Below are positions 1-58,520 of a DNA stretch of 58,520 bases, piece by piece. The stretch lies in NCBI GenBank assembly GCA_002839355.1, contig PGXW01000014.1, forward strand, positions 1 through 58,520, in the 5' to 3' direction. The stretch is from Spirochaetae bacterium HGW-Spirochaetae-2 (GTDB taxonomy: Bacteria; Spirochaetota; Spirochaetia; Sphaerochaetales; Sphaerochaetaceae). Each line of letters opens with the position of its first letter. Positions within the stretch are counted from its first letter, which is position 1. The position numbers and the translations under genes are program-made. Under the pieces are notes generated by a model, which had not been told where the DNA came from, made no database searches, and was given only the letters and a program-made list of their open reading frames with translations.

Positions 1-23
1 CTGACGTACTACAGCAATATTCT

Positions 24-75
24 AAAGAGGTGTCTGAACAAGTTCTTGCAGAACAACTTGTTAGCACCTCTTTTT
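24..75 (+). terminator. Rho-independent terminator-like hairpin
   Basis: The arms AAAGAGGTG (24-32) and CACCTCTTT (65-73) are perfectly complementary. The interior carries a second complementary pair, AACAAGTT and AACTTGTT, so the whole element folds as a long stem. Five T residues follow on the plus strand. It sits between the window edge and the 3' end of the aldehyde dehydrogenase gene. It most likely ends a plus-strand transcript from outside the window, and may also serve the convergent minus-strand gene. Confidence 0.7.
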
Positions 76-153
76 CGTCTATTTTGGTGAAAACTCAGGC
101 TATTAGTCAATCACATTGCAGGCAAGAGTACGATCAATATTGTATCGATATTT

Positions 154-1527
154 TTATCGCAAGAATTTTCGCACCAACATGTGTTTGAAATCGGTGTAGG
201 GATGGTATCGGAAGGGAAGGTCTATTCGATTGGATTTCTTTACCATGCCCTTGTAATGGGTGAATGTGTCGAAACTGGCTTTTCCATGGTACGAGCCCAT
301 GCCGCTTTCTCCGATTCCACCGAACCCCATATGCGAAGTGGCCATATGGATTATGGTGTCGTTGATGCACCCGCCACCGAAAGAGACTTGACTTGTGAAT
401 CGTCGCTCGGTCTGCTTGTCAGTGGAAAAAATATACAATGCGAGAGGTTTCGCCCTCGACTGGATCAGTCCGACTGCCTCATCGATCGAAGTGAATGCGA
501 TGATCGGCAAGATCGGACCGAATATCTCCTCCTGCATGATCGCACAGTCAAACGTAATCCCATCGATTACAGTCGGGGTAATGTGGAGAGTCTCCTCGTC
601 CCCAGTACCGCCAAAAAGGACCTGTCCCTCCTGCATGAGATTCATGAGCCGGTGGAAATGCTTCTTATTGATGATTGACGGAAGTTTCGAGAAGTCACCT
701 TGTGGAAAGAAATTTTCGATTTCCTGTTTCAAGTAGGTAATGAACGAATCCTTTACCTGCCGATCGACCAAAACATAGTCGGGGGCAATACAGGTTTGTC
801 CGGCATTGAGGAATTTCCCGAAGGCGATACGTTTTGCAGCCAATGCGACGTCTGCAGTCGAATCCACGATAGCAGGACTCTTGCCCCCGAGTTCCAGACT
901 AACCGGTGTCAGGTGCTTCGAAGCTTTCTCCATTACAATTCGTCCCACCTCCACGCTACCTGTGAAGAAGATGTAATCGAATCGTTGTTCCAGCAACGCC
1001 TCGTTTTCCTTGCGTCCTCCTTGTACCACTGAGACGTGGCCCTTGTCGAATGTATCGGAAATTATGTTCGCAACCACCCGGCTGGTAGCGGGTGCATATG
1101 CTGAAGGTTTGAGCACGACAGTATTACCGGCACAGACTGCTCCTATCAGCGGAGCCATGCATAGTTGGAACGGATAATTCCACGGTGCCATGATCAACAC
1201 CACGCCATAGGGTTCTGGAACCATGAAGCTTTTTGCCGGAAATTGTACCAATGGCGTTTTGACCCGTTGGTTCTTGGACCAAGTTCCCATATGTTTGAGC
1301 AGATAACGCAATTCGTCGAGGACGATACCGATTTCTGTCATGTACCCTTCGAAATCGCTTTTATGCAAATCCGCATGCAAAGCCGCAAGTATATCCTGTT
1401 CATGTGCGAGAATCGAAGTCCTGAGTTTTTGAAGCGCTATTTTGCGCACAGCAACCCCAAACGTGCCCCCTTGTGAAAAGAAGGCACGTTGCTGTTCTAG
1501 CAGCTTGTGATAGTCCATCGAGGTCAT
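154..1527 (-). CDS. Aldehyde dehydrogenase, class 3-like (457 aa)
   Basis: NAD(P)-dependent aldehyde dehydrogenase that oxidises an aldehyde to the acid. The family core is complete: the APWNYPFQ segment, VLKPS with the cofactor-binding lysine near residue 140, FTGSVEVG, LELGGKSP with the general-base glutamate near 212, and GQTCIAP with the catalytic cysteine near 246. The length and short N-terminus fit the ALDH3 type that handles fatty or aromatic aldehydes. I chose the ATG at 1527 because it overlaps the stop of the upstream DoxX-like gene in an ATGA arrangement. Longer upstream readings run into that gene. The two genes are probably co-transcribed. The physiological substrate cannot be read from sequence. 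Confidence 0.92.
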   Translation of the reverse strand: MTSMDYHKLLEQQRAFFSQGGTFGVAVRKIALQKLRTSILAHEQDILAALHADLHKSDFEGYMTEIGIVLDELRYLLKHMGTWSKNQRVKTPLVQFPAKSFMVPEPYGVVLIMAPWNYPFQLCMAPLIGAVCAGNTVVLKPSAYAPATSRVVANIISDTFDKGHVSVVQGGRKENEALLEQRFDYIFFTGSVEVGRIVMEKASKHLTPVSLELGGKSPAIVDSTADVALAAKRIAFGKFLNAGQTCIAPDYVLVDRQVKDSFITYLKQEIENFFPQGDFSKLPSIINKKHFHRLMNLMQEGQVLFGGTGDEETLHITPTVIDGITFDCAIMQEEIFGPILPIIAFTSIDEAVGLIQSRAKPLALYIFSTDKQTERRFTSQVSFGGGCINDTIIHMATSHMGFGGIGESGMGSYHGKASFDTFTHYKGMVKKSNRIDLPFRYHPYTDFKHMLVRKFLR

Positions 1528-1955
1528 TCTTGAATCTGTGTGATTCCTGCGAGGACGATCAAGTGCAATACGACCTGTTCGATCCAGACAAACCAACCCG
1601 ATCCGTCGAAACGACCGAAATCGATCGTGAGGAAATCAAGTATGACGATAAGTGCAAGCCAGATTATCCACACACTGGTCATGGCGATCTTCACGAAATT
1701 CGCTGGCATGCTGGGAACGAAGAACGCGGCTCCGAGGAATATGCCGCACACAAGTTCGACCGTAGAGAGGACATACAGCAAGAACTCGCGGTCTCCCCCG
1801 AATATATTTGAAATTTCCCGGGAAAGCTCTCCACCCGTACCTCTCCCGGAAGAGAAGCCTATAATGCCCATCGCAACAAACAGCAGTGCGATCAATATCT
1901 GCAATGCTTTTTTCGATGCGATAAGTTGTAACGATGCCCTAGGTCCCTTTGCCAT
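1524..1955 (-). CDS. DoxX-like small membrane protein (143 aa)
   Basis: An integral membrane protein with about four hydrophobic segments, in the pattern of DoxX/DUF417-like proteins: an N-terminal helix ending in GFSSGRGTGGE, a second helix with a VELVCGIFLGAAFF segment, and two C-terminal helices. Function in this family is poorly defined; some members associate with thiol or quinone redox reactions. The start is the ATG at 1955, with AGGAGG six bases upstream; an in-frame TTG two codons earlier is less likely. It overlaps the aldehyde dehydrogenase start by four bases, implying translational coupling. The family assignment is by overall look rather than a diagnostic motif. Confidence 0.7.
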   Translation of the reverse strand: MAKGPRASLQLIASKKALQILIALLFVAMGIIGFSSGRGTGGELSREISNIFGGDREFLLYVLSTVELVCGIFLGAAFFVPSMPANFVKIAMTSVWIIWLALIVILDFLTIDFGRFDGSGWFVWIEQVVLHLIVLAGITQIQE

Positions 1956-2030
1956 ATCCAACCTCCTGAAAATACGTAGTGATATCTAAGAGTTACATCA
2001 TCGCACGAAATGTAATGGAATACCATTGTG

Positions 2031-2738
2031 TCAGGCGGGGACCCCGGCCATGGCTTCCATCCCATTGTACATCGCGTGCATGAGCTTGAAGTACCCACAG
2101 ATCACAACCAGTTCCGCGCTTTCCTCGACCATCGTCATCAGGGAAGACCTGATACGTAAGATATTGTACAGATAGGCCTCTCCCATTTCCAATACCAGGA
2201 TGGTTCCGATTCCCACTGCGATAATAAGAACAATTTGCATCAGCTTGGCCCGGCGGGATGGTATGAAATGTTGTAGGGTATCCCGCAGTGCATACACGAA
2301 GAGCACCAGACCGAATAGGGCGATCGGCCCGTATATGAGGACCCATGCGAACCCTTCGAGAAAAGTTCCTGTTCCCAAATTGGTAGCATTTCCAATCTTT
2401 TCACCTATCCTCTCATGTATACCCAGCATTTCATCCGCTGCCAGGAATACGGCGGCACCGGCAAGTACCTGGAAAAACAGTTTTGATAACCGGGAAAGCC
2501 GTTTGTCCGTGTCGATGCGTACAATCGCATAGGCAGGCAAGAAGCACAGGAACATACCCATCGATTCCAACCAGCTGGCGAACGAGCCTTCGATTCGTAG
2601 ATCGAGCTCATACCACAACCCGGTGAACCCGATCGCATCGTACTGGGTGAATTCGTTGAGGATCATCCAGAGGACCAACACCACGCTGAGGATCAACAGG
2701 ATCCTGTAGATATCTTGGAGCAAACGGTTCATCTTCAT
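2031..2738 (-). CDS. Unrecognised membrane protein (235 aa)
   Basis: I do not recognise the family. About six transmembrane segments are visible, near residues 11-29, 52-75, 86-104, 128-150, 165-187 and 210-228. Acidic residues lie inside or beside membrane segments (AADEMLGIHE, LEMGEAY), which is unusual for a plain structural protein. The start codon lies four bases after the stop of the upstream cyclic-nucleotide-domain gene, so the two form a tight operon. The ribosome binding site is weak, which fits coupling to the upstream gene. A membrane effector or sensor working with that cNMP-domain protein is a reasonable guess but only a guess. Confidence 0.75.
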   Translation of the reverse strand: MKMNRLLQDIYRILLILSVVLVLWMILNEFTQYDAIGFTGLWYELDLRIEGSFASWLESMGMFLCFLPAYAIVRIDTDKRLSRLSKLFFQVLAGAAVFLAADEMLGIHERIGEKIGNATNLGTGTFLEGFAWVLIYGPIALFGLVLFVYALRDTLQHFIPSRRAKLMQIVLIIAVGIGTILVLEMGEAYLYNILRIRSSLMTMVEESAELVVICGYFKLMHAMYNGMEAMAGVPA

Positions 2739-2742
2739 AGGG

Positions 2743-3219
2743 TTATAACTTCTTTTTTGATACCAAAGCCAGCAACTTGTCCGTAGACCTGAGCCTTCGA
2801 CTGATATCCCTTGCCAGATTCATGATTATCATGGTGTAGATCAACAAGTGTGATTTGGAGAGCTTGTACAGATCCCGGTTTGTCAGGGTAATGGCCTTGA
2901 CATCGGTCAAGCAAATTACCGAAGCCGCGCAGGGTTGAATATCGATCAGCTCCATTTCACCAAAGGAGTCGCCATCGTGCAATATCGTGATTTCCCGTTC
3001 TGAATCGTTGCCGTTTTCGGGATGCTTTTGGATAGAGACATTCCCTTGTACAATAAAATAGACCGTATTGTTTGGTTCTCCCTGGTGGAGAATGACTGTT
3101 CCCTTCGGATACACCGACTCGTCCAGCAACGGCTTCACCTCATTGAGGTCGGCATCGCTCAAGCCACCAAACATGCTGTGCTTGCACAAGAATTCATTGC
3201 TCAACGTACATTCGGACAT
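2743..3219 (-). CDS. Stand-alone cyclic-nucleotide-binding-domain protein (158 aa)
   Basis: One cNMP-binding beta-roll (residues about 15-130) followed by a short helical, lysine-rich tail. The fold signatures GTVILHQGEPNNTVYFIVQG and DSFGEMELID are clear. The phosphate-binding cassette reads FGEMELIDIQPCAAS, where the usual arginine of the RAA(S/T) end is a cysteine, so classical cAMP or cGMP binding may be lost or altered. There is no C-terminal helix-turn-helix, so this is not a Crp/Fnr transcription factor. It is paired with a membrane protein gene four bases downstream, suggesting a soluble regulatory partner. The opposite-strand FMN reductase gene is divergent. Confidence 0.85.
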   Translation of the reverse strand: MSECTLSNEFLCKHSMFGGLSDADLNEVKPLLDESVYPKGTVILHQGEPNNTVYFIVQGNVSIQKHPENGNDSEREITILHDGDSFGEMELIDIQPCAASVICLTDVKAITLTNRDLYKLSKSHLLIYTMIIMNLARDISRRLRSTDKLLALVSKKKL

Positions 3220-3353
3220 ACGTTATGATACCCTGCCTTTCAGGAGTACGCAAGGTCTTGCATGATAAGATCTTCTGACAGGAATCCCGAACGCTGGTAT
3301 TAAATAAATTAAAATTGAAATTATTTTAATATTATATGTAATGCAAAATCGCC

Positions 3354-3382
3354 TTGACGTTTGCCATGCCCCTTCGTATCTT
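3354..3382 (+). promoter_or_regulatory. Candidate sigma-70 promoter for the FMN reductase gene
   Basis: TTGACG (3354-3359), a 17-base spacer and TATCTT (3377-3382) form a plausible promoter about 40 bases before the start of the plus-strand FMN reductase gene. The rest of the 200-base divergent gap is very AT-rich around 3300-3340, where a minus-strand promoter for the cNMP-domain gene is expected. I could not single that one out. Confidence 0.5.
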
Positions 3383-3419
3383 AAGTTTATAACTAAACTA
3401 TTTAATGGAGTGAAACAGC

Positions 3420-3998
3420 ATGAGTGTTCCAAAAATTGGCATTATCATAAGCAGTACCAGAGCCGTTCGAGTGGGCGAACAAGCGGCAAAATATGTACAG
3501 GAAATCGCATCCAAGCGCACCGACCTTTCCTTTGAATTGATCGACTTGCGTGATTTTCCCATGCCGTTCTTCGATGAAGTGGCATCCAACGCCTATGTGC
3601 CCTCGACAAATCCAGTCGCGCAAAAGTGGCAGAAGAAGGTCGCCGAGTTCGACGGATACATTTTCGTCACCGCGGAATACAACAATAGCATCACTGCTGT
3701 ATTGAAGAACGCGCTCGACTATGCCTATCCCGAATGGGGTCGTAAGCCGGCGGCCTATTTCGCCTACGGCAGCGCAGGTGGGGTTCGTGCCGTACAACAT
3801 CTGAAGGACATATGTGTAGAATTGCAGATGGCCCCGGTTCGACAGGGCGTCTATATCCAGGGCAGTGAATTCTTCCCGATCATGAACGGTCAGAAACAGG
3901 TCAAGGAACTGACTTATCTAGAGCCTCTGGTCGTGCAGATGCTGGACCAGCTCTCATGGTGGACCGTGGCGTTGAAGAATGCCCGGGAAAACAACTAG
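3420..3998 (+). CDS. NADPH-dependent FMN reductase family protein (192 aa)
   Basis: A flavodoxin-fold oxidoreductase of the NADPH_FMN_red family (ArsH/ChrR/azoreductase relatives), expected to bind FMN and reduce flavin, quinone or metal substrates in the cytoplasm. The phosphate-binding start is IIISSTRAVRVGEQ. The strongly conserved block VTAEYNNSITAVLKNALDYA matches the family's EYNxSxxxxLKNAxD. Length is normal. The ATG is preceded by a TGGAGTG ribosome binding site. It is monocistronic: it faces away from the cNMP-domain gene and converges on an outer-membrane protein gene, with a hairpin between them. The natural substrate is unknown. Confidence 0.9.
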   Translation: MSVPKIGIIISSTRAVRVGEQAAKYVQEIASKRTDLSFELIDLRDFPMPFFDEVASNAYVPSTNPVAQKWQKKVAEFDGYIFVTAEYNNSITAVLKNALDYAYPEWGRKPAAYFAYGSAGGVRAVQHLKDICVELQMAPVRQGVYIQGSEFFPIMNGQKQVKELTYLEPLVVQMLDQLSWWTVALKNARENN

Positions 3999-4024
3999 TC
4001 CTTATATCGTATGCAAGCTCTACT

Positions 4025-4051
4025 AAGGGGAAGGCTATTGGTCTTCCCCTT
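4025..4051. terminator. Bidirectional hairpin between convergent genes
   Basis: AAGGGGAAG (4025-4033) pairs perfectly with CTTCCCCTT (4043-4051) around a nine-base loop. A second small stem, CCCC-GCAT-GGGG followed by TTT, lies at 4063-4077. They occupy the gap between the convergent FMN reductase gene and the outer-membrane protein gene and could terminate transcripts from both sides. The T-tracts are short, so efficiency is uncertain. Confidence 0.5.
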
Positions 4052-4089
4052 GATGCATTATCCCCCGCATGGGGTTTCCCATACGGGAT

Positions 4090-4701
4090 TTACCACATGG
4101 TGTCCCAGAGGATTCGCGTTGCGATTACTACCTCGAATCCTCCCAGTTCTCCTGTACTGATTCCCATGGTCTCGGTATTTCCGGCGAACGACCATCCGCC
4201 TTGTACGGTGACCCGGAATGCGCGGGTAACGGCAAGTTCTCCTCCGACATGTGCTGCGGCATGGAAAAACCGTTGAACATGTGCAGTCTCATAGCCTTCC
4301 TCACCATCGGTATTCTCCAGATATCCGGTAGTGATACCTCCGACAGACAACCGGACCAACGGGTGGAGCCGCTGCCCGGAGAATGGTGTGAACGTGAGTT
4401 CCGTTCCCGTGGCCAACGAGAAGGCAGCTTCGACATCGGCGGTCGATAGACCGAATTCGGTATGCTCGAAGTCGGAGAGCAAGGTGAGTTTGGTATAGGC
4501 TCCAACGGCAACCGACGAGCCCAACTGTATGCCAGTGTGCACACTTGCGGTCGGAAGCAGGTCCCCTTCGATACCGGCGGTTCCCCCGCCTGCCTCCAGG
4601 TACCAACGCAATGGTTTGGCACCGGATGTACCGGCGGACACTTGGGTGGCAATGCAGCAGAGTAGGGCTGCAAGAACGATGATCGCGATTTTCTTGTTCA
4701 T
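4090..4701 (-). CDS. Secreted beta-barrel-like outer membrane protein (203 aa)
   Basis: It starts MNKKIAIIVLAALLCCIATQVSAGTS, a signal peptide with probable cleavage after VSA. The mature part is rich in alternating polar and hydrophobic stretches with glycine and aromatic residues (WYLEAGGGTAG, VHTGIQLGSSVAVGAYTKL, VRLSVGGITTGYL, FRVTVQGGWSFAG) and ends in FEVVIATRILWDTMW. An aromatic C-terminal end is typical of proteins inserted by BamA. An eight-strand OmpA/OmpW-like barrel is my reading. The start is the ATG at 4701; the frame stays open upstream but the signal peptide fixes the likely start. A specific role cannot be assigned. Confidence 0.75.
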   Translation of the reverse strand: MNKKIAIIVLAALLCCIATQVSAGTSGAKPLRWYLEAGGGTAGIEGDLLPTASVHTGIQLGSSVAVGAYTKLTLLSDFEHTEFGLSTADVEAAFSLATGTELTFTPFSGQRLHPLVRLSVGGITTGYLENTDGEEGYETAHVQRFFHAAAHVGGELAVTRAFRVTVQGGWSFAGNTETMGISTGELGGFEVVIATRILWDTMW

Positions 4702-4846
4702 GGTATTGGATTCGCTCCTTGGCAATAATGTGATATGCCAATCATGCTCCGTCACTCGTAGCCGAACCATCGGACAAGTGTTTGATTTCTTCCTCCGGCA
4801 GCTACGAACTAAGTATGAGATGGGATGGAATTTTTTCCGTACCCTC

Positions 4847-4898
4847 TTGACAAGCGTTCGAAAAATAAATAACATTTGTTATATAACACATGTTATAT
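4847..4898 (+). promoter_or_regulatory. Promoter with overlapping palindromic TetR-type operator
   Basis: TTGACA (4847-4852), exactly 17 bases and TAACAT (4870-4875) form a strong promoter. AACA-TT-TGTT (4871-4880) overlaps the -10 box. ATATAACA-CA-TGTTATAT (4881-4898) is a perfect eight-base inverted repeat directly downstream. The TetR gene starts 17 bases later with an AAGGAGGT ribosome binding site. The layout predicts autorepression of the TetR-hydrolase operon. Confidence 0.7.
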
Positions 4899-4914
4899 AT
4901 AGAAGGAGGTTGGT

Positions 4915-5493
4915 ATGCCACCAAGAGTGAACGTCACAAGCAATCAAATCCTTGAAGCAGCTTTCGCCCTCACTCGGGAACAAGGGTACGAATCGGTGAA
5001 CGCTCGAAGCATTGCCAAAAGGATCGGGTGCTCCACCCAGCCGGTATTCAGCCGGTTTACCTCGATGGATGAGCTGAAACATGCCTTCCACACATACCTC
5101 GGCGAATTTTTCAACGGATATGTCATGAAAAGGATGGTAGGGGAGAATCCCTTCCGCCAAGTGGGACTTGCCTACATTGCGTTCGCAAAAGAGGAACCAA
5201 ATCTGTTCAGGGTCCTGTTCATGTCCGACATCCGGAAACTCGACGGTTTTACCGGTTTTTTTGGCGATGCCGACAACGTGGAAGTCGCCGCGCAGCTTTC
5301 GAAGGGCTTGGGCATATCCTTTGAAGGGGCCAAGCGGCTCTATATGAAATCTTGGATTTTCGCGCATGGGATAGCTTCCATGATCGCAACGAATAGCATC
5401 CAGCTCTCCGATGGGGAAATCCTGGAGATGCTTGGATCTTCTTATCGCGCATTCCTAGTACAGGAAACAATGGAGAAAGGGGTAGATGGATGA
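4915..5493 (+). CDS. TetR/AcrR family transcriptional regulator (192 aa)
   Basis: The N-terminal TetR DNA-binding domain covers residues about 8-55 (ILEAAFALTREQGYESVNARSIAKRIGCS, then QPVFSRFTSMDELK in place of the common PxxYxHFxxKxxL). The remaining 135 residues are an all-helical ligand-binding domain of TetR_C type. The start is certain from the AAGGAGG six bases upstream. It overlaps the downstream alpha/beta hydrolase by four bases (ATGA). The palindromes in its own promoter make it the likely autorepressor of this two-gene operon. The inducer may be the substrate or product of the hydrolase, perhaps a lipid or ester; this is inference. Confidence 0.92.
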   Translation: MPPRVNVTSNQILEAAFALTREQGYESVNARSIAKRIGCSTQPVFSRFTSMDELKHAFHTYLGEFFNGYVMKRMVGENPFRQVGLAYIAFAKEEPNLFRVLFMSDIRKLDGFTGFFGDADNVEVAAQLSKGLGISFEGAKRLYMKSWIFAHGIASMIATNSIQLSDGEILEMLGSSYRAFLVQETMEKGVDG

Positions 5494-6791
5494 TCGCTTT
5501 GGTGGTTCTCTTCGTGTTGGTGGCTGTAGAAGTGATTTTCTTGGTAATCGAGCGCACACGCGCCGTATCGGTACGGCGAAGCCTGCGCCTGACGTGGCTG
5601 CTGCTGGGGGCAGTGTTTCTCGCAGCCATGGTGTCACAGCTTCTCGATTGGCGTTCCAATTGGATGGGAATCGCCTGTATCCTGTCGGTCCAATCGGTAT
5701 ATTCGCTGGTTGTCCTTCTGGGAAGAGCCAAAGAACACCAGGTGATGCCCAAACGACGGAAAGTGGGGATGTTGGTATTGAGGCTGTTCCTGTATCTGGT
5801 GCTCGTTGCTCCACTCTTCTTGTTTCCCGGATCCAGGCACATGCAGGTAACCGGATCCTACGCAGTTGGTACCCAAGCATATACATGGACCGACGAATCC
5901 AGGGATGAGACATTCACGGATGAAGCCGACCATCGTACAGTGACAGTCCAGTTCTGGTATCCCGAGGATGGGGAGAGACCCTATCCCCTGGTGGTATTTT
6001 CCCATGGCGCCTTCGGGTACCGCATGAGCAACCATTCGACATTCATGGAACTGGCCAGCAATGGATATGTGGTCTGCAGTATCGACCACCCATTCCATTC
6101 CTTCATGACGAGGCAGGTCGACGGGGATAGGGTGATTGTCGATATGGATTTCCTGCAAACTGCCATGGCAGTGGAACATGGGAAAATCGAGGGCCGTCGA
6201 CTCTACGAATTGGAACAATCCTGGATGGCTTTGCGTACTGCCGATATGAATTTCGTGTTGGATACGATTCTTGAAAAGGTCCACACTGCATCGGCAGAAG
6301 GCGTCTTCACCCGTATTGCGGACGATTCTATCGGGGTCATGGGGCACTCGATGGGAGGAGCGACCGCCGCTGCGATCGGACGGGAACGTAGTGAGGTCGA
6401 CGCGGTGGTTGTGTTGGACGGAACGATGATGGGTGAAACCATCGGATATTCCGACGGGGTGGAACAGTTCGAACTCCAAATGTATCCCAAAACCATTCTC
6501 AATGTGTTCAACGAGGACCATGCCAAGCAGGCAAAAGCACTAGGCGATTCCTATTCGAACACCTACATGCACAACCGTTCGGACCTCTCGTACCAGACGG
6601 TGGTGTTGGGCTCCGGACACTTGAACTTCACCGACCTTCCACTGGTATCGCCTGTTTTGGCGAACCTATTGGGAACCGGTACTGTAGATGCCGAATACTG
6701 CATGCGTTTGACCAATTCCCTGGTCTTGGAATTCTTTGACCAGACCTTGAAAGGGAAGGGCCTGGCCGTAGCGCGTGAACGAATATTCTGA
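5490..6791 (+). CDS. Membrane-anchored alpha/beta hydrolase, PAF-acetylhydrolase-like (433 aa)
   Basis: Residues 1-120 hold about four hydrophobic segments (residues 1-20, 33-52, 57-75 and 92-110). They are followed by an alpha/beta hydrolase domain (about 135-420). The nucleophile elbow is GHSMGG with serine near residue 287. The probable acid is in VVVLDGTMMG near 311, and the probable histidine is in GSGHLNFTD near 376. That last motif resembles the GSxHxNFxD of platelet-activating-factor acetylhydrolases, so a phospholipid or short-chain ester substrate is likely. The hydrolase domain probably faces outwards, but topology is uncertain. It is coupled to the TetR gene by an ATGA overlap. 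Confidence 0.85.
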   Translation: MIALVVLFVLVAVEVIFLVIERTRAVSVRRSLRLTWLLLGAVFLAAMVSQLLDWRSNWMGIACILSVQSVYSLVVLLGRAKEHQVMPKRRKVGMLVLRLFLYLVLVAPLFLFPGSRHMQVTGSYAVGTQAYTWTDESRDETFTDEADHRTVTVQFWYPEDGERPYPLVVFSHGAFGYRMSNHSTFMELASNGYVVCSIDHPFHSFMTRQVDGDRVIVDMDFLQTAMAVEHGKIEGRRLYELEQSWMALRTADMNFVLDTILEKVHTASAEGVFTRIADDSIGVMGHSMGGATAAAIGRERSEVDAVVVLDGTMMGETIGYSDGVEQFELQMYPKTILNVFNEDHAKQAKALGDSYSNTYMHNRSDLSYQTVVLGSGHLNFTDLPLVSPVLANLLGTGTVDAEYCMRLTNSLVLEFFDQTLKGKGLAVARERIF

Positions 6792-6808
6792 GAAGTGGGA
6801 AAGTTCGG

Positions 6809-7537
6809 TTAGAGGGCGCTTTGGGGTACAACCAGGCGCTCCACACCGTCAATGACGATATACAGGCCAAGGCCGAGCAGACTGAGCAGCACGATTCCCG
6901 AATACATGCCGATGTAGTAGGCCATGATCCAGCTGTTCATGATGTAATATCCCAATCCATAGGTGGCGGCATAGTTTTCGCTGATAAAGAGCACCGACAA
7001 TGAGATGCCCACTGTTATGCGAAGCGAAGAGAATATCCGGGGCAAAATTGCCGGCCACAGGATGTCCTTGAGGATTTGCCGTGGTTTCAAATGGTAGGCG
7101 CGTGCAAGTTCCAGAAATTGTAGCGGTATCTCCTTCACACCATCCCGAATCGTTACCGCCGCTGGAAAGAAGATGATGACGGCGATAAGGATGATTTTGG
7201 AAAGGTCCCCGATTCCAAAGAGCACCATGAAGATGGGAAGGAAAGCGATCTTGGGTAGCGGATACAGCAAGTAGAGCACCGGAGAGACCACTTGGTCCAA
7301 AGCCTTGAACCGGCCCGCCACCATACCGGTCGGAATGGCGAAGAAGAGTGCGAGCATCATGCCCATGATAATCCTGTACAGCGAGAATAGCAGGTGCAGA
7401 TACGTTTTACCCTCTCCCAGGCTCTTGACCAGATGGACAAGGACAAGGTGCGGAAATGGAACTATGGGTGATGCCAATACCCAGGCGAGGGCATACCAGA
7501 GGACCAGCACAATCGAAGTACCTCGTAGATATTTCAT
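6809..7537 (-). CDS. ABC importer permease, SsuC/ThiX-like (242 aa)
   Basis: A typical BPD_transp_1 permease with about six transmembrane helices. The cytoplasmic EAA-type coupling loop is FLELARAYHLKPRQILKDI near residues 138-160. It belongs to the nitrate/sulfonate/taurine and pyrimidine-precursor importer group, judged by its size and by its partner NMT1/SsuA-type binding protein. It is the last gene of a three-gene minus-strand operon and overlaps the ATPase by four bases. Only 17 bases separate it from the convergent hydrolase gene, with no clear terminator. Confidence 0.93.
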   Translation of the reverse strand: MKYLRGTSIVLVLWYALAWVLASPIVPFPHLVLVHLVKSLGEGKTYLHLLFSLYRIIMGMMLALFFAIPTGMVAGRFKALDQVVSPVLYLLYPLPKIAFLPIFMVLFGIGDLSKIILIAVIIFFPAAVTIRDGVKEIPLQFLELARAYHLKPRQILKDILWPAILPRIFSSLRITVGISLSVLFISENYAATYGLGYYIMNSWIMAYYIGMYSGIVLLSLLGLGLYIVIDGVERLVVPQSAL

Positions 7538-8229
7538 GCCGGACCTCCAAGTTGGGCCCTGAGCACCTTTTCCAATGCGAAGAATTCATTCCGACTGCGC
7601 AAGTCCCCGGCTTTATGGTACGGATTCTCCGTTTCGAATCGTATCCCGTCCGATTCCATGACCAGAATCCTGGAACCCATGAATATCGCCTCCTGGATGC
7701 TGTGGGTGACCATGACCATGGTGATGCCTTTGGTAACCACGAATTCCTTGATCTCTTGTTGCAGCAGTTCCCGATTCTGTTCATCGAGTGCGGCCAGCGG
7801 TTCGTCCAGCAACAGCAACCGCGGATTCCTGACGAGGCTTCGGACCAGCGCGACCCGTTGCTTCTCTCCGCCACTGAGCTGTTGCGGATATTTCTTCATG
7901 TGTCCGTACAGTCCCATACGATCCAATAGCATTTCAGCTTGCCCCACTGATTCCTTGGTAAGTCCAAGCAATACATTGCCGAGGACCGTTTTCCAGGGGA
8001 GCAACCGATCCTGTTGGAACATGATGCTGCAGGCCTCGGCTCCACCGGTTAGCGATACCGTCCCCTTGGATAATGGCAGGAGACCGGCAATGGCGTAGAG
8101 CAGGCTGGTCTTGCCGCAGCCGCTTTTTCCGATGATGCTGACCATCTCGCCCGGTTTTACTGCCAGGGTGAAATTGTCGAACGCCTTATGCTTCGGATAA
8201 TCGAGGCGGGCATGGGAAATGGTGAGCAT
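7534..8229 (-). CDS. ABC importer ATP-binding protein, SsuB/TauB-like (231 aa)
   Basis: A complete nucleotide-binding domain: Walker A GKSGCGKTSL, Q-loop in MFQQDRLLPW, signature LSGGEKQRVAL, Walker B LLLLDEPLAALD, and the H-loop in VTHSIQEA. The start is the ATG at 8229, which overlaps the stop of the substrate-binding gene by one base (TGATG). The reading frame is open further upstream, but that part lies inside the neighbouring gene. It energises the adjacent permease. Substrate specificity resides in the binding protein and is not obvious. Confidence 0.93.
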   Translation of the reverse strand: MLTISHARLDYPKHKAFDNFTLAVKPGEMVSIIGKSGCGKTSLLYAIAGLLPLSKGTVSLTGGAEACSIMFQQDRLLPWKTVLGNVLLGLTKESVGQAEMLLDRMGLYGHMKKYPQQLSGGEKQRVALVRSLVRNPRLLLLDEPLAALDEQNRELLQQEIKEFVVTKGITMVMVTHSIQEAIFMGSRILVMESDGIRFETENPYHKAGDLRSRNEFFALEKVLRAQLGGPA

Positions 8230-9185
8230 CACTCGTGCCGCACAAACCGTGGATCGAGCATCGCAGCCGGTTCGAGGTCGTATTCCCTTCCGGTGATTGC
8301 TGCTGTCCATACAATGATCTCCCTGGTGAATCCATCGCTTGGCAACCGTGGAGCATGATAATCGGGAAGATGCATCATATCGCGTACCGCCGGAGGGAGA
8401 TTCGGAATCACTGCCATAAGTACATCGCGCGCCAGCTCTGGATTCTGTTGCAGATCGGTTACCGCACGACCATAGGCGATGTGGAATGTACGGATTGCCG
8501 ATTCTTTCTCGGCTATCGCCGATTTTGTGAAGGCAATGATATTCAGGCTCTCGCTGGGGATTCCCTCGAATACGATCTTCTCCAATCCGCGCAAGGCGCC
8601 GATCGATGCGAACGGTTCGGGGAATATACCGGTGTCCAATTGCCCGGATACGACCGCCTCCAGCCGAGCCGGTATTTCATTGATATATACCTTCTCGATC
8701 TCGTGCTTCGGGGCAAGGTACTGTTCCAACAGGTAGTTGGTGACACTGATTTCCATGGTTCCCGCCGAAACCGACTTCTTTCCGTCCAACGGCCCTTTTG
8801 CAAGCAATGGGAAATCCCCGTCGGTGGAGAGGGTTCCTGTCAGTGCGAAATCGCTCTTTGTTTGAGTTATCAGCGCGACCAGATCGGTCATTGCTCCGTC
8901 GACCTGTCCGGTCTGCAAAGCGGTTTGCCTGTTCTGTCCGTTGGTGAAGAGGATCAATTCGACATCGACTCCCTCTTGTTCAAAGTAGCCTTGCTGCAAG
9001 GCATGGTAGAATGGTGCCGAATCGACCGCACTCATCATCCCTACCTTCAATTTGGGCAATGGTTCGTTACGTATGGATTCCCCGGTGACAGTATGTGGAA
9101 CGTCGTCGGTACTTGTTTTGGTACACCCGGTGAAAGCCAGGATTGAAGAAAGAATGCAGAGTGCTATGATGATCCGGTTGCGCAT
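8229..9185 (-). CDS. ABC substrate-binding lipoprotein, NMT1/SsuA family (318 aa)
   Basis: The protein begins with a lipoprotein signal peptide ending LAFTGC, giving Cys20 as the lipidated residue. The periplasmic-binding fold follows: LKVGMMSAVDSAPFYHALQQGYFEQEGVDVELI is a hallmark of NMT1/SsuA/ThiY-like receptors, and GQVDGAMTDLVALI closes the first lobe. The ligand could be an aliphatic sulfonate, a thiamine precursor or another small organic molecule; no riboswitch is visible in the 70 bases upstream to decide. It leads a binding protein-ATPase-permease operon with overlapping genes. A GAGG ribosome binding site precedes the ATG. Confidence 0.9.
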   Translation of the reverse strand: MRNRIIIALCILSSILAFTGCTKTSTDDVPHTVTGESIRNEPLPKLKVGMMSAVDSAPFYHALQQGYFEQEGVDVELILFTNGQNRQTALQTGQVDGAMTDLVALITQTKSDFALTGTLSTDGDFPLLAKGPLDGKKSVSAGTMEISVTNYLLEQYLAPKHEIEKVYINEIPARLEAVVSGQLDTGIFPEPFASIGALRGLEKIVFEGIPSESLNIIAFTKSAIAEKESAIRTFHIAYGRAVTDLQQNPELARDVLMAVIPNLPPAVRDMMHLPDYHAPRLPSDGFTREIIVWTAAITGREYDLEPAAMLDPRFVRHE

Positions 9186-9255
9186 AGGGAACCTCGTACG
9201 TAAGAGTTGGCCTACTGTATCACGACTACGTGTTTTTCGACAACAACACCGCTAT

Positions 9256-11745
9256 TCAATCGTTGCCTAGGACCAGTTGGGTCAGCAGTGTCGTCAGCTC
9301 GGGGTCGTACTTGGAGCCAGCTTCCATGGAAATTTTTCCGAGGGCTTCCCGGTCGGACAATCCCAGTCCGTTCGGTTCTGCGGTTGTCATGAGAGAATAA
9401 CTGTCGGCCAGCGCGAGAATGCGTCCCTGAAGGGGAATGGCAGGTCCTTTCAATCCACTGGGATATCCGGTTCCGTCCCACCGTTCATGGTGTGCAAGGA
9501 CGAATTCCGCAATCGCTCCATATTGCGAGGTTGCGCTCAAGATGTTGTAACCGACTTCCGGGTGGCGAAGCACCGTGCTCCCCTCGAGCTCATCGACGAG
9601 GCTTTCGGTTGCCAAAAATTCGGAGCCCAAAGCGACCTTGCCGATATCGTGCATGACCCCGGCCAATTGCATCTCATCCACTTCATCATCCCCCAACCCC
9701 GCATGTTCGGCGATCATGCGGCAGAGCCTTCCCACCCGTTCACTATGGACTTGCTCCTCCGGATTTTGGCTGAACAGTGATGAAAGCAATTGGTCGATGA
9801 TCCGTTTTCTGATTTGCGGTCGCTCGGCGACTTTTTTCCGGTACATTTCATGCTCGGCTTCCCTGAACAACTCATCCATATTGTTCGAGCGGACCAGTTT
9901 GACCGATTTTCCAAACGAAACCGATACGGGCATGTCCTTCACCCGTGCGGTGGCGATGGAGGCATTTATCCTGTCGATGATCACATTCGCATGCTCTGCA
10001 TCGGTATTGGGCAAGAGGATTACAAATTCATCGCCCCCGATTCGCGCCACGATATCGGTTTCCCTGCATTCCTTGCGAAGAATTTCCGCGACGGTACGCA
10101 GCAAGGTATCACCCGCATCATGGCCGAAGGCATCGTTGGTGAGTTTGAGGTTGTTGACATCGGCAATCACGAGCACCAAAGGACAATAGCGGACATGATT
10201 CAATCGGTGGACTTCCTCTTCGAATGCTCGCCGATTCTTCAGTCCGGTCATCGGGTCGCTGTAACTGAAGTGCAGGATCTGCTGTTGTTTGTTCCGTTTT
10301 TCGGTGCAGTCCCTGAAAACAAGCACCACGCCGTCGACATTCCCCGAAGCGTCGAAGATAGGAGAGGCGATCGCTTCGATTGGAATCGATTCGCCTTGCT
10401 TCGAAACCAACACTTCGGTGGTACCGGCTTCGACCGACTTCTTGGCTTCGATCGAATTCTCCACAATATCCTCTTCACCAAAATTCAGTACTTCGCGATA
10501 GAACTTACCTACCGCATCGGCATACTCCCATCCGGTCAGATTTTGTGCCACACTGTTGATCACATCGATATGTCCGGTACGACCGAGCGCGATGACCCCA
10601 TCGCCAACGGACAACAAGGTTGTTTCCAGACGGGCTTTCTCCAAGGCAAACTGGTTCTGCACCACTTTCGATTGTGTTATGTCGTCGATGATCGCGGCGA
10701 ACAGCAACGGTTCGGGAGAATATGCCGATATCCTCAGGTGCTTGCCAAGTTGTGGTGTATAGCGTTCGACGATCTTCGGTTTGCCCGATTCCACTACGCT
10801 TCTGAACAATTCGATCCACTCGGTCCTGCTGCCGCGAAAGATAGTATCGACCGAATTACCCAGTATGCCCTCAGCAGATTTCTCGATTATTTCCTCAAAC
10901 CGTTTGTTTACGCTGAGGACAATCGCATCGACCATCCGGTGGTCGGTATCTTCCTCGACCCTACACACCAGAAGTCCCTGGTTCATCTGTTCAACCAACT
11001 TGCGGTGGCTGCCTTCACTCTTCTCCAATGCCGCCTGGGCCTGTTTGAATCTGGTAATGTTGGTATGGGTTCCGCTCATGACCAAGGGTTCACCTAAAGC
11101 CGACCATTTGGTTACCTTTCCCCGGTCAAGCACCCACACCCACGTCCCTGTCTTATGGTGCATCCGGAATTCGACTTCATAGAAATCCTGCTTGCCGGCC
11201 AACACTTCCTGCATGCGAGCTTCCGCAACTTTCAGATCATCGGGATGGGTGAGGTTGCGCCACGTATGGATGGAGAAGGGAGACAATTCGTCTAGCGTGT
11301 ACCCCACAATCTCGGCCCAGCGGGCATTGATCTCAGATATGCCGGTAGGGATATCCAATACCCACGTGCCGACATTGGTACCCTCGATGACACTTGACAG
11401 CTTGTCATTGATGGCTCGCAATTCTTCTTCTATATGGTCGTGGGAGTTCTTTTCCTCTTGAGTATGCTTTAGTCCACCGATGGTCATGAGGAAGTTGATG
11501 AGAATCAACACCAATGAACCGGAAATCACCGTGATGCTGCTGGCAAGTGTGTCGGTTTCCAATATCCGGTTGGATTGTTCCAACGTATCGGACGGTAGGT
11601 CGGTGAACAGCCCCAATTCATCCTGCAAGTCGGCCGTGGTCCGATTGATGCTGACCAGACTGATTGCCGCAACAAATATGATTATGCACGAAAAGGCAAT
11701 GAACGATAGGATGAGTCTCTTTTCTGTCGATCGTTCACGATCCAT
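9256..11745 (-). CDS. PAS-PAS-PAS-GGDEF-HD-GYP c-di-GMP signalling protein (829 aa)
   Basis: A membrane sensor with helices near residues 10-32 and 67-88 and a short extracytoplasmic loop. It is followed by three PAS-like domains (about 125-240, 260-370, 380-500), a GGDEF diguanylate cyclase (about 510-665) and an HD-GYP phosphodiesterase (about 670-829). The cyclase motif is intact (RIGGDEFVIL). RETD five residues before it matches the RxxD inhibitory site, so product feedback is likely. The HD half has MHDIGK and HHERWDGTGYP, so both opposing activities look intact. The start is the ATG at 11745 with a GAGGAAG site; a TTG 33 bases upstream is possible. A close relative of the same design lies at 25390-27903. 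Confidence 0.93.
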   Translation of the reverse strand: MDRERSTEKRLILSFIAFSCIIIFVAAISLVSINRTTADLQDELGLFTDLPSDTLEQSNRILETDTLASSITVISGSLVLILINFLMTIGGLKHTQEEKNSHDHIEEELRAINDKLSSVIEGTNVGTWVLDIPTGISEINARWAEIVGYTLDELSPFSIHTWRNLTHPDDLKVAEARMQEVLAGKQDFYEVEFRMHHKTGTWVWVLDRGKVTKWSALGEPLVMSGTHTNITRFKQAQAALEKSEGSHRKLVEQMNQGLLVCRVEEDTDHRMVDAIVLSVNKRFEEIIEKSAEGILGNSVDTIFRGSRTEWIELFRSVVESGKPKIVERYTPQLGKHLRISAYSPEPLLFAAIIDDITQSKVVQNQFALEKARLETTLLSVGDGVIALGRTGHIDVINSVAQNLTGWEYADAVGKFYREVLNFGEEDIVENSIEAKKSVEAGTTEVLVSKQGESIPIEAIASPIFDASGNVDGVVLVFRDCTEKRNKQQQILHFSYSDPMTGLKNRRAFEEEVHRLNHVRYCPLVLVIADVNNLKLTNDAFGHDAGDTLLRTVAEILRKECRETDIVARIGGDEFVILLPNTDAEHANVIIDRINASIATARVKDMPVSVSFGKSVKLVRSNNMDELFREAEHEMYRKKVAERPQIRKRIIDQLLSSLFSQNPEEQVHSERVGRLCRMIAEHAGLGDDEVDEMQLAGVMHDIGKVALGSEFLATESLVDELEGSTVLRHPEVGYNILSATSQYGAIAEFVLAHHERWDGTGYPSGLKGPAIPLQGRILALADSYSLMTTAEPNGLGLSDREALGKISMEAGSKYDPELTTLLTQLVLGND

Positions 11746-11988
11746 TGTGACTTCCTCATTTCCTTGGATAGATTTCAATTTATTTGTTGACCAGTGTAGT
11801 TATACGGCAGGTTGGACAGTTTGGCAATGATGGGACCCGGTTTCGGAAGTAAATAAATAATAACTTCTCATTCTAATTGAAAAATCATACAATTTCAACA
11901 CCTGGCTGAAGTTCCAGTTGTACGTCAAGTTACTTGCCTATCCCCTGTTTCCAGGATTATGCTGTACAGTAGGAGTACATACCAGAGC

Positions 11989-13221
11989 ATGGAAGAAGCA
12001 ACGGTACAAAAACGGAATTTCACTGCATTTCTGATCCATGCCCTGTTCCTGGCATTGACACTCAACTTCATCGATATAAACACCGTGGTCCCGAACATGC
12101 TCGCCGAATCCGGCGGAACCGCCGTCCATATGGGAATTCTGTCGGCGATCATGGTAGGTGGCACCAAATTCATGCAACTGGTCTTCGCCGGCATGATCGT
12201 TCCTTTGCGAAGGAAGAAGCCGGCCTTGCTTGCGGGTATCTACATCCGGGTAGCCGCGTTGCTTGCCCTTGGCCTTTTCTTGGGAAACCTTGGCGGTGAG
12301 GCACTTTGGAAAGTATGGACCATCATCCTGGTGATGACGGTATTTTCGTTCAGTGGAGCGTATGCCAATATCTCCTACACCGATATCATGGGGAAGGTGA
12401 TCCTGCCGGAAAAGCGAAAGAAACTGCTTGTGGTCAAACAGTTGATTTCCAGTGTCGGAGTTATCGTTTCTGCCCTTCTGGTAAAGGTGATCCTCTCCCA
12501 GATATCGTATCCAGCCAACTACAGCCTGCTGTTTTTACTTGCCGGGTTGCTGCTGCTCTTGGGTACCATTGGATTTTGGTTGATAATCGAACCGGTGGCA
12601 CCTGCTCCTGTGCGGACACCGCTTCGTGAAAAGTATCGCGAGTTCTGGAAGGTATTGAAAGATGATCCCAATTTCCGAAAATATCTGTTCCTTATAAATA
12701 CGAGCGGGGTGATCGTTTCAACCCTGCCGTTCCTTCTGCTGTATGGAAGATCCCGGTTTCCCGTCGACGGGGGAATGACAGGAACATTCCTGCTGGTGCA
12801 AATGGTTGGAGCCTTGGGAGCCAATATTGCCTTGACACTGTTTTCCAAAGGACAACGCTACCGTTCCATGATCTATCTGTTTGTCATCGTCAGCGCATTG
12901 ACGCTGTTGGTGGCACTGCTGTTGCCAGCGGCCCCCCGTTGGTACTCGCTGGTGTTCCTTCTCAGCGGCATTTCGTTTACCATCAGCCAAATCGTATCCT
13001 CCGGTGTATTGTTGGAGATTTCCACCAATGAGAATCGGGCGGTCTATACGGGACTTTCCGGTGCCGGTTCGATCATGCAGGTGGTGTATCCCCTGCTCGC
13101 CGGGTATCTGGTGGGTATCATCGGATTCCCTGCGGTATTCATCATGACCAGTGTGTACATAGTGTTGGGGCTGTATACGGCCAGGACAATCCATTGTGAA
13201 CGTCTCGTCGGCGCCAATTGA
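11989..13221 (+). CDS. MFS transporter (410 aa)
   Basis: A twelve-helix major facilitator protein with an N-terminal LFLALTLNFIDINTVVPNMLAESGG start. It has weak similarity by eye to drug/solute:H+ antiporters of the MFS_1 group. I chose the ATG at 11989 (MEEATVQ); an in-frame ATG at 11959 would add ten residues. AGGAG at 11971-11975 is rather far from the chosen start. It is followed nine bases later by the DUF4180 gene and then by an AraC-type regulator, probably in one transcript. The substrate is unknown. Confidence 0.85.
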   Translation: MEEATVQKRNFTAFLIHALFLALTLNFIDINTVVPNMLAESGGTAVHMGILSAIMVGGTKFMQLVFAGMIVPLRRKKPALLAGIYIRVAALLALGLFLGNLGGEALWKVWTIILVMTVFSFSGAYANISYTDIMGKVILPEKRKKLLVVKQLISSVGVIVSALLVKVILSQISYPANYSLLFLLAGLLLLLGTIGFWLIIEPVAPAPVRTPLREKYREFWKVLKDDPNFRKYLFLINTSGVIVSTLPFLLLYGRSRFPVDGGMTGTFLLVQMVGALGANIALTLFSKGQRYRSMIYLFVIVSALTLLVALLLPAAPRWYSLVFLLSGISFTISQIVSSGVLLEISTNENRAVYTGLSGAGSIMQVVYPLLAGYLVGIIGFPAVFIMTSVYIVLGLYTARTIHCERLVGAN

Positions 13222-13230
13222 GGATATACT

Positions 13231-13584
13231 ATGGAAGTTGTCGAAAGGAACGGAAAGACGATTGCCCTTTTCGATACAAGTACCCGAATCGAACAGGCCT
13301 CCGACATGCTGGATCTTATGGCGACCACGTGGTACCAAGGCCACTGCGTAGGCATGGTCATGGAAAAGGACAGCCTTCCAAAGGATTTCTTCACATTATC
13401 CAGTGGTGTTGCCGGTGAGATTTTGCAAAAATTCTCGAACTACCAGTTCAAGATCGCCATCGTCGGCGACTTTTCCTCCTATGGGAGTAAAAGCCTGCAA
13501 TCCTTCATATACGAATGCAACAAAGGCAATTCAGTGGTTTTTGTTCCTACCGTTGAAGAAGGTCTCGATAGACTGACGCGATAG
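13231..13584 (+). CDS. DUF4180 domain protein (117 aa)
   Basis: A small cytoplasmic protein that matches DUF4180 over its full length. The conserved core is FFTLSSGVAGEILQKFSNY followed by FKIAIVGDFSSYGSKSLQSFIYECNKG. The family has no established biochemical role but is often found beside transporters and AraC or MerR-type regulators, as here. The GAGG ribosome binding site overlaps the stop codon of the MFS gene, so translation is likely coupled. Confidence 0.88.
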   Translation: MEVVERNGKTIALFDTSTRIEQASDMLDLMATTWYQGHCVGMVMEKDSLPKDFFTLSSGVAGEILQKFSNYQFKIAIVGDFSSYGSKSLQSFIYECNKGNSVVFVPTVEEGLDRLTR

Positions 13585-13680
13585 CCGATATTGTGGTTTC
13601 CAGGCTCTCCAAATTGTGCATGGTAAGAGAGGATTCGATTCGTACGGTCGTGTATGTTCAGAAGTGCCAGGAGGTAAAAC

Positions 13681-14544
13681 ATGGAATGGATCGCCAGACT
13701 GAATGAAGCTGTCTCCTACATGGAGAACAATCTCGATAAGGAGATCAGTTACGAGCGCGCGGCACGGATCGCTTGTTGTTCGACCTTTCACTTCATACGG
13801 ATGTTCACGTACATCGCCGGAATCCCTTTGTCCGAATATGTTCGGCGCAGACGGCTGACGTTGGCTGCATTCGATATCCAGCGTGGTGACGGAAAGATTG
13901 TCGATATCGCGTTGCGATACGGATACGAATCCCCAACTGCATTTAACCGTGCATTCCATGTGGTCCATGGCATGAGTCCATCGGAAGCGAGAAGAGCCGG
14001 GGTCGTACTCAAGGCGCACCCACGGATGATTTTCAGCATGGCAATCACAGGAGGAGCCGAAATGCAGTATCGAATCGAGAAGAAAGAGAGTTTCACCATC
14101 GTTGGAGTAGGACAACATTTCTCCGTGAAAATGGAAGAATGCTTCGAGGAAGTTCCCAAGTTCTGGCAACGCACGATCCAAGCGGGGACGATTCCCCGGA
14201 TCATGGAATATTTGGATAGGGAACCACAGGGATTGCTTGGTGTCTGTGGAAATATGGAGGGTGATGATTTCGATTATTTCATCGCAGTGGCATCCACCAG
14301 GAAGGCCGGGGACAGCTTTGTCGAGTACAGGATTCCCGCAAGCACGTGGGCGATATTCGAATGCATCGGTCCCATGCCGCACGCCATACAGGACCTGCAG
14401 CGAAGAATAATAACCGAATGGTTGCCAACTTCAGGATATGAATACAGCAATGCACCCGATATTGAGGTGTACTTCGCAGGGGACCAACAGGCGAACGATT
14501 ACCGATGCGAGGTATGGCTTCCGGTTACCAGAAAGTCCGATTAG
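13681..14544 (+). CDS. AraC-type regulator with GyrI-like effector domain (287 aa)
   Basis: The DNA-binding part is at the N-terminus: two helix-turn-helix units in residues about 8-107, with CSTFHFIRMFTYIAGIPLSEYVRRRRL and the AraC signature IALRYGYESPTAFNRAFHVVHGMSPSEARR. Residues about 125-287 form a GyrI-like (SOUL-type) small-molecule-binding domain (YRIEKKESFTIVGVGQHF, then the WAIFECIGPMP core and a C-terminal PDIEVYF). The Rob/SoxS-like architecture suggests a regulator of drug or stress response, plausibly of the MFS/DUF4180 genes upstream. It has an AGGAGGT ribosome binding site. Its last four bases overlap the 3' end of a convergent MFS gene. Confidence 0.93.
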   Translation: MEWIARLNEAVSYMENNLDKEISYERAARIACCSTFHFIRMFTYIAGIPLSEYVRRRRLTLAAFDIQRGDGKIVDIALRYGYESPTAFNRAFHVVHGMSPSEARRAGVVLKAHPRMIFSMAITGGAEMQYRIEKKESFTIVGVGQHFSVKMEECFEEVPKFWQRTIQAGTIPRIMEYLDREPQGLLGVCGNMEGDDFDYFIAVASTRKAGDSFVEYRIPASTWAIFECIGPMPHAIQDLQRRIITEWLPTSGYEYSNAPDIEVYFAGDQQANDYRCEVWLPVTRKSD

Positions 14545-15788
14545 GACTGCACTTCGGTGGGAGATTCGGCAATGTCCGGAGCTCCCGCCGCCACCAGTTT
14601 CTTGTTTCCCAACATGGCCCATCCCAGGATTGTCATGAGTACGCTGGTTACCAACAGGAGCCATTCGATCTCGATGGCATCGGAAAGGGGACCGAACACC
14701 AACATCGATAGCGGCATGACCGAACTGGAAATCATGCTGAATACACCGAACACTCGACCCAGGTATCTTTCCTCGACTTTCTGCTGGAGAAGGACTGTGA
14801 AGGGCGTGTTGAACAACGGCATGGAAACGCCGATGACCGCCATGAAAGCCAAGTAGATCCAGAATATGGGGATGATTCCGAGAGCCAGGGTCGCCAGACC
14901 CGTTATGATCGTACTGAATGCCATGGTATGCAATTTGTTTGCGAAACCGCCCCAGGATGCAATGAGCAATCCTCCCAGCATCATCCCGCCTGAGAACGCC
15001 ACCTCGATTGCCGTAAGACGCCACACATCGCTACCGAAACTTCGGGTCACTTGCAATGGGGTCAAGAAAGCCAGCGGTGTCACGAATACAAAGAATGCGG
15101 CACAAAATGCGAATAGGACTTTTATAAACCCATGGTTGTTGATGTAGCGTATGCCGTCACGCATATCGGAGAAATAGCTGAACTCCTGATGCTCCTTGGC
15201 TTTTTCATGGATAGGGATTTTCAGGAAGAACGAGAGGATCACAATGGCGATCGCAGCTGTCACGACATCGATGGAAAAGATCGATTCTATCGGACTGAGG
15301 GTGAGCAGTGCCCCACTGAGCATCGGTGTGACAATGGTTACCAACGATTGTACACTTCCGTTTAGGCCGTTTACCCGGGTCAACTTCTCCTGTGGCACAA
15401 TCTGGGGGAGCAGGGCACTTACCGCTGGTGTTTGGATACCAGTCCCAAAGGAACGTATCAACAATACAGCGAACAATTGCCAGATCGCATCCTGGCCGAG
15501 ATAGAAGAGAATTGCCATTCCAAGGGTAACCAGAGCAATGAGCGCATCCGCGAAGATAATCAATCGCTTGCGGTCGAACCGGTCCGCCCACACCCCCGCA
15601 AACGGTGAGATGATAAGTGTCGGAATGAACCCGCACAGGATCGAGATGGTCATCATGACTCCCGACTGCGTCACGAGTGTTATGTACCACATGATAGAAT
15701 ACTGGACCAGCATCGAGCCGAACAAGCTGATGTTCTGACTTACCAAAAAGAGTATCGTATCATGTTTCCATGTTTTTTCATGTTTCAT
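14541..15788 (-). CDS. MFS efflux protein, MefA/DHA3-like (415 aa)
   Basis: A twelve-helix transporter of the DHA3 type (macrolide-efflux and enterobactin-exporter relatives). The MFS motif A is GVWADRFDRKRLI after helix 2, and the N-terminus reads LFLVSQNISLFGSMLVQYSIMWY, characteristic of MefA-like proteins. The start is the ATG at 15788 (MKHEKTW) with a GGTGGG site; the open frame continues 11 codons upstream. It converges tail-to-tail with the AraC/GyrI gene, overlapping by four bases. A drug or siderophore-like substrate is possible, not proven. Confidence 0.88.
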   Translation of the reverse strand: MKHEKTWKHDTILFLVSQNISLFGSMLVQYSIMWYITLVTQSGVMMTISILCGFIPTLIISPFAGVWADRFDRKRLIIFADALIALVTLGMAILFYLGQDAIWQLFAVLLIRSFGTGIQTPAVSALLPQIVPQEKLTRVNGLNGSVQSLVTIVTPMLSGALLTLSPIESIFSIDVVTAAIAIVILSFFLKIPIHEKAKEHQEFSYFSDMRDGIRYINNHGFIKVLFAFCAAFFVFVTPLAFLTPLQVTRSFGSDVWRLTAIEVAFSGGMMLGGLLIASWGGFANKLHTMAFSTIITGLATLALGIIPIFWIYLAFMAVIGVSMPLFNTPFTVLLQQKVEERYLGRVFGVFSMISSSVMPLSMLVFGPLSDAIEIEWLLLVTSVLMTILGWAMLGNKKLVAAGAPDIAESPTEVQS

Positions 15789-15913
15789 AGCAAACCCACC
15801 CGTAGGACAAAAATATACCAACCGACACTTTGTGCGGCTAGTGGCAACCTGGAATTTCTAGAAAAGTTATGCCTCCGATACTTTTTTCCGAATACCGATA
15901 TCCCGGAAACGGT

Positions 15914-16300
15914 TCAATAGAATCCTTTGCCCGGAATCACATGCCGTATGCCACCCCGTGGATCCTCGACATCTCCTGTCCGGCGTGGAATCAGATGGAT
16001 GTGGCAATGGAAAATCGTCTGTCCGGCAGTTTTTCCAACATTTATCCCCACATTGAAAGCCCGGACGGAAGGATCATGGGCTTGGATTTCTTCTCGCATC
16101 AGACGCAACAGCTCGTGGCAGTCGGACAATTCCTTATACGACAAGTCGAAGTAGTCCGGAACATGTCGTTTCGGTATGACCAGTGCATGGAGTGGTGTAA
16201 CCGGTGAATTGTCGTACATGGCATACGCAGAGGTGTTTTCATGCACGATTGGTGTGGTATTTCTATCGCAAAAGATGCAGGCATCAGGATAGTGGTCCAT
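15914..16300 (-). CDS. HIT family nucleotide hydrolase/transferase (128 aa)
   Basis: A histidine-triad protein acting on nucleoside phosphoramidates or dinucleotide polyphosphates. The catalytic triad motif FHCHIHLIPRR is intact, and the fold signatures PVTPLHALVIPKRHVPDYFDL and NVGINVGKTAGQTI are clear. The N-terminal CIFC pair suggests a structural zinc site as in Hint-type relatives. The start is fixed by GAGGAG six bases before the ATG at 16300; upstream in-frame ATGs lack such a site. It is monocistronic, with a long 5' region that includes a possible structured RNA. Confidence 0.93.
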   Translation of the reverse strand: MDHYPDACIFCDRNTTPIVHENTSAYAMYDNSPVTPLHALVIPKRHVPDYFDLSYKELSDCHELLRLMREEIQAHDPSVRAFNVGINVGKTAGQTIFHCHIHLIPRRTGDVEDPRGGIRHVIPGKGFY

Positions 16301-16378
16301 GCAAGTCTCCTCTTCCTGCATATAACAACAAACGAAGCTGAAATGCAACAGCATGGCGACTGTATCGATTATTTATTC

Positions 16379-16514
16379 CCCAACGAAACGAGGGTAGCGG
16401 AGCAATTACTATTGGTCCATTACCGAGTGAGAGCAGGGAACGTAGGGTGAGATACGTGAGCTCCTTGGGGCGGCAGCGGAGGCGAAGCCTCCACTTTCCG
16501 GCTCTTGCCCTGGG
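16379..16514. other. Possible structured RNA or leader in a 417-base gap
   Basis: The gap between the divergent HIT gene and the next plus-strand gene (16301-16717) has no convincing ORF but much self-complementarity. CCCCAA near 16379 pairs with TTGGGG (16465-16470). GGAGC (16399-16403) pairs with GCTCC. CGTA/TACG brackets 16441-16456. GGAGGC-GAA-GCCTCC is a perfect hairpin at 16478-16492. AGGGTA near 16391 can alternatively pair with TGCCCT near 16506. The alternatives are mutually exclusive in part, as in a switching leader. On the minus strand it would be the HIT gene leader. I do not recognise any known RNA family in it. Confidence 0.3.
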
Positions 16515-16717
16515 ATTGCGATACCATTCATTTAACTGATTACAAAATTTGCACCAATACAACAATTGGCGTTCTCAGAGGCAAAATTTTCCTGAATATT
16601 TTCTTGTTTCGCTGTGTGCGGGTGATGCAATTTCCCGACATGCTGTGTAAAATCCAAGGTGGTGTTTTCCCTATCTTTCCATCCATTGCAACAATTGATA
16701 CAGGAGGAAATAGTATC

Positions 16718-17176
16718 ATGAAATATATGAAGATGCTTCTGTTCGCATTGCATGTGGTGATCGGTGTCGGTGCTTTGGGTGGCGGGTATGCCTGTATTGT
16801 CGAACCCATGGCTCCCCTTGGTGCTCCACTCTCGATGCTGGAAGGATCGCCGTTCGACTCCTTTCTCATACCGGGTCTGGTCCTATTCGGACTATTCGGG
16901 ATAGGCAATATTGTCGGGGCGGTGCTTCTGGCCAAAAAGTTCAAGTGGCATGGATATGTCGCCGGAGTGTTGGGTAGTGGCATGGTGATTTGGATTGTGA
17001 TCCAAGTCCTTGTGATCGAGACAATCGCATTCCTCCATATTTTGTTTTTCTTCATCGGGGTTGTCGAGGCGACCATTGGCTTGGCCATGCTGTTGCAAGC
17101 GGATCTGTTTCCTGCTCCATTGGTCCGGAAAGTTGTATTGAAACTGTTTGCACCATCGAAAGCAGCCCAGGGGTGA
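16718..17176 (+). CDS. Small four-helix membrane protein (152 aa)
   Basis: Four transmembrane segments (about residues 5-25, 50-70, 80-100, 107-130) with short polar ends and no recognisable catalytic motif. I do not know the family. It resembles small unclassified membrane proteins of the DUF4149/DoxX size range. The ATG at 16718 has a CAGGAGGAAA ribosome binding site; the frame is open further upstream but without a start signal. It is 22 bases from the FMN-binding protein gene, suggesting co-transcription. Confidence 0.7.
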   Translation: MKYMKMLLFALHVVIGVGALGGGYACIVEPMAPLGAPLSMLEGSPFDSFLIPGLVLFGLFGIGNIVGAVLLAKKFKWHGYVAGVLGSGMVIWIVIQVLVIETIAFLHILFFFIGVVEATIGLAMLLQADLFPAPLVRKVVLKLFAPSKAAQG

Positions 17177-17198
17177 TGGTACCAAATCGGAGTCAATT

Positions 17199-17597
17199 AT
17201 GAAAAAGCGATATATTTTCGTATTGGTATTGTTGGTGGTCATAGTTGTCGGAGTTGTGGGTGTCCGCAGTTTTATCCGGAAATCGGAAGTTGCCTTGAAC
17301 CAGCTGTTGGTCTTGTCGATTGAAAATCCGGACCTTTCCAAGATTGCCGACGGCATATACGAGGGTTCATATGAAGCTTTCCCCGTCAAGGTGGTTGTGA
17401 CTGTCGAAGTCGCCGACCATAGGATTGTCACGGTCGAACTGAAGGAACACCGCAATGGCCAGGGAAAAGATGCCGAATCCTTGCTGCCGCACATAGTGGC
17501 GACCCAGAGTGTGGAGCTTGATGCGGTTGCGGGTGCGACCTACAGCAGCAAAGTGATTCTCAAGGCAGTTGAACAGGCTCTGCTTCTAGGTCGATAG
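17199..17597 (+). CDS. Membrane-anchored FMN-binding domain protein (132 aa)
   Basis: One N-terminal transmembrane helix (residues 4-24) is followed by an FMN-binding domain of the RnfG/NqrC/PceP type. The flavinylation motif appears as DAVAGATYSSK, the form in which the threonine is covalently linked to FMN by ApbE. The preceding GIYEGSYEAFPVKVVVTVEV strand pattern is typical. It probably faces the periplasm and carries electrons. No rnf, nqr or apbE gene is nearby, so the redox partner is unknown. The ATG at 17199 follows CGGAG. Confidence 0.85.
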   Translation: MKKRYIFVLVLLVVIVVGVVGVRSFIRKSEVALNQLLVLSIENPDLSKIADGIYEGSYEAFPVKVVVTVEVADHRIVTVELKEHRNGQGKDAESLLPHIVATQSVELDAVAGATYSSKVILKAVEQALLLGR

Positions 17598-17740
17598 TGG
17601 GGCTGGTACTAAATACGTAGCTGTCTCGTGATTTTCTCATACGTATTACCGATGGTTGTCTTTCGGTATACGTCCTATGATCCAGTATATGGAAAGGTAC
17701 TTGTGAGCTGTGAGGACAACATGTTGGGGAGTTTTGGAAT

Positions 17741-20095
17741 ATGTTTTTAAAAATTGTGATGAACGATGTGCGGCGAAAGAAGATCATTACGGCGACTGTT
17801 TTGGTGTTCATTGCCATGGCTGTCGTCCTGGGTTCCAGTGCGACGAATATCATTGCGAATCTGATGCAGTCGATCGCACAGCTTAAGACCCATGCGGTTC
17901 CATCGGATCTGACACAAATGCACATCGGTTCCTACGACCAAGGGGCGGTCGATGCATTGGTTGCCGCACTGGGTGAGCATATTGCCGAACAGGAAACGAT
18001 GTACCTCCTGAATATCGAGGGAAGCGATATCCATTTCGGTGCGAACCGGACAATGGTCGACACGGTGCAAGATATTTCCTTTGTCGTACAGAACCAAAAA
18101 TTCGACTTCATCTTGGATTTGGACAACCGGAAGTTGGATATCCAGGCGGGAGAAGTCGCAGTTCCCATCTATTTCATGAAAACCTACGGATTGAGCCTTG
18201 GCGATGTACTTAGGATAGAATCTCGGGGATTCCGGAAGGAATTCGTCATTTCCGAGTATGCCAGGGATTTCGAGATGAATTCGGCACTGGCTTCCTCGAA
18301 ACGGTTTGTCATCAACCAGGCCGATTATGACGAAATGCTCGAACACCAGGTCGGTGAAATGGAATACCTTATCGAATTCAAGCTGCATGAGCATGGCGAC
18401 CTGCGGACAGTCAGGAACGCGTATAGGGAAGCCGGATTGCCATCCAACGGACCGACTATCGAGGGAAGGCTCTTCTCCCTGTTCAATGCCTTGTCCGATG
18501 CGGCTGTTGTCATGGTGATCGTTCTCATCAGCTTGTTGCTGGTGGTGGTGGCCTCCCTCTGCATCCGACTGACTTTCCTGGCGACAATCGATGAAGATCT
18601 CAGGGAAATCGGTGTCATGAAAGCCATGGGCATATCCAAGAAGGACATCAGGAATGTCTATCTGACGAAATACAAGGTTGTTGCCACAATTGCTGGTGTT
18701 CTCGGATATGCACTTTCCTTTCTTGTTGTCCGTGCCTTCAATGGGAATATGCGATTGTATCTGTCTTCGGATCTGTCGGGAAGCTTGCAATATGTGCTCT
18801 CCCTTTTTGCTCCCGTAGCGATTTATCTGATTGTCGTACTGTACTGTCGCAGTGTATTGGGAAGGATCGATGGAATCTCGGCGACCGAGGCATTGCGTTC
18901 CGATATCATGCAACGGGGAAAGCACAGGAAATACCGGTTTCCACTCTTGAAAAACAGGTTTCTCGATACAAGTATCTATATGGGGCTGCGGGATGTCGCC
19001 ACCCGAATCAAGCTCTACCGGTTGTTGTTCTTTATTTTCATCGTGTGCACCTTCATCGCTATTCTGCCGTTGAATGTGTTCAACACCATGAATTCACCAA
19101 AGTTCTCGACCTACATGGGAATCGGTCAATGCGATGTTCGGATCGACCTACGCAAAACCGACACGATAACTGCCGACTTCGAACGGTTGTTGGCCGAACT
19201 TGAAAACGATTCCGATATCGAAAAGCATGCGGCTTATATCACCTGTTCATACCCGGCCATGACAGCGGATGGCAGGTGGGACTACATACTCATCGAAACG
19301 GGAGATTTCTCGGTATTCCCCTTGCAGTACTTGGAAGGGACCGCTCCTGCTGAAGCTGGAGAGATTTCCCTCTCGTTCGCGCAAGCGTCTGCGGATGGAT
19401 TGGATAAGAAGGTCGGTGACACGGTGGTCGTCCAGGTCGGTGGGGTAGAGAAGCAGCTGAAGGTGAGTGGTATCTACCAGGACATCACCAATGGGGGTAA
19501 GACCGCGAAAGCCGGTGCTTCCCTCGGCTTGCAGCACGATGCGATCCTCTGGTACATGGTGAATCTGGATATCGCTTTACATGCGGATGTGTCGGCGAAA
19601 ATGGCACATTACCAATCGACCTACGCATCTGCCCAGGTGAATGGGATCAAGGAATACGCCAGGCAGACGATGGGGAATATCATCCGGCAGATGGGTGCTA
19701 TCGTGATCGGCGGACTTGCGATCGCAATTGTCGTCATGGTGTTGATTACGGCGTTGTTCCTCAAGATGTTGTTGTCGAAGGACATGTCCCAGATTGCGAT
19801 CATGCGCAGTATCGGGCTGTCGGCCAAGCAAATCGAGCACCAATATCTGGCCGGAACGATGGCGGTCCTGCTCCCTGGTATCATCTTGGGAATCCTGGCG
19901 GCCGATTATCTGGGTGAGATACTGGTCAGCATGGCCATGTCCTCGATGGGTGCGGCTAGCATACGTTTCGTGGGTATCGCGTGGCAGACCTGGCTGGTAT
20001 ACCCGCTGTTGATCATTGTTGTTGTGGGCATCACCCTGTCGTTGAGTTGCAAGATTGCTGTCGCCGAAGACCTTTCGGTAGTGCTTAGAAGTTGA
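17741..20095 (+). CDS. ABC transporter permease with two FtsX/MacB domains (784 aa)
   Basis: A large permease: one helix at residues 17-37, a long extracytoplasmic MacB_PCD-like region, an FtsX domain with three helices (about 260-385), a second helix and periplasmic region starting near 425, and a second FtsX domain (about 645-775). The conserved cytoplasmic loops REIGVMKAMGISKKDIRNVYL and QIAIMRSIGLSAKQIEHQYL are classic for LolC/E and MacB-type mechanotransmission. It pairs with the ATPase 47 bases downstream. Such systems handle lipoproteins, peptides or antibiotics rather than importing solutes. Confidence 0.92.
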   Translation: MFLKIVMNDVRRKKIITATVLVFIAMAVVLGSSATNIIANLMQSIAQLKTHAVPSDLTQMHIGSYDQGAVDALVAALGEHIAEQETMYLLNIEGSDIHFGANRTMVDTVQDISFVVQNQKFDFILDLDNRKLDIQAGEVAVPIYFMKTYGLSLGDVLRIESRGFRKEFVISEYARDFEMNSALASSKRFVINQADYDEMLEHQVGEMEYLIEFKLHEHGDLRTVRNAYREAGLPSNGPTIEGRLFSLFNALSDAAVVMVIVLISLLLVVVASLCIRLTFLATIDEDLREIGVMKAMGISKKDIRNVYLTKYKVVATIAGVLGYALSFLVVRAFNGNMRLYLSSDLSGSLQYVLSLFAPVAIYLIVVLYCRSVLGRIDGISATEALRSDIMQRGKHRKYRFPLLKNRFLDTSIYMGLRDVATRIKLYRLLFFIFIVCTFIAILPLNVFNTMNSPKFSTYMGIGQCDVRIDLRKTDTITADFERLLAELENDSDIEKHAAYITCSYPAMTADGRWDYILIETGDFSVFPLQYLEGTAPAEAGEISLSFAQASADGLDKKVGDTVVVQVGGVEKQLKVSGIYQDITNGGKTAKAGASLGLQHDAILWYMVNLDIALHADVSAKMAHYQSTYASAQVNGIKEYARQTMGNIIRQMGAIVIGGLAIAIVVMVLITALFLKMLLSKDMSQIAIMRSIGLSAKQIEHQYLAGTMAVLLPGIILGILAADYLGEILVSMAMSSMGAASIRFVGIAWQTWLVYPLLIIVVVGITLSLSCKIAVAEDLSVVLRS

Positions 20096-20142
20096 GCAAC
20101 GTGTGAAAAGAATCGAATAGAGACCAGTTGGTGGAGGATTAT

Positions 20143-20910
20143 ATGCGTACTATGTTGGAAGCAAGGAATGTTCATAAGAAGATAGCGTTGGATGAGGACA
20201 ATGTCCTGCACATCCTGAGGGATGTCGACCTGCGGATCGGGGAAGGGGAGTTCGTCTCCGTCATGGGGCCGTCGGGCAGCGGCAAGTCGACGTTGCTCTA
20301 TACGGTGAGCGGCATGGACAGGATCACCAGTGGCAGCGTGAGGTTCATGGACCAGGAAATCGGCTCATTGAAGGAAGAGGCACTTTCGAAGCTGCGTTTG
20401 GAGCATATGGGGTTCATATTCCAGGATATCAACCTTCTGAAGAACCTTTCGTTGATAGACAATATCATGTTTCCCGCGCTGCTGGAAAAACATGTCGACA
20501 AGAAGGCGGTGCATGACAAGGCAAAAAGGCTGATGGAAATGACCGGTATCGCAACCCTTGCCGACAACAGCATCACCCAAGCGTCGGGAGGACAATTGCA
20601 ACGGGCTGGGATTTGCCGGGCTTTGATCAATGAGCCGGCCATGATCTTCGGTGATGAACCGACAGGAGCACTGGATTCCAAATCGGCGGCGGAGATCATG
20701 ACGATACTTGCCGAGATCAACAGCCAGGGAACAACAGTCATGTTGGTGACGCACGATATGAAGGTTGCTGCCAAGACACAGCGGGTCCTCTACATGGTGG
20801 ATGGGTGCATAATCGCCCAAAAACATTTGGGTCCCTATGTGGAATCGTCGGACACCCTTGTCGATCGGGAACAGGAACTCATGAATTGGTTGGTGACAAA
20901 TGGATTTTAG
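20143..20910 (+). CDS. ABC transporter ATPase, LolD/MacB-like (255 aa)
   Basis: A nucleotide-binding subunit of the MacB/LolD class. Walker A is GPSGSGKSTLLY, the Q-loop region is GFIFQDINLLKNLSLIDNIMFP, the signature is ASGGQLQRAGI and Walker B is MIFGDEPTGALD, a sequence typical of this class. The start is the ATG at 20143 with GGAGG five bases upstream; a TTG 15 bases earlier is less likely. It partners the preceding FtsX-type permease. Confidence 0.94.
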   Translation: MRTMLEARNVHKKIALDEDNVLHILRDVDLRIGEGEFVSVMGPSGSGKSTLLYTVSGMDRITSGSVRFMDQEIGSLKEEALSKLRLEHMGFIFQDINLLKNLSLIDNIMFPALLEKHVDKKAVHDKAKRLMEMTGIATLADNSITQASGGQLQRAGICRALINEPAMIFGDEPTGALDSKSAAEIMTILAEINSQGTTVMLVTHDMKVAAKTQRVLYMVDGCIIAQKHLGPYVESSDTLVDREQELMNWLVTNGF

Positions 20911-20974
20911 ACACATGCATGGTTGCATTGTATAGACAAATTGCCCTATCCTACGATCAAGGGAGGGGCTAACC

Positions 20975-21490
20975 ATGAACACATTGGCCCGTCTATTGGC
21001 AAGGCAGCTGTTGGCAGCCTTGAGAACCGTACAATTCTGCATTGAAAGTTGTCCCGAGTCGGAATGGCAACAGGATCACGGAGACTATCCATTTTCACAA
21101 GTAGTGTTCCATACACTTTTCTATACCGATTTCTACCTTGGTCGAGATACCATTCCTTTCAAGCAACAGGTATTCCACCTCGAACACCAGCAGATTTTCA
21201 AGGATTATGAGGAGATGGCGGATGTGCTGCCAACCGAACTGTATTCCTGTGAATTCTGCATGGAGTATCTTGGGCATTGCCGGACCAAGATCAGGGAGGT
21301 CCTGGCCTCGGAATCTGCAGGTGTCTTGGCAGCGGGGTCGGGTATATCCTTCAGGAACATGAGCCGAGCCGAATTGCATGTGTATACGACAAGGCATATC
21401 CAGCACCATGCGGCACAGCTGGGTTTCCGTCTGCAACTCGTTACGGGAAAAGAAATGCCATGGATCAGTGGGGAGTCCGAATCCCTGTGA
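20975..21490 (+). CDS. DinB-like metal-binding four-helix protein (171 aa)
   Basis: A helical protein with the DinB/YfiT pattern: a helix 2 histidine in SQVVFHTLFYTDFYL and a late histidine pair in TTRHIQHHAAQLG, three histidines expected to bind a divalent metal. The family includes thiol transferases (bacillithiol and mycothiol dependent) and proteins of unknown role. It has a GGGAGGGG ribosome binding site at a good distance. It is monocistronic and converges on the response regulator gene with only three bases between the stop codons. Confidence 0.75.
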   Translation: MNTLARLLARQLLAALRTVQFCIESCPESEWQQDHGDYPFSQVVFHTLFYTDFYLGRDTIPFKQQVFHLEHQQIFKDYEEMADVLPTELYSCEFCMEYLGHCRTKIREVLASESAGVLAAGSGISFRNMSRAELHVYTTRHIQHHAAQLGFRLQLVTGKEMPWISGESESL

Positions 21491-21493
21491 GGG

Positions 21494-22564
21494 TCACTGC
21501 GATGGTTGGTTCCGTGCACAGATGAGTTTCACCGCATCTTGGATGTCGAAGAACGCATCGACCACCACAGGATCGAAATGCTTGCCACGTTCATCTGACA
21601 GTATGCCCATCGATTCGGTATGCGAGAAGGCTTTCTTGTATACCCGCTCGCTGGTGAGTGCATCGTACACATCGATAATCGCCATGAGTCTGCCGGGCAA
21701 GGGGATAGCGGTGCCTTTCAGTCCCTGCGGATAGCCATTGCCGTCAAACCGTTCATGATGGTACTGGATTATCGCCCGTGCGACCTCCATGAAGTCGACG
21801 ATCGGATGTCCCTTTTCCTGTTGGTAATACAATGCATTGACACCGTATTCGACATGCCGTTTCATATGCTCGTATTCTTCGAAGGTCAGTTTGCCCGGTT
21901 TCAACAGGATGTTGTCGGGAATCCCAACTTTTCCGATATCATGCAACGGAGCAGTCCGTACAAGGTCTGCCTGGAATTCAGGAGTAATCCTATAGCCGGG
22001 CATGTCCATGCTTGCGATCTGTTGGGCAAGGACCTGCATGATCTTCGCTGTCCTGCGTATATGGGCACCGGTTTCGATATTCCGTACTTCCAGGAGCTGG
22101 ACAAGTGCCTGGACCGTAGCTTCTTGGGTCTGGTCCATCCGTTCCTGGTTGCGGGACATTGCCGCCTGGAGGACCTGGTTATGGGCTTGTATGACCTTGG
22201 TCGCCTTTGCCAGGCGCAAATGCACCTCAACCCGTTTGAGCAACGCAAGGAAATTCAACGGCTTGCGGATATAATCGACAGCGCCCAATTCCAAAGCCCT
22301 GACTTCACTTTCCACCTCGTCGAAATTTGTCAGCACAATAATGGGAAGTGTCTGATTGTTGCTTTCCATTGCCTGCAGAAACTCGAATCCATTCATGTTC
22401 GGCATATGGAGGTCGAGGATGATCATGTCGATATCGGGATATGCCGACAATTTGTCAAGCGCCTCCAGTCCGTCAACAGCTGTAATGGTGATGTAGTTGG
22501 CAAGCGCACCTGTAATTATTAATGTATCGGTTTTTGAATCCTCGACTATGAGAATCGTATCCAT
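21494..22564 (-). CDS. Response regulator with HD-GYP phosphodiesterase output (356 aa)
   Basis: The receiver domain (residues 1-120) has ILIVEDS at the N-terminus, the phospho-acceptor aspartate in DMIILDLHMPNMNG and the lysine in IRKPLN. After a linker helix, the HD-GYP domain (about 150-345) shows HDIGKVGIPDNIL, HVEYGVNAL and HHERFDGNGYPQGLKGTAIPL, all intact. Such RpfG-type proteins hydrolyse c-di-GMP when phosphorylated. No cognate histidine kinase is adjacent. The ATG at 22564 lies after a GGGGAG site; the frame extends 15 codons upstream. It is one of five c-di-GMP proteins in the window. Confidence 0.94.
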   Translation of the reverse strand: MDTILIVEDSKTDTLIITGALANYITITAVDGLEALDKLSAYPDIDMIILDLHMPNMNGFEFLQAMESNNQTLPIIVLTNFDEVESEVRALELGAVDYIRKPLNFLALLKRVEVHLRLAKATKVIQAHNQVLQAAMSRNQERMDQTQEATVQALVQLLEVRNIETGAHIRRTAKIMQVLAQQIASMDMPGYRITPEFQADLVRTAPLHDIGKVGIPDNILLKPGKLTFEEYEHMKRHVEYGVNALYYQQEKGHPIVDFMEVARAIIQYHHERFDGNGYPQGLKGTAIPLPGRLMAIIDVYDALTSERVYKKAFSHTESMGILSDERGKHFDPVVVDAFFDIQDAVKLICARNQPSQ

Positions 22565-22800
22565 GAAAGTATTCTCCCCTTCCCCTCGCAGAGTTTTCAG
22601 GCGACTCATATACTAGACCTACCGGTAGTATATGACACCTCAATTCCGGAGTAAATAAAAATCCAGTATAAATATTACAGGATTCCAAAAGATAACCGAG
22701 TCGATCAATGTGAAGATTCTTCAACCACTTCGAGTTTCGTGCCACCGTATACACTGGAAAAAAAACACATTGTGTCATACCATGGGAGACATGTGCGGTT

Positions 22801-23601
22801 ATGGATACGGGAACGCGAATGAAACAGTATAAGACCCCCATAACACGGAAATTATCCATGTACGGGTTCGATCTCGTCGCGGGTGGGCATATCTACCATG
22901 CATTGCTCGATTTCGACATTACAAACCTCAGGTCAATCCTCCGGCAATGCCGGCGGGATGGATCCGGGGGGTCATTGCTCGCTTTTATGCTCAAAGCCAT
23001 AGGGAAATGCCTGAAGGATGTACCCGAGCTCAATGCCATGATCAATTACCGCAAGACCACCCGGTTCGACAGTGTCGATATCAATATCCCCATCGAAGTC
23101 GAGTACAAGAGTGGGCTGATTCCAAAACAACTGGTTATCCGCGACATCAACAGCAAGTCGATTGGAGACGTGGATGCACAGATCCATGCGTCCAAGCACG
23201 ACGACGAAGAGACAAGTGGATATATTTCCTCCCCGGTTGTTCGATGGTTCTTGGACATGCTTCCCAAATGCTTGGTCCTATTTCTATTCAGAAGAATCCT
23301 AGGCAACCATAAGACCGTCCGGAAGCTCTCGGGTACCGTATTTGTCACATCGGTGAGTATGTTCTCGCACATTCCCGGATACGCTGTCCCCTATGCTGGT
23401 GGTCCGAACGCCGTTTCCTTTGCGCTTGGCAGTACCATCAAAAAACCGGTTGTGGTGAACAATGCAGTGGAGATCAGGGAAATCATGCACATTTCCGTGA
23501 GTTTCAACCATGATCTGGTCGACGGTGCTCCGGCCGCGCGGTTCCTCAACCGGTTCAGATTCTATGTGGAAAAGTCTCCACAGGCAGTCATGGAAAACTG
23601 A
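22801..23601 (+). CDS. Stand-alone 2-oxoacid dehydrogenase E2-type acyltransferase domain (266 aa)
   Basis: The protein consists of only the E2 catalytic domain; there is no lipoyl domain and no E1- or E3-binding domain. The catalytic motif near the C-terminus is FNHDLVDGAPAARFL, with the conserved histidine and the aspartate of DG. The trimer-core elements FMLKAIGKCLKDVPELNAMI and VDINIPIEVEYKSGLIPKQLV are also present. It has the chloramphenicol-acetyltransferase fold. No pyruvate or branched-chain dehydrogenase genes are near, so it may acylate another acceptor. The start at 22801 is tentative; the ATG at 22819 is an alternative. Confidence 0.85.
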   Translation: MDTGTRMKQYKTPITRKLSMYGFDLVAGGHIYHALLDFDITNLRSILRQCRRDGSGGSLLAFMLKAIGKCLKDVPELNAMINYRKTTRFDSVDINIPIEVEYKSGLIPKQLVIRDINSKSIGDVDAQIHASKHDDEETSGYISSPVVRWFLDMLPKCLVLFLFRRILGNHKTVRKLSGTVFVTSVSMFSHIPGYAVPYAGGPNAVSFALGSTIKKPVVVNNAVEIREIMHISVSFNHDLVDGAPAARFLNRFRFYVEKSPQAVMEN

Positions 23602-23618
23602 GGGGAGGATATTTCGGG

Positions 23619-24044
23619 TCAGCTCTGGTAGTGGTCGATGGCCTGTTTGGTAAAATCGATCGCATCGGCGAAGTCCTGTTTGTTCGGATGTCCAAGACCG
23701 ACGAAAAGAAAGTTGCCCCTGCATACGAACTCCTTGGGGAATACCTCGATTCCATTCTCGAACAATACCGCACGGACCTCTTTCTGGAAAAATTTCTTGC
23801 TCGCACACGAGGTTATGAGAACTGCATGCTTGACCAGGGTGGAATCGATTCTTTTCATGAATTCAATCAGTTCAGGATTGCTCCTTCCGGCATAGATACC
23901 CCCTACGACAATAAGCAGGTCGGTGTTGCTCAAATCGGGATTTGTTTTCGCATCGAGTGCCTCGAGCTCCAGCGTATCCGCAATTGCATGCGCAATCTTT
24001 CTTGAGTGTCCTGTCTTGGTCATATACAAGATTTTTCTATCCAT
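23619..24044 (-). CDS. Flavodoxin-domain protein (141 aa)
   Basis: A short flavodoxin fold: the phosphate loop is YMTKTGHSRKIA (SxTGxT-like, with tyrosine and lysine substitutions), then DLLIVVGGIYAGRSNPEL and AVLITSCASKKF. It resembles the HemG/flavodoxin_5 group of menaquinone- or protoporphyrinogen-linked proteins more than classical flavodoxins. It is expected to bind FMN and carry electrons in the cytoplasm. The AAGGAGG site fixes the ATG at 24044. The gene overlaps the end of the upstream GGDEF gene by eight bases, so the two are coupled. A functional link between them is unclear. Confidence 0.82.
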   Translation of the reverse strand: MDRKILYMTKTGHSRKIAHAIADTLELEALDAKTNPDLSNTDLLIVVGGIYAGRSNPELIEFMKRIDSTLVKHAVLITSCASKKFFQKEVRAVLFENGIEVFPKEFVCRGNFLFVGLGHPNKQDFADAIDFTKQAIDHYQS

Positions 24045-25209
24045 GTAGTGCCTCCTTGTTGGAAATTTCGGTATTGCGACATTTGATGCGTTTATGCATA
24101 TACATGCGGTCATCGGCGATTTTCAAAAGTTCGTCAACCGTTTCACCATCTTCGGGGAACATCGCTGTTCCGATGCTTACCGAAAAATGCAGGTTGAACT
24201 CGCCGAGCGTGGTGGGAGTTTCCATGGTTCGCACCAACCGTTCGCGTAGATTCCCCATGCTATCCTTGTTTCCCGCGCAATCTATCAGCAGGATGAATTC
24301 GTCGCCACCATACCGGATCGCGGAATCTGTGGGTCCCAAATGGTTGTTGAGGATATCGGCTGCCTTCCTGAGCACTTCATCACCTAAGATGTGTCCACGG
24401 GTATCATTGATAAGTTTGAACCCGTTGATATCGATGATAGCCACACAAAAAGACTTCCTTGTCCCATTCTGGTTTCCGCCTAGACGGGTTGAGAAGGTCT
24501 CCATCATCCACAATCTGTTGTACAAACCGGTGAGTGGATCCCGACGAGCTGTATCCCAGAGGGTCTGTTGAGTGCGAATATTGAGGATGACCACAAGCCC
24601 GAACGTCCAACCGAGCGACCATGGGGTCAAGGTGAAGAAAATTACCGTGGTCATGGAGGTGTTGATCTGTTCCGAATCGACCATACCCGAAAGCGCCATG
24701 GACCAGCGGTAGCTGAAAGCTGCCAGCAAGAGTACGAACATTCCGGCGATGATTCCATAGATCACCCCTTCCATTCCCTTGTGTCGGATCAACAGCACAT
24801 AGATGATTACCAGGAGGATCACACAGAGCAGGAGGTCGTTCACCAGGTACCGTGCACGGGCGTTCTCCAGATTGATCGTGGTCGAGGCCATATAGACAAG
24901 GAAATAGAGCAACTCGGCGATAAACCGATTTCTGTATCCGAAGGAAAACCGACGGAACCGAAGGATTCCCTCAAGAATCAACAGGAGCGTACCGATTGCC
25001 GATATGTTGTTCAGGATTATCGCAATATTTCCGATCTGGGGTTCAAGCCACAGGGGAACATAGCCGAGCGTGCAGACGATAGATGCCAAAGCCCAAATTC
25101 CGGGTCCTTCAACCTCACGGTTGATACGCCAGAGGAAAACCAGAATAACTGACGTCGTGAATCCAACAGTCAACAGGACCAAACCAAGCGTAGGAAAATG
25201 AAGCGGCAC
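24037..25209 (-). CDS. Seven-helix membrane diguanylate cyclase (390 aa)
   Basis: The N-terminal 220 residues hold about seven transmembrane helices with few loops, a membrane-sensor module whose ligand is unknown. The C-terminal GGDEF domain covers about 225-380, with DPLTGLYNRLWMME, DINGFKLINDTRGHILGDEVL and the catalytic RYGGDEFILLI. The residues five positions before GGDEF are GPTD, so the arginine of the RxxD inhibitory site is absent and product inhibition is probably lost. It is followed directly by the overlapping flavodoxin gene. The start at 25209 has no strong ribosome binding site. Confidence 0.9.
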   Translation of the reverse strand: MPLHFPTLGLVLLTVGFTTSVILVFLWRINREVEGPGIWALASIVCTLGYVPLWLEPQIGNIAIILNNISAIGTLLLILEGILRFRRFSFGYRNRFIAELLYFLVYMASTTINLENARARYLVNDLLLCVILLVIIYVLLIRHKGMEGVIYGIIAGMFVLLLAAFSYRWSMALSGMVDSEQINTSMTTVIFFTLTPWSLGWTFGLVVILNIRTQQTLWDTARRDPLTGLYNRLWMMETFSTRLGGNQNGTRKSFCVAIIDINGFKLINDTRGHILGDEVLRKAADILNNHLGPTDSAIRYGGDEFILLIDCAGNKDSMGNLRERLVRTMETPTTLGEFNLHFSVSIGTAMFPEDGETVDELLKIADDRMYMHKRIKCRNTEISNKEALHG

Positions 25210-25389
25210 CTATAACCCCCGGTATTTGATATCTCTCCGAGTATAATATGCGCTTCCGGATACTGCAATCTCCGGGCGGTAATTCCTCTGGTTTGTTTGG
25301 AGAATCTGTCTGTCGGGTACGGCGAAGAATCGGTTGTATCTGGACCGAAGCTGTGGGATACTTGTTTGGTATAAGGAAGGAAGGTTGGT

Positions 25390-27903
25390 TTGGCACTAGG
25401 AGAGACCGACACTAGGATTACACGAAAACTTGTCAAAGGCATAAGCGTTGTTGTCGTGGTGATCGTGTGCATCGGCATCGCCAATCTCATCAGCCTTCGA
25501 ATGGCCACCCGGACGTATGCGAGACGTGAACAAGCGCACAGTGTTCTTGACAGTACCCATACCATGTATTCTTCGATGCTTGGAATTGTTTCCGCAACCC
25601 GTGGATTTGTGATTACCGCCCAAGACAAGTTTTTGGACTCGATAGATCGGGAAATTATCAATTTCGAACAAGCCTATGATTCCTTGGATGGAGTGCTGCA
25701 GGATACTACAGTGAATCTACGGCGAATGGAATTGATACGATTGAACTATAAAACCATAGTACATGAATTGGAAGAGCCCCTCATCGATTTTCGTTCGTCG
25801 ATCGGAACGAACCAATTTTCTCCCGAACTTATGGAATTATTCATGGAGGTATCTACAAGAAGTCGCTATGTTATCGATGAAACCATTCGTTTGATCGGTG
25901 AGATCCAGAACAGCGAAAACCAACAGCTCACCGAGATGGAAACTCGGTTGGAAACGGTTCTCGGCTTAGTACGCCTGCTCAACATATTCGGTCCAATCGG
26001 TATCCTCCTTGTAATGTTGGTCATGGCCCGCGCTGGTCTGAAAAAAGTCGATGAATTCCAGAAGGATCGGCAAATATTCGAACTCGACATGGAAAAAAGC
26101 AGGAAACGACTTGCCTCGGTGATCGAAGGGACGGATGTCGGTACCTGGGAATGGGAAATCGACAGCGGAAATCTGATACTCAATCAACGCTGGGCCCAGA
26201 TTCTTGGGTTTCGTTTGGAAGACCTCCTTCCGACGACCGCGAAGACGTGGGAAGATTTTGCGCATCCCGACGATTTTCAAGTTGCCCAACTCAGGTCCCG
26301 ACAAACTCTCGATGGTACGGTCGACTTCTATGATACGGATATGCGGATGCGACATGCCGACGGGCATTGGGTGTGGATGCATATCCGGGGAAAAGTCGTG
26401 GAGCGAACACAGCAGGGTGAACCGTTGAAAATGGCGGGAACATGTTCCGATTTGTCCGCCCGAAAAGAGATGGAGGACTTGCTCTCTCTTGAGAAGGATC
26501 GATTGCGGGCAGTTTTGTTTGCGATAACCGACGGAGTCGTCGCTACCGATATTGCCGGGAATGTTCGGATGATCAATCCTCTCGCGGAGCGTCTGACCGG
26601 ATGGCAACAAGCCGATGCGGAGGGCTTGCCATTTTCCACAGTATTCAGGATCAAGGGACAAGCTGCAGGCGAAGCCGAAAGAAATATCGTGCAGGAAGTT
26701 CTCGCATCCGGCGAATCCAGTGCAATGGCTCCCGACACCATCCTGCTTGCTCGCGATGGCACATCGTTTTACGTGGAATGCCTTCTTACCCCAGTGGTGA
26801 ACAAGCATGGAGAAGCCGACGGTGTTGTGGCGGTATTCAAGGATGTTTCTGAAGAGAAGAAACAACAGGATGCCCTGGCACACTTGGTTTTTCGCGATCC
26901 ACTGACAGGTTTGCATAACCGCAGGTTCTATGATCAACAGAAGGAACTCCTGGATAGTGAGGAATATTTCCCGCTTGCGTTCGTTGCCGCCGATGTCGAT
27001 GGGTTGAAATTGACGAACGATGCCTTTGGGCATGAAGCAGGGGACCGGTTGCTCCAAATTGTCGGGAAGACCTTGGGCAACAATTGTCGTGATGGCGATG
27101 TCGTCGCAAGGGTGGGAGGCGATGAATTCGTCATGCTCTTGCCAAAAACAACCGCAGACAAGGTTGAACGGATTGTACAACGTATGGCATCGTCATTGAA
27201 GGCTGAGAAGAATTGCGACCTACCTGTTTCCGTCTCATTCGGATTCGCCGTGAAGGAAAATTCCCTTGAAGACCTGGTGGAAGTGGTCAAGCAGGCCGAA
27301 GATTCGATGTATCAGCAGAAGATAGCTGAAAGTCCAAAAATGAAAAAGTTGGCGGTGGACCACCTGCTGGAGGTTCAGTTCCAAAAGGATGCCTGGGAAT
27401 TTGAGCATTGCATGGCAATCAGCAAATATAGCGAGGAGCTGGCACGGGCGATGGGCTTTTCCGATGAAGACGCAACGGAGATGAGAATCGCAGGGTTGTA
27501 CCACGATATCGGTAAGATTGCCATAGATCCTTCCATACTCAACAAGCCGACAGCATTGGGCTCCAGTGAATGGGACGCCGTGAGGAGGCATTCGGAACTC
27601 GGCTACACCATAGTGCGGACAGTGAACGAATATGCAGCCTTCGCGAACCATATACTCCACCATCATGAACGGTGGGATGGGCGAGGGTATCCCCACGGAT
27701 TGTCCGGAGAGGATATTCCGATACAGGCACGCCTCTTGTGTGTGGTGGATGCCTATGTTGCCATGGTTTCGAATAGACCGTATCGGGAAGCCTCTGACAA
27801 GGATACAGCGATCGAGCAACTGCGTATCCATGCAGGGAGTCAGTTCGATCCACGCATCGCGAGATTGTTCGTGGAAGAGGTGCTGCATAGGGAATGGGTG
27901 TGA
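25390..27903 (+). CDS. CHASE3-like-PAS-PAS-GGDEF-HD-GYP signalling protein (837 aa)
   Basis: Two transmembrane helices (about 14-38 and 195-213) enclose a helical periplasmic sensor with the CHASE3-like phrase GIVSATRGFVITAQDKFLD. Two PAS domains follow (about 235-355 and 370-495), then GGDEF (500-660) and HD-GYP (670-837). The cyclase motif RVGGDEFVMLL is intact and preceded by RDGD, an RxxD inhibitory site. The phosphodiesterase motifs YHDIGK and HHERWDGRGYP are intact. The frame begins with TTG at 25390 behind a GGAAGGAAGG stretch. It is laid out like the protein at 9256-11745 but with a different sensor, implying duplication and sensor swapping. Confidence 0.93.
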   Translation: MALGETDTRITRKLVKGISVVVVVIVCIGIANLISLRMATRTYARREQAHSVLDSTHTMYSSMLGIVSATRGFVITAQDKFLDSIDREIINFEQAYDSLDGVLQDTTVNLRRMELIRLNYKTIVHELEEPLIDFRSSIGTNQFSPELMELFMEVSTRSRYVIDETIRLIGEIQNSENQQLTEMETRLETVLGLVRLLNIFGPIGILLVMLVMARAGLKKVDEFQKDRQIFELDMEKSRKRLASVIEGTDVGTWEWEIDSGNLILNQRWAQILGFRLEDLLPTTAKTWEDFAHPDDFQVAQLRSRQTLDGTVDFYDTDMRMRHADGHWVWMHIRGKVVERTQQGEPLKMAGTCSDLSARKEMEDLLSLEKDRLRAVLFAITDGVVATDIAGNVRMINPLAERLTGWQQADAEGLPFSTVFRIKGQAAGEAERNIVQEVLASGESSAMAPDTILLARDGTSFYVECLLTPVVNKHGEADGVVAVFKDVSEEKKQQDALAHLVFRDPLTGLHNRRFYDQQKELLDSEEYFPLAFVAADVDGLKLTNDAFGHEAGDRLLQIVGKTLGNNCRDGDVVARVGGDEFVMLLPKTTADKVERIVQRMASSLKAEKNCDLPVSVSFGFAVKENSLEDLVEVVKQAEDSMYQQKIAESPKMKKLAVDHLLEVQFQKDAWEFEHCMAISKYSEELARAMGFSDEDATEMRIAGLYHDIGKIAIDPSILNKPTALGSSEWDAVRRHSELGYTIVRTVNEYAAFANHILHHHERWDGRGYPHGLSGEDIPIQARLLCVVDAYVAMVSNRPYREASDKDTAIEQLRIHAGSQFDPRIARLFVEEVLHREWV

Positions 27904-27940
27904 ACCTCTTGCCTTTCCAGATTTCCCGAAATCACTTCTA

Positions 27941-29290
27941 TCAGGCGAACACCACCATATTCCGTCCTTGATCCTTCGCCATATACAATGCCTTGTCCGC
28001 AGCCTTGATAAGTGCGTGTTCGCTCTCGACATTATATTCGGGATACGCGGCAACTCCGATGCTGATAGTGACGCGAATCTGGATATCACCCATCTGGATG
28101 ATACTCTCTTCAACCATATGCCGAAGGCGTTCCGCGATATACGCGCAGTCCTTCTTGTCGGCTCCCGGTAGTATGACTATGAATTCCTCACCACCATACC
28201 TGATAGTCAGGTCGCCTTTTCGTGCAGCCATTGCCGTGATCTTCGACAGATTGACCAGGACCTTGTCCCCCATGGTGTGTCCGTATGTATCGTTCACCTT
28301 CTTGAAGTGGTCGATATCGAAAATCAACAGTCCGAGGGGAAGATGGGTTCGGACCGAACGGGAGAATTCCTCTGTCAACCGCGTCATACCGAATCTTCGG
28401 TTATACAGGCCTGTCAATGGATCGTTCGCAGCCAATTTCTGCAACTGGTCATAAGTGATAGCGTTGTTCAAGGCAAACGAGAAGGATTGGTTGAACATTT
28501 CCAAAGTTTGCAACGCCCTGTCCGCCAATTTGATCCGCGATGCAACCAGCAGAAGACCGATGGGAACATTCTTGTACACAATCGGCAATGTCAAGACTTC
28601 ATCAGGTCGGAAACTCAGCAATGTGCAATCGATGGTCAACTTGCCATCGAACACAGTCCGTTGTGTGGCAGAGGATTCGAACAGTTTCCAGAGATTCTCG
28701 TTGGCGACGATTTCCGCTGGATTCTTGACACCATAGGAATAGATGACTTCGAATTCTCCACCCCGTTCAATGATCACCGCTCCCGCATCAGCGTCGAGAT
28801 AGTGGAGGATTCGTTCAACAGCGTTCTTTGCCAGGATTTCCAACTCCAATTGTGAGGATAAAAGACTGTTGAACGACCGCACCGCGGCTTCGGAGGCAAT
28901 TGAATTTGACAACGCCTGCAATAGTGTGTTGTAGGCTTGTGCACTTTCACCCAGTTCGTCAGTGGAGTCCACAGGAATTTGGCATTCCTGGGAATCACAA
29001 TCTTCCAGATCCGAGAGGCTCTTGGCGTCGTTGAGCTTTCCGACTATGAACTGCATCTTGTTGGCCAGCAGTCCGATCCGTTTTCCCACGACTGTCTTTG
29101 CGAGGAGGATATTGATTGTACCGACAACCACTCCGGCAACAATGCAACTGAGAAAGAATGGTACTGTCATGACATAAGCACCGGGAATGCCCATTACAAG
29201 CATGAAGAATGGAAACACGATTCCAATCAATAGTCCGAAACTCGACATGTAGATGGCAAGATCAAGAAATACTTTTTTTGTAAGTCGCAT
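27941..29290 (-). CDS. Membrane GAF-like GGDEF diguanylate cyclase (449 aa)
   Basis: Two N-terminal helices (about 5-30 and 40-65), a HAMP-like or coiled linker rich in leucine and acid residues (to about 130), a GAF-like sensory domain (about 135-280, with RILHYLDADAGAVIIERGGEFEV) and a GGDEF domain (about 290-449). The active site is RYGGEEFIVIL, the GGEEF variant known to be active. RKGD five residues before it matches the RxxD inhibitory site. The ATG at 29290 has GGAGG four bases upstream. It converges with the PAS-GGDEF-HD-GYP gene at 27903. Confidence 0.91.
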   Translation of the reverse strand: MRLTKKVFLDLAIYMSSFGLLIGIVFPFFMLVMGIPGAYVMTVPFFLSCIVAGVVVGTINILLAKTVVGKRIGLLANKMQFIVGKLNDAKSLSDLEDCDSQECQIPVDSTDELGESAQAYNTLLQALSNSIASEAAVRSFNSLLSSQLELEILAKNAVERILHYLDADAGAVIIERGGEFEVIYSYGVKNPAEIVANENLWKLFESSATQRTVFDGKLTIDCTLLSFRPDEVLTLPIVYKNVPIGLLLVASRIKLADRALQTLEMFNQSFSFALNNAITYDQLQKLAANDPLTGLYNRRFGMTRLTEEFSRSVRTHLPLGLLIFDIDHFKKVNDTYGHTMGDKVLVNLSKITAMAARKGDLTIRYGGEEFIVILPGADKKDCAYIAERLRHMVEESIIQMGDIQIRVTISIGVAAYPEYNVESEHALIKAADKALYMAKDQGRNMVVFA

Positions 29291-29778
29291 AGGTCCTCCA
29301 CTTATTGAGAATCCGTGTATCAAATGATGTTTTTGATGAGACAGCATATCATATTTTGGACGATTGGCAATAAGGGAAATGACAAATTCATTGCATTCGG
29401 ATTGTCTTGGGTATCGGAGTCTCCGAAAGCTTTTGGATGTGTCATACGTTGTAAGATATGATCCATCTTTCGATATAAAGCCGAACGATTTTGCACTGTG
29501 TGAAAACCGTGGAGAAAGTTAGCTCGGCGAATCGATCTTCCGGTGAACGGCTCGTACTCCATTCAACCCATGGTGTTCCAGTGGGTATCGACACGCCGAT
29601 CATTCAGGGTATGCCTTCTCCGACACAAAACTACCCGAGCCTTCGAATTTTCGCTTGCATCGGAGTAATAAAGTGAACTGAGATTCTTTGATGTAATTAT
29701 AAATCGTTTCAAGTATTGTAAATATTGTGATTAAATGATAGTATTTGATAGTAAATAATTATTAATATGGAGTAGTTA
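29291..29778. other. AT-rich gap without a clear gene
   Basis: This 488-base stretch separates the divergent GGDEF gene from an outer-membrane protein gene. I see no convincing ORF; a 61-codon frame at 29491-29676 has no ribosome binding site and unlikely composition. The part from 29690 to 29770 is very AT-rich and should hold the promoter of the downstream gene. GGAG and CTCC near 29511 and 29559 could close a stem, but I recognise no riboswitch family. In particular I see no GEMM-type c-di-GMP motif. Confidence 0.4.
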
Positions 29779-30393
29779 ATGAAAAAAGTATTAGTCTGTG
29801 TTCTGCTGTTGTCTATTGTCGTTGGAAGTATATCTGCTGTTGGATTTGTCGGGGGCAATGTGTTTGTCGGCAACGATTCGTTCGAAGAAGATAATCGGGA
29901 AACATCCATCGATCAACTTGGGTTGGTCTTGTCTGGAGCCCATTATGTAGGGGAAACGGCAGGGATTGGTCTCGGGTATACCATCGGTGTTGGATTTGCT
30001 TCGGCATCGTATACATCGGGTATTTTCGAATGGGATGTGGAAACCGACCCGGTTTCGTTCAATGCTTCTGTAGCAGCCCAGTACATGGTGGGACTGAACG
30101 AAACCGCATACATCGAGTTCGGAGTTGGATTGGGATACCTAGGGGTAACCTCTACCTATTCCCTTCTTGGTGAAGAATATGTAGCATTGCTGAATATCAT
30201 AAAATTCGAAATGAAAGCCGGTGGAATCATTACGATCTCCAAGAGCCTGAACATTGGGGCAGGTGCAGTATTCTCCTTCCCCCTGGCCGTTACCGGAACA
30301 TTTGATTCCTCTTCCGAATCGTCGCCTCCCGACCTCTCTTTCGATAGCGGATTTGGCATAAAAGGGTACCTCGGGACATATCTCAAGTATTGA
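29779..30393 (+). CDS. Small beta-barrel outer membrane protein (204 aa)
   Basis: A signal peptide (MKKVLVCVLLLSIVVGSISA, cleavage after ISA) is followed by a glycine- and aromatic-rich, strand-like mature part: GFVGGNVFVGND, ETAGIGLGYTIGVGFASASY, YIEFGVGLGYLGV, SLNIGAGAVFSFPLAV and FGIKGYLGTYLKY. The alternation and the terminal YLKY fit an eight-strand outer-membrane barrel. It shares style but not obvious sequence with the protein at 4090-4701. It is monocistronic. Its end lies 217 bases before the ABC importer operon. No function can be assigned. Confidence 0.78.
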   Translation: MKKVLVCVLLLSIVVGSISAVGFVGGNVFVGNDSFEEDNRETSIDQLGLVLSGAHYVGETAGIGLGYTIGVGFASASYTSGIFEWDVETDPVSFNASVAAQYMVGLNETAYIEFGVGLGYLGVTSTYSLLGEEYVALLNIIKFEMKAGGIITISKSLNIGAGAVFSFPLAVTGTFDSSSESSPPDLSFDSGFGIKGYLGTYLKY

Positions 30394-30496
30394 GAGCCTT
30401 GATCGGGAATTCCCATCATGGAAAGGGGAGGCATGCAGGTGCCTTCCCGTTGTTGTGTCCAAGGTTTGGTCGCGACCGATACTGTTGGCCTGTGTT

Positions 30497-30586
30497 CCGG
30501 TTCAGGGCGGAATTTGACCGGTTCGGAAGTTGTCTGACGCTGTTCATCGGATTCTTTTTGAATACGATTGCGCATGGATATACAAT
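30497..30586 (+). promoter_or_regulatory. Promoter with three LytTR-type direct repeats
   Basis: Three nine-base repeats begin at 30497 (CCGGTTCAG), 30518 (CCGGTTCGG) and 30539 (GCTGTTCAT). Each centres on GTTC, with an exact 21-base period. A promoter follows: TTGAAT (30558-30563), 17 bases, TACAAT (30581-30586). The substrate-binding gene starts 27 bases later. LytTR proteins such as AgrA bind direct repeats with this geometry, a nine-base site plus a 12-base gap. The response regulator at 37196 is the obvious candidate binder. Confidence 0.6.
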
Positions 30587-30613
30587 GCGGCATCATCTTC
30601 AGGAGGTTTAATG

Positions 30614-31696
30614 ATGAAACGTGTATTTGTATTCGTGATGTTCATCGCATGTGCCACGATGGTTTTTGCAGCAGGCGCCAAGGAAAGTGGAGCGCCAGCA
30701 GCAGATGCCGGTCACGGTGAAACAGAGTTGGTCGTCTATAGTACGATTTTCGCAGAGTATGCGGAAGCGATGAAGGCAGGCTTCGAAGCCCTGCACCCCG
30801 GAGTCACCGTCAATGTATTGAACCCGGGCGGAACAGAAGCCATGTTCAAGAAATTGGAATCCGAATCGGCCAATCCACAGGCGGATGTCGTGCATGCCGG
30901 TTCGATGATCAATTATCAGCATGCCATTGAAATGGGTCTATTGGAGCCCTATGCTCCCCAAGCACCTGGTTTCAAGTCTTCCATTCCCGTAGGCGGCAGC
31001 AGACTTGAGCTGAGCCACCCGGAAAATTACTACCATGTCTGGTCGTTGATGTTCACTGGTGTCATGTACAACACCCAGGTACTCGAGCGGTACAAGCTTC
31101 CGATTCCCAGGACCTACAAGGATCTGACCAATCCGGTCTACAAGGACCAGATTATCAGTGCAGACCCCTTGAAGTCTTCGACCGCGAGCTCGAATATCGT
31201 CGCAATTCTCCAGATCTATGGTGATGAAGCTCCCGCGCTGTGGAAAGGCATCAACGCCAACCTGCCGTACTACTCGGGTTCCAGCTCACGTATCTACACC
31301 TTGGTAAGCAAGGGTGAGTTTGCCATGGCAATCGGCCTCTCTCGTCCAGCCCTGGTTGCGATGGAAGAAGGCTATCCAGTCGATTTCCTCTTCCCCGAGG
31401 ACGGAAGCCAGGTCTATGACAACTCCATGGCTTTGGTGAAAGGTGCCAAGCACCCCAATCTGGCAAAGGAATTCATCGACTACATCTTGAGTGATGAAAT
31501 GCAGCTCAAGGGTGCCGAATATCTCTATATCCCCGTGAAGCAGGGCGTCATGGATCCCTCGTTGCCAGTCAGCCTCGAGAGCGTCACAAAGGATATGGGC
31601 ACTATCTACGCTCCGGACCCCGCGCTCGCAGAAGAGAATCGTGAACTGATCCAAAACACCTTCGGTGAATACATCAGAACCAAAGGCACGAAATAA
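30614..31696 (+). CDS. ABC substrate-binding protein, FbpA/AfuA-type (360 aa)
   Basis: The signal peptide is MKRVFVFVMFIACATMVFAAGAKES, with cleavage after VFA. The mature protein is a class-II periplasmic receptor of the iron/phosphonate/sugar-phosphate group: LVVYSTIFAEYAEAMKAGFEALHPGVTVNVLNPGGTEAMFKKL at the start and GEFAMAIGLSRPALVA in the hinge region. Members bind ferric ion, 2-aminoethylphosphonate or hexose phosphates; I cannot decide from sequence. AGGAGG at 30601 favours the ATG at 30614, with 30611 an alternative. It is the first gene of the five-gene transporter-kinase operon. Confidence 0.88.
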   Translation: MKRVFVFVMFIACATMVFAAGAKESGAPAADAGHGETELVVYSTIFAEYAEAMKAGFEALHPGVTVNVLNPGGTEAMFKKLESESANPQADVVHAGSMINYQHAIEMGLLEPYAPQAPGFKSSIPVGGSRLELSHPENYYHVWSLMFTGVMYNTQVLERYKLPIPRTYKDLTNPVYKDQIISADPLKSSTASSNIVAILQIYGDEAPALWKGINANLPYYSGSSSRIYTLVSKGEFAMAIGLSRPALVAMEEGYPVDFLFPEDGSQVYDNSMALVKGAKHPNLAKEFIDYILSDEMQLKGAEYLYIPVKQGVMDPSLPVSLESVTKDMGTIYAPDPALAEENRELIQNTFGEYIRTKGTK

Positions 31697-31708
31697 TTCA
31701 AAAACCCG

Positions 31709-31735
31709 GCCCGCACCACCGATCGTGGTGTGGGC
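31709..31735 (+). terminator. Intra-operon hairpin after the binding-protein gene
   Basis: GCCCGCACCAC (31709-31719) pairs with GTGGTGTGGGC (31725-31735) around CGATC, with one G-U pair, and is followed by three T residues. It lies in the 62-base gap between the binding-protein gene and the permease gene. Such hairpins commonly cause partial termination or protect the upstream mRNA, so that binding protein is made in excess over membrane subunits. Confidence 0.7.
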
Positions 31736-31758
31736 TTTCGAATTCACTGGAGCACATG

Positions 31759-33384
31759 ATGAAGAAAACCTACGTATTTTCCTGGTTCCATATAGCCTAT
31801 GCAGTAGCAACACTTTTTCTATTCATGTTCCTATTGCTGCCGATCGTCAAACTATTCACAGGATCATTCAGCATGATCTTCGCAAGTGAGAATCCCCTCC
31901 CATCCGGTTTCTTCACCTATCTCCTGCGTGTCACGAGCAACACCCTTCAAATGGCGTTCCTTACCACAGGTTTCGCGGTGCTCATAGCTCTGCCCTTGGG
32001 GTTCCTGATCGCCAAGCTGCAGATTCCGGGTGCCTCCATCTTTCTGGGAATCCTGTCGATACCGTTGATAACCCCAGCCTTCATCTCCAGCTTCGCCACC
32101 ATCATATTGCTCGGCAATAGTGGTGTGCTCACCATGTTCTTCGAGTTGTTCGGTATCGATCTTCCATCGATCTATGGACTTCGAGGTCTTGTGATCACGC
32201 AAGTATTGCATGCAATGCCCTATGCATTGCTGTTGATCATAACCGGATTGAAGACAGTTCCCCGTCATCTTGAGGAAGCTTCCATGTCCTTGGGAAACAG
32301 CGCGCTGAAAACCCAGTTCTCGATCGTGCTTCCCTACATTTCGCCCCATATACTTATGGCAGCCCTCATGGTTTTCCTCACATCCATGGGCGATGTCGGT
32401 GGTCCGTTGATCATCGGCGGCAGTTACCAGGTCATTTCCACCGGAATCTACAACAACTTCATCACATATATGGGCGATGAACGAATTCCCATCATCTTCG
32501 CAGCATGGACATTGGTGTTGTCGTTCATTCTGTTGTTCATCGTCAGTCGTCTGATGAAATTGACCGAGGTCAAGCACCGCTTCAGGATCGGCCAGATGAC
32601 CTATGATCGTCCGAAGTCCCGCAAAGCCGGATTGGTACTGCTCGTATTCGTTTCACTGATATTCATGGCACCCTATGTCGCCATTCTCATCCAATCGTTC
32701 GGAACCATCTGGGCATACGATTGGTTGCCCCGCGAATTCACCACCAACAACTATGTGAAGGCACTGAGTGACATCTTGCCGATCAGGAACACTATCATAC
32801 TATTGATGACTGTCACTCCGATCCTGGTGGTTCTCAGTGTGATATTCGCCCATATGTTCAAGAATCGGAAGATGCTGCGCTGGATCAACTATTTCACATT
32901 GTTGCCTTTCACCATCCCTGGTGTAATCATCGCGGTAGGTTTGTTGCAGACCTATTCGGGAGTCTCCTTGGGACGACGGGATTTCATTGCGTCGATCTAC
33001 ATCCTGATCATAGCGATCGGTATCCGGCGGCTACCATTCGTATTGAAGATCATAGAGGCAGGGTTCACGAAGATCGACGATTCACAGCAAGAGGCGGCAT
33101 TCAGCTTGGGTGCCACGGACGTCAAGGCCTTCTTCTCTGTCCTGCTCCCGCAGTTGAAACCCGCCATATCCATGGCTATAGTCATCGGTATGATCAAGGT
33201 TGTCACGGAACTCTCGTCCAGTCTGATGTTGAATCCACCCGGGTGGAGAACCATGTCGCTGTATATCGCCTATTTTGTCGAAGAGGGGTTCCTTTCGCGG
33301 GCGGCTGCCATGGGTGTCGTGCTCATAGCGATCGTCGGAATCGGAACGGCCATATCAAACAGTATGAAGAAAAAGGTAAGGTAA
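31759..33384 (+). CDS. Two-domain ABC importer permease, FbpB/AfuB-type (541 aa)
   Basis: Twelve transmembrane helices arranged as two tandem BPD_transp_1 domains. The two coupling loops are HLEEASMSLGNSALKTQFSIVLP (about residues 172-195) and DSQQEAAFSLGATDVKAFFSVLLP (about 440-465), the usual FbpB pattern. GGAG at 31749 is three bases from the ATG at 31756 and six from the ATG at 31759, so I chose the second. The ATPase gene begins seven bases after its stop. It forms the conventional importer with the binding protein and ATPase. It is clearly paralogous to the N-terminal 560 residues of the kinase fusion downstream. Confidence 0.92.
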   Translation: MKKTYVFSWFHIAYAVATLFLFMFLLLPIVKLFTGSFSMIFASENPLPSGFFTYLLRVTSNTLQMAFLTTGFAVLIALPLGFLIAKLQIPGASIFLGILSIPLITPAFISSFATIILLGNSGVLTMFFELFGIDLPSIYGLRGLVITQVLHAMPYALLLIITGLKTVPRHLEEASMSLGNSALKTQFSIVLPYISPHILMAALMVFLTSMGDVGGPLIIGGSYQVISTGIYNNFITYMGDERIPIIFAAWTLVLSFILLFIVSRLMKLTEVKHRFRIGQMTYDRPKSRKAGLVLLVFVSLIFMAPYVAILIQSFGTIWAYDWLPREFTTNNYVKALSDILPIRNTIILLMTVTPILVVLSVIFAHMFKNRKMLRWINYFTLLPFTIPGVIIAVGLLQTYSGVSLGRRDFIASIYILIIAIGIRRLPFVLKIIEAGFTKIDDSQQEAAFSLGATDVKAFFSVLLPQLKPAISMAIVIGMIKVVTELSSSLMLNPPGWRTMSLYIAYFVEEGFLSRAAAMGVVLIAIVGIGTAISNSMKKKVR

Positions 33385-33390
33385 TATCGT

Positions 33391-34482
33391 ATGTCTGAAA
33401 TAATCATCGAGCGTCTGCAAAAGAATTTTGGAAATACCGAGGCTGTCAGGGACTTGTCGATTTCGATCGAGAAGGGCGAACTGGTTTCCCTGCTCGGACC
33501 TTCGGGTTGCGGCAAGACGACATTGCTGCGTATGGTGGCCGGTTTCGAGAGTCCTACCAGTGGAAAGATTTTTCTCCGGGAACGCAACCTCGTCGAAGTC
33601 CCACCGCAAAAGCGGAATATCGGGATCGTATTCCAGGATTATGCAATATTTCCGACTATGAACGTGTTCAACAATGTCGCTTATGGGCTGAAGATCAAGA
33701 AATTCGACAAGGCGCAGATTGCCTCCTTGGTGGCCGAATATTTGGAATTGGTAGGACTGACCGGTTATGAAAAGCGGATGCCGGCCCAGTTGTCGGGCGG
33801 GCAGCAACAGCGTGTCGCACTGGCGAGGGCATTGGTGATCAAACCCGATGTTCTATTGCTCGACGAACCGTTGTCGAATTTGGATGCGGCCTTGCGACTC
33901 AATATCCGCAAGGAGATCCGGAAGATCCAACAGGCTCTGGGAATCACTACGATCTTTGTCACGCATGACCAGGAGGAGGCGCTTTCGATATCAGACAAGG
34001 TGTTTGTCATGCGGCAAGGCGAGTTGATGCAGGGAGGAGCCCCGGAAGTGATATACCGCCGCCCGAACAATGACTTCGTGGCCGGTTTCATCGGGAAATC
34101 CAATATCATGTACGGTAAGGTTTTGGATTATACCGACGGCGTGACCAGTGTCGAGGTCAATGACAAGACCTTCCATGTGAAGACCGACGAAGTTATCGCG
34201 AAAGGCACCGAAGTCTGGGTTTCCTTGCGACCGCAATATATTCGCCTCAACGAACAACCGACCGACACCTATGACAATACCTTCCACGGAACGATTAACT
34301 ATATCGAATACCTGGGAGGTCTTGTAAAAGGCGAAATCCTGATGTCTAATGGACTGACGTTGGAATTCGAGCAGCCGATCAGGGGGAATTCAGCTCCCGA
34401 TCTGCAGAAGTCCCAGCAAGTATCCGGGATATTCTCTTCCGATGACCTGGTGGTGGGGAGAAATATCCGCAGGATGGACTGA
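33391..34482 (+). CDS. ABC importer ATP-binding protein, FbpC/AfuC-type (363 aa)
   Basis: The nucleotide-binding domain (1-240) has Walker A GPSGCGKTTLL, Q-loop VFQDYAIFP, signature LSGGQQQRVAL, Walker B VLLLDEPLSNLD and the H-loop in VTHDQEEAL. The C-terminal 120 residues form a TOBE regulatory domain, as in FbpC and PotA-like importers. It serves the permease seven bases upstream. It could also engage the coupling loops of the permease-kinase fusion downstream, since only one ATPase is encoded for two permeases. Confidence 0.95.
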   Translation: MSEIIIERLQKNFGNTEAVRDLSISIEKGELVSLLGPSGCGKTTLLRMVAGFESPTSGKIFLRERNLVEVPPQKRNIGIVFQDYAIFPTMNVFNNVAYGLKIKKFDKAQIASLVAEYLELVGLTGYEKRMPAQLSGGQQQRVALARALVIKPDVLLLDEPLSNLDAALRLNIRKEIRKIQQALGITTIFVTHDQEEALSISDKVFVMRQGELMQGGAPEVIYRRPNNDFVAGFIGKSNIMYGKVLDYTDGVTSVEVNDKTFHVKTDEVIAKGTEVWVSLRPQYIRLNEQPTDTYDNTFHGTINYIEYLGGLVKGEILMSNGLTLEFEQPIRGNSAPDLQKSQQVSGIFSSDDLVVGRNIRRMD

Positions 34483-34520
34483 GATTCACGATACCGCATG
34501 ACAGAGAGGTCCAGGAGCAG

Positions 34521-37199
34521 GTGAATAGGGTAGCGGCACGTATTCCAAGAATTCTACTCCTGCTTCCACCGATCCTATTGGTGGTAGGCTTCCTACTGGT
34601 GCCTATCGTACACCTTTTGACAAAGGGGCTGGGTTCGGCTTTGACAGCAGCCGAACCCTTGCCCGCGTATCTGTGGCCCCATTTGCTCAACGTGACGAAA
34701 AACACCTTTATTCTCGGTTCCCTTGCGACATCGATCTCTTTGTTGGTCGCCTTGCCACTTGCTTTTCTGCTCGTGCGGACCAATATCTTCGCTTCCCGTT
34801 TCTGGCTGTCGCTGTTGACCATCCCCATGATCACACCACCGTTCATCATGGCCTTCTCCGTACTTTCGTTGTATGGCCGGAGTGGTATCGTTTCCCTGCT
34901 GTTCCAACGCATCGGTGTATTCTTTCCCCATATATTCGGGCTTCCCGGACTCTTGATCAACCAATTGATCGTTTCTATCCCGTATGCCACCTTCATTATC
35001 GCTGCCGGATTGCAGGGAGTGCCGAGACATATCGATGAGACTGCTGCTTCCTTGGGCACACCGAAGGTGCGTGTCCTGTTCGACCTCACCATCCCGTGCA
35101 TCTCTCCGCACATAATCATCTCCGGACTCATGATATTCCTCATGGCTATTGGAGATATCGGCGGCCCGTTGGTTATCGGCGGTGGCTATGCGGTCCTATC
35201 ATCGGAAATCTATACGAATTTCCTTTCGTTGCTGAACGATGAGCGCGTCGCCTTGATATTCAGTCTATGGATCATCCTGCTGTCGTTTTTGCTGCTGGCC
35301 GTCGTCAACCGTCTGATCAGATCCACAACCCGTGAATACCGAAGGGGACTATTTCCTGTAATATATAGGCTTGGTTCCTACAGAGTGCCCGCAACCCTGT
35401 TCGTTGTTCTTGTTTTCGCTCTGTTGCTGGCACCATTTCTCATGACGTTGGTGCAATCGTTCATCACAATCTGGAGTTACGACCTGCTGCCACAAGGTTG
35501 GACCCTGTTTAATTACAAGAGGGTATTCAGGACTCCCGGTATGCTGATCGATACATTGCGCATGTCGGTGGCGGCGACCTCGGTGATTGTGTTTTTCGGG
35601 CTCATCCTGGGGCACACCATGTACTTCAAGCGGACCTGGCGGTTCATCGATTATATCCTCGTGATTCCATTCGTCCTTCCCGGTATCGTATTGGCGGTCG
35701 GGGTCTTGGGTGCCTACGCGGGATTCTTTCCACAAAACCATCCCATTCCATTCTACACCCTGTTGTTGTTTACCATAATCGTCCGACGGTTGCCTTTCAG
35801 CTTGAAGACACTCGAAGCGGGGTTCCTTGTCGCCGATTCCCGCCGGGAGGAGGTTGCAAGAAGTCTGGGAAGCAACCAATTGACATCATTTCTCCACATC
35901 ACGCTTCCCCAAATGAAATCATTCATCTTTGCCGCGTTCATAATCGGTCTGGTGAAGACTTCCACCGAGTTGTCGGCATCGCTCATCCTCGCTCCACCCA
36001 ATTGGAAGAGCATGTCGCTGGGAATCATGCATTATATCGACCAGGGCCAACTCTCCATGGCCGCCGCCCTCAGCATCATGTTGGTAGCGGTGGTGGGATT
36101 GGGAACCGCTCTGGTCGCCTTCTGGTCACAGAAACCGGTGGGGGTGGAGCAGAAGCAATCGCAGGATGCCCTTGAGCGGTTGATACTCGGCAGGACTCCC
36201 ATGGCGCTATACGAGGGATCCCCGAAGCCGAGGAAACAAAAACAGGGATTCGGACTGTACCGTCGTTCACGGGAACCGTTTCTGGTCATAGTGGATCGCA
36301 AGGGAATTGTCGATGCCAACAGATCGTTCTTGAGACTCGTCGGAGCCGATTCCTTGGCTCAAGTACAAGCGGAGAGCAGCTTCTCGACCCTGTTCTTCGG
36401 AGACAGGGAGGTGTTGGAGTTGTTCACCTCCATGGAGTCGATAGAGAATAGGGCGACCTCCATGCTGGTCTTGGACGGTAGCCGTATTCCCATTATCCTG
36501 AACGCGTATGTCATGTTGACCACCGAGGGGTTCAAACGGGTTGTCTTCTACTGCCGCAAGGTAACGGGACGATCGAGGAGGGTCAAGGAATACACCCGGT
36601 TGCGGGAACGGATGATGCTTGCCCAACAGATGGCGCTGAAGGCCCAGATCACTCCCCATTTCCTGTTCAATTCGCTCAACAGTGTCATGCAACTGGTGGA
36701 CAGCAATCCCAAGGAAGCGAATGAAACGTTGCAGAATCTGGCGGACCTCTATCGGTATATCCTCTCTTCCACAAAACTGGACTTGGTCCCTGTTGCCGAT
36801 GAGATTGCTTCCATGCACCATTACCTTGGGGTCGAGAAGGCTCGGTTCGGGGAAAAGCTCACCTATACGGTCGAGATGGATCCGTTGGTCGCAAATTTCC
36901 AGATTCCTCCCATGTTGATCCAACCGATAGTGGAAAATGCCGTCAACCATGGTGCCAAGGCTACTGGTGAGATAGATATCACCGTCTCGGTGTATCCCAG
37001 TAGGGATGGTGTAAAAATACGTGTCGAGGACAGGGGCGACAGTGTGTTCGATCCTTTGGAAGTCGCTACCGGGACAGGAACGGGACTGAAGAATGTTGAA
37101 GGAAGATTGTTCGCATTGTATCATAGGAAAATCGCGTACGAGCGAAAGAGTGGTGGTGGTCTCATGGTTACCATGACCATTCCAAGGAATGTGCCATGA
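34521..37199 (+). CDS. ABC permease fused to PAS and LytS-type histidine kinase (892 aa)
   Basis: One uninterrupted frame with two unlike halves. Residues 1-560 are a complete twelve-helix FbpB-type permease with both coupling loops (HIDETAASLGTPKVRVLFDLT and SRREEVARSLGSNQLTSFLHITLP). A short linker leads to a PAS domain (about 582-690, EPFLVIVDRKGIVDANRSFLRLVG) and a His_kinase/HATPase module (about 695-892). The phospho-acceptor is His713 in ITPHFLFNSLNS, the LytS/YehU signature, and the N-box is PIVENAVNHG near 806. The start is GTG after CAGGAGCAG. The gene overlaps the LytTR regulator by four bases. I infer a sensor that reads transport or substrate through a permease scaffold. Confidence 0.93.
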   Translation: MNRVAARIPRILLLLPPILLVVGFLLVPIVHLLTKGLGSALTAAEPLPAYLWPHLLNVTKNTFILGSLATSISLLVALPLAFLLVRTNIFASRFWLSLLTIPMITPPFIMAFSVLSLYGRSGIVSLLFQRIGVFFPHIFGLPGLLINQLIVSIPYATFIIAAGLQGVPRHIDETAASLGTPKVRVLFDLTIPCISPHIIISGLMIFLMAIGDIGGPLVIGGGYAVLSSEIYTNFLSLLNDERVALIFSLWIILLSFLLLAVVNRLIRSTTREYRRGLFPVIYRLGSYRVPATLFVVLVFALLLAPFLMTLVQSFITIWSYDLLPQGWTLFNYKRVFRTPGMLIDTLRMSVAATSVIVFFGLILGHTMYFKRTWRFIDYILVIPFVLPGIVLAVGVLGAYAGFFPQNHPIPFYTLLLFTIIVRRLPFSLKTLEAGFLVADSRREEVARSLGSNQLTSFLHITLPQMKSFIFAAFIIGLVKTSTELSASLILAPPNWKSMSLGIMHYIDQGQLSMAAALSIMLVAVVGLGTALVAFWSQKPVGVEQKQSQDALERLILGRTPMALYEGSPKPRKQKQGFGLYRRSREPFLVIVDRKGIVDANRSFLRLVGADSLAQVQAESSFSTLFFGDREVLELFTSMESIENRATSMLVLDGSRIPIILNAYVMLTTEGFKRVVFYCRKVTGRSRRVKEYTRLRERMMLAQQMALKAQITPHFLFNSLNSVMQLVDSNPKEANETLQNLADLYRYILSSTKLDLVPVADEIASMHHYLGVEKARFGEKLTYTVEMDPLVANFQIPPMLIQPIVENAVNHGAKATGEIDITVSVYPSRDGVKIRVEDRGDSVFDPLEVATGTGTGLKNVEGRLFALYHRKIAYERKSGGGLMVTMTIPRNVP

Positions 37200-37948
37200 A
37201 GAAGAGCATATGTATCATAGATGACGAGTTCCGTTCCCGTGAACGTATCAGGGATATCTTGTCCGATAGTGAGCAATATTCCATTGTCGGGGAGGCCGAC
37301 AACGGCAGGGCTGCAGTGGAGCTCATCGACCGGACCTTGCCAGATATTGTCCTTCTGGATATCAAGATGCCAGGTCTATCGGGTTTCCAGATATTGCAGG
37401 AGGCAACCCACAAACCCTCGGTGATCTTCATAACCGCCTATAACGAACACGCGGTGAGGGCGTTCGATGTCCATGCCGTGGACTATGTGCTCAAGCCGTT
37501 CCAGGACAAACGGTTGTTCGATGCGCTCGCACGGATACCAAAGGTTCCTGTCCCTGGCGATACGATACTCCAGCAATTGGGCACCATGGTCGAAGGAACG
37601 GTCCAACCGAAACAATATCTCAAGCGGTTCACTGTCAAGGACCGGTTCGAGTTCAAGGTCATCGATGTCCAGGACATAGATTTCTTCTCCACCGAGGACA
37701 GCTTCGTTTTCCTGCATACCAGTGGGGTGCGGTACGTTGTGGAGAAGAGTTTGGCCCAGATCGAGGAGAGTGTCAGTCCGGAACTGTTTTTTCGGGTGCA
37801 CAGGAAGTCGTTGGTCAACCTCAATCGGGTGGAGCGTATCCTTCCCTGGGGGCGTGGACGGTATGTCCTCAAGTTCTCCAACGAGGAACGGGTCCACGTG
37901 AGCAAAGAGAAGACCCGCGAGCTCAAAATCTTGATGGGGTTGTTGTGA
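37196..37948 (+). CDS. LytTR-family response regulator (250 aa)
   Basis: The receiver domain (1-120) has acidic residues in CIIDDE, the phospho-acceptor Asp55 in DIVLLDIKMPG, threonine in FITAYNEH and Lys100 in DYVLKPFQ. The LytTR DNA-binding domain covers about 145-246 and includes IDFFSTEDSFVFLHT, FFRVHRKSLVNLNRVERI and the terminal RELKIL. Its start overlaps the permease-kinase stop (ATGA), so it is the cognate regulator. The likely target is the 21-base-period repeat set at 30497-30547, giving a local feedback loop. Confidence 0.95.
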   Translation: MKKSICIIDDEFRSRERIRDILSDSEQYSIVGEADNGRAAVELIDRTLPDIVLLDIKMPGLSGFQILQEATHKPSVIFITAYNEHAVRAFDVHAVDYVLKPFQDKRLFDALARIPKVPVPGDTILQQLGTMVEGTVQPKQYLKRFTVKDRFEFKVIDVQDIDFFSTEDSFVFLHTSGVRYVVEKSLAQIEESVSPELFFRVHRKSLVNLNRVERILPWGRGRYVLKFSNEERVHVSKEKTRELKILMGLL

Positions 37949-38032
37949 ATTTGAGTTGCCGATACCTGCGACCAACTGAATTTCACAGAGATATTGCACA
38001 CCTCACGTGTGAGTGATACACTACCGCCCATC

Positions 38033-39334
38033 ATGAGAACTCCGATGCGGAAAACGCTTCCGCCAAGTCAGTATCTGATTTCCGGGTTTTTTGTTATCAT
38101 ACTCGTGGGATCAGCATTGCTTTCGCTTCCCTTTGCCCACCGTGAGGGCATCCAACTTGCATATATAGACGCACTGTTCACATCATTCAGCGCCGTTTGT
38201 GTGACCGGGTTGGTCACCGTCGATGTGGCTGCGACGTTCACCCTGTTCGGCAGGGCCGTCATAGCCGTATTGATCCTGTTGGGTGGCATGGGCTTTGCCG
38301 CGGTCATCATGTCCATCGTGTTGATGTTGGGGTGGGATGTCGGTATCTCGCAACGTACCATGCTCAGCGAAGCCTACAACCTGGGCACGCTCCGGGGCAC
38401 GTTGGTAATTGTGAAGACCGTCGTATTCGCCTCGGTGATGTTCCAGATTGTGGGCACTGTGCTGGGATATCTTGTCTTTCGTCTGGACTATTCCCCACTC
38501 GATGCGTTGGGGCATAGCCTGTTCCATGCAATCTCAGCCTTCAATAATGCGGGATTCGATCTCATGGGACATTTCGACAGCATGATGCAGTATCGACACA
38601 ACGTCTTGCTCAATGTGCTTACCATGTTCCTGATTGTTTCAGGAGGATTGGGCTTTTTTGTACTCAGCGATGTCTTCCGCAAACGGTGGCATTTTCGGAA
38701 GTTCACCATGCATACCAAGATTGTATTGAGCGTGACCGCATTTCTCATTGTCTTTGGCATGGTGGTCATAGCCCTGGTCGAGCGTTTGGATATCCTCTCG
38801 GCGCTCTTCCAGAGTGTCACGGCCCGTACCGCAGGATTCAATACCGTCGATACCGGTTCCCTTTCCACGTTCAGTCTCTTTTTCGTAGTGCTGCTCATGT
38901 TCGTGGGAGCCTCTCCCGGTTCCACCGGTGGTGGTATCAAGACGACCACGACGTTTGCGATCTGGCTGAGTCTCATGAGCCTTGCCTTTGGAAAACAACC
39001 GGCTGCCTTCAAGCGTCGTATTCCCGAGGACAGCCTGCTCAAGGCGTTCCAGGTCCTCATGCTGGCTTTGTTGACCGTTACCATCGGGTCCTTGGCATTG
39101 GCCCTGTTCGAAGGACAACACTTTTCCTTCATGCAGTTGATGTTCGAGGGGGTCTCAGCCTTTGCGACGGTCGGATTGTCGACAGGGATCACAACTGAAA
39201 TAGGCTCCGGGGCGAAAATGGTACTTATGGTGATGATGTTTGTGGGCAGACTCGGACCGATTACGGTCGCGACAAGTCTCAAGACCCGCGAAGCGCGACT
39301 CAAACATGTTGAGGAGCGGATATTCATTGGTTGA
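38033..39334 (+). CDS. trkH: TrkH/KtrB-type potassium uptake channel subunit (433 aa)
   Basis: An integral membrane protein with the fourfold M1-P-M2 design of TrkH/KtrB proteins. Selectivity-filter-like segments are FSAVCVTGLVTVD, ISAFNNAGFDLMG, VTARTAGFNTVD and VSAFATVGLSTGI; each has the single conserved glycine. GGIKTTT in the middle is also typical. The length is nearer to KtrB than to E. coli TrkH. I chose the ATG at 38033, but no ribosome binding site stands out; a TTG at 37994 and an ATG at 38042 are alternatives. The regulatory partner TrkA follows 20 bases downstream. Confidence 0.92.
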   Translation: MRTPMRKTLPPSQYLISGFFVIILVGSALLSLPFAHREGIQLAYIDALFTSFSAVCVTGLVTVDVAATFTLFGRAVIAVLILLGGMGFAAVIMSIVLMLGWDVGISQRTMLSEAYNLGTLRGTLVIVKTVVFASVMFQIVGTVLGYLVFRLDYSPLDALGHSLFHAISAFNNAGFDLMGHFDSMMQYRHNVLLNVLTMFLIVSGGLGFFVLSDVFRKRWHFRKFTMHTKIVLSVTAFLIVFGMVVIALVERLDILSALFQSVTARTAGFNTVDTGSLSTFSLFFVVLLMFVGASPGSTGGGIKTTTTFAIWLSLMSLAFGKQPAAFKRRIPEDSLLKAFQVLMLALLTVTIGSLALALFEGQHFSFMQLMFEGVSAFATVGLSTGITTEIGSGAKMVLMVMMFVGRLGPITVATSLKTREARLKHVEERIFIG

Positions 39335-39354
39335 AAAATTCTAGAGGTGAAACG

Positions 39355-40032
39355 ATGAAGCATTCAGGACATGATTTAAATTCCTTCGGTATTATCGGGC
39401 TCGGGCGTTTCGGGACTTCTTTGGCCTTGGAGCTGGTGAAGGCTGGCAAGGATGTGGTCGTGCTTGAAATCGACGAGTCCAAACTCAACGCCGTCAAGGA
39501 TATCATCGAACATATCTATCCAATCGATGAGATAACACAGGATATCCTGATAGACTCCGGTATCTCCCATTGTGGAACCGTAGTCGTCTGTATTGGAAAA
39601 GATATCGAGAGCAACATTCTCGCCACTTTGAATGTATTGGAACTGGGAGTCCCGCGCGTGATCGCGAAGGCGAACAGCGACGACCATGGCCGGGTTCTGA
39701 GGAAGATCGGTGCAGAGGTGATCTATCCCGAAGTGGAGATGGGCGTCCGATTGGCCAAGTCCCTGGTCACCTTGAGAACCTTGGATTTCCTTGAACTGGA
39801 TGAGGATATATCGATATCCGAGATCCTGCTTTCCAAGCATTTCGACAAAAAGACGGTGGACCAGCTTAATTTCCGCAAACGGTTCAAACTCAATATCATC
39901 GCGTTAACCCACAATGACAAGACCGAGGTCGACATTGCTCCCGATACGTTACTGTATGCAAATGATGAGATTGTGGTTATCGGACGCAATGAGGACCTGA
40001 AGCAATTCCAGGATTACAACTCGCGTCCCTAG
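39355..40032 (+). CDS. trkA: TrkA/KtrA-type potassium channel regulatory protein (225 aa)
   Basis: The RCK N-terminal Rossmann domain (about 8-130) begins FGIIGLGRFGTSLALELVKAGKDVVVLEID, with the GxGxxG motif and a terminal acidic residue for NAD(H) or adenine nucleotide binding. The C-terminal TrkA_C domain covers about 140-222. A single RCK unit of this length is KtrA-like. It gates the TrkH/KtrB channel encoded just upstream. The ATG at 39355 is chosen because AGAGGTGA lies just upstream; the frame opens eight codons earlier at a TTG. Confidence 0.94.
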   Translation: MKHSGHDLNSFGIIGLGRFGTSLALELVKAGKDVVVLEIDESKLNAVKDIIEHIYPIDEITQDILIDSGISHCGTVVVCIGKDIESNILATLNVLELGVPRVIAKANSDDHGRVLRKIGAEVIYPEVEMGVRLAKSLVTLRTLDFLELDEDISISEILLSKHFDKKTVDQLNFRKRFKLNIIALTHNDKTEVDIAPDTLLYANDEIVVIGRNEDLKQFQDYNSRP

Positions 40033-40161
40033 AACCACTCAGGTCATTTAGTGGCCAAACCTTTCAAGTCTCTCTACACATCACCACAAGCCCAGGAATC
40101 CTCTCGGGCAAACTGTCGTGCGACAGCCAATCGATATCGATAAATCTGGTTAAGAAAAATG

Positions 40162-40203
40162 TTGACAGATACATTTTATCATTTTAACATATGCTAAAAT
40201 GAT
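40162..40203 (+). promoter_or_regulatory. Promoter with 9-8-9 palindrome over the -10 box
   Basis: TTGACA (40162-40167), 17 bases and TAACAT (40185-40190) form the promoter of the MBX-like operon. ATCATTTTA (40178-40186) and TAAAATGAT (40195-40203) are a perfect nine-base inverted repeat with an eight-base spacer, covering the whole -10 element. Binding there would block RNA polymerase. The ArsR-type regulator encoded at the end of the operon (51247) is the best candidate. Confidence 0.68.
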
Positions 40204-40257
40204 GAATTGAAAATCCGATACATCGTCACACAACAATCCCATGAAAGGGGCATACTG

Positions 40258-40755
40258 ATGAAAGGTTTTCTTGTCCGATTGAAAGCACTGCTGGTTCTGT
40301 ACGTGGTGTGGCTCGCTCTCATGGCTCCGCTTTCGACCCAGGATCTGGCGGCAGGGTTGGGTATAGTCCTCGTATTGGTGTTGTTGCCGTTGCCAGGATT
40401 GTCGGTCTACCGTGAAATATCGTTGGCCCCGAAGCGAATCCTGTTTTTCATCCTCTATATCGGTGTCCTGTTGGTTGAGATATGCAAATCGAATATCGAC
40501 GTCGCATTGCGTGTGGTTCAGCCGGTCATTCCTATCCAACCGGGAATCGTCAAGGTATCCACAAGATTGACTTCGAGATTGGGCCGTTGGGTACTAGCCA
40601 ATTCCATCACCCTTACTCCCGGAACCATTACCGTCGAAACAAAGGGGGGGGACCTGTATATCCACTGGATTTCAGTAACCGCCGACGATGTCGACTCCGC
40701 AACCAAGAAGATCGTGACCCAATTCGAGAAATATCTGGAGGTAATCTTTGGCTAA
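40258..40755 (+). CDS. mrpE: MrpE/MbxA-like antiporter subunit (165 aa)
   Basis: Sodium:proton antiporter subunit E. An N-terminal hydrophobic part with two or three helices (about 8-75) precedes a cytoplasmic part containing VQPVIPIQPGIVKV and ANSITLTPGTITVE, the signature of the MNHE family. The start is the ATG at 40258 behind GAAAGGGG; the frame opens 17 codons earlier. It leads the operon, as MbhA/MbxA does in archaeal hydrogenase and sulfane reductase clusters. It overlaps the mrpF-like gene by eight bases. Confidence 0.93.
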   Translation: MKGFLVRLKALLVLYVVWLALMAPLSTQDLAAGLGIVLVLVLLPLPGLSVYREISLAPKRILFFILYIGVLLVEICKSNIDVALRVVQPVIPIQPGIVKVSTRLTSRLGRWVLANSITLTPGTITVETKGGDLYIHWISVTADDVDSATKKIVTQFEKYLEVIFG

Positions 40756-41008
40756 TACCATATTCCTCATCGCGGCTGCCATCATGCTGGTAGCCATGAC
40801 CATCGCATTCTTCCGTATCATCCGGGGACCTGAACTGGGTGATAGGATTGTCGCACTCGATGCCATGACCATAATGGCGCTATCGGCAGTCGTATTCTTG
40901 GCGCACTACCTGGGACGAGCCATCTATCTGGATGTGGCGCTTGTGTACGGCTTGATCAGCTTTCTCGGGGTCGTAGCGGTCGCCAGACATATGGAAAGGG
41001 GGCTGTGA
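40748..41008 (+). CDS. mrpF: MrpF/MbxB-like antiporter subunit (86 aa)
   Basis: A three-helix subunit of the cation:proton antiporter module, with the conserved RIIRGPELGDRIVALDAMTIMAL motif after helix 1. The start is TTG at 40748, six bases after GGAGG, overlapping the end of the mrpE-like gene. Its stop is followed at once by the mrpG-like gene. Confidence 0.93.
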   Translation: MANTIFLIAAAIMLVAMTIAFFRIIRGPELGDRIVALDAMTIMALSAVVFLAHYLGRAIYLDVALVYGLISFLGVVAVARHMERGL

Positions 41009-41009
41009 T

Positions 41010-41405
41010 ATGGAAGTTCTTGCCATAATCGGTTCGTTCATCTCCCTGATAGGGGCGTTCTTCCTGCTTCTTGCGGCAATAGGAATCATCCGGATGCCGG
41101 ATACCTATAACCGCATGCAGACAGGTACGAAGGCAACCACCCTGGGAAGCATGCTCTTCTTTGTCGGGATAGGACTGGCACATCCATCGTGGTGGACCAA
41201 ACTCCTCATCCTCACCGTGTTCGTATTCCTTACAAATCCGCTCTCTTCCCATGTGCTGGCCAGGGCGTTGCACTTCATTGGCAAGAGCCCCCTGGTCGAG
41301 CCGTATTCCGGGCTGTCGGTACGGGATGATCTCGCTTTCGATGAGGCACAAGTCTTGTTGGCCACCGAAGGTTCCCGGCAGATGGAGAAGGGGGAAGCCG
41401 AATGA
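41010..41405 (+). CDS. mrpG: MrpG/MbxC-like antiporter subunit (131 aa)
   Basis: A three-helix MrpG/PhaG-type subunit carrying the family signature AAIGIIRMPDTYNRMQTGTKATTLGSMLFF. The C-terminal extension of about 35 residues beyond the membrane part is polar and acidic, and longer than in some relatives. Gene overlap with the next open frame (four bases) shows coupling. Confidence 0.93.
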   Translation: MEVLAIIGSFISLIGAFFLLLAAIGIIRMPDTYNRMQTGTKATTLGSMLFFVGIGLAHPSWWTKLLILTVFVFLTNPLSSHVLARALHFIGKSPLVEPYSGLSVRDDLAFDEAQVLLATEGSRQMEKGEAE

Positions 41406-41710
41406 GTCAGCTCATGCTTGTCCTGTTCGGACTGTTGATGCTTGTCGGGGCCGTCGCCGCCCTCTACCTGAAGGATACCGTCTCCGCAATCCTGGCCGCC
41501 GGATCGGTATCGTTGGTGGCTAGTCTGGTATATCTGCTCCTCGGTGCCCCGGATGTCGCCATGACCGAAGCCGCTATCGGATCGGCTTTGACGACAGTGG
41601 TCTTCCTATTCTCGTGGGCACGGATACAACATCGTCCCCAACCGTCCAAAAACCCGCAATCCGAGGAATCCGATTCGAACCCTGATGATCAGGAGGACCA
41701 CCAGCTATGA
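41402..41710 (+). CDS. MbhD/MbxD-like subunit, DUF4040 (102 aa)
   Basis: Corresponds to a piece of the MrpA C-terminal region that exists as a separate subunit in Mbh/Mbx complexes. Three helices are visible (about 3-22, 28-48, 55-75). The conserved phrase is LLGAPDVAMTEAAIGSALTTVVFL, the DUF4040 core. A highly polar tail (residues 76-102) rich in Glu, Asp and Asn follows. It overlaps the genes on both sides by four bases. Confidence 0.88.
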   Translation: MSQLMLVLFGLLMLVGAVAALYLKDTVSAILAAGSVSLVASLVYLLLGAPDVAMTEAAIGSALTTVVFLFSWARIQHRPQPSKNPQSEESDSNPDDQEDHQL

Positions 41711-42423
41711 TGAAACGTCTGATCATAATCCTGGCATTGGCTGCGATTGCCCTCGGATTCTTTCCCCTGGCGATGCGGATTTCTGGAGACTCCGGACTCA
41801 CTGCCCTTGCCACGCACTACGTCGAAGCGGGGGCGGATGAATTGGGAGCTGCGAACCTCGTGACCTCCGTGGTTGTCAGTTATCGCGGATTGGATACGTT
41901 GGGCGAAGTAATGGTCCTGTTCACGGCAACGACTGGCGTAACAGCACTGTTGGGCGCCGGGAAATCCAAATCCCACAAAAAGGAAAAGGAGTCGGAACGT
42001 GATGGTGACGGACGTCGTGAAGGTTCCGAACTCCTTGCAACCGGTGCCGCCTTCCTCTTTCCTATCCTGGTCCTGTTTGGCATCTACATCTTTCTCAATG
42101 GACACCTTACACCGGGAGGCGGATTCCAAGGTGGGGTCGTGCTGGCCTCCGCGTTCCTGTTGCTGCTGTTCTCGGACTGTCGTCTGGAGCTCAACCATGC
42201 CCTGTTGAAAGGTGCCGAAGCCATCTCTGGCGCTGCATATGTCGCTGTTGGGCTGCTCGGCCTTTGGTTGGCTGGTGGATTCCTGGACCCACGGTTTCTT
42301 CCGGCAGGAGAATTCGGCCAACTGTTCAGTGCCGGTGCGATTCCCATCATCTATATTCTGATCGGTATCAAGGTCGGATCCGAGTTGACCGGCATTGTCG
42401 ATGCCATGCGGAGGTGTTCCTGA
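41707..42423 (+). CDS. MbhE+MbhF-like (MrpA C-terminal plus MrpB) fusion subunit (238 aa)
   Basis: Two modules in one chain. Residues about 1-80 resemble MbhE, the end of MrpA: NLVTSVVVSYRGLDTLGEVMVLFTA. A charged lysine/glutamate linker (about 83-100) leads to an MrpB module (about 105-235) with IYIFLNGHLTPGGGFQGGVVLASAFLL, the MrpB signature. In the archaeal mbh operon these are separate genes, while MBX clusters have fewer. It overlaps its neighbours at both ends (ATGA at the start, TGATG at the end). Confidence 0.87.
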   Translation: MMKRLIIILALAAIALGFFPLAMRISGDSGLTALATHYVEAGADELGAANLVTSVVVSYRGLDTLGEVMVLFTATTGVTALLGAGKSKSHKKEKESERDGDGRREGSELLATGAAFLFPILVLFGIYIFLNGHLTPGGGFQGGVVLASAFLLLLFSDCRLELNHALLKGAEAISGAAYVAVGLLGLWLAGGFLDPRFLPAGEFGQLFSAGAIPIIYILIGIKVGSELTGIVDAMRRCS

Positions 42424-42779
42424 TGACACACATAGTACTGGCACTCGGTTTCCTGTTGGTATGTATAGGATTCTGGGGACTGATGACTCGAAAGGAAGTC
42501 TTTCGCTTGATAATCAGCTTTTCCCTGTTGGACACCGGAGTCCATGTGATCATGGTAGGTATCGGCTATGTGCGCACAGGTACCGCTCCGATTTTTGACG
42601 AAGCACTCGCAGTCGCGGGAGCTGTCGGTAAAGTGGTCGACCCTGTTCCGTCGGCATTGGTTTTGACCGCAATTGTCATTGGATTGGCAGTGACAGCACT
42701 TATGCTCAGTTTTGCCATCCGTTTGCACGCCTCCCGTGGAAGCCTGGCAGTCGATGACATGAAGGAGTTGAAATGGTAA
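42423..42779 (+). CDS. mrpC: MrpC/MbxG-like antiporter subunit (118 aa)
   Basis: A three-helix NuoK/MrpC homologue. The central helix carries LIISFSLLDTGVHVIMVGIGY, where the NuoK-type glutamates are replaced by the MrpC pattern, and PVPSALVLTAIVIGLAVTALMLSFAIRL is the strongly conserved third helix. GGAGGT lies eight bases before the ATG at 42423; the frame opens much further upstream inside the preceding gene. It overlaps the next gene by seven bases. Confidence 0.93.
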   Translation: MTHIVLALGFLLVCIGFWGLMTRKEVFRLIISFSLLDTGVHVIMVGIGYVRTGTAPIFDEALAVAGAVGKVVDPVPSALVLTAIVIGLAVTALMLSFAIRLHASRGSLAVDDMKELKW

Positions 42780-45700
42780 GCCCACTATATCTCATCGCGA
42801 TGCTGTTGGGTGCGGCATTTCTCCATCCACTCATCCAAAATCGCAGCAAGCTGGCCGGACAGTTGGTGGTGCTGGTGGTACTTGGGGCAACCGTAGCGAT
42901 ACCCCTGCAATGGCTGATGGCCTTGGATATCGCAACGATGCAAACAGTGGTATTCCAGACAGCCGGATTCACGGCTCCCCTTTCCATCAACCTGCAGGTC
43001 GGAGTCGAAGAGTCCCTGTTCCTGGTCATCATCAATGGTGGGGCTTTGTTCAGCGCCTTGTATTTTTTCCGTAGAAGGACCCGGGAGTGGGAAGGCTCAG
43101 TACAGATACTGTTGATGACGTTGGTCTTGGGGGTGAATGGGTTGGTGCTGGGAAGGGACTTGTTCAACCTATTCGTATTCATGGAAATCTCGTCACTCTC
43201 ACTGTATGCCCTGGTTGCGACCACGAAGACCGCGAATTCCTACGAAGCGGGAATCAAACTCATGGTTGCAGGTGGGATCGCCTCGGCATTGTTCCTCATA
43301 GGTGTCGTTTTCCTCTACCGCATGACAGGCACATTGAATCTCGATGACATGATCGCCAACAAGCAGCTGCTGGACAACAAGGCGGGAATCACCGCACTGT
43401 TTCTCATAACCGCCTCCCTCTTGATCGAATTGAAACCGTTTCCGGCAAATGGCTGGGGCGCGGATGTCTACCAGGCCGCAGATCCCGGCGTATCGGCATT
43501 GACCAGTGGAACAAGCGCTACAGCTATCTTCTTCGTGTTGTATAAGATTACCCCGTTGTTTGGATTCGAATTGCTGCAGGTCGTTGCCGCGAGTGGAGGA
43601 ATCACCTTCATATTCTCCCAACTGTTGGCCTACAAGCAGGATTCGGTACGACGCATGTTGGGATACTCGTCGATTGGACAAATCGGACTGTTGATACTCG
43701 TGGTCGCGTTGGGTTCACTCTATGGGGAAGCTTTCACCACCACGATGTTCGGGGGCATCTTCCTTCTGGTCCTATTGCTTGGTGGCAACCATCTTTTCAG
43801 CAAAGCCGGTTTGTTCTGGATGAGTGGAATCACCGGACAACACTCCCTTGGCACCATGCGTCAGTCTAAAACCGTTCGGTTGGGTCCCGTTGGTGCCGCC
43901 TTGCAGGGAATTCTCACTTCGGCTTTGGCGGGATTCCCACCGTTTCCCGCATTTTGGGCCAAATGGATTGTGATTACAGCGTTGTTGGCGTTCGGTTCGT
44001 ATTGGTGGGCATCGATTATCCTGATTGGATCCTTGATCGAAGCTGCGTATCTGTTCAAATGGTTTTTGAATGCAGTCAAATCTCCAGTCGATCCGGGGAC
44101 TGTCCACGATGAAGTGATTCCAGAGGATTTCCCCGAAGAGCCCGTGAAGGAACCAATGGCAGGGGCTTCCCCGGCTGGTATCGTTGCACGTATAGCTCGA
44201 CAATCTTCCGGCGGATGGATCGCCCCGTTCATGGCGACAGCAGTGCTGGTGGCATGTGGAATGCTGCTCGCCACAATGTTCATACTCCGTGGTCGAATCT
44301 CCGGATACCGGGACATGGTCCTGTTGCTGCCTCTCGCGGTATTGGTGCTTTGGACGGTATTCGACGTGATTCGCGTACCTTTCAAACTGCAAATAGGATT
44401 GGCGATCATATGTTCTGCCGGGTATGGATTGGTTTTTCTCCCCGGTTTGGATGGTATCAGGTTGGTATTCGGCCTGATATTCATTGCCGGTTCAGCCGTC
44501 CAGATGGTACCGCTGCTCAATCGTCGGGGGCACCACCGTGGACTTGCGGGAATGCTGCTCGCGCTGGTGTTTTCCTTGGGGAACCTGCTTTTCGCATCTT
44601 CAGCCCTGGAATTCTTCTTCTCTTGGGAACTCATGACGATCACCTCTTTCTTCCTTGTCGTACGTGGCAGGCAGGCCTCGGGAGCCGCATTGCGATACCT
44701 GGTATTCTCGTTGGGAGGAGCCTTCAGTATCCTGGCAGGATTGTTCTTCGGTTCCAGTCCCTTGGCGGCACTGTTGCTCGGTATCGGCTTCCTTGTCAAA
44801 ATGGGCACACTCGGGCTGCACATCTGGCTTCCCGGTGCCTATGCCGAGACCGATGACGATATGTCGACGTTCTTCTCTTCGGTTACGAGCAAGGCGGGAC
44901 TATTCATGCTCTTCCTCCTTGCCGGGCTATTCGTACAGGAGGCGATTCCTGCCGGATTCGCCGCGGGAACCCGTTTGGAGAGCCTGTTGTCGGGCATTGC
45001 CTTCACCGACCTGTTGGGTTGGTTGGGGGTAGTCACCGCCTTTGCCGGGGCATTCCTTGCCCTGTTCAAGGAGGATATCAAATATACGCTCGCCTATTCC
45101 TCTATGGGCCAGGTCGGCTATATGTTGCTCTCCTTCGCCCTCATGTCCCAATTGGGTTGGATGAACAGCCTCTATCTGGCGGTCACTCACCTCATGTTCA
45201 AGGGGATGCTCTTCGTGGCTATCAGCGGGGTGGTGTACCGCACCAAGACCCGTTTGATGTACCAGATGGGTGGCTTGATCACCCGTATGCCGATTACGTT
45301 CTTTACCGTGCTCATCGGCATTATCGCAGTCTCGGGCGTTCCTCCATTGACCGGCTTCGGTGCCAAATGGATGCTGTACACCGCTTTGATCGAAAAAGGA
45401 TGGTATCTGCAGGCCGCTCTCGCCATGTTCGCATCGGGCATCGCCTTCCTCTACCTGTTCAGGCTTATCCACGTGATATTCCTCGGACAGTTGAAGGATG
45501 AGCACCGGACAGTCACCGAGGCTCCGATCTGGATGCTGATTCCGCAAGTCGTCGGGATTGCCGGAATCATGTTGTATTCCATGTATCCTTCGCTCCTGTT
45601 GAAACCGCTCGAGGCGGCTGTCGCTCCGTTCTTCGAAACCACCATTTCGTGGGACGGGTATACGGTGCTCTCAACGCTGGGGTATTGGAACGGAACAGCG

Positions 45701-46048
45701 GTCATGTATGTGACCATGGGAGTCTTTTTGGTGCCTTTGCTCTGGTTGCTGATCGTCCAACGCAAGAACACCCAGAAAGTCGGACAGTTCAATATCGTAT
45801 ACGCCGCCGAGCGTCCGTATCGTCCCGAGACCACCCATTTTGGATACAACTTCTTCGCTCCCTATGAGAAGGCCCTTGGATTCCTCCACAAACCGCTGGC
45901 AACACGTTTCTGGTACCGGGTCGTCTCCGTGGCGGAGGTTGCCGGAAGCATGGTCCGCAAATTGTATACGGGAAATATCCAGACCTATGCACTCTGGATC
46001 GTGATCTATACCAGTATCCTGTTGTCGATACTCCAGAGAGGGATGTGA
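42773..46048 (+). CDS. Tandem fusion of two MrpD/NuoL-like ion-pumping subunits (1091 aa)
   Basis: A continuous frame encoding two full antiporter-like modules joined by a polar linker near residues 440-500. Module 1 has the helix-5 glutamate Glu138 (FVFMEISSLSLYALVA) and Lys221 (IELKPFPANGWGADVYQ). Module 2 has Glu619 (FSWELMTITSFFLVV), Lys676 (GFLVKMGTLGLHIWLPGAYAE) and GMLLALVFSLGNLLF. Both key charge pairs of proton-translocating NuoL/M/N proteins are therefore present twice. Archaeal MBS uses two separate subunits, H and H', at this position, against one in MBH. Two pumping modules imply more ions moved per electron pair. About 27 or more helices are expected. Confidence 0.92.
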   Translation: MVSPLYLIAMLLGAAFLHPLIQNRSKLAGQLVVLVVLGATVAIPLQWLMALDIATMQTVVFQTAGFTAPLSINLQVGVEESLFLVIINGGALFSALYFFRRRTREWEGSVQILLMTLVLGVNGLVLGRDLFNLFVFMEISSLSLYALVATTKTANSYEAGIKLMVAGGIASALFLIGVVFLYRMTGTLNLDDMIANKQLLDNKAGITALFLITASLLIELKPFPANGWGADVYQAADPGVSALTSGTSATAIFFVLYKITPLFGFELLQVVAASGGITFIFSQLLAYKQDSVRRMLGYSSIGQIGLLILVVALGSLYGEAFTTTMFGGIFLLVLLLGGNHLFSKAGLFWMSGITGQHSLGTMRQSKTVRLGPVGAALQGILTSALAGFPPFPAFWAKWIVITALLAFGSYWWASIILIGSLIEAAYLFKWFLNAVKSPVDPGTVHDEVIPEDFPEEPVKEPMAGASPAGIVARIARQSSGGWIAPFMATAVLVACGMLLATMFILRGRISGYRDMVLLLPLAVLVLWTVFDVIRVPFKLQIGLAIICSAGYGLVFLPGLDGIRLVFGLIFIAGSAVQMVPLLNRRGHHRGLAGMLLALVFSLGNLLFASSALEFFFSWELMTITSFFLVVRGRQASGAALRYLVFSLGGAFSILAGLFFGSSPLAALLLGIGFLVKMGTLGLHIWLPGAYAETDDDMSTFFSSVTSKAGLFMLFLLAGLFVQEAIPAGFAAGTRLESLLSGIAFTDLLGWLGVVTAFAGAFLALFKEDIKYTLAYSSMGQVGYMLLSFALMSQLGWMNSLYLAVTHLMFKGMLFVAISGVVYRTKTRLMYQMGGLITRMPITFFTVLIGIIAVSGVPPLTGFGAKWMLYTALIEKGWYLQAALAMFASGIAFLYLFRLIHVIFLGQLKDEHRTVTEAPIWMLIPQVVGIAGIMLYSMYPSLLLKPLEAAVAPFFETTISWDGYTVLSTLGYWNGTAVMYVTMGVFLVPLLWLLIVQRKNTQKVGQFNIVYAAERPYRPETTHFGYNFFAPYEKALGFLHKPLATRFWYRVVSVAEVAGSMVRKLYTGNIQTYALWIVIYTSILLSILQRGM

Positions 46049-46052
46049 TCGT

Positions 46053-46964
46053 ATGAATGAAATTATGACCAAGGCATGGTACACGCTCATCTCGTTGTTC
46101 GTGATAACCAATTACGGATTGCTGCTCGGTGGCACGATGGCACGGGTTCGGGCCAAAGTACAGGGAAGGATCGGCCAACCGGTCTGGCAGCCGTATATCG
46201 ATATTCTCAAGAACAATTTCAAACGTACCGGAATCTACCACGGTGTCATGTTCTATCTTGGACCGGTATTCCGCCTGGCAGGTGGACTGGGAACCTACCT
46301 GTTCATCCCCGCGGTATACGGATCGCTTGTGTTCTCGAACTTCTCCTTCTCCGGCGACTTGCTGTTGGTCATGTATTTCATCTTTTTCGGCCAATTGGGT
46401 ATGGCTCTGGGTGCCGGTCAAAGCGGACATCCCTACAGTCCGCTCGGGGTTTCCCGTGGATTGGCCCAGATGACGGCCTTCGAAGTGCCCTTCGCACTCT
46501 CGGTAATCGCAATCGCCGCGCAGTACCAGACCCTCTCGATAACGGAGATAGTCGCCGCCCAACAGGGAGGAATACTCAATTGGGTCGCATTCACCAATCC
46601 GCTCGCCATGGTAGCGGGAATGATCTCGTTCCTCGGCATGTCGATGGGCAATCCGTTCAGTGTGGTCATCGCTCCCCAGGAGATACCGATCGGACCGCCG
46701 ACAGAAATGCAGTCGAGCTTTCTTGGGATGCTCCAGACCAACAGGGCCATCTTCAACGGTGCCAAGCTGGTGCTGTTCATGAACTTGTACTTTGGAGGAG
46801 CCACGAATATCTGGATCATGGTCATCAAGACTTTCCTGATCTACCTCTATACGGTGATTGTCGATGCATCGTTCCCACGATTCAGGACCGACCAGTCGAT
46901 CAGGTTTTTCCTGGGGACTCCCGCGCTGATAGGAATTGCTGCAGTCGTACTGCAGATGCTGTAG
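46053..46964 (+). CDS. mbxM: NuoH/MbxM-like membrane anchor subunit (303 aa)
   Basis: A complex-I NuoH homologue with about eight helices linking the peripheral redox arm to the pumping modules. Recognisable segments are RVRAKVQGRIGQPVWQPYIDILKNNFKRT, the family's quinone-cavity loop equivalent, and GHPYSPLGVSRGLAQMTAFEVPFALSVIA. The position, before J, K and L, is that of the mbx/mbs order rather than mbh, where M comes after L. It lies five bases after the MrpD-fusion gene. Confidence 0.93.
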   Translation: MNEIMTKAWYTLISLFVITNYGLLLGGTMARVRAKVQGRIGQPVWQPYIDILKNNFKRTGIYHGVMFYLGPVFRLAGGLGTYLFIPAVYGSLVFSNFSFSGDLLLVMYFIFFGQLGMALGAGQSGHPYSPLGVSRGLAQMTAFEVPFALSVIAIAAQYQTLSITEIVAAQQGGILNWVAFTNPLAMVAGMISFLGMSMGNPFSVVIAPQEIPIGPPTEMQSSFLGMLQTNRAIFNGAKLVLFMNLYFGGATNIWIMVIKTFLIYLYTVIVDASFPRFRTDQSIRFFLGTPALIGIAAVVLQML

Positions 46965-46976
46965 GAGCACAGACAT

Positions 46977-47660
46977 ATGAAGGAGTCGAATATGGATGGG
47001 TTGCAGACAACCGCGACAGAAACGGAACAGCAGCTGGAGGATATGGCCAAGGAGATGCGGTTGGCCAACGATGGACTTTTGGAGCAGGACAAGGGCTATT
47101 TCTGCGATGTGCGGCCCCATCGCGTGGAACCGTACAAGGGGATCATGGAGTCCTTCGCCAACTGGGCACGTTCGCAATCGCTCTGGATCCTCGGATTCGG
47201 GACCGGATGCGGCGCCATAGAGTTGCGGCCGCTCATGACGTCGCGGTTCGACATGTACCGCTATGGTATCCAGGCCCGGCCGACACCACGCCAATCCTGT
47301 GTCTTCATAATCGGCGGCTATGCCTCGGTGAAGACTCTCAAGCGGATCGTCAGGAGCTATGAACAGATGCAGGGACCGAAGTTTGTCCTCGGGTTGGGCA
47401 GTTGCACGGTCAACGGAGGCATGTACTGGGACAGCTACAACACGATCAATCGGATCGACCAGTATATACCGGTGGATGTCTATATCGCCGGTTGCATGCC
47501 GCGTCCCGAGGCGTTGCTCGGCGGGTTCATCAAGCTCAAGCAGATGATCCGTGAAGGCAAATGCGAGGGGATGAACAAATACATCGATGATTTCGATTGG
47601 TACAAGGCAAATCAGAAACAGATTATCCACGATTGGAACATGCCGGATTACAACTGGTGA
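46977..47660 (+). CDS. mbxJ: NuoB/MbxJ-like Fe-S subunit (227 aa)
   Basis: The NuoB-like core covers about 65-190. NuoB normally has four cysteines, including a tandem pair; here the pair is TGCGAIE with a single Cys78. The others are Cys143 in GLGSCTVNGG and Cys173 in AGCMPRPEAL. A cluster with three protein ligands fits the site-differentiated cluster reported for the archaeal sulfane reductase MBS. An acidic N-terminal extension of about 55 residues is unusual for the family. Either the ATG at 46977 (TAGGAG) or that at 46992 (AAGGAG) could be the start. Confidence 0.92.
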   Translation: MKESNMDGLQTTATETEQQLEDMAKEMRLANDGLLEQDKGYFCDVRPHRVEPYKGIMESFANWARSQSLWILGFGTGCGAIELRPLMTSRFDMYRYGIQARPTPRQSCVFIIGGYASVKTLKRIVRSYEQMQGPKFVLGLGSCTVNGGMYWDSYNTINRIDQYIPVDVYIAGCMPRPEALLGGFIKLKQMIREGKCEGMNKYIDDFDWYKANQKQIIHDWNMPDYNW

Positions 47661-47675
47661 CCAAGAGGAGCACGT

Positions 47676-48221
47676 GTGGCAACTGAACGACAGGAAAGGA
47701 CAATACAGGAAGTGAAGGACTCGGACCCGGTGTGCGATGCACAAACCGGATTGAAGTTCGTCCACGTGGAAGCCGACCAGGCTGTGGCATATATCACCCG
47801 TCTTCGCGATGTGCAGGGGTATACGCATCTGGTATTCTTCACCGCCATCGACTATATCGAGGATTCCATTTTCCGTCTTACCTATATGGTGCACAACTAT
47901 GCCAGTAGGCAGGATCTGGGGGTGCAAGTCGACATTCCACGCCATGGGACGACCATGGAGTCGATCCATCACCTGTGGCCGCATGCTGCGACCTACCAGA
48001 GGGAATTGAAAGAGATGTTCGGCATCGATTTCCCCGGCAGCCCGGGACTCGACGACAGCTTTATCCTGGAGGGTTGGACCGGGATTCCTCCCATGCGTCG
48101 GGAGTTCGACACCAAGCTCTATTCCGAGCAGACCTATTTCCCGAGACCGGGACGGGTCACACACGACACTACGGCATATATGAAAGAAAAACTGTACCCC
48201 AGCGAGGCCGAGACATGGTAG
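47676..48221 (+). CDS. mbxK: NuoC/MbxK-like subunit (181 aa)
   Basis: A 30-kDa-subunit homologue of complex I. It shows a beta-rich core with THLVFFTAIDYIEDSIFRLTYMVHNY and the diagnostic HHLWPHAATYQRELKEMFGIDFPGSPGLDDSFILEGW, equivalent to the PxAxWxEREVxDMxGIxFxGHPxxxRIL(L)PxDW motif. It structures the interface around the L subunit. The start is GTG at 47676 with AAGAGGAG five bases upstream. It overlaps the L gene by seven bases. Confidence 0.93.
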   Translation: MATERQERTIQEVKDSDPVCDAQTGLKFVHVEADQAVAYITRLRDVQGYTHLVFFTAIDYIEDSIFRLTYMVHNYASRQDLGVQVDIPRHGTTMESIHHLWPHAATYQRELKEMFGIDFPGSPGLDDSFILEGWTGIPPMRREFDTKLYSEQTYFPRPGRVTHDTTAYMKEKLYPSEAETW

Positions 48222-49402
48222 AAACGGTGAAGCACGATCCAAGAAGCAAGTTCCCGCCAGTAGATGCCACCAGCGGCAAGAGTGTGTACAACCTGCAATC
48301 GGGAAAATATATGAAGGTCTGGCAGGGTCCGCAGCACCCTGGCATCACCGGAAACATGTCGCTCGAGCTCACCGTGTGCGGCGACGAGGTCATCGATTGC
48401 AAGACCCATGTCGGGTATCTGCACCGGGGATTCGAGAAATTGATGGAACGGCGCAGATATATCCAATGCTTTCCCCTGGTGTGCAGGATATGTGTGCCTG
48501 AACCCGACTTCAACGAATACCTGTTCGCCGAAGGTGCCGAAGAGCTTGCGGGAATCGAAATACCCGAGAAGGCCCGCTGGTATCGGGCCTTGACGTTGGA
48601 GATGGCGCGGCTCGCCTCGTTTCTGATGTGGATAGGAGGGCAGGCGGCGGCATTCGGCATGGGAACGATCGGACAATGGACTGTCACCATGCGCGACTAT
48701 GTGCTCGATCTGTTCGAGGAACTCAGTGGAGGACGCATCTACCACATGTATATAATTCCCGGAGGAGTCAGGGCAGATCTCCCTGCCGGTTTTGCGCTTC
48801 GGGTGGAGCAGACGCTTGCACAGATTGGGAAGGTGCTCGACGATGTCGAATTGGCACTGATGTACAATGCGGTCTTCAAGAAACGGGCTATGGGACTTGG
48901 GGTGATCACGCCGTCGATGGTCGACGAATACGGTATCACCGGTCCGAATGCGAGGGGTAGTGGAATCCAACGGGATATCCGTAAGGACAATCCCTACCTG
49001 GTCTATGACCAACTGGAATTTTCCATCGTCACCGAAACTGGTGGGGATGCGTATGCACGCACATGGGTCCGGTTGCGTGAGACAAGGCAATCCATCGACC
49101 TGATTCGCCAGATGCTGGAAAAAATGCCGACTTCCGGTCCCTTCTTCCAGAAGCTGCCGAACGTGTTGCATTGGAAGATTCCTGCCGGACAAACCTACAA
49201 GAAGGCTGAATGCACCCGTGGTGAATATGGATTCTTCATGGTCTCCGATGGCACCGAATTGCCGCGAAGAATCTATGTCCGGGGTCCGAGTTATACCCAT
49301 GCGGTCACATTGATGGAGAAGCTGGCGATCAATGTGAATATCGCCGACACCGCGGGGCTTATGGTCTCCCTGCATACCTACCCGCCGGAAATAGAGAGGT
49401 GA
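48215..49402 (+). CDS. mbxL: NuoD/MbxL-like large subunit without a Ni-binding site (395 aa)
   Basis: A homologue of the large subunit of group 4 hydrogenases and NuoD. The N-terminal motif aligns with the hydrogenase RxCGxC as LVCRICVPEPDF, keeping Cys90 and Cys93. The C-terminus reads SLHTYPPEIER where hydrogenases have DPCxxC. Two of four Ni-Fe ligands are thus missing, and no C-terminal maturation tail or hyp gene is present. This is the pattern of MbxL/MbsL, not MbhL. HRGFEKLMERR and the long helical middle part are conserved. The start is the ATG at 48215, overlapping the K gene. Confidence 0.93.
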   Translation: MVETVKHDPRSKFPPVDATSGKSVYNLQSGKYMKVWQGPQHPGITGNMSLELTVCGDEVIDCKTHVGYLHRGFEKLMERRRYIQCFPLVCRICVPEPDFNEYLFAEGAEELAGIEIPEKARWYRALTLEMARLASFLMWIGGQAAAFGMGTIGQWTVTMRDYVLDLFEELSGGRIYHMYIIPGGVRADLPAGFALRVEQTLAQIGKVLDDVELALMYNAVFKKRAMGLGVITPSMVDEYGITGPNARGSGIQRDIRKDNPYLVYDQLEFSIVTETGGDAYARTWVRLRETRQSIDLIRQMLEKMPTSGPFFQKLPNVLHWKIPAGQTYKKAECTRGEYGFFMVSDGTELPRRIYVRGPSYTHAVTLMEKLAINVNIADTAGLMVSLHTYPPEIER

Positions 49403-49406
49403 GACG

Positions 49407-51182
49407 ATGAGTTTGAAAGATATCATAGCTCCGTTTTCCGTATGGAAGCGGGTCTTCGAAAAACCCTACACGAACAAGAAGCCGATCGATACCCGTCCGG
49501 GAGCTCCCCGATACCGCGGGTTCCATGTGAATGACCTGGATACCTGCATCGGGTGCGGAACCTGTGAGGAAATTTGCCAGAACGCTGCGATCGACATGGT
49601 CCCGGTACGGGAAACACGTCACGGTGATTCGGGATTGCGTCCGAAAATGGATTATGGCCGGTGCTGTTGGTGCGCCCTCTGTGTCGACATTTGTCCCTCG
49701 GGTTCCTTGGGGATGAGCAACGAATACCTGTGGGTCGACGAGGACCCCGAGGTTTTCCGATTCATTCCGGGACATGACGAGAAATCGTGGAACGACAGCG
49801 AACTCGGATATCGGCGGGCGGAGGGCTACGACTTGCTCGAGGGAAATCGTGTTCCCATGCCGATGCTTTCGGTCGAAGAGAGCCAGAAGAGTTTCGTTGA
49901 GATGGTGCAGGGGTATTCCAAAGAACAGGCGAAAGCCGAAGCGGACCGGTGTATTGCCTGTGGCATCTGTGTGGCGACATGCCCGGCGCATATGCGGGTT
50001 CCCGAATATATCAAGGCCATACGGGACGATGACATGGTCGAAGGCCTGAGGATCGTATACCAGGCCAATCCCTTGCCGGCATCGTGCGGGCGCGTTTGCT
50101 CGCATGCCTGCGAATATGTCTGTGCCATGAACCATAAGGGTGAAGCGATTTCCATCCGATGGCTGAAACGCTATATCGTCGATCAGATCTATCTTGGCGA
50201 CTATGCCAAGATCCTGCACGAACGCGAGCCGGACAACGGAAAGAAGGTTGCGATCATCGGTTCGGGTCCCGGCGGATTGAGCGCCGCCTATTACCTGCGT
50301 CTGCTTGGATATGCGGTGACAATCTACGATGCAAACGAGAAGGCCGGCGGTATGCTCCGGTACGGTATTCCCGAATATCGACTTCCCTACGATCAAGTCG
50401 AGAAGGATATCGAATTCATCGCATCCTTGGGTGTCGAGTTCCGTCAAAATACCCGCATAGGAGTCGATGTCGATTTCCTTGAAGTATATGGACACAACGA
50501 TGCGGTATTCTTTTCCACCGGTCTTTCCGATCCCTTCGGGTTGGAAATTGCCGGTGAGGACCTTCCGGGTGTCGTCTCCGGGCTCGACCTGTTGGCCGAT
50601 GTCACAAATGGCAAGACACCGGATATTGGCTCGTCCGTTGTCGTCGTCGGTGGCGGCAATGTCGCCATGGATGCGGCCCGGACTTCACGTCGCTATGGTG
50701 CTCAGGTGACGATCCTCTACAGACGCCGGGAGGCCGATATGCCCGCCGACAGCGAGGAGATCCATGAAGCGCGTGGAGAGGGATGTGAAATCGTGGTGCA
50801 GGCGATTCCCCTACGCATCGAGAAGGGAGAGCATACACGGTTGAAGCTCTACTGGGGAAAAGCGGAGATGGTGTCGGACGGCCCGGGAAAACGCCCGAGG
50901 CCGGTATTGATCGAGGGTTCGGAGGAGATGATAGCCTGCGATACGGTGATTCCGGCGATTGGACAAGCTGGGGACTTCACCTTCCTCCCACAGGATATCG
51001 CATCGAGGCTCGTTGTTAAACGAGGGCAGGTTGAGGTCGATGAGTTCCATAGGACATCGGTCGACAAGATCTACGCCGGAGGCGATATCGCAAATCCGAA
51101 ACGCGATGCGATCAGTGCGATCGCGAACGGTCATTCGGCGGCGAAGGGAATCGACATATACTTGGGCAATTTCCAGGATTAA
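49407..51182 (+). CDS. MbxN ferredoxin fused to GltD/NfnB-like FAD-NAD(P)H oxidoreductase (591 aa)
   Basis: Residues 1-125 are a NuoI/MbhN-like ferredoxin: CIGCGTCEEIC (Cys47, 50, 53, 57) and CCWCALCVDIC (Cys86, 89, 92, 96) form two [4Fe-4S] sites. Residues 150-260 are a GltD-type N-domain with CIACGICVATC (182-192) and CGRVCSHACEYVC (227-239). Then come an FAD fold (GSGPGG, 285-290) and an NAD(P)H fold (VVVVGGGNVAMDAARTSRRYG with YRRRE near 438-442, favouring NADPH), ending GGDIANPKRDAISAIANG. It lies four bases after mbxL. I infer that it carries electrons between NAD(P)H and the membrane complex or ferredoxin; it is not a glutamate synthase, as no gltB gene is nearby. Confidence 0.9.
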   Translation: MSLKDIIAPFSVWKRVFEKPYTNKKPIDTRPGAPRYRGFHVNDLDTCIGCGTCEEICQNAAIDMVPVRETRHGDSGLRPKMDYGRCCWCALCVDICPSGSLGMSNEYLWVDEDPEVFRFIPGHDEKSWNDSELGYRRAEGYDLLEGNRVPMPMLSVEESQKSFVEMVQGYSKEQAKAEADRCIACGICVATCPAHMRVPEYIKAIRDDDMVEGLRIVYQANPLPASCGRVCSHACEYVCAMNHKGEAISIRWLKRYIVDQIYLGDYAKILHEREPDNGKKVAIIGSGPGGLSAAYYLRLLGYAVTIYDANEKAGGMLRYGIPEYRLPYDQVEKDIEFIASLGVEFRQNTRIGVDVDFLEVYGHNDAVFFSTGLSDPFGLEIAGEDLPGVVSGLDLLADVTNGKTPDIGSSVVVVGGGNVAMDAARTSRRYGAQVTILYRRREADMPADSEEIHEARGEGCEIVVQAIPLRIEKGEHTRLKLYWGKAEMVSDGPGKRPRPVLIEGSEEMIACDTVIPAIGQAGDFTFLPQDIASRLVVKRGQVEVDEFHRTSVDKIYAGGDIANPKRDAISAIANGHSAAKGIDIYLGNFQD

Positions 51183-51246
51183 ATCGGTCAAATGGACAAA
51201 ATCCGGGGATTGGGGTACCATACCGCGAGATACGCAGGGAGTGGGA

Positions 51247-51585
51247 ATGGAAAACGAAACGCATAAGGCCGAGATACTGGCACAAGTAATGGAAAAGTTC
51301 GACAAGAACCAATGCGCATTGGTCGAGAGGATGCTCTCGATCATGTCGAATCCGGTTCGTTTCCACATTCTGTGTGCCCTGGAAAAGGAATCGTTCTCCG
51401 TGTCGGAACTGATGGTCCTGAGCAAAAGCCGTGTGTCCAACGTTTCCCAACAATTGAAGATGATGACCCTCGCCGGGTATATCAGCAAGGAACGGCAAGG
51501 CAAGCAAATCATCTATACGCTCAAGGATGGGCGTATAAGGGAGTTGATCCACAAGCTCGAAGAGTTGTTCGGCGATACACGGTAG
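51247..51585 (+). CDS. ArsR/SmtB-type transcriptional regulator (112 aa)
   Basis: A single winged helix-turn-helix protein: MLSIMSNPVRFHILCALEKESFSVSELMVLSKSRVSNVSQQLKMMTLAGYISKERQGKQIIYTL is the ArsR signature. The recognition helix is SRVSNVSQQLKMM. It has two cysteines, Cys23 and Cys43, but not the CVCxC metal motif of ArsR/CadC, so a thiol or redox switch is conceivable. It starts 64 bases after the flavoprotein gene with a GGGAG site and has no strong promoter of its own. It is probably co-transcribed as the last gene of the MBX-like operon and autoregulates it through the palindrome at 40178-40203. Confidence 0.9.
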   Translation: MENETHKAEILAQVMEKFDKNQCALVERMLSIMSNPVRFHILCALEKESFSVSELMVLSKSRVSNVSQQLKMMTLAGYISKERQGKQIIYTLKDGRIRELIHKLEELFGDTR

Positions 51586-51602
51586 TGCCTGTTGGGAGTA
51601 TC

Positions 51603-52643
51603 TCAGGCTGAGAAGAACCTGTGTATCATGGATACCAGCATGTCCCGCTCGGCCGATGGTGCATAGAGACTGTCGATTTCTTGCAGGGCTTCCTCGAACA
51701 GCGCGAATGCACGATTCCTGGCTTTGCCAAGGGTTCCCGATGCCTGGATATTCCCGAGAAGTTCCTCGATAGATGATATCGAGTCATCGTATCCGTCTTT
51801 CCGGGCTTGTTGGAACACGCCTATGAGGTACTCGACCTGCTCGGGATTCTCCTCGACATACATGATGATGGGCAGGCTCTTCTTGTTCTCGACTATATCG
51901 TCACCATGCTTCTTGCCCGGATTGCCTTTCTCGAGGTTGATCACATCGTCCAATATCTGGAATCCCACACCGATGGTTTCGGCGATATGTCCCGCACGCC
52001 AGATTACCTGCGGGTCGTCCACCGCGACCGCGGCACCGATCTCGCATCCCATGGCGGCCAGACACCCTGTCTTCAACCGGCACATCAATTCATATTCCTG
52101 CACCGAGGGAAAGGTCCTGTGCTGGTGATGCCAACAGATATCCATGCCTTGGCCCATATGGACCCTGCGCATGTACTTCGCGTAGATCTGATAGATCTGT
52201 AGTTTCACCTTGTCGTCGAGAGGGGCCTCGTCTATGGTCTTTGTCGGCAGGAAGTAGAGGAAATTGCCGGCATTGATCGAAAAATCCTCGCCATACAGGA
52301 TATGCATGGCAGGCCCACCGCGCCGCCAATCCGACTTGTCCTCTATATCGTCGACAATCAGACTGCCGTTGTGGGGCAATTCGACCAGCGAGACAAGACG
52401 TTCGGCCAATGCCAAGGCCGTATCGCCACCGAGCATCTTGGCAGTCAGCATCATGAACAGTGGACGCCACCGCTTGCCGCCCCGGCGGATAAGGTCCCGT
52501 GCCGGTTCGCTGAACTGGTCAATTGCAACGGTGTCCGTCGGTGGGGCGGAACTGCCGAGCACCCATTCTATCCACGTCTGGTCGGACGATTCGGGGAGCA
52601 CCCGTTTCAACTCATGTTCAATTATGTTCAACCATCGATCCAT
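51603..52643 (-). CDS. Polyprenyl diphosphate synthase family protein (346 aa)
   Basis: A trans-isoprenyl diphosphate synthase that condenses isopentenyl diphosphate with an allylic primer, as in quinone, carotenoid or undecaprenyl routes. The first aspartate-rich motif is DDIEDKSDWRRGG and the second is GFQILDDVINLE; GGKRWRP near residue 55 binds diphosphate. The first motif is DDxED, with glutamate at the fourth place, slightly unlike the DDxxD norm but functional in relatives. Chain length cannot be predicted by eye. It converges on the ArsR gene with 17 bases between, and diverges from the MarR operon. Confidence 0.92.
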   Translation of the reverse strand: MDRWLNIIEHELKRVLPESSDQTWIEWVLGSSAPPTDTVAIDQFSEPARDLIRRGGKRWRPLFMMLTAKMLGGDTALALAERLVSLVELPHNGSLIVDDIEDKSDWRRGGPAMHILYGEDFSINAGNFLYFLPTKTIDEAPLDDKVKLQIYQIYAKYMRRVHMGQGMDICWHHQHRTFPSVQEYELMCRLKTGCLAAMGCEIGAAVAVDDPQVIWRAGHIAETIGVGFQILDDVINLEKGNPGKKHGDDIVENKKSLPIIMYVEENPEQVEYLIGVFQQARKDGYDDSISSIEELLGNIQASGTLGKARNRAFALFEEALQEIDSLYAPSAERDMLVSMIHRFFSA

Positions 52644-52750
52644 GGGCGGATTATATGGGGACAGGCCGATACTTACAATACAAAAGGATCCGCGAAAGGA
52701 TTTTCACCGCTTGACTGTACTTTTGTCACAGTACATTCAGTGTGAATCAG

Positions 52751-52806
52751 TTGACAATAGTGGCGGAACATGGTTAATTGCTAGTAGCAACAATTGCTAT
52801 GTGCAA
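52751..52806 (+). promoter_or_regulatory. Promoter with two tandem MarR-type operators
   Basis: TTGACA (52751-52756) and GTTAAT (52773-52778, 16-base spacing) form a candidate promoter. Two 13-base inverted repeats lie directly after it: TTGCTAGTAGCAA (52778-52790, perfect six-base arms) and TTGCTATGTGCAA (52794-52806, four-base arms). They begin 16 bases apart. The MarR gene starts at 52840. TTGC/GCAA palindromes are common MarR-family sites, so autorepression is expected. Confidence 0.62.
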
Positions 52807-52839
52807 CTAATAGTCCAGGCGGTTGTCCAAGGAAAGGAA

Positions 52840-53235
52840 ATGATTGACGAGATTCTGCAAATCAAGAAACGATGCAATTTCAGCGATGAAATCGGGAAGG
52901 AACATGGCCTCACCCCCAACGAGGTCGAATGCATCTCCGCCATCGCTTCCCACACTACCATCTCCTCCAAGCACCTGTCGTCGATCATGAACCTTTCTCC
53001 CTCCAGGGGCAGCAGGATCGTGAACAAACTCATCGACCGGAATTTCGTCTCGGCATCCCCCGACATCCATGACCGACGGTATCTCTCGCTTTCCCTCACC
53101 AACAAGGGGGAAGGGTGTTATGTCGATATCCAAAGGGAAAAGCAGCTGTGTGCACAGCGTCTGCTCGCTTCGTTGGATGCCGATCAGATACATGCTGTGG
53201 AAAACGGACTCAAAATTCTGTTGCAAGTAATGTAA
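52840..53235 (+). CDS. MarR family transcriptional regulator (131 aa)
   Basis: A winged helix protein of MarR type: LTPNEVECISAIASHTTISSKHLSSIMNLSPSRGSRIVNKLIDRNFVSASPDIHDRRYLSLSLTNKGEG contains the recognition helix (SPSRGSRIVNKLIDRNFV) and the wing with the DxRxxxLxLTxxG signature. It starts at the ATG at 52840 after AAGGAAAGGAA; the frame is open upstream into the divergent gene but has no start signal there. Only 15 bases separate it from the ArsM-like gene, so it heads the RiPP-like cassette. Cysteines near residues 10, 91 and 101 might sense redox state. Confidence 0.9.
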   Translation: MIDEILQIKKRCNFSDEIGKEHGLTPNEVECISAIASHTTISSKHLSSIMNLSPSRGSRIVNKLIDRNFVSASPDIHDRRYLSLSLTNKGEGCYVDIQREKQLCAQRLLASLDADQIHAVENGLKILLQVM

Positions 53236-53250
53236 AGGAGAACCCGTAGT

Positions 53251-53916
53251 ATGGAATCTACTGTCCAACAAGCAATAAATCTGCGCTATTCGGAACTGGC
53301 ACAAACCAGTTGTTGCCTGTCCTGTGGGGGTGCGATCAACCACAGCAAGGCCGTGGCAGGCGAAAGGTGTGTCGATCTCGGAAGCGGAAGGGGCACCGAT
53401 GTGCTTCGCCTCGCCGAATCGGTCGGACCCACCGGATTCGTCTATGGTATCGACATTTCGGACGGAATGCTTGACAAGGCACGCCACCATGCCGCTCAAT
53501 TGGGAGTAGGGAATGTGGCCTTCCTCAAAGCGAACCTGGAGGCACTTCCGATCGAAGACGGAAAAGTCGATCTTGTCATCTCCAACTGCACCATAAACCA
53601 TGCGGATGACAAGCAGAAGGTTTGGAACGAAATCTTTCGAATCCTTGGCAATGGTGGCCGGTTTGTCATAAGCGATATCTATTCCATGACCCAAGTTCCC
53701 GAGGAGCACCGAAACGATCCCGAAGCCGTGGCAGAGTGCTGGGCCGGGTCGGTGACGAGGGACGAATATGTCGATCAGCTCGGAAAGGCTGGATTCACCG
53801 ATGTGCAGATACTTGAAGAGAGCGAACCCTATGCAAAGGGTAAAGTAGAAGTTGTCAGCTGGACAATTCTCGGGACCAAGCGTTCCAAGAAAACATGCAG
53901 CTGCAAAAATAATTAG
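53251..53916 (+). CDS. ArsM-like SAM-dependent methyltransferase (221 aa)
   Basis: A class I methyltransferase with the SAM motif CVDLGSGRGTDVL (residues about 40-52) and the acidic end of strand 2 in YGIDISDGML. The ArsM family features are present: YSELAQTSCC near the N-terminus, the conserved cysteine in LVISNCTINH and a third in AECWAGS. Classical ArsM methylates As(III) bound by these cysteines. Here the neighbours are a small Cys-Cys peptide, a radical SAM maturase and a thioredoxin system, with no ars transport or reductase genes. It may act on arsenic, selenium or thiolates, or on the peptide product. The C-terminal CSCK may bind metal. Confidence 0.88.
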   Translation: MESTVQQAINLRYSELAQTSCCLSCGGAINHSKAVAGERCVDLGSGRGTDVLRLAESVGPTGFVYGIDISDGMLDKARHHAAQLGVGNVAFLKANLEALPIEDGKVDLVISNCTINHADDKQKVWNEIFRILGNGGRFVISDIYSMTQVPEEHRNDPEAVAECWAGSVTRDEYVDQLGKAGFTDVQILEESEPYAKGKVEVVSWTILGTKRSKKTCSCKNN

Positions 53917-53932
53917 TAAGGAGGTACTGCTT

Positions 53933-54028
53933 ATGAAATCTCTCATCAGCAAGAAACCTGTCGCGAAGAAAGCCGTAGCCCAGTGCTGCGCGAAGAATTC
54001 TGTTGTAGTGGCAGGTTGTCACGACTGA
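53933..54028 (+). CDS. Candidate RiPP precursor peptide (31 aa)
   Basis: A 31-codon ORF with an excellent AAGGAGGT site seven bases before the ATG. The N-terminal half is a basic, leader-like segment (MKSLISKKPVAKKAVA). The C-terminal half is a compact core, QCCAKNSVVVAGCHD, with adjacent Cys18-Cys19 and Cys29. It lies directly between the ArsM-like methyltransferase and a SPASM radical SAM enzyme, the normal place for a RiPP precursor. The Cys-Cys core recalls the thio(seleno)oxazole SbtA-type peptides described with radical SAM maturases, but I cannot confirm family membership. A purely structural small protein is the alternative. Confidence 0.72.
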   Translation: MKSLISKKPVAKKAVAQCCAKNSVVVAGCHD

Positions 54029-54042
54029 GAATTCGGATGTTT

Positions 54043-54066
54043 CCGGCTGGGAGCGATCCCAGCCGG
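54043..54066 (+). terminator. Perfect hairpin between precursor and maturase genes
   Basis: CCGGCTGGGA (54043-54052) pairs with TCCCAGCCGG (54057-54066) over ten bases around a GCGA tetraloop, a stable GNRA fold. There is no T-tract, so it is a poor terminator by itself. In RiPP operons such elements stabilise or attenuate the transcript so that precursor exceeds maturase. It starts 14 bases after the peptide stop and ends 24 bases before the radical SAM start. Confidence 0.75.
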
Positions 54067-54090
54067 AGACTCCACTGTTAGAAGAAGGGA

Positions 54091-55416
54091 ATGAACAGCA
54101 TGCAATTGTCCAAGCACAACATCATAGGCCGGTTGAAGGATTCCGACGAATATTTCATCGTGAACCCCCTGAGCCGTCAAGCCGATATCCTTACCGCCAA
54201 GAAGGCCCAGGAATTCTCAGCCCAAGTGTTTTCCGATCCGGCGGAACTGGTCGAGAAGGGGTATCTGGTCGACCCTGAGGAAGAACGCAAGCGGTACAAC
54301 CGCGAATACCTCGATTTCCTGGACAACCGGGATGCCGACGAAGTGCAGATATTCTATGTGCCCACCTATTTCTGCAATTTTTCGTGCACCTACTGTTACC
54401 AGGAAGGGTACGAGCATACGACAGAGATCGAACATACCGAGGTTATCGACGCCTTCTTCGCCTACATCGACCGCGAATTCGCGGGCAGGAAGAAGTATGT
54501 GACGGTGTTCGGAGGTGAACCGCTCCTTTCCGGCTCGGCACCGAAGGCGAATATCGTCTACCTGATCGAGCAGGCGACCAAACGCAACCTGGCGTTGGCC
54601 TTTGTGACGAACGGACACACCTTGAAGCAGTATATCCCGATCCTCAAGAAGGGCTTCATACGGGAAATCCAGGTCACCTTGGATGGACCCCAGGAGATCC
54701 ACGACCGACGGAGGATGCTCAAAGGTGGTGCGGGAACCTTCTCGCAGATAGTCGAGGGAATCGATGCCGCGCTTGCAGAAGGCATGCCGATCAACCTGCG
54801 CTCTGTCGTGGACCGTTCGAACATGCCCTATCTCGGGGAGCTTGCGGACTTTGCGATCGCGCAAGGGTGGACCGCGAACAAGCTCTTCAAGACCCAGCTT
54901 GGCAGGAACTACGAACTGCATGTATGTCAGGCGGAACAGCAGAAGCTCTATGATCGTGCCGGCATGTACGAGGATATCTACAACCTGGTCAGACGACAGC
55001 CTTCGTTCTTGGAATTCCATCGGCCCGCGTTCTCGATTTCCAAGTTCCTCTTCGAGAACGGTGAGCTTCCGAACCCGCTGTTCGATTCCTGTCCCGGCAC
55101 AAAGACCGAATGGGCCTTCGATTTCTCGGGAAGGATCTTCTCCTGCACCGCCACGGTCGGCAAGGAGGGAGAGGCGCTCGGAACCTTCTATCCGCAAGTC
55201 ACCAGGAAGGACGAGATTATCCGCGAGTGGGAACAACGCGATGTCACCACCATCGAGGCCTGTGCGGCTTGCCCGATGCAGCTGGCTTGTGGAGGCGGGT
55301 GCGCCGCGGTAGCCAAGAATGCGACCGGCAAAATCAGCTCCCCCGACTGCCGGCCGGTAGGGGACCTCTTGGGCATGGGGCTTTCGCTTTACTTCCAAAC
55401 TGGTACAGATCACTAG
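54091..55416 (+). CDS. Radical SAM/SPASM peptide maturase (441 aa)
   Basis: The radical SAM core begins near residue 85 and has CNFSCTYC (Cys95, 99, 102), followed by the SAM-binding FGGEPLL. The C-terminal SPASM domain is complete: CPGTKTEWAFDFSGRIFSC, then CAACPMQLACGGGC (Cx2Cx5Cx3C) and a final Cys in SPDC, enough for two auxiliary [4Fe-4S] clusters. The N-terminal 80 residues (HNIIGRLKDSDEYFIVNPLSRQADILT) may serve peptide recognition. SPASM enzymes of this length usually modify ribosomal peptides, for example by thioether or carbon-carbon bonds. GAAGGGA precedes the ATG. The likely substrate is the peptide encoded just upstream. Confidence 0.92.
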   Translation: MNSMQLSKHNIIGRLKDSDEYFIVNPLSRQADILTAKKAQEFSAQVFSDPAELVEKGYLVDPEEERKRYNREYLDFLDNRDADEVQIFYVPTYFCNFSCTYCYQEGYEHTTEIEHTEVIDAFFAYIDREFAGRKKYVTVFGGEPLLSGSAPKANIVYLIEQATKRNLALAFVTNGHTLKQYIPILKKGFIREIQVTLDGPQEIHDRRRMLKGGAGTFSQIVEGIDAALAEGMPINLRSVVDRSNMPYLGELADFAIAQGWTANKLFKTQLGRNYELHVCQAEQQKLYDRAGMYEDIYNLVRRQPSFLEFHRPAFSISKFLFENGELPNPLFDSCPGTKTEWAFDFSGRIFSCTATVGKEGEALGTFYPQVTRKDEIIREWEQRDVTTIEACAACPMQLACGGGCAAVAKNATGKISSPDCRPVGDLLGMGLSLYFQTGTDH

Positions 55417-55467
55417 GTTTTGTAGGGCACATCTGAATGAAATTGCAAATAACAGGAGATACAGAAA

Positions 55468-56748
55468 ATGACAGGACATATCAAAGAAATCAATGCCGAT
55501 GAATATCAGAAGGTAGTATTGGACGCACCGCGTGTGGTAGTGGACTTCTATTCCACCGAGTGTCCACCATGTGAAGCCTTGGCTTCGAAGTACGATGCGT
55601 TGAGCGAAATCTATGGAGAATTCGTTCCATTCATCAAAATCTACCGCCAGGGAAACCGAGATTTGTCCTTGGCCTTGGATGTCACAGGATCCCCCACCGT
55701 CCTTTTCTACAAGGATGGCAAGCTGGTAGGCGACAAACTCACCGGTGGTATCAAGCGTTCCGACCTGATGAAGAATATCGAGGCGTTGCTGACTACCGAT
55801 GAAATTGCCGCGGCGCGCAAGAAGATCGTTCCCTTCGAGACCGAAACCGATGTCGTTATCCTTGGAGGCGGTCCCGCCGGACTTACCGCCGGAATCTATC
55901 TCTCCCAAGCCCACGTGAAGACCATTCTGGTCGATACCGCGCTTCCCGGCGGGTATGTGGCCACAACCCATCAGGTCTCCAACTACCCGGGCTTCATCGA
56001 ACCGCAACAGGGCTTCATGTTGTCCCATTACATGAGCGAGCAGGCCAAGGCCAATGGTGTATCGTTCCGCGCCGCCGTCGACGTGAATTCAGTCGATTTG
56101 GAGACCAAGACCGTCATTGTCGACGGAGTGGAGACCATCAGGGCCAAACGTGTGGTGATCGCCACCGGTTCCCGTCCACGTCCGCTGGGACTTCCCGGCG
56201 AAGACGCCTATCGCGGAAACGGAATATCCTACTGCGCCACGTGCGATGCGAAATACTTTCAGGACAAGGAAGTGGTGGTGATCGGTGGGGGCAACTCCGC
56301 CATAGAGGAGACCCTTTTCATCGCCAAGTTCGCCAAGAAGATCACCATAGTCCACCAGTTCGACCATTTCCAGGCCAACAAGGTCGCCCAGGATGCCTTG
56401 CGCAAACTGCCGAATGTCGAATCGCTGATGGAGCACGAGCCGCGCGAGTTCAAGAAGTACGCGGCCATGGACATGGGTGTTGTCGTGGAGGACCTCAAAT
56501 CGGGCGAGAAGAAGGAGTTGCGCACCAACGGCATCTTCGTGTTCGTCGGATTCCTCCCGAATCTCGAAATGTTCAAGGAAGGATTGGAACTCGACCAGTG
56601 GGGGTACCTCAAGGCCGACCACGACATGGAGACCAATATCAAGGGTGTCTACGCCATTGGCGATGTGAAGACCAAAGCTTACCGCCAAATCACCACTGCG
56701 GTTGCCGATGGTACGATCGCGGCGATCTCCATATCGAAGAGCCTGTAA
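55468..56748 (+). CDS. Thioredoxin-thioredoxin reductase fusion protein (426 aa)
   Basis: Residues 1-110 form a thioredoxin fold with the active site ECPPCE (Cys32, Cys35; CPPC instead of CGPC) and the cis-proline in GSPTVLF. Residues 120-426 form a low-molecular-weight thioredoxin reductase: FAD motif ILGGGPAGLTAG, redox pair CATC (Cys256, Cys259), and C-terminal GVYAIGDVKTKAYRQITTAVADG. The NADPH-binding HRRxxxR motif is replaced by HQFDHFQANK, closer to the AhpF style, so NADH or another donor is likely. Most fusions carry thioredoxin at the C-terminus, so the order is unusual. An AGGAGAT site precedes the ATG. Confidence 0.92.
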   Translation: MTGHIKEINADEYQKVVLDAPRVVVDFYSTECPPCEALASKYDALSEIYGEFVPFIKIYRQGNRDLSLALDVTGSPTVLFYKDGKLVGDKLTGGIKRSDLMKNIEALLTTDEIAAARKKIVPFETETDVVILGGGPAGLTAGIYLSQAHVKTILVDTALPGGYVATTHQVSNYPGFIEPQQGFMLSHYMSEQAKANGVSFRAAVDVNSVDLETKTVIVDGVETIRAKRVVIATGSRPRPLGLPGEDAYRGNGISYCATCDAKYFQDKEVVVIGGGNSAIEETLFIAKFAKKITIVHQFDHFQANKVAQDALRKLPNVESLMEHEPREFKKYAAMDMGVVVEDLKSGEKKELRTNGIFVFVGFLPNLEMFKEGLELDQWGYLKADHDMETNIKGVYAIGDVKTKAYRQITTAVADGTIAAISISKSL

Positions 56749-56751
56749 CCG

Positions 56752-57324
56752 GTGAATTGCTTGTCATGCAAGTCAAAGTCCTGCAGGAAAACCGTTTCCT
56801 GCGGGGCAGAATCCTTCGGCTTGGCCGAAAGCCTCGAAAACTACCACCGTCCTGAAAACCAACAGGTGATCAGAGCCGCGGCAAGACTCGTCGATGGCGG
56901 ACGGGCGGGCACGTTGTCCCGTATCCAAGAAATCGTGGAATTTGCCCGGGACATGGAGTACCGCAACATCGGCATAGCGTATTGTTACGGTATGGAGGAC
57001 ACTGCCCTGGCAGTGCGTGACCTGTTCGCCTCCCAAGGGCTGAAGGCCACCGGCGTCTCGTGTACGGTGGGAGGTTTGCGGCAGGACCAGGTCAACCCCG
57101 ACAGTTCCCTTCCCGGTGTCTCCTGCAGCCCCTTGAACCAGGCTGCGCAGTTGAATGCCCAAAAAGCCGACCTGGCAGTGGTTATCGGCCTGTGCATGGG
57201 ACATGATATCCTGTTCAACCGTGAATTCGACGGTGATATCACCACCTTGGTGGTCAAGGACAGGACCAATGGGCACAATCCCATGCAAGGGATCACCAAG
57301 TCCTCCCCAAAAGCCAGCAGCTGA
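56752..57324 (+). CDS. DUF1847 metal-binding-like protein (190 aa)
   Basis: Matches the DUF1847 family: an N-terminal cysteine cluster (MNCLSCKSKSCRKTVSC) followed by a Rossmann-like domain with RNIGIAYCYGMEDTA, LKATGVSCTVGG and VVIGLCMGHDILF. The cysteines could bind zinc or an Fe-S cluster. Function is unknown; members occur in anaerobes near redox genes. The start is GTG at 56752, three bases after the reductase stop, with no clear ribosome binding site, so coupling is likely. It closes the RiPP-like cassette and could scavenge or transfer a metal or thiol group. Confidence 0.8.
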   Translation: MNCLSCKSKSCRKTVSCGAESFGLAESLENYHRPENQQVIRAAARLVDGGRAGTLSRIQEIVEFARDMEYRNIGIAYCYGMEDTALAVRDLFASQGLKATGVSCTVGGLRQDQVNPDSSLPGVSCSPLNQAAQLNAQKADLAVVIGLCMGHDILFNREFDGDITTLVVKDRTNGHNPMQGITKSSPKASS

Positions 57325-57332
57325 ACAGGCGA

Positions 57333-57361
57333 TTGCTTTCGATCCCGACCTCCCGTATGAT
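57333..57361 (+). promoter_or_regulatory. Candidate promoter for the 53-residue protein gene
   Basis: TTGCTT (57333-57338), 17 bases and TATGAT (57356-57361) form a plausible promoter immediately after the DUF1847 gene. It would start transcription about 17 bases before the start codon at 57385. The small downstream gene can therefore be expressed independently of the MarR-controlled cassette. Confidence 0.45.
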
Positions 57362-57384
57362 ATGCCTATGCAGGGAGGATCAGT

Positions 57385-57546
57385 ATGGAAAAGGAAATCA
57401 CCATCACCCAATTTGCCAAGGAATTGAAACAACGCCTTCAGGAAGGCAGGACGGTGGATTGTTGCAAGGAAGAATTGCTTAGGTTGGCCGACATGATCAC
57501 CGAGAAGATGGGGTCCGAAAAAATCCGGGTAACCTGGAAAGACTGA
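57385..57546 (+). CDS. Small Cys-Cys protein of unknown function (53 aa)
   Basis: A short ORF with an AGGGAGGAT ribosome binding site four bases before its ATG and normal codon use. It encodes a mostly helical, charged protein: an N-terminal beta-like start (MEKEITITQFAKELKQRL), a central VDCCKEELLRLADMI with adjacent cysteines at 25 and 26, and a C-terminal RVTWKD. I do not recognise the family. The Cys-Cys pair echoes the peptide at 53933 and the TSCC motif of the methyltransferase, so it might be a metallochaperone-like or thiol-active accessory. Its own promoter suggests it may be separate from the cassette. Confidence 0.6.
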   Translation: MEKEITITQFAKELKQRLQEGRTVDCCKEELLRLADMITEKMGSEKIRVTWKD

Positions 57547-57584
57547 AGGTCTCATGACGAGCTGCACCATGGCGTGCGGCTTGC

Positions 57585-58520
57585 CTAAGTCTGTGGCGGC
57601 AACTTCTCCAAAGAGCGGGCAAACGCTGTGACCGCTTGCGCAAATTCATCCATTGCCTGTTCGTATGTGCCGCTGCTTCCGATAGGACAGCCCGCGGCGG
57701 CCAGGGAATCCACCGGATAGCGCGAACCACCACGTTTCAACAAGGCCAGGTAGCTTTCGATGGCCTCCGGGTCACGTGCAACCAGTTTGTCCGCCAGTAC
57801 CAGCGAAGCTGCAGCACCCACCGGGTACGTGTAGACGTAGTATGCCTGGTAGAAATGGCCGATAGTGAGGAATTCCAAGTCGCTGAGCGGATCGAAGTCG
57901 ACATCCGGACCGTAATAGTGCACAAGTAGATCCCGATACAGCGAGCGCATGGTCTCGAGGGTAAACGGTCGTCCTTCCTCCTCGCCACACTGCACCTGGT
58001 GCTCGAAATCGGCCAGCATGGTCTGCCGCAGCAATTTCGCAAGCATGCCTTCCACCTGTTGTTCCAACAGAAACGCCTTTCGTTGCACATCGGTTTCCCG
58101 ATCGATCAGGTACGATGCGAGCAACCGTTCGTGGACATTGGCCACCGTCTCCGCCTCGAGGATCGAATAGGCATACCGCGAGAATGGATTGTGGCGGATG
58201 CTGTACCACGTGTGCATGGCATGCGCACCCTCATGTGCCATCGTGAACAGGCTCTGCAGCACATCTTCCTTGTAGTTCAGCAACACGGCGGGATCCGACA
58301 GGTAGCATGAGGCGGTGAATGCACCGGAGTGCTTGCCCTCATTCCCGTACCGGTCGACCCACCCGTCGAGCAGCCCTAGCTCCAATGTATCGCAAAAATC
58401 CCGTCCCAGCATGGAAACCGATGCGCACACCAGACCGACCGCCTCATCATAGGGAATGTGTACGGGTGATGCCTTCACGATCGGCACAAAAAGATCGTAT
58501 GGCTTCAACCGGTCCAATCC
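57585..58520 (-). CDS. pepF: M3 family oligoendopeptidase, PepF-like, N-terminus outside the window
   Basis: The visible 312 codons are the C-terminal catalytic half of an M3 metallopeptidase. The zinc motif is MAHEGAHAMHTWYS (HExxH, with glutamate as catalytic base), and the third ligand is in ILEAETVANVHERLL. GNEGKHSGAFTASCYLSDPAVLLNYKEDVLQSLFT before it and GHFYQAYYVYTYPVGAAASLVLADKLV after it are typical of PepF. The usual length is about 600 residues, so some 280 N-terminal residues lie beyond the right edge; the methionine at 58517 is internal. It probably degrades cytoplasmic oligopeptides. It converges on the 53-residue protein gene. Confidence 0.93.
   Translation of the reverse strand, partial: GLDRLKPYDLFVPIVKASPVHIPYDEAVGLVCASVSMLGRDFCDTLELGLLDGWVDRYGNEGKHSGAFTASCYLSDPAVLLNYKEDVLQSLFTMAHEGAHAMHTWYSIRHNPFSRYAYSILEAETVANVHERLLASYLIDRETDVQRKAFLLEQQVEGMLAKLLRQTMLADFEHQVQCGEEEGRPFTLETMRSLYRDLLVHYYGPDVDFDPLSDLEFLTIGHFYQAYYVYTYPVGAAASLVLADKLVARDPEAIESYLALLKRGGSRYPVDSLAAAGCPIGSSGTYEQAMDEFAQAVTAFARSLEKLPPQT

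Follow-up and report, generated by a model that had tools for sequence, protein, structure and literature searches.

Our comparative analysis of the window, the whole stretch of 58,520 nucleotides of a contig from Spirochaetae bacterium HGW-Spirochaetae-2, revealed a short, conserved three-cysteine peptide encoded together with a radical SAM/SPASM maturase, an ArsM-like SAM methyltransferase (MT) and a thioredoxin–thioredoxin reductase fusion (Trx-TrxR). The conservation of the peptide, the obligate partnership of these four parts and the retention of the catalytic residues are established by sequence comparison. We propose that the genes form a dedicated RiPP pathway that yields an intracellular thiol cofactor or carrier, a reading to which we assign a probability of about one half. 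The set very probably represents a new SPASM RiPP family in which MT and Trx-TrxR are obligate, whereas assigning the product the role of a cofactor or carrier is, taken by itself, not quite an even bet; an intracellular role, whether in redox, metal or metalloid handling, is plausible.

Table 1. Cassette features and their positions in the window
Feature	Position	Strand	Basis
MarR-family regulator, 131 aa	52840-53235	+	Pfam MarR_2 4.9e-10
ArsM-like SAM methyltransferase (MT), 221 aa	53251-53916	+	PRK11873 match; best PDB match 5evj
Precursor peptide gene, 31 aa MKSLISKKPVAKKAVAQCCAKNSVVVAGCHD	53933-54028	+	core in ~100 loci
Hairpin	54035-54073	+	14-nt arms 54039-54052 / 54057-54070
Radical SAM/SPASM peptide maturase	54091 or 54100 to 55416	+	cluster and SPASM cysteines, fold
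Trx-TrxR fusion, 426 aa	55468-56748	+	Pfam Thioredoxin and Pyr_redox_2
DUF1847 protein, 190 aa	56752-57324	+	PF08901 3.4e-34
53-aa CCKxE small protein	57385-57546	+	conservation next to cassette; accessory in Spirochaetota

A conserved peptide and its obligate partners

The six genes from MarR to DUF1847 lie close together on one strand, as the preliminary description had stated, with successive gaps of 15, 16, 62 (71 with the later maturase start), 51 and 3 nt. The later maturase start, ATG 54100, is more likely because M4 is invariant. The single promoter that had been assumed for the cassette was not recovered: a sigma-70 scan placed no site on the plus strand, and the number of sites was no higher than in shuffled sequence. 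The 53-aa reading frame downstream is conserved and had been missed in the preliminary description.

The peptide gene has a GGAGG ribosome site and a TGA stop, and its leader begins MKSL/V. Its three cysteines sit at the extreme C terminus, in a core that reads AQCCAKxSxxxAGCHD in the window and AQCC[A/S/T]Kx[S/T]xxx[A/S/V]GCHD-stop in general, so that the C-terminal 16 residues are nearly constant across phyla. About 100 loci carry this core; they belong to Spirochaetota, Bacteroidota and, in a single record, Myxococcota, and the carriers are mostly uncultured anaerobic bacteria. Across 92 distinct DNA versions nine residues never vary while synonymous codons vary freely, and the recurrence of the same core through different codons places its conservation beyond chance. 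A selenocysteine at the TGA stop was considered and rejected, because relatives end at the identical residue with TAA or TAG. Directly 3' of the peptide stop, before the maturase gene, lies a hairpin whose arms are 93% complementary and which lacks a U tract. Hairpins (z<-2) follow the peptide gene in 68/98 loci, compared with 22/96 after MT and 22/106 after the maturase, and those of different loci are unrelated in sequence; the hairpin probably sets the ratio of peptide to enzyme.

Among 393 Spirochaetota genomes, the strict core pattern occurs in 37, with one match each and none in a reversed control, which argues that the peptide is more than a chance reading frame. By this strict pattern the peptide was found in 36 of the 38 genomes with the maturase family (Fisher 2e-47) and Trx-TrxR in 34 of the 38 (Fisher 4e-40), p-values that are overstated because the genomes are not phylogenetically independent. 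The two apparent cases of a maturase without peptide dissolve on inspection: one genome (G011, loci L020/L136) has a variant of the core, STADGCHD, encoded 2 kb off on the opposite strand, and in the other (G061) the locus is cut by the contig end. In a further genome (G184) the peptide is present alongside part of a maturase, where a contig ends. In G110 Trx-TrxR is encoded on a separate contig, and in G011 it is kilobases distant; its link to the maturase is thus more than synteny. The pairwise identities of the three proteins MT, maturase and Trx-TrxR are correlated with one another (0.84-0.92). Proteins 24-30% identical to the maturase (L002, L003, L111, L112; G149, G266, G318) belong to other radical SAM families and lack the peptide, and carriage by plasmids was discarded, as the two plasmids in question hold only proteins of 27-28% identity.

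Peptide conservation and co-occurrence thus bear out the earlier suggestion that a SPASM maturase and a thioredoxin system of its own serve a RiPP-type cassette. Either of two findings would have counted against that suggestion, maturase relatives that regularly lack the peptide gene or a peptide not conserved in its amino acids; both were looked for, and neither turned up. As a general unit, the gene set comprises peptide, maturase, MT and Trx-TrxR; MarR and DUF1847, which had been counted as members, are clade-specific accessories. MarR occurs upstream of MT only in Spirochaetota, in about 10 loci, and has two invariant cysteines, C12 and a second close to the C-terminal helix, in 10 relatives in an alignment of 11. 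DUF1847 is found near the cassette in about 35 loci at variable positions, with a DUF5714 protein in its place in the most distant clade. It carries four invariant cysteines (78, 104, 125, 148) and a GLCxGHD motif in a 34-member alignment, and its fold is a common three-layer alpha/beta arrangement whose best matches are unrelated proteins (Foldseek E 4e-3, Z ~8.7). The 53-aa protein, with invariant CCKxE and VxW, gave no Pfam or PDB match; it adjoins the cassette in 8 loci and occurs in 8 of 120 genomes searched, all eight of them cassette-bearing, three having it on another contig.

Properties of the three enzymes

The maturase retains the CxxxCxxC cluster motif (C95/C99/C102, kept in 101-102 of 102 members) and a complete set of the seven cysteines that define SPASM domains (CX9-15GX4C ... 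CX2CX5CX3C ... C), here C334-x12-G-x4-C352, C391xxC394x5C400x3C404 and C420. A small conserved precursor gene stands beside it, as is expected of a RiPP maturase. Its N-terminal residues ~11-82, three strands followed by helices, form an RRE-like domain of the type that would bind the leader. The nearest solved fold, aligned from model residue 7, is that of CteB, a thioether-forming peptide maturase (5wgg; Z 28.1, rmsd 3.7 over 394 residues), and the match takes in the N-terminal domain. No curated NCBIfam cut-off for SPASM families was reached: the best-scoring families, at 107-117 bits, were TIGR04463 (116.6 against 525), CefB (NF038107, cut-off 600), PapB (NF047865, 340) and the geopeptide family (TIGR04280, 400), and the SCIFF maturase family TIGR03974 scored 78 against 425. 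We therefore dropped any naming of the maturase by equivalog.

MT is closest among solved structures to an arsenite methyltransferase (5evj, 1.2e-26). Its C25, C113 and C163 align with C72, C174 and C224 of CmArsM, the type of trio that binds As(III) in ArsM (PMC3877260), and are kept in 91/91, 92/92 and 92/92 members. It lacks the long C-terminal region of ArsM and reaches 190.3 bits against the curated family PRK11873, under the cut-off of 263. The window genome also has a separate classical ArsM, as do several other cassette genomes, so the cassette enzyme need not act on arsenic.

The fusion joins a thioredoxin (CPPC) to a thioredoxin reductase (CATC), and both redox pairs, C32/C35 and C256/C259, are kept as CxPC and CxxC in 92/92 fusions; its TRX_reduct score (TIGR01292) is 314, under the cut-off of 343.45. 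The NADPH-type HRRxxxR motif is absent, residues 296-303 reading HQFDHFQA, and the site appears to resemble that of AhpF-type NADH enzymes, which may indicate its choice of cofactor.

What might the modified peptide do?

We propose the following model. The short precursor would be made in excess over the enzymes, probably helped by the hairpin 3' of its gene. The SPASM enzyme would then bind the leader through the RRE-like domain and modify the core; a bond between a cysteine sulfur and a residue beside it, or cyclisation of a cysteine, is the most likely change. The product would stay in the cell, where it would be no antibiotic but one unvarying thiol compound, serving as a cofactor or as the carrier of a thiophilic species such as As(III) or reactive sulfur. 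Trx-TrxR, driven by NAD(P)H, would keep the cysteines of the peptide or of MT reduced, and MT would act on an element or thiol presented by the peptide. In favour of this model stand the invariant single-copy core, the co-occurrence and correlated identities of the parts, the CteB-like fold, the conserved cysteine trio of MT, a core set with neither exporter nor leader peptidase, and recurrent neighbouring genes concerned with thiols, sulfur or metalloids. Against it, the sulfur genes belong mostly to one Bacteroidota clade, and just three loci (L040, L136, L138) are flanked by arsenic genes. A more specific version, which we offer only tentatively, sees a modified, ribosomally encoded thiol cofactor of anaerobes, a peptide counterpart of glutathione or mycofactocin served by a private reductase. 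The ArsM-type MT would use it to carry or methylate a thiophilic element, and the peptide might come to bear a metalloid.

Three other roles each seem unlikely. If the cassette served metalloid detoxification, the peptide would chelate As(III) (or Sb, Te or Se) and feed MT as an arsenite methyltransferase, with Trx-TrxR as reductant. The invariant As(III)-binding trio (PMC3877260) fits this, and the metalloid genes ArsP, Acr3 and ArsC are among the recurrent neighbours: arsenic islands flank the cassette at L136 (Acr3, ArsC, ArsP, ArsR) and L040 (Acr3, ArsC, ArsR, ArsM), and an ArsP_1 permease adjoins MT in L138. But these are only 3 of about 100 loci, the second, classical ArsM of this and several other genomes weighs against the idea, and plain detoxification needs no invariant modified peptide.

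A role in reactive-sulfur handling, equally doubtful, would have the peptide carry persulfide or polysulfide for partners of the rhodanese, DsrE and CoA-disulfide-reductase types. Genes for rhodanese, CoA-disulfide-reductase-rhodanese, YgaP-TM, SQR-like and Trx proteins recur in Paludibacter-type loci, and in L130 DsrE_2 immediately precedes MT, while in L132 it borders the cassette. Most of these neighbourhoods nevertheless come from one Bacteroidota clade, many Spirochaetota loci lack such genes, and MT is left with no clear role. It is no more probable that MT is a second maturase, its cysteines binding the peptide instead of a metalloid and the product being methylated as well as crosslinked. 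MT does keep its place beside the peptide gene in L043 and L060, in spite of a maturase 1.4-2.4 kb off, but the solved structures nearest to it are those of arsenite methyltransferases, and all As(III) ligands are kept.

Among the SPASM peptides characterised so far, many act as antimicrobials or signals, and the maturase here shares the fold of such enzymes. A secreted antimicrobial or signalling RiPP is nonetheless improbable here: the core shows no diversification and is present in one copy per genome, genes for ABC export, leader cleavage or immunity do not recur near the cassette, the core set has neither exporter nor leader peptidase, and Trx-TrxR is obligate. Invariance by itself would also be compatible with a signalling peptide. 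Short reading frames are frequent in any window, yet a chance peptide in a random run of genes is virtually excluded by the synonymous-codon pattern and the near-perfect co-occurrence of peptide and maturase.

Relation to known systems and significance

CteB and the SCIFF maturases (TIGR03974, ranthipeptide) resemble the cassette maturase in combining RRE, radical SAM and SPASM domains and in acting on a small cysteine-containing target. Unlike the SCIFF target, with six cysteines in forty-five residues, the cassette peptide has three in 31, and the cassette differs further in its obligate MT and Trx-TrxR. Maturases of the TIGR04463, CefB, PapB and geopeptide families likewise have cysteine-containing targets, but the peptides differ, and we know of no comparable partner set for them. 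MT shares with ArsM/AS3MT the fold and the three As(III)-binding cysteines; it is shorter, and the genome encodes a classical ArsM from which it differs. ArsM enzymes use a thioredoxin system as reductant.

Captophorins/bufferins are copper-binding peptides made by MNIO enzymes (PMC12668002). Like the cassette peptide, they and methanobactin are small cysteine RiPPs, theirs being linked to metal stress. They are made by multinuclear iron oxidases, whereas the cassette uses a radical SAM enzyme, and a Pfam scan found no MNIO (DUF692) domain in the cassette proteins. To our knowledge, neither an MT nor a Trx-TrxR accompanies them. SbtM of Geobacter lovleyi, a radical SAM enzyme, reportedly acts on Cys/Sec of a small peptide to form a thiooxazole, a target in which the proposed maturase would resemble it. 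The open-access literature yielded nothing on this combination of genes, on the DUF1847 and DUF5714 families or on the sequence of the core.

What is the relevance of this cassette? It adds a SPASM RiPP family whose non-diversifying product goes with a thiol-reducing system of its own and a homologue of arsenite methyltransferases, and its core and partners are defined sharply enough for direct heterologous tests. An invariant peptide with its maturase, a private thioredoxin and MT suggests a redox or metalloid cofactor, not an antibiotic. If the product is indeed a cofactor or metalloid carrier, the short list of metabolic ribosomal peptides would grow, and radical SAM peptide chemistry would be tied to metalloid or sulfur biology in anoxic habitats.

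Gene layout and co-occurrence of the cassette

The clustering on one strand that the preliminary description had read from the sequence is borne out by the gene coordinates, with six genes in the same direction separated by successive gaps of 15, 16, 62, 51 and 3 nt. A further 53-codon ORF, 60 nt beyond the DUF1847 gene, had not been listed. The window's genome comprises 3.6 Mb in 86 contigs. Among named relatives, the MAG 'Spirochaetae bacterium HGW-Spirochaetae-4' is closest (maturase identity 97%). The flavoprotein–ArsR pair upstream of the cassette is kept in the closest relative (locus L033) and is not paired in other loci.

Coordinates of the cassette, its surroundings and two further loci
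Feature	Position	Strand
Fer4/glutamate-synthase-like flavoprotein	49407-51182	+
ArsR-family regulator	51247-51585	+
MarR	52840-53235	+
Methyltransferase (MT), ArsM-like	53251-53916	+
Cys-rich tail of MT	53890-53916	
Peptide gene, 31 codons	53933-54028	+
Hairpin	54039-54070	
Radical SAM enzyme (maturase)	54091-55416; start 54100 more likely	+
Thioredoxin–thioredoxin-reductase fusion (Trx-TrxR)	55468-56748	+
DUF1847 protein	56752-57324	+
53-codon ORF	57385-57546	+
Classical ArsM, same genome (L143)	contig 25, 98061-98564	
Arsenic island of genome G011 (L136)	500-13730	

Maturase relatives were taken from 393 Spirochaetota genomes, and a species-level collection of genomes supplied 80 loci, which come from Spirochaetota, Bacteroidota and one Myxococcota record. 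With the single exception of genome G011, every locus with an intact stretch upstream of the maturase contains a small ORF ending in AQCC[AST]Kx[ST]xxx[ASV]GCHD-stop. When this core was searched as a degenerate DNA pattern, independently of the maturase, 37 of the 393 genomes had one match each, and the reversed control pattern matched in none. Members of the maturase family (at least 37% identity) occur in 38 genomes, 36 of which also carry the peptide pattern. A consistent lack of the peptide gene beside SPASM homologues, which had been named beforehand as a refutation, is therefore not what is seen. Both exceptions are accounted for: G011 has a variant core, STADGCHD, two kilobases off on the opposite strand, and in G061 the locus ends at a contig end. 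In G184, which has the peptide and no scored maturase, a maturase fragment was found at a contig end. Trx-TrxR is likewise present in 38 of 393 genomes, 34 of them in common with the maturase; in the other four maturase genomes the maturase contigs are shorter than about 4 kb and the assemblies incomplete or fragmented, and in G110 the two genes lie on separate contigs. Because the genomes are related, the p-values of co-occurrence (Fisher 2e-47 for the peptide, 4e-40 for Trx-TrxR) overstate the evidence, but the pattern nonetheless covers many families. Across 78 loci, correlations among MT, maturase and Trx-TrxR in their pairwise identities are 0.84-0.92. DUF1847 is an accessory, found at varying positions in about 35 loci.

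The precursor peptide and its maturase

Nine core residues (A, Q, C, C, K, G, C, H and D) are unchanged in 92 distinct DNA versions, in which the codons vary (for Gly, GGT 44, GGC 24, GGA 22, GGG 2) and the stop is TAA, TAG or TGA. Since the residues are fixed while their codons change, the core, judged from these sequences, is under purifying selection as a translated product, and conservation of the ORF at the amino-acid level, which had been in question, is established. The leader usually starts MKSL or MKSV. Selenocysteine at the TGA of the peptide gene is excluded, as the stop in relatives may be TAA or TAG. Strong hairpins stand directly behind the peptide stop in the window and in 68 of 98 loci, with unrelated sequences and at about three times the rate seen after the MT and maturase genes; we infer the usual layout where a precursor must exceed its enzymes. 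Some of these hairpins are terminator-like with T runs, others have none.

The radical SAM motif and every SPASM cysteine are present in the maturase and invariant in about 100 sequences, in agreement with its earlier reading as a full SPASM enzyme. Its predicted model (mean pLDDT 85.7) matches the fold of CteB, a thioether-forming SCIFF peptide maturase (Z 28.1, 394 residues); because the match begins at residue 7, it takes in the N-terminal leader-binding-type domain. The window maturase reaches no NCBIfam cut-off and therefore forms a separate subfamily.

Partner and accessory proteins

The MT is nearest to arsenite methyltransferases, and its family keeps the three As(III)-holding cysteines of CmArsM (91/91, 92/92 and 92/92), through which As(III) is bound (PMC3877260). 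Unlike ArsM, it is without the long C-terminal region and scores below the family cut-off; since the window's genome has a classical ArsM elsewhere, adjoining an FAD oxidoreductase on the other strand, the cassette MT is a distinct paralogue. Many MTs, including those of the window and of loci L039, L040 and L041, carry at the C-terminus a short tail rich in Cys (CSC, CCC, CCCC) that does not align from member to member. The reductase half of Trx-TrxR has HQFDHFQA at the position of HRRxxxR in NADPH-type enzymes, a hint that the fusion may use NADH.

MarR is found in only about ten Spirochaetota loci, and its two invariant cysteines might fit a thiol- or metal-sensing regulator. DUF1847 is predicted (pLDDT 91) to adopt a common alpha/beta arrangement, for which no telling structural match was found. 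In the most distant Spirochaetota clade (L127-L130), a DUF5714 protein, distantly related to the metal-binding double selenoprotein MbdU, takes the place of DUF1847 beside MT, peptide, maturase and Trx-TrxR. The 53-residue protein, with invariant CCKxE and VxW and no match among Pfam and PDB families, adjoins the cassette in eight loci; among 120 Spirochaetota genomes it was found in eight, each of which carries the cassette, and in three of these it lies on a different contig from the cassette.

Genomic neighbourhood and proposed role

In Paludibacter-type Bacteroidota the cassette continues into genes encoding a YgaP-type membrane segment, a rhodanese, a CoA-disulfide-reductase-rhodanese, a thioredoxin and an SQR-like flavoprotein, and DsrE_2 proteins adjoin it in two Spirochaetota loci. 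Arsenic genes flank it at L040 (Acr3, ArsC, ArsR, ArsM) and L138 (ArsP). At L136 it lies within an arsenic island with ArsP, CcdA/DsbD-like, Acr3, ArsC and ArsR, the peptide gene being on the strand opposite MT and maturase. No recurrent exporter, leader peptidase or immunity gene was found near the cassette loci, extending the earlier remark that the window's cassette has no obvious export ABC transporter or leader peptidase.

SPASM RiPPs are a known kind of product. The libraries and open-access literature searched did not contain the peptide family, the maturase subfamily, the CCKxE protein or the ArsM-like and Trx-TrxR proteins as obligate partners. The biosynthetic part of the pathway is well supported by sequence comparison, and we infer the modification of the peptide and its function. 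Because the product is invariant across phyla, is encoded once per genome without an exporter and has a thiol reductase of its own, driven by NAD(P)H, it looks like a cofactor or carrier, not a weapon or signal. The As(III) site kept by the MT and the sulfur and metalloid genes nearby point to some thiophilic species as the client of the peptide.
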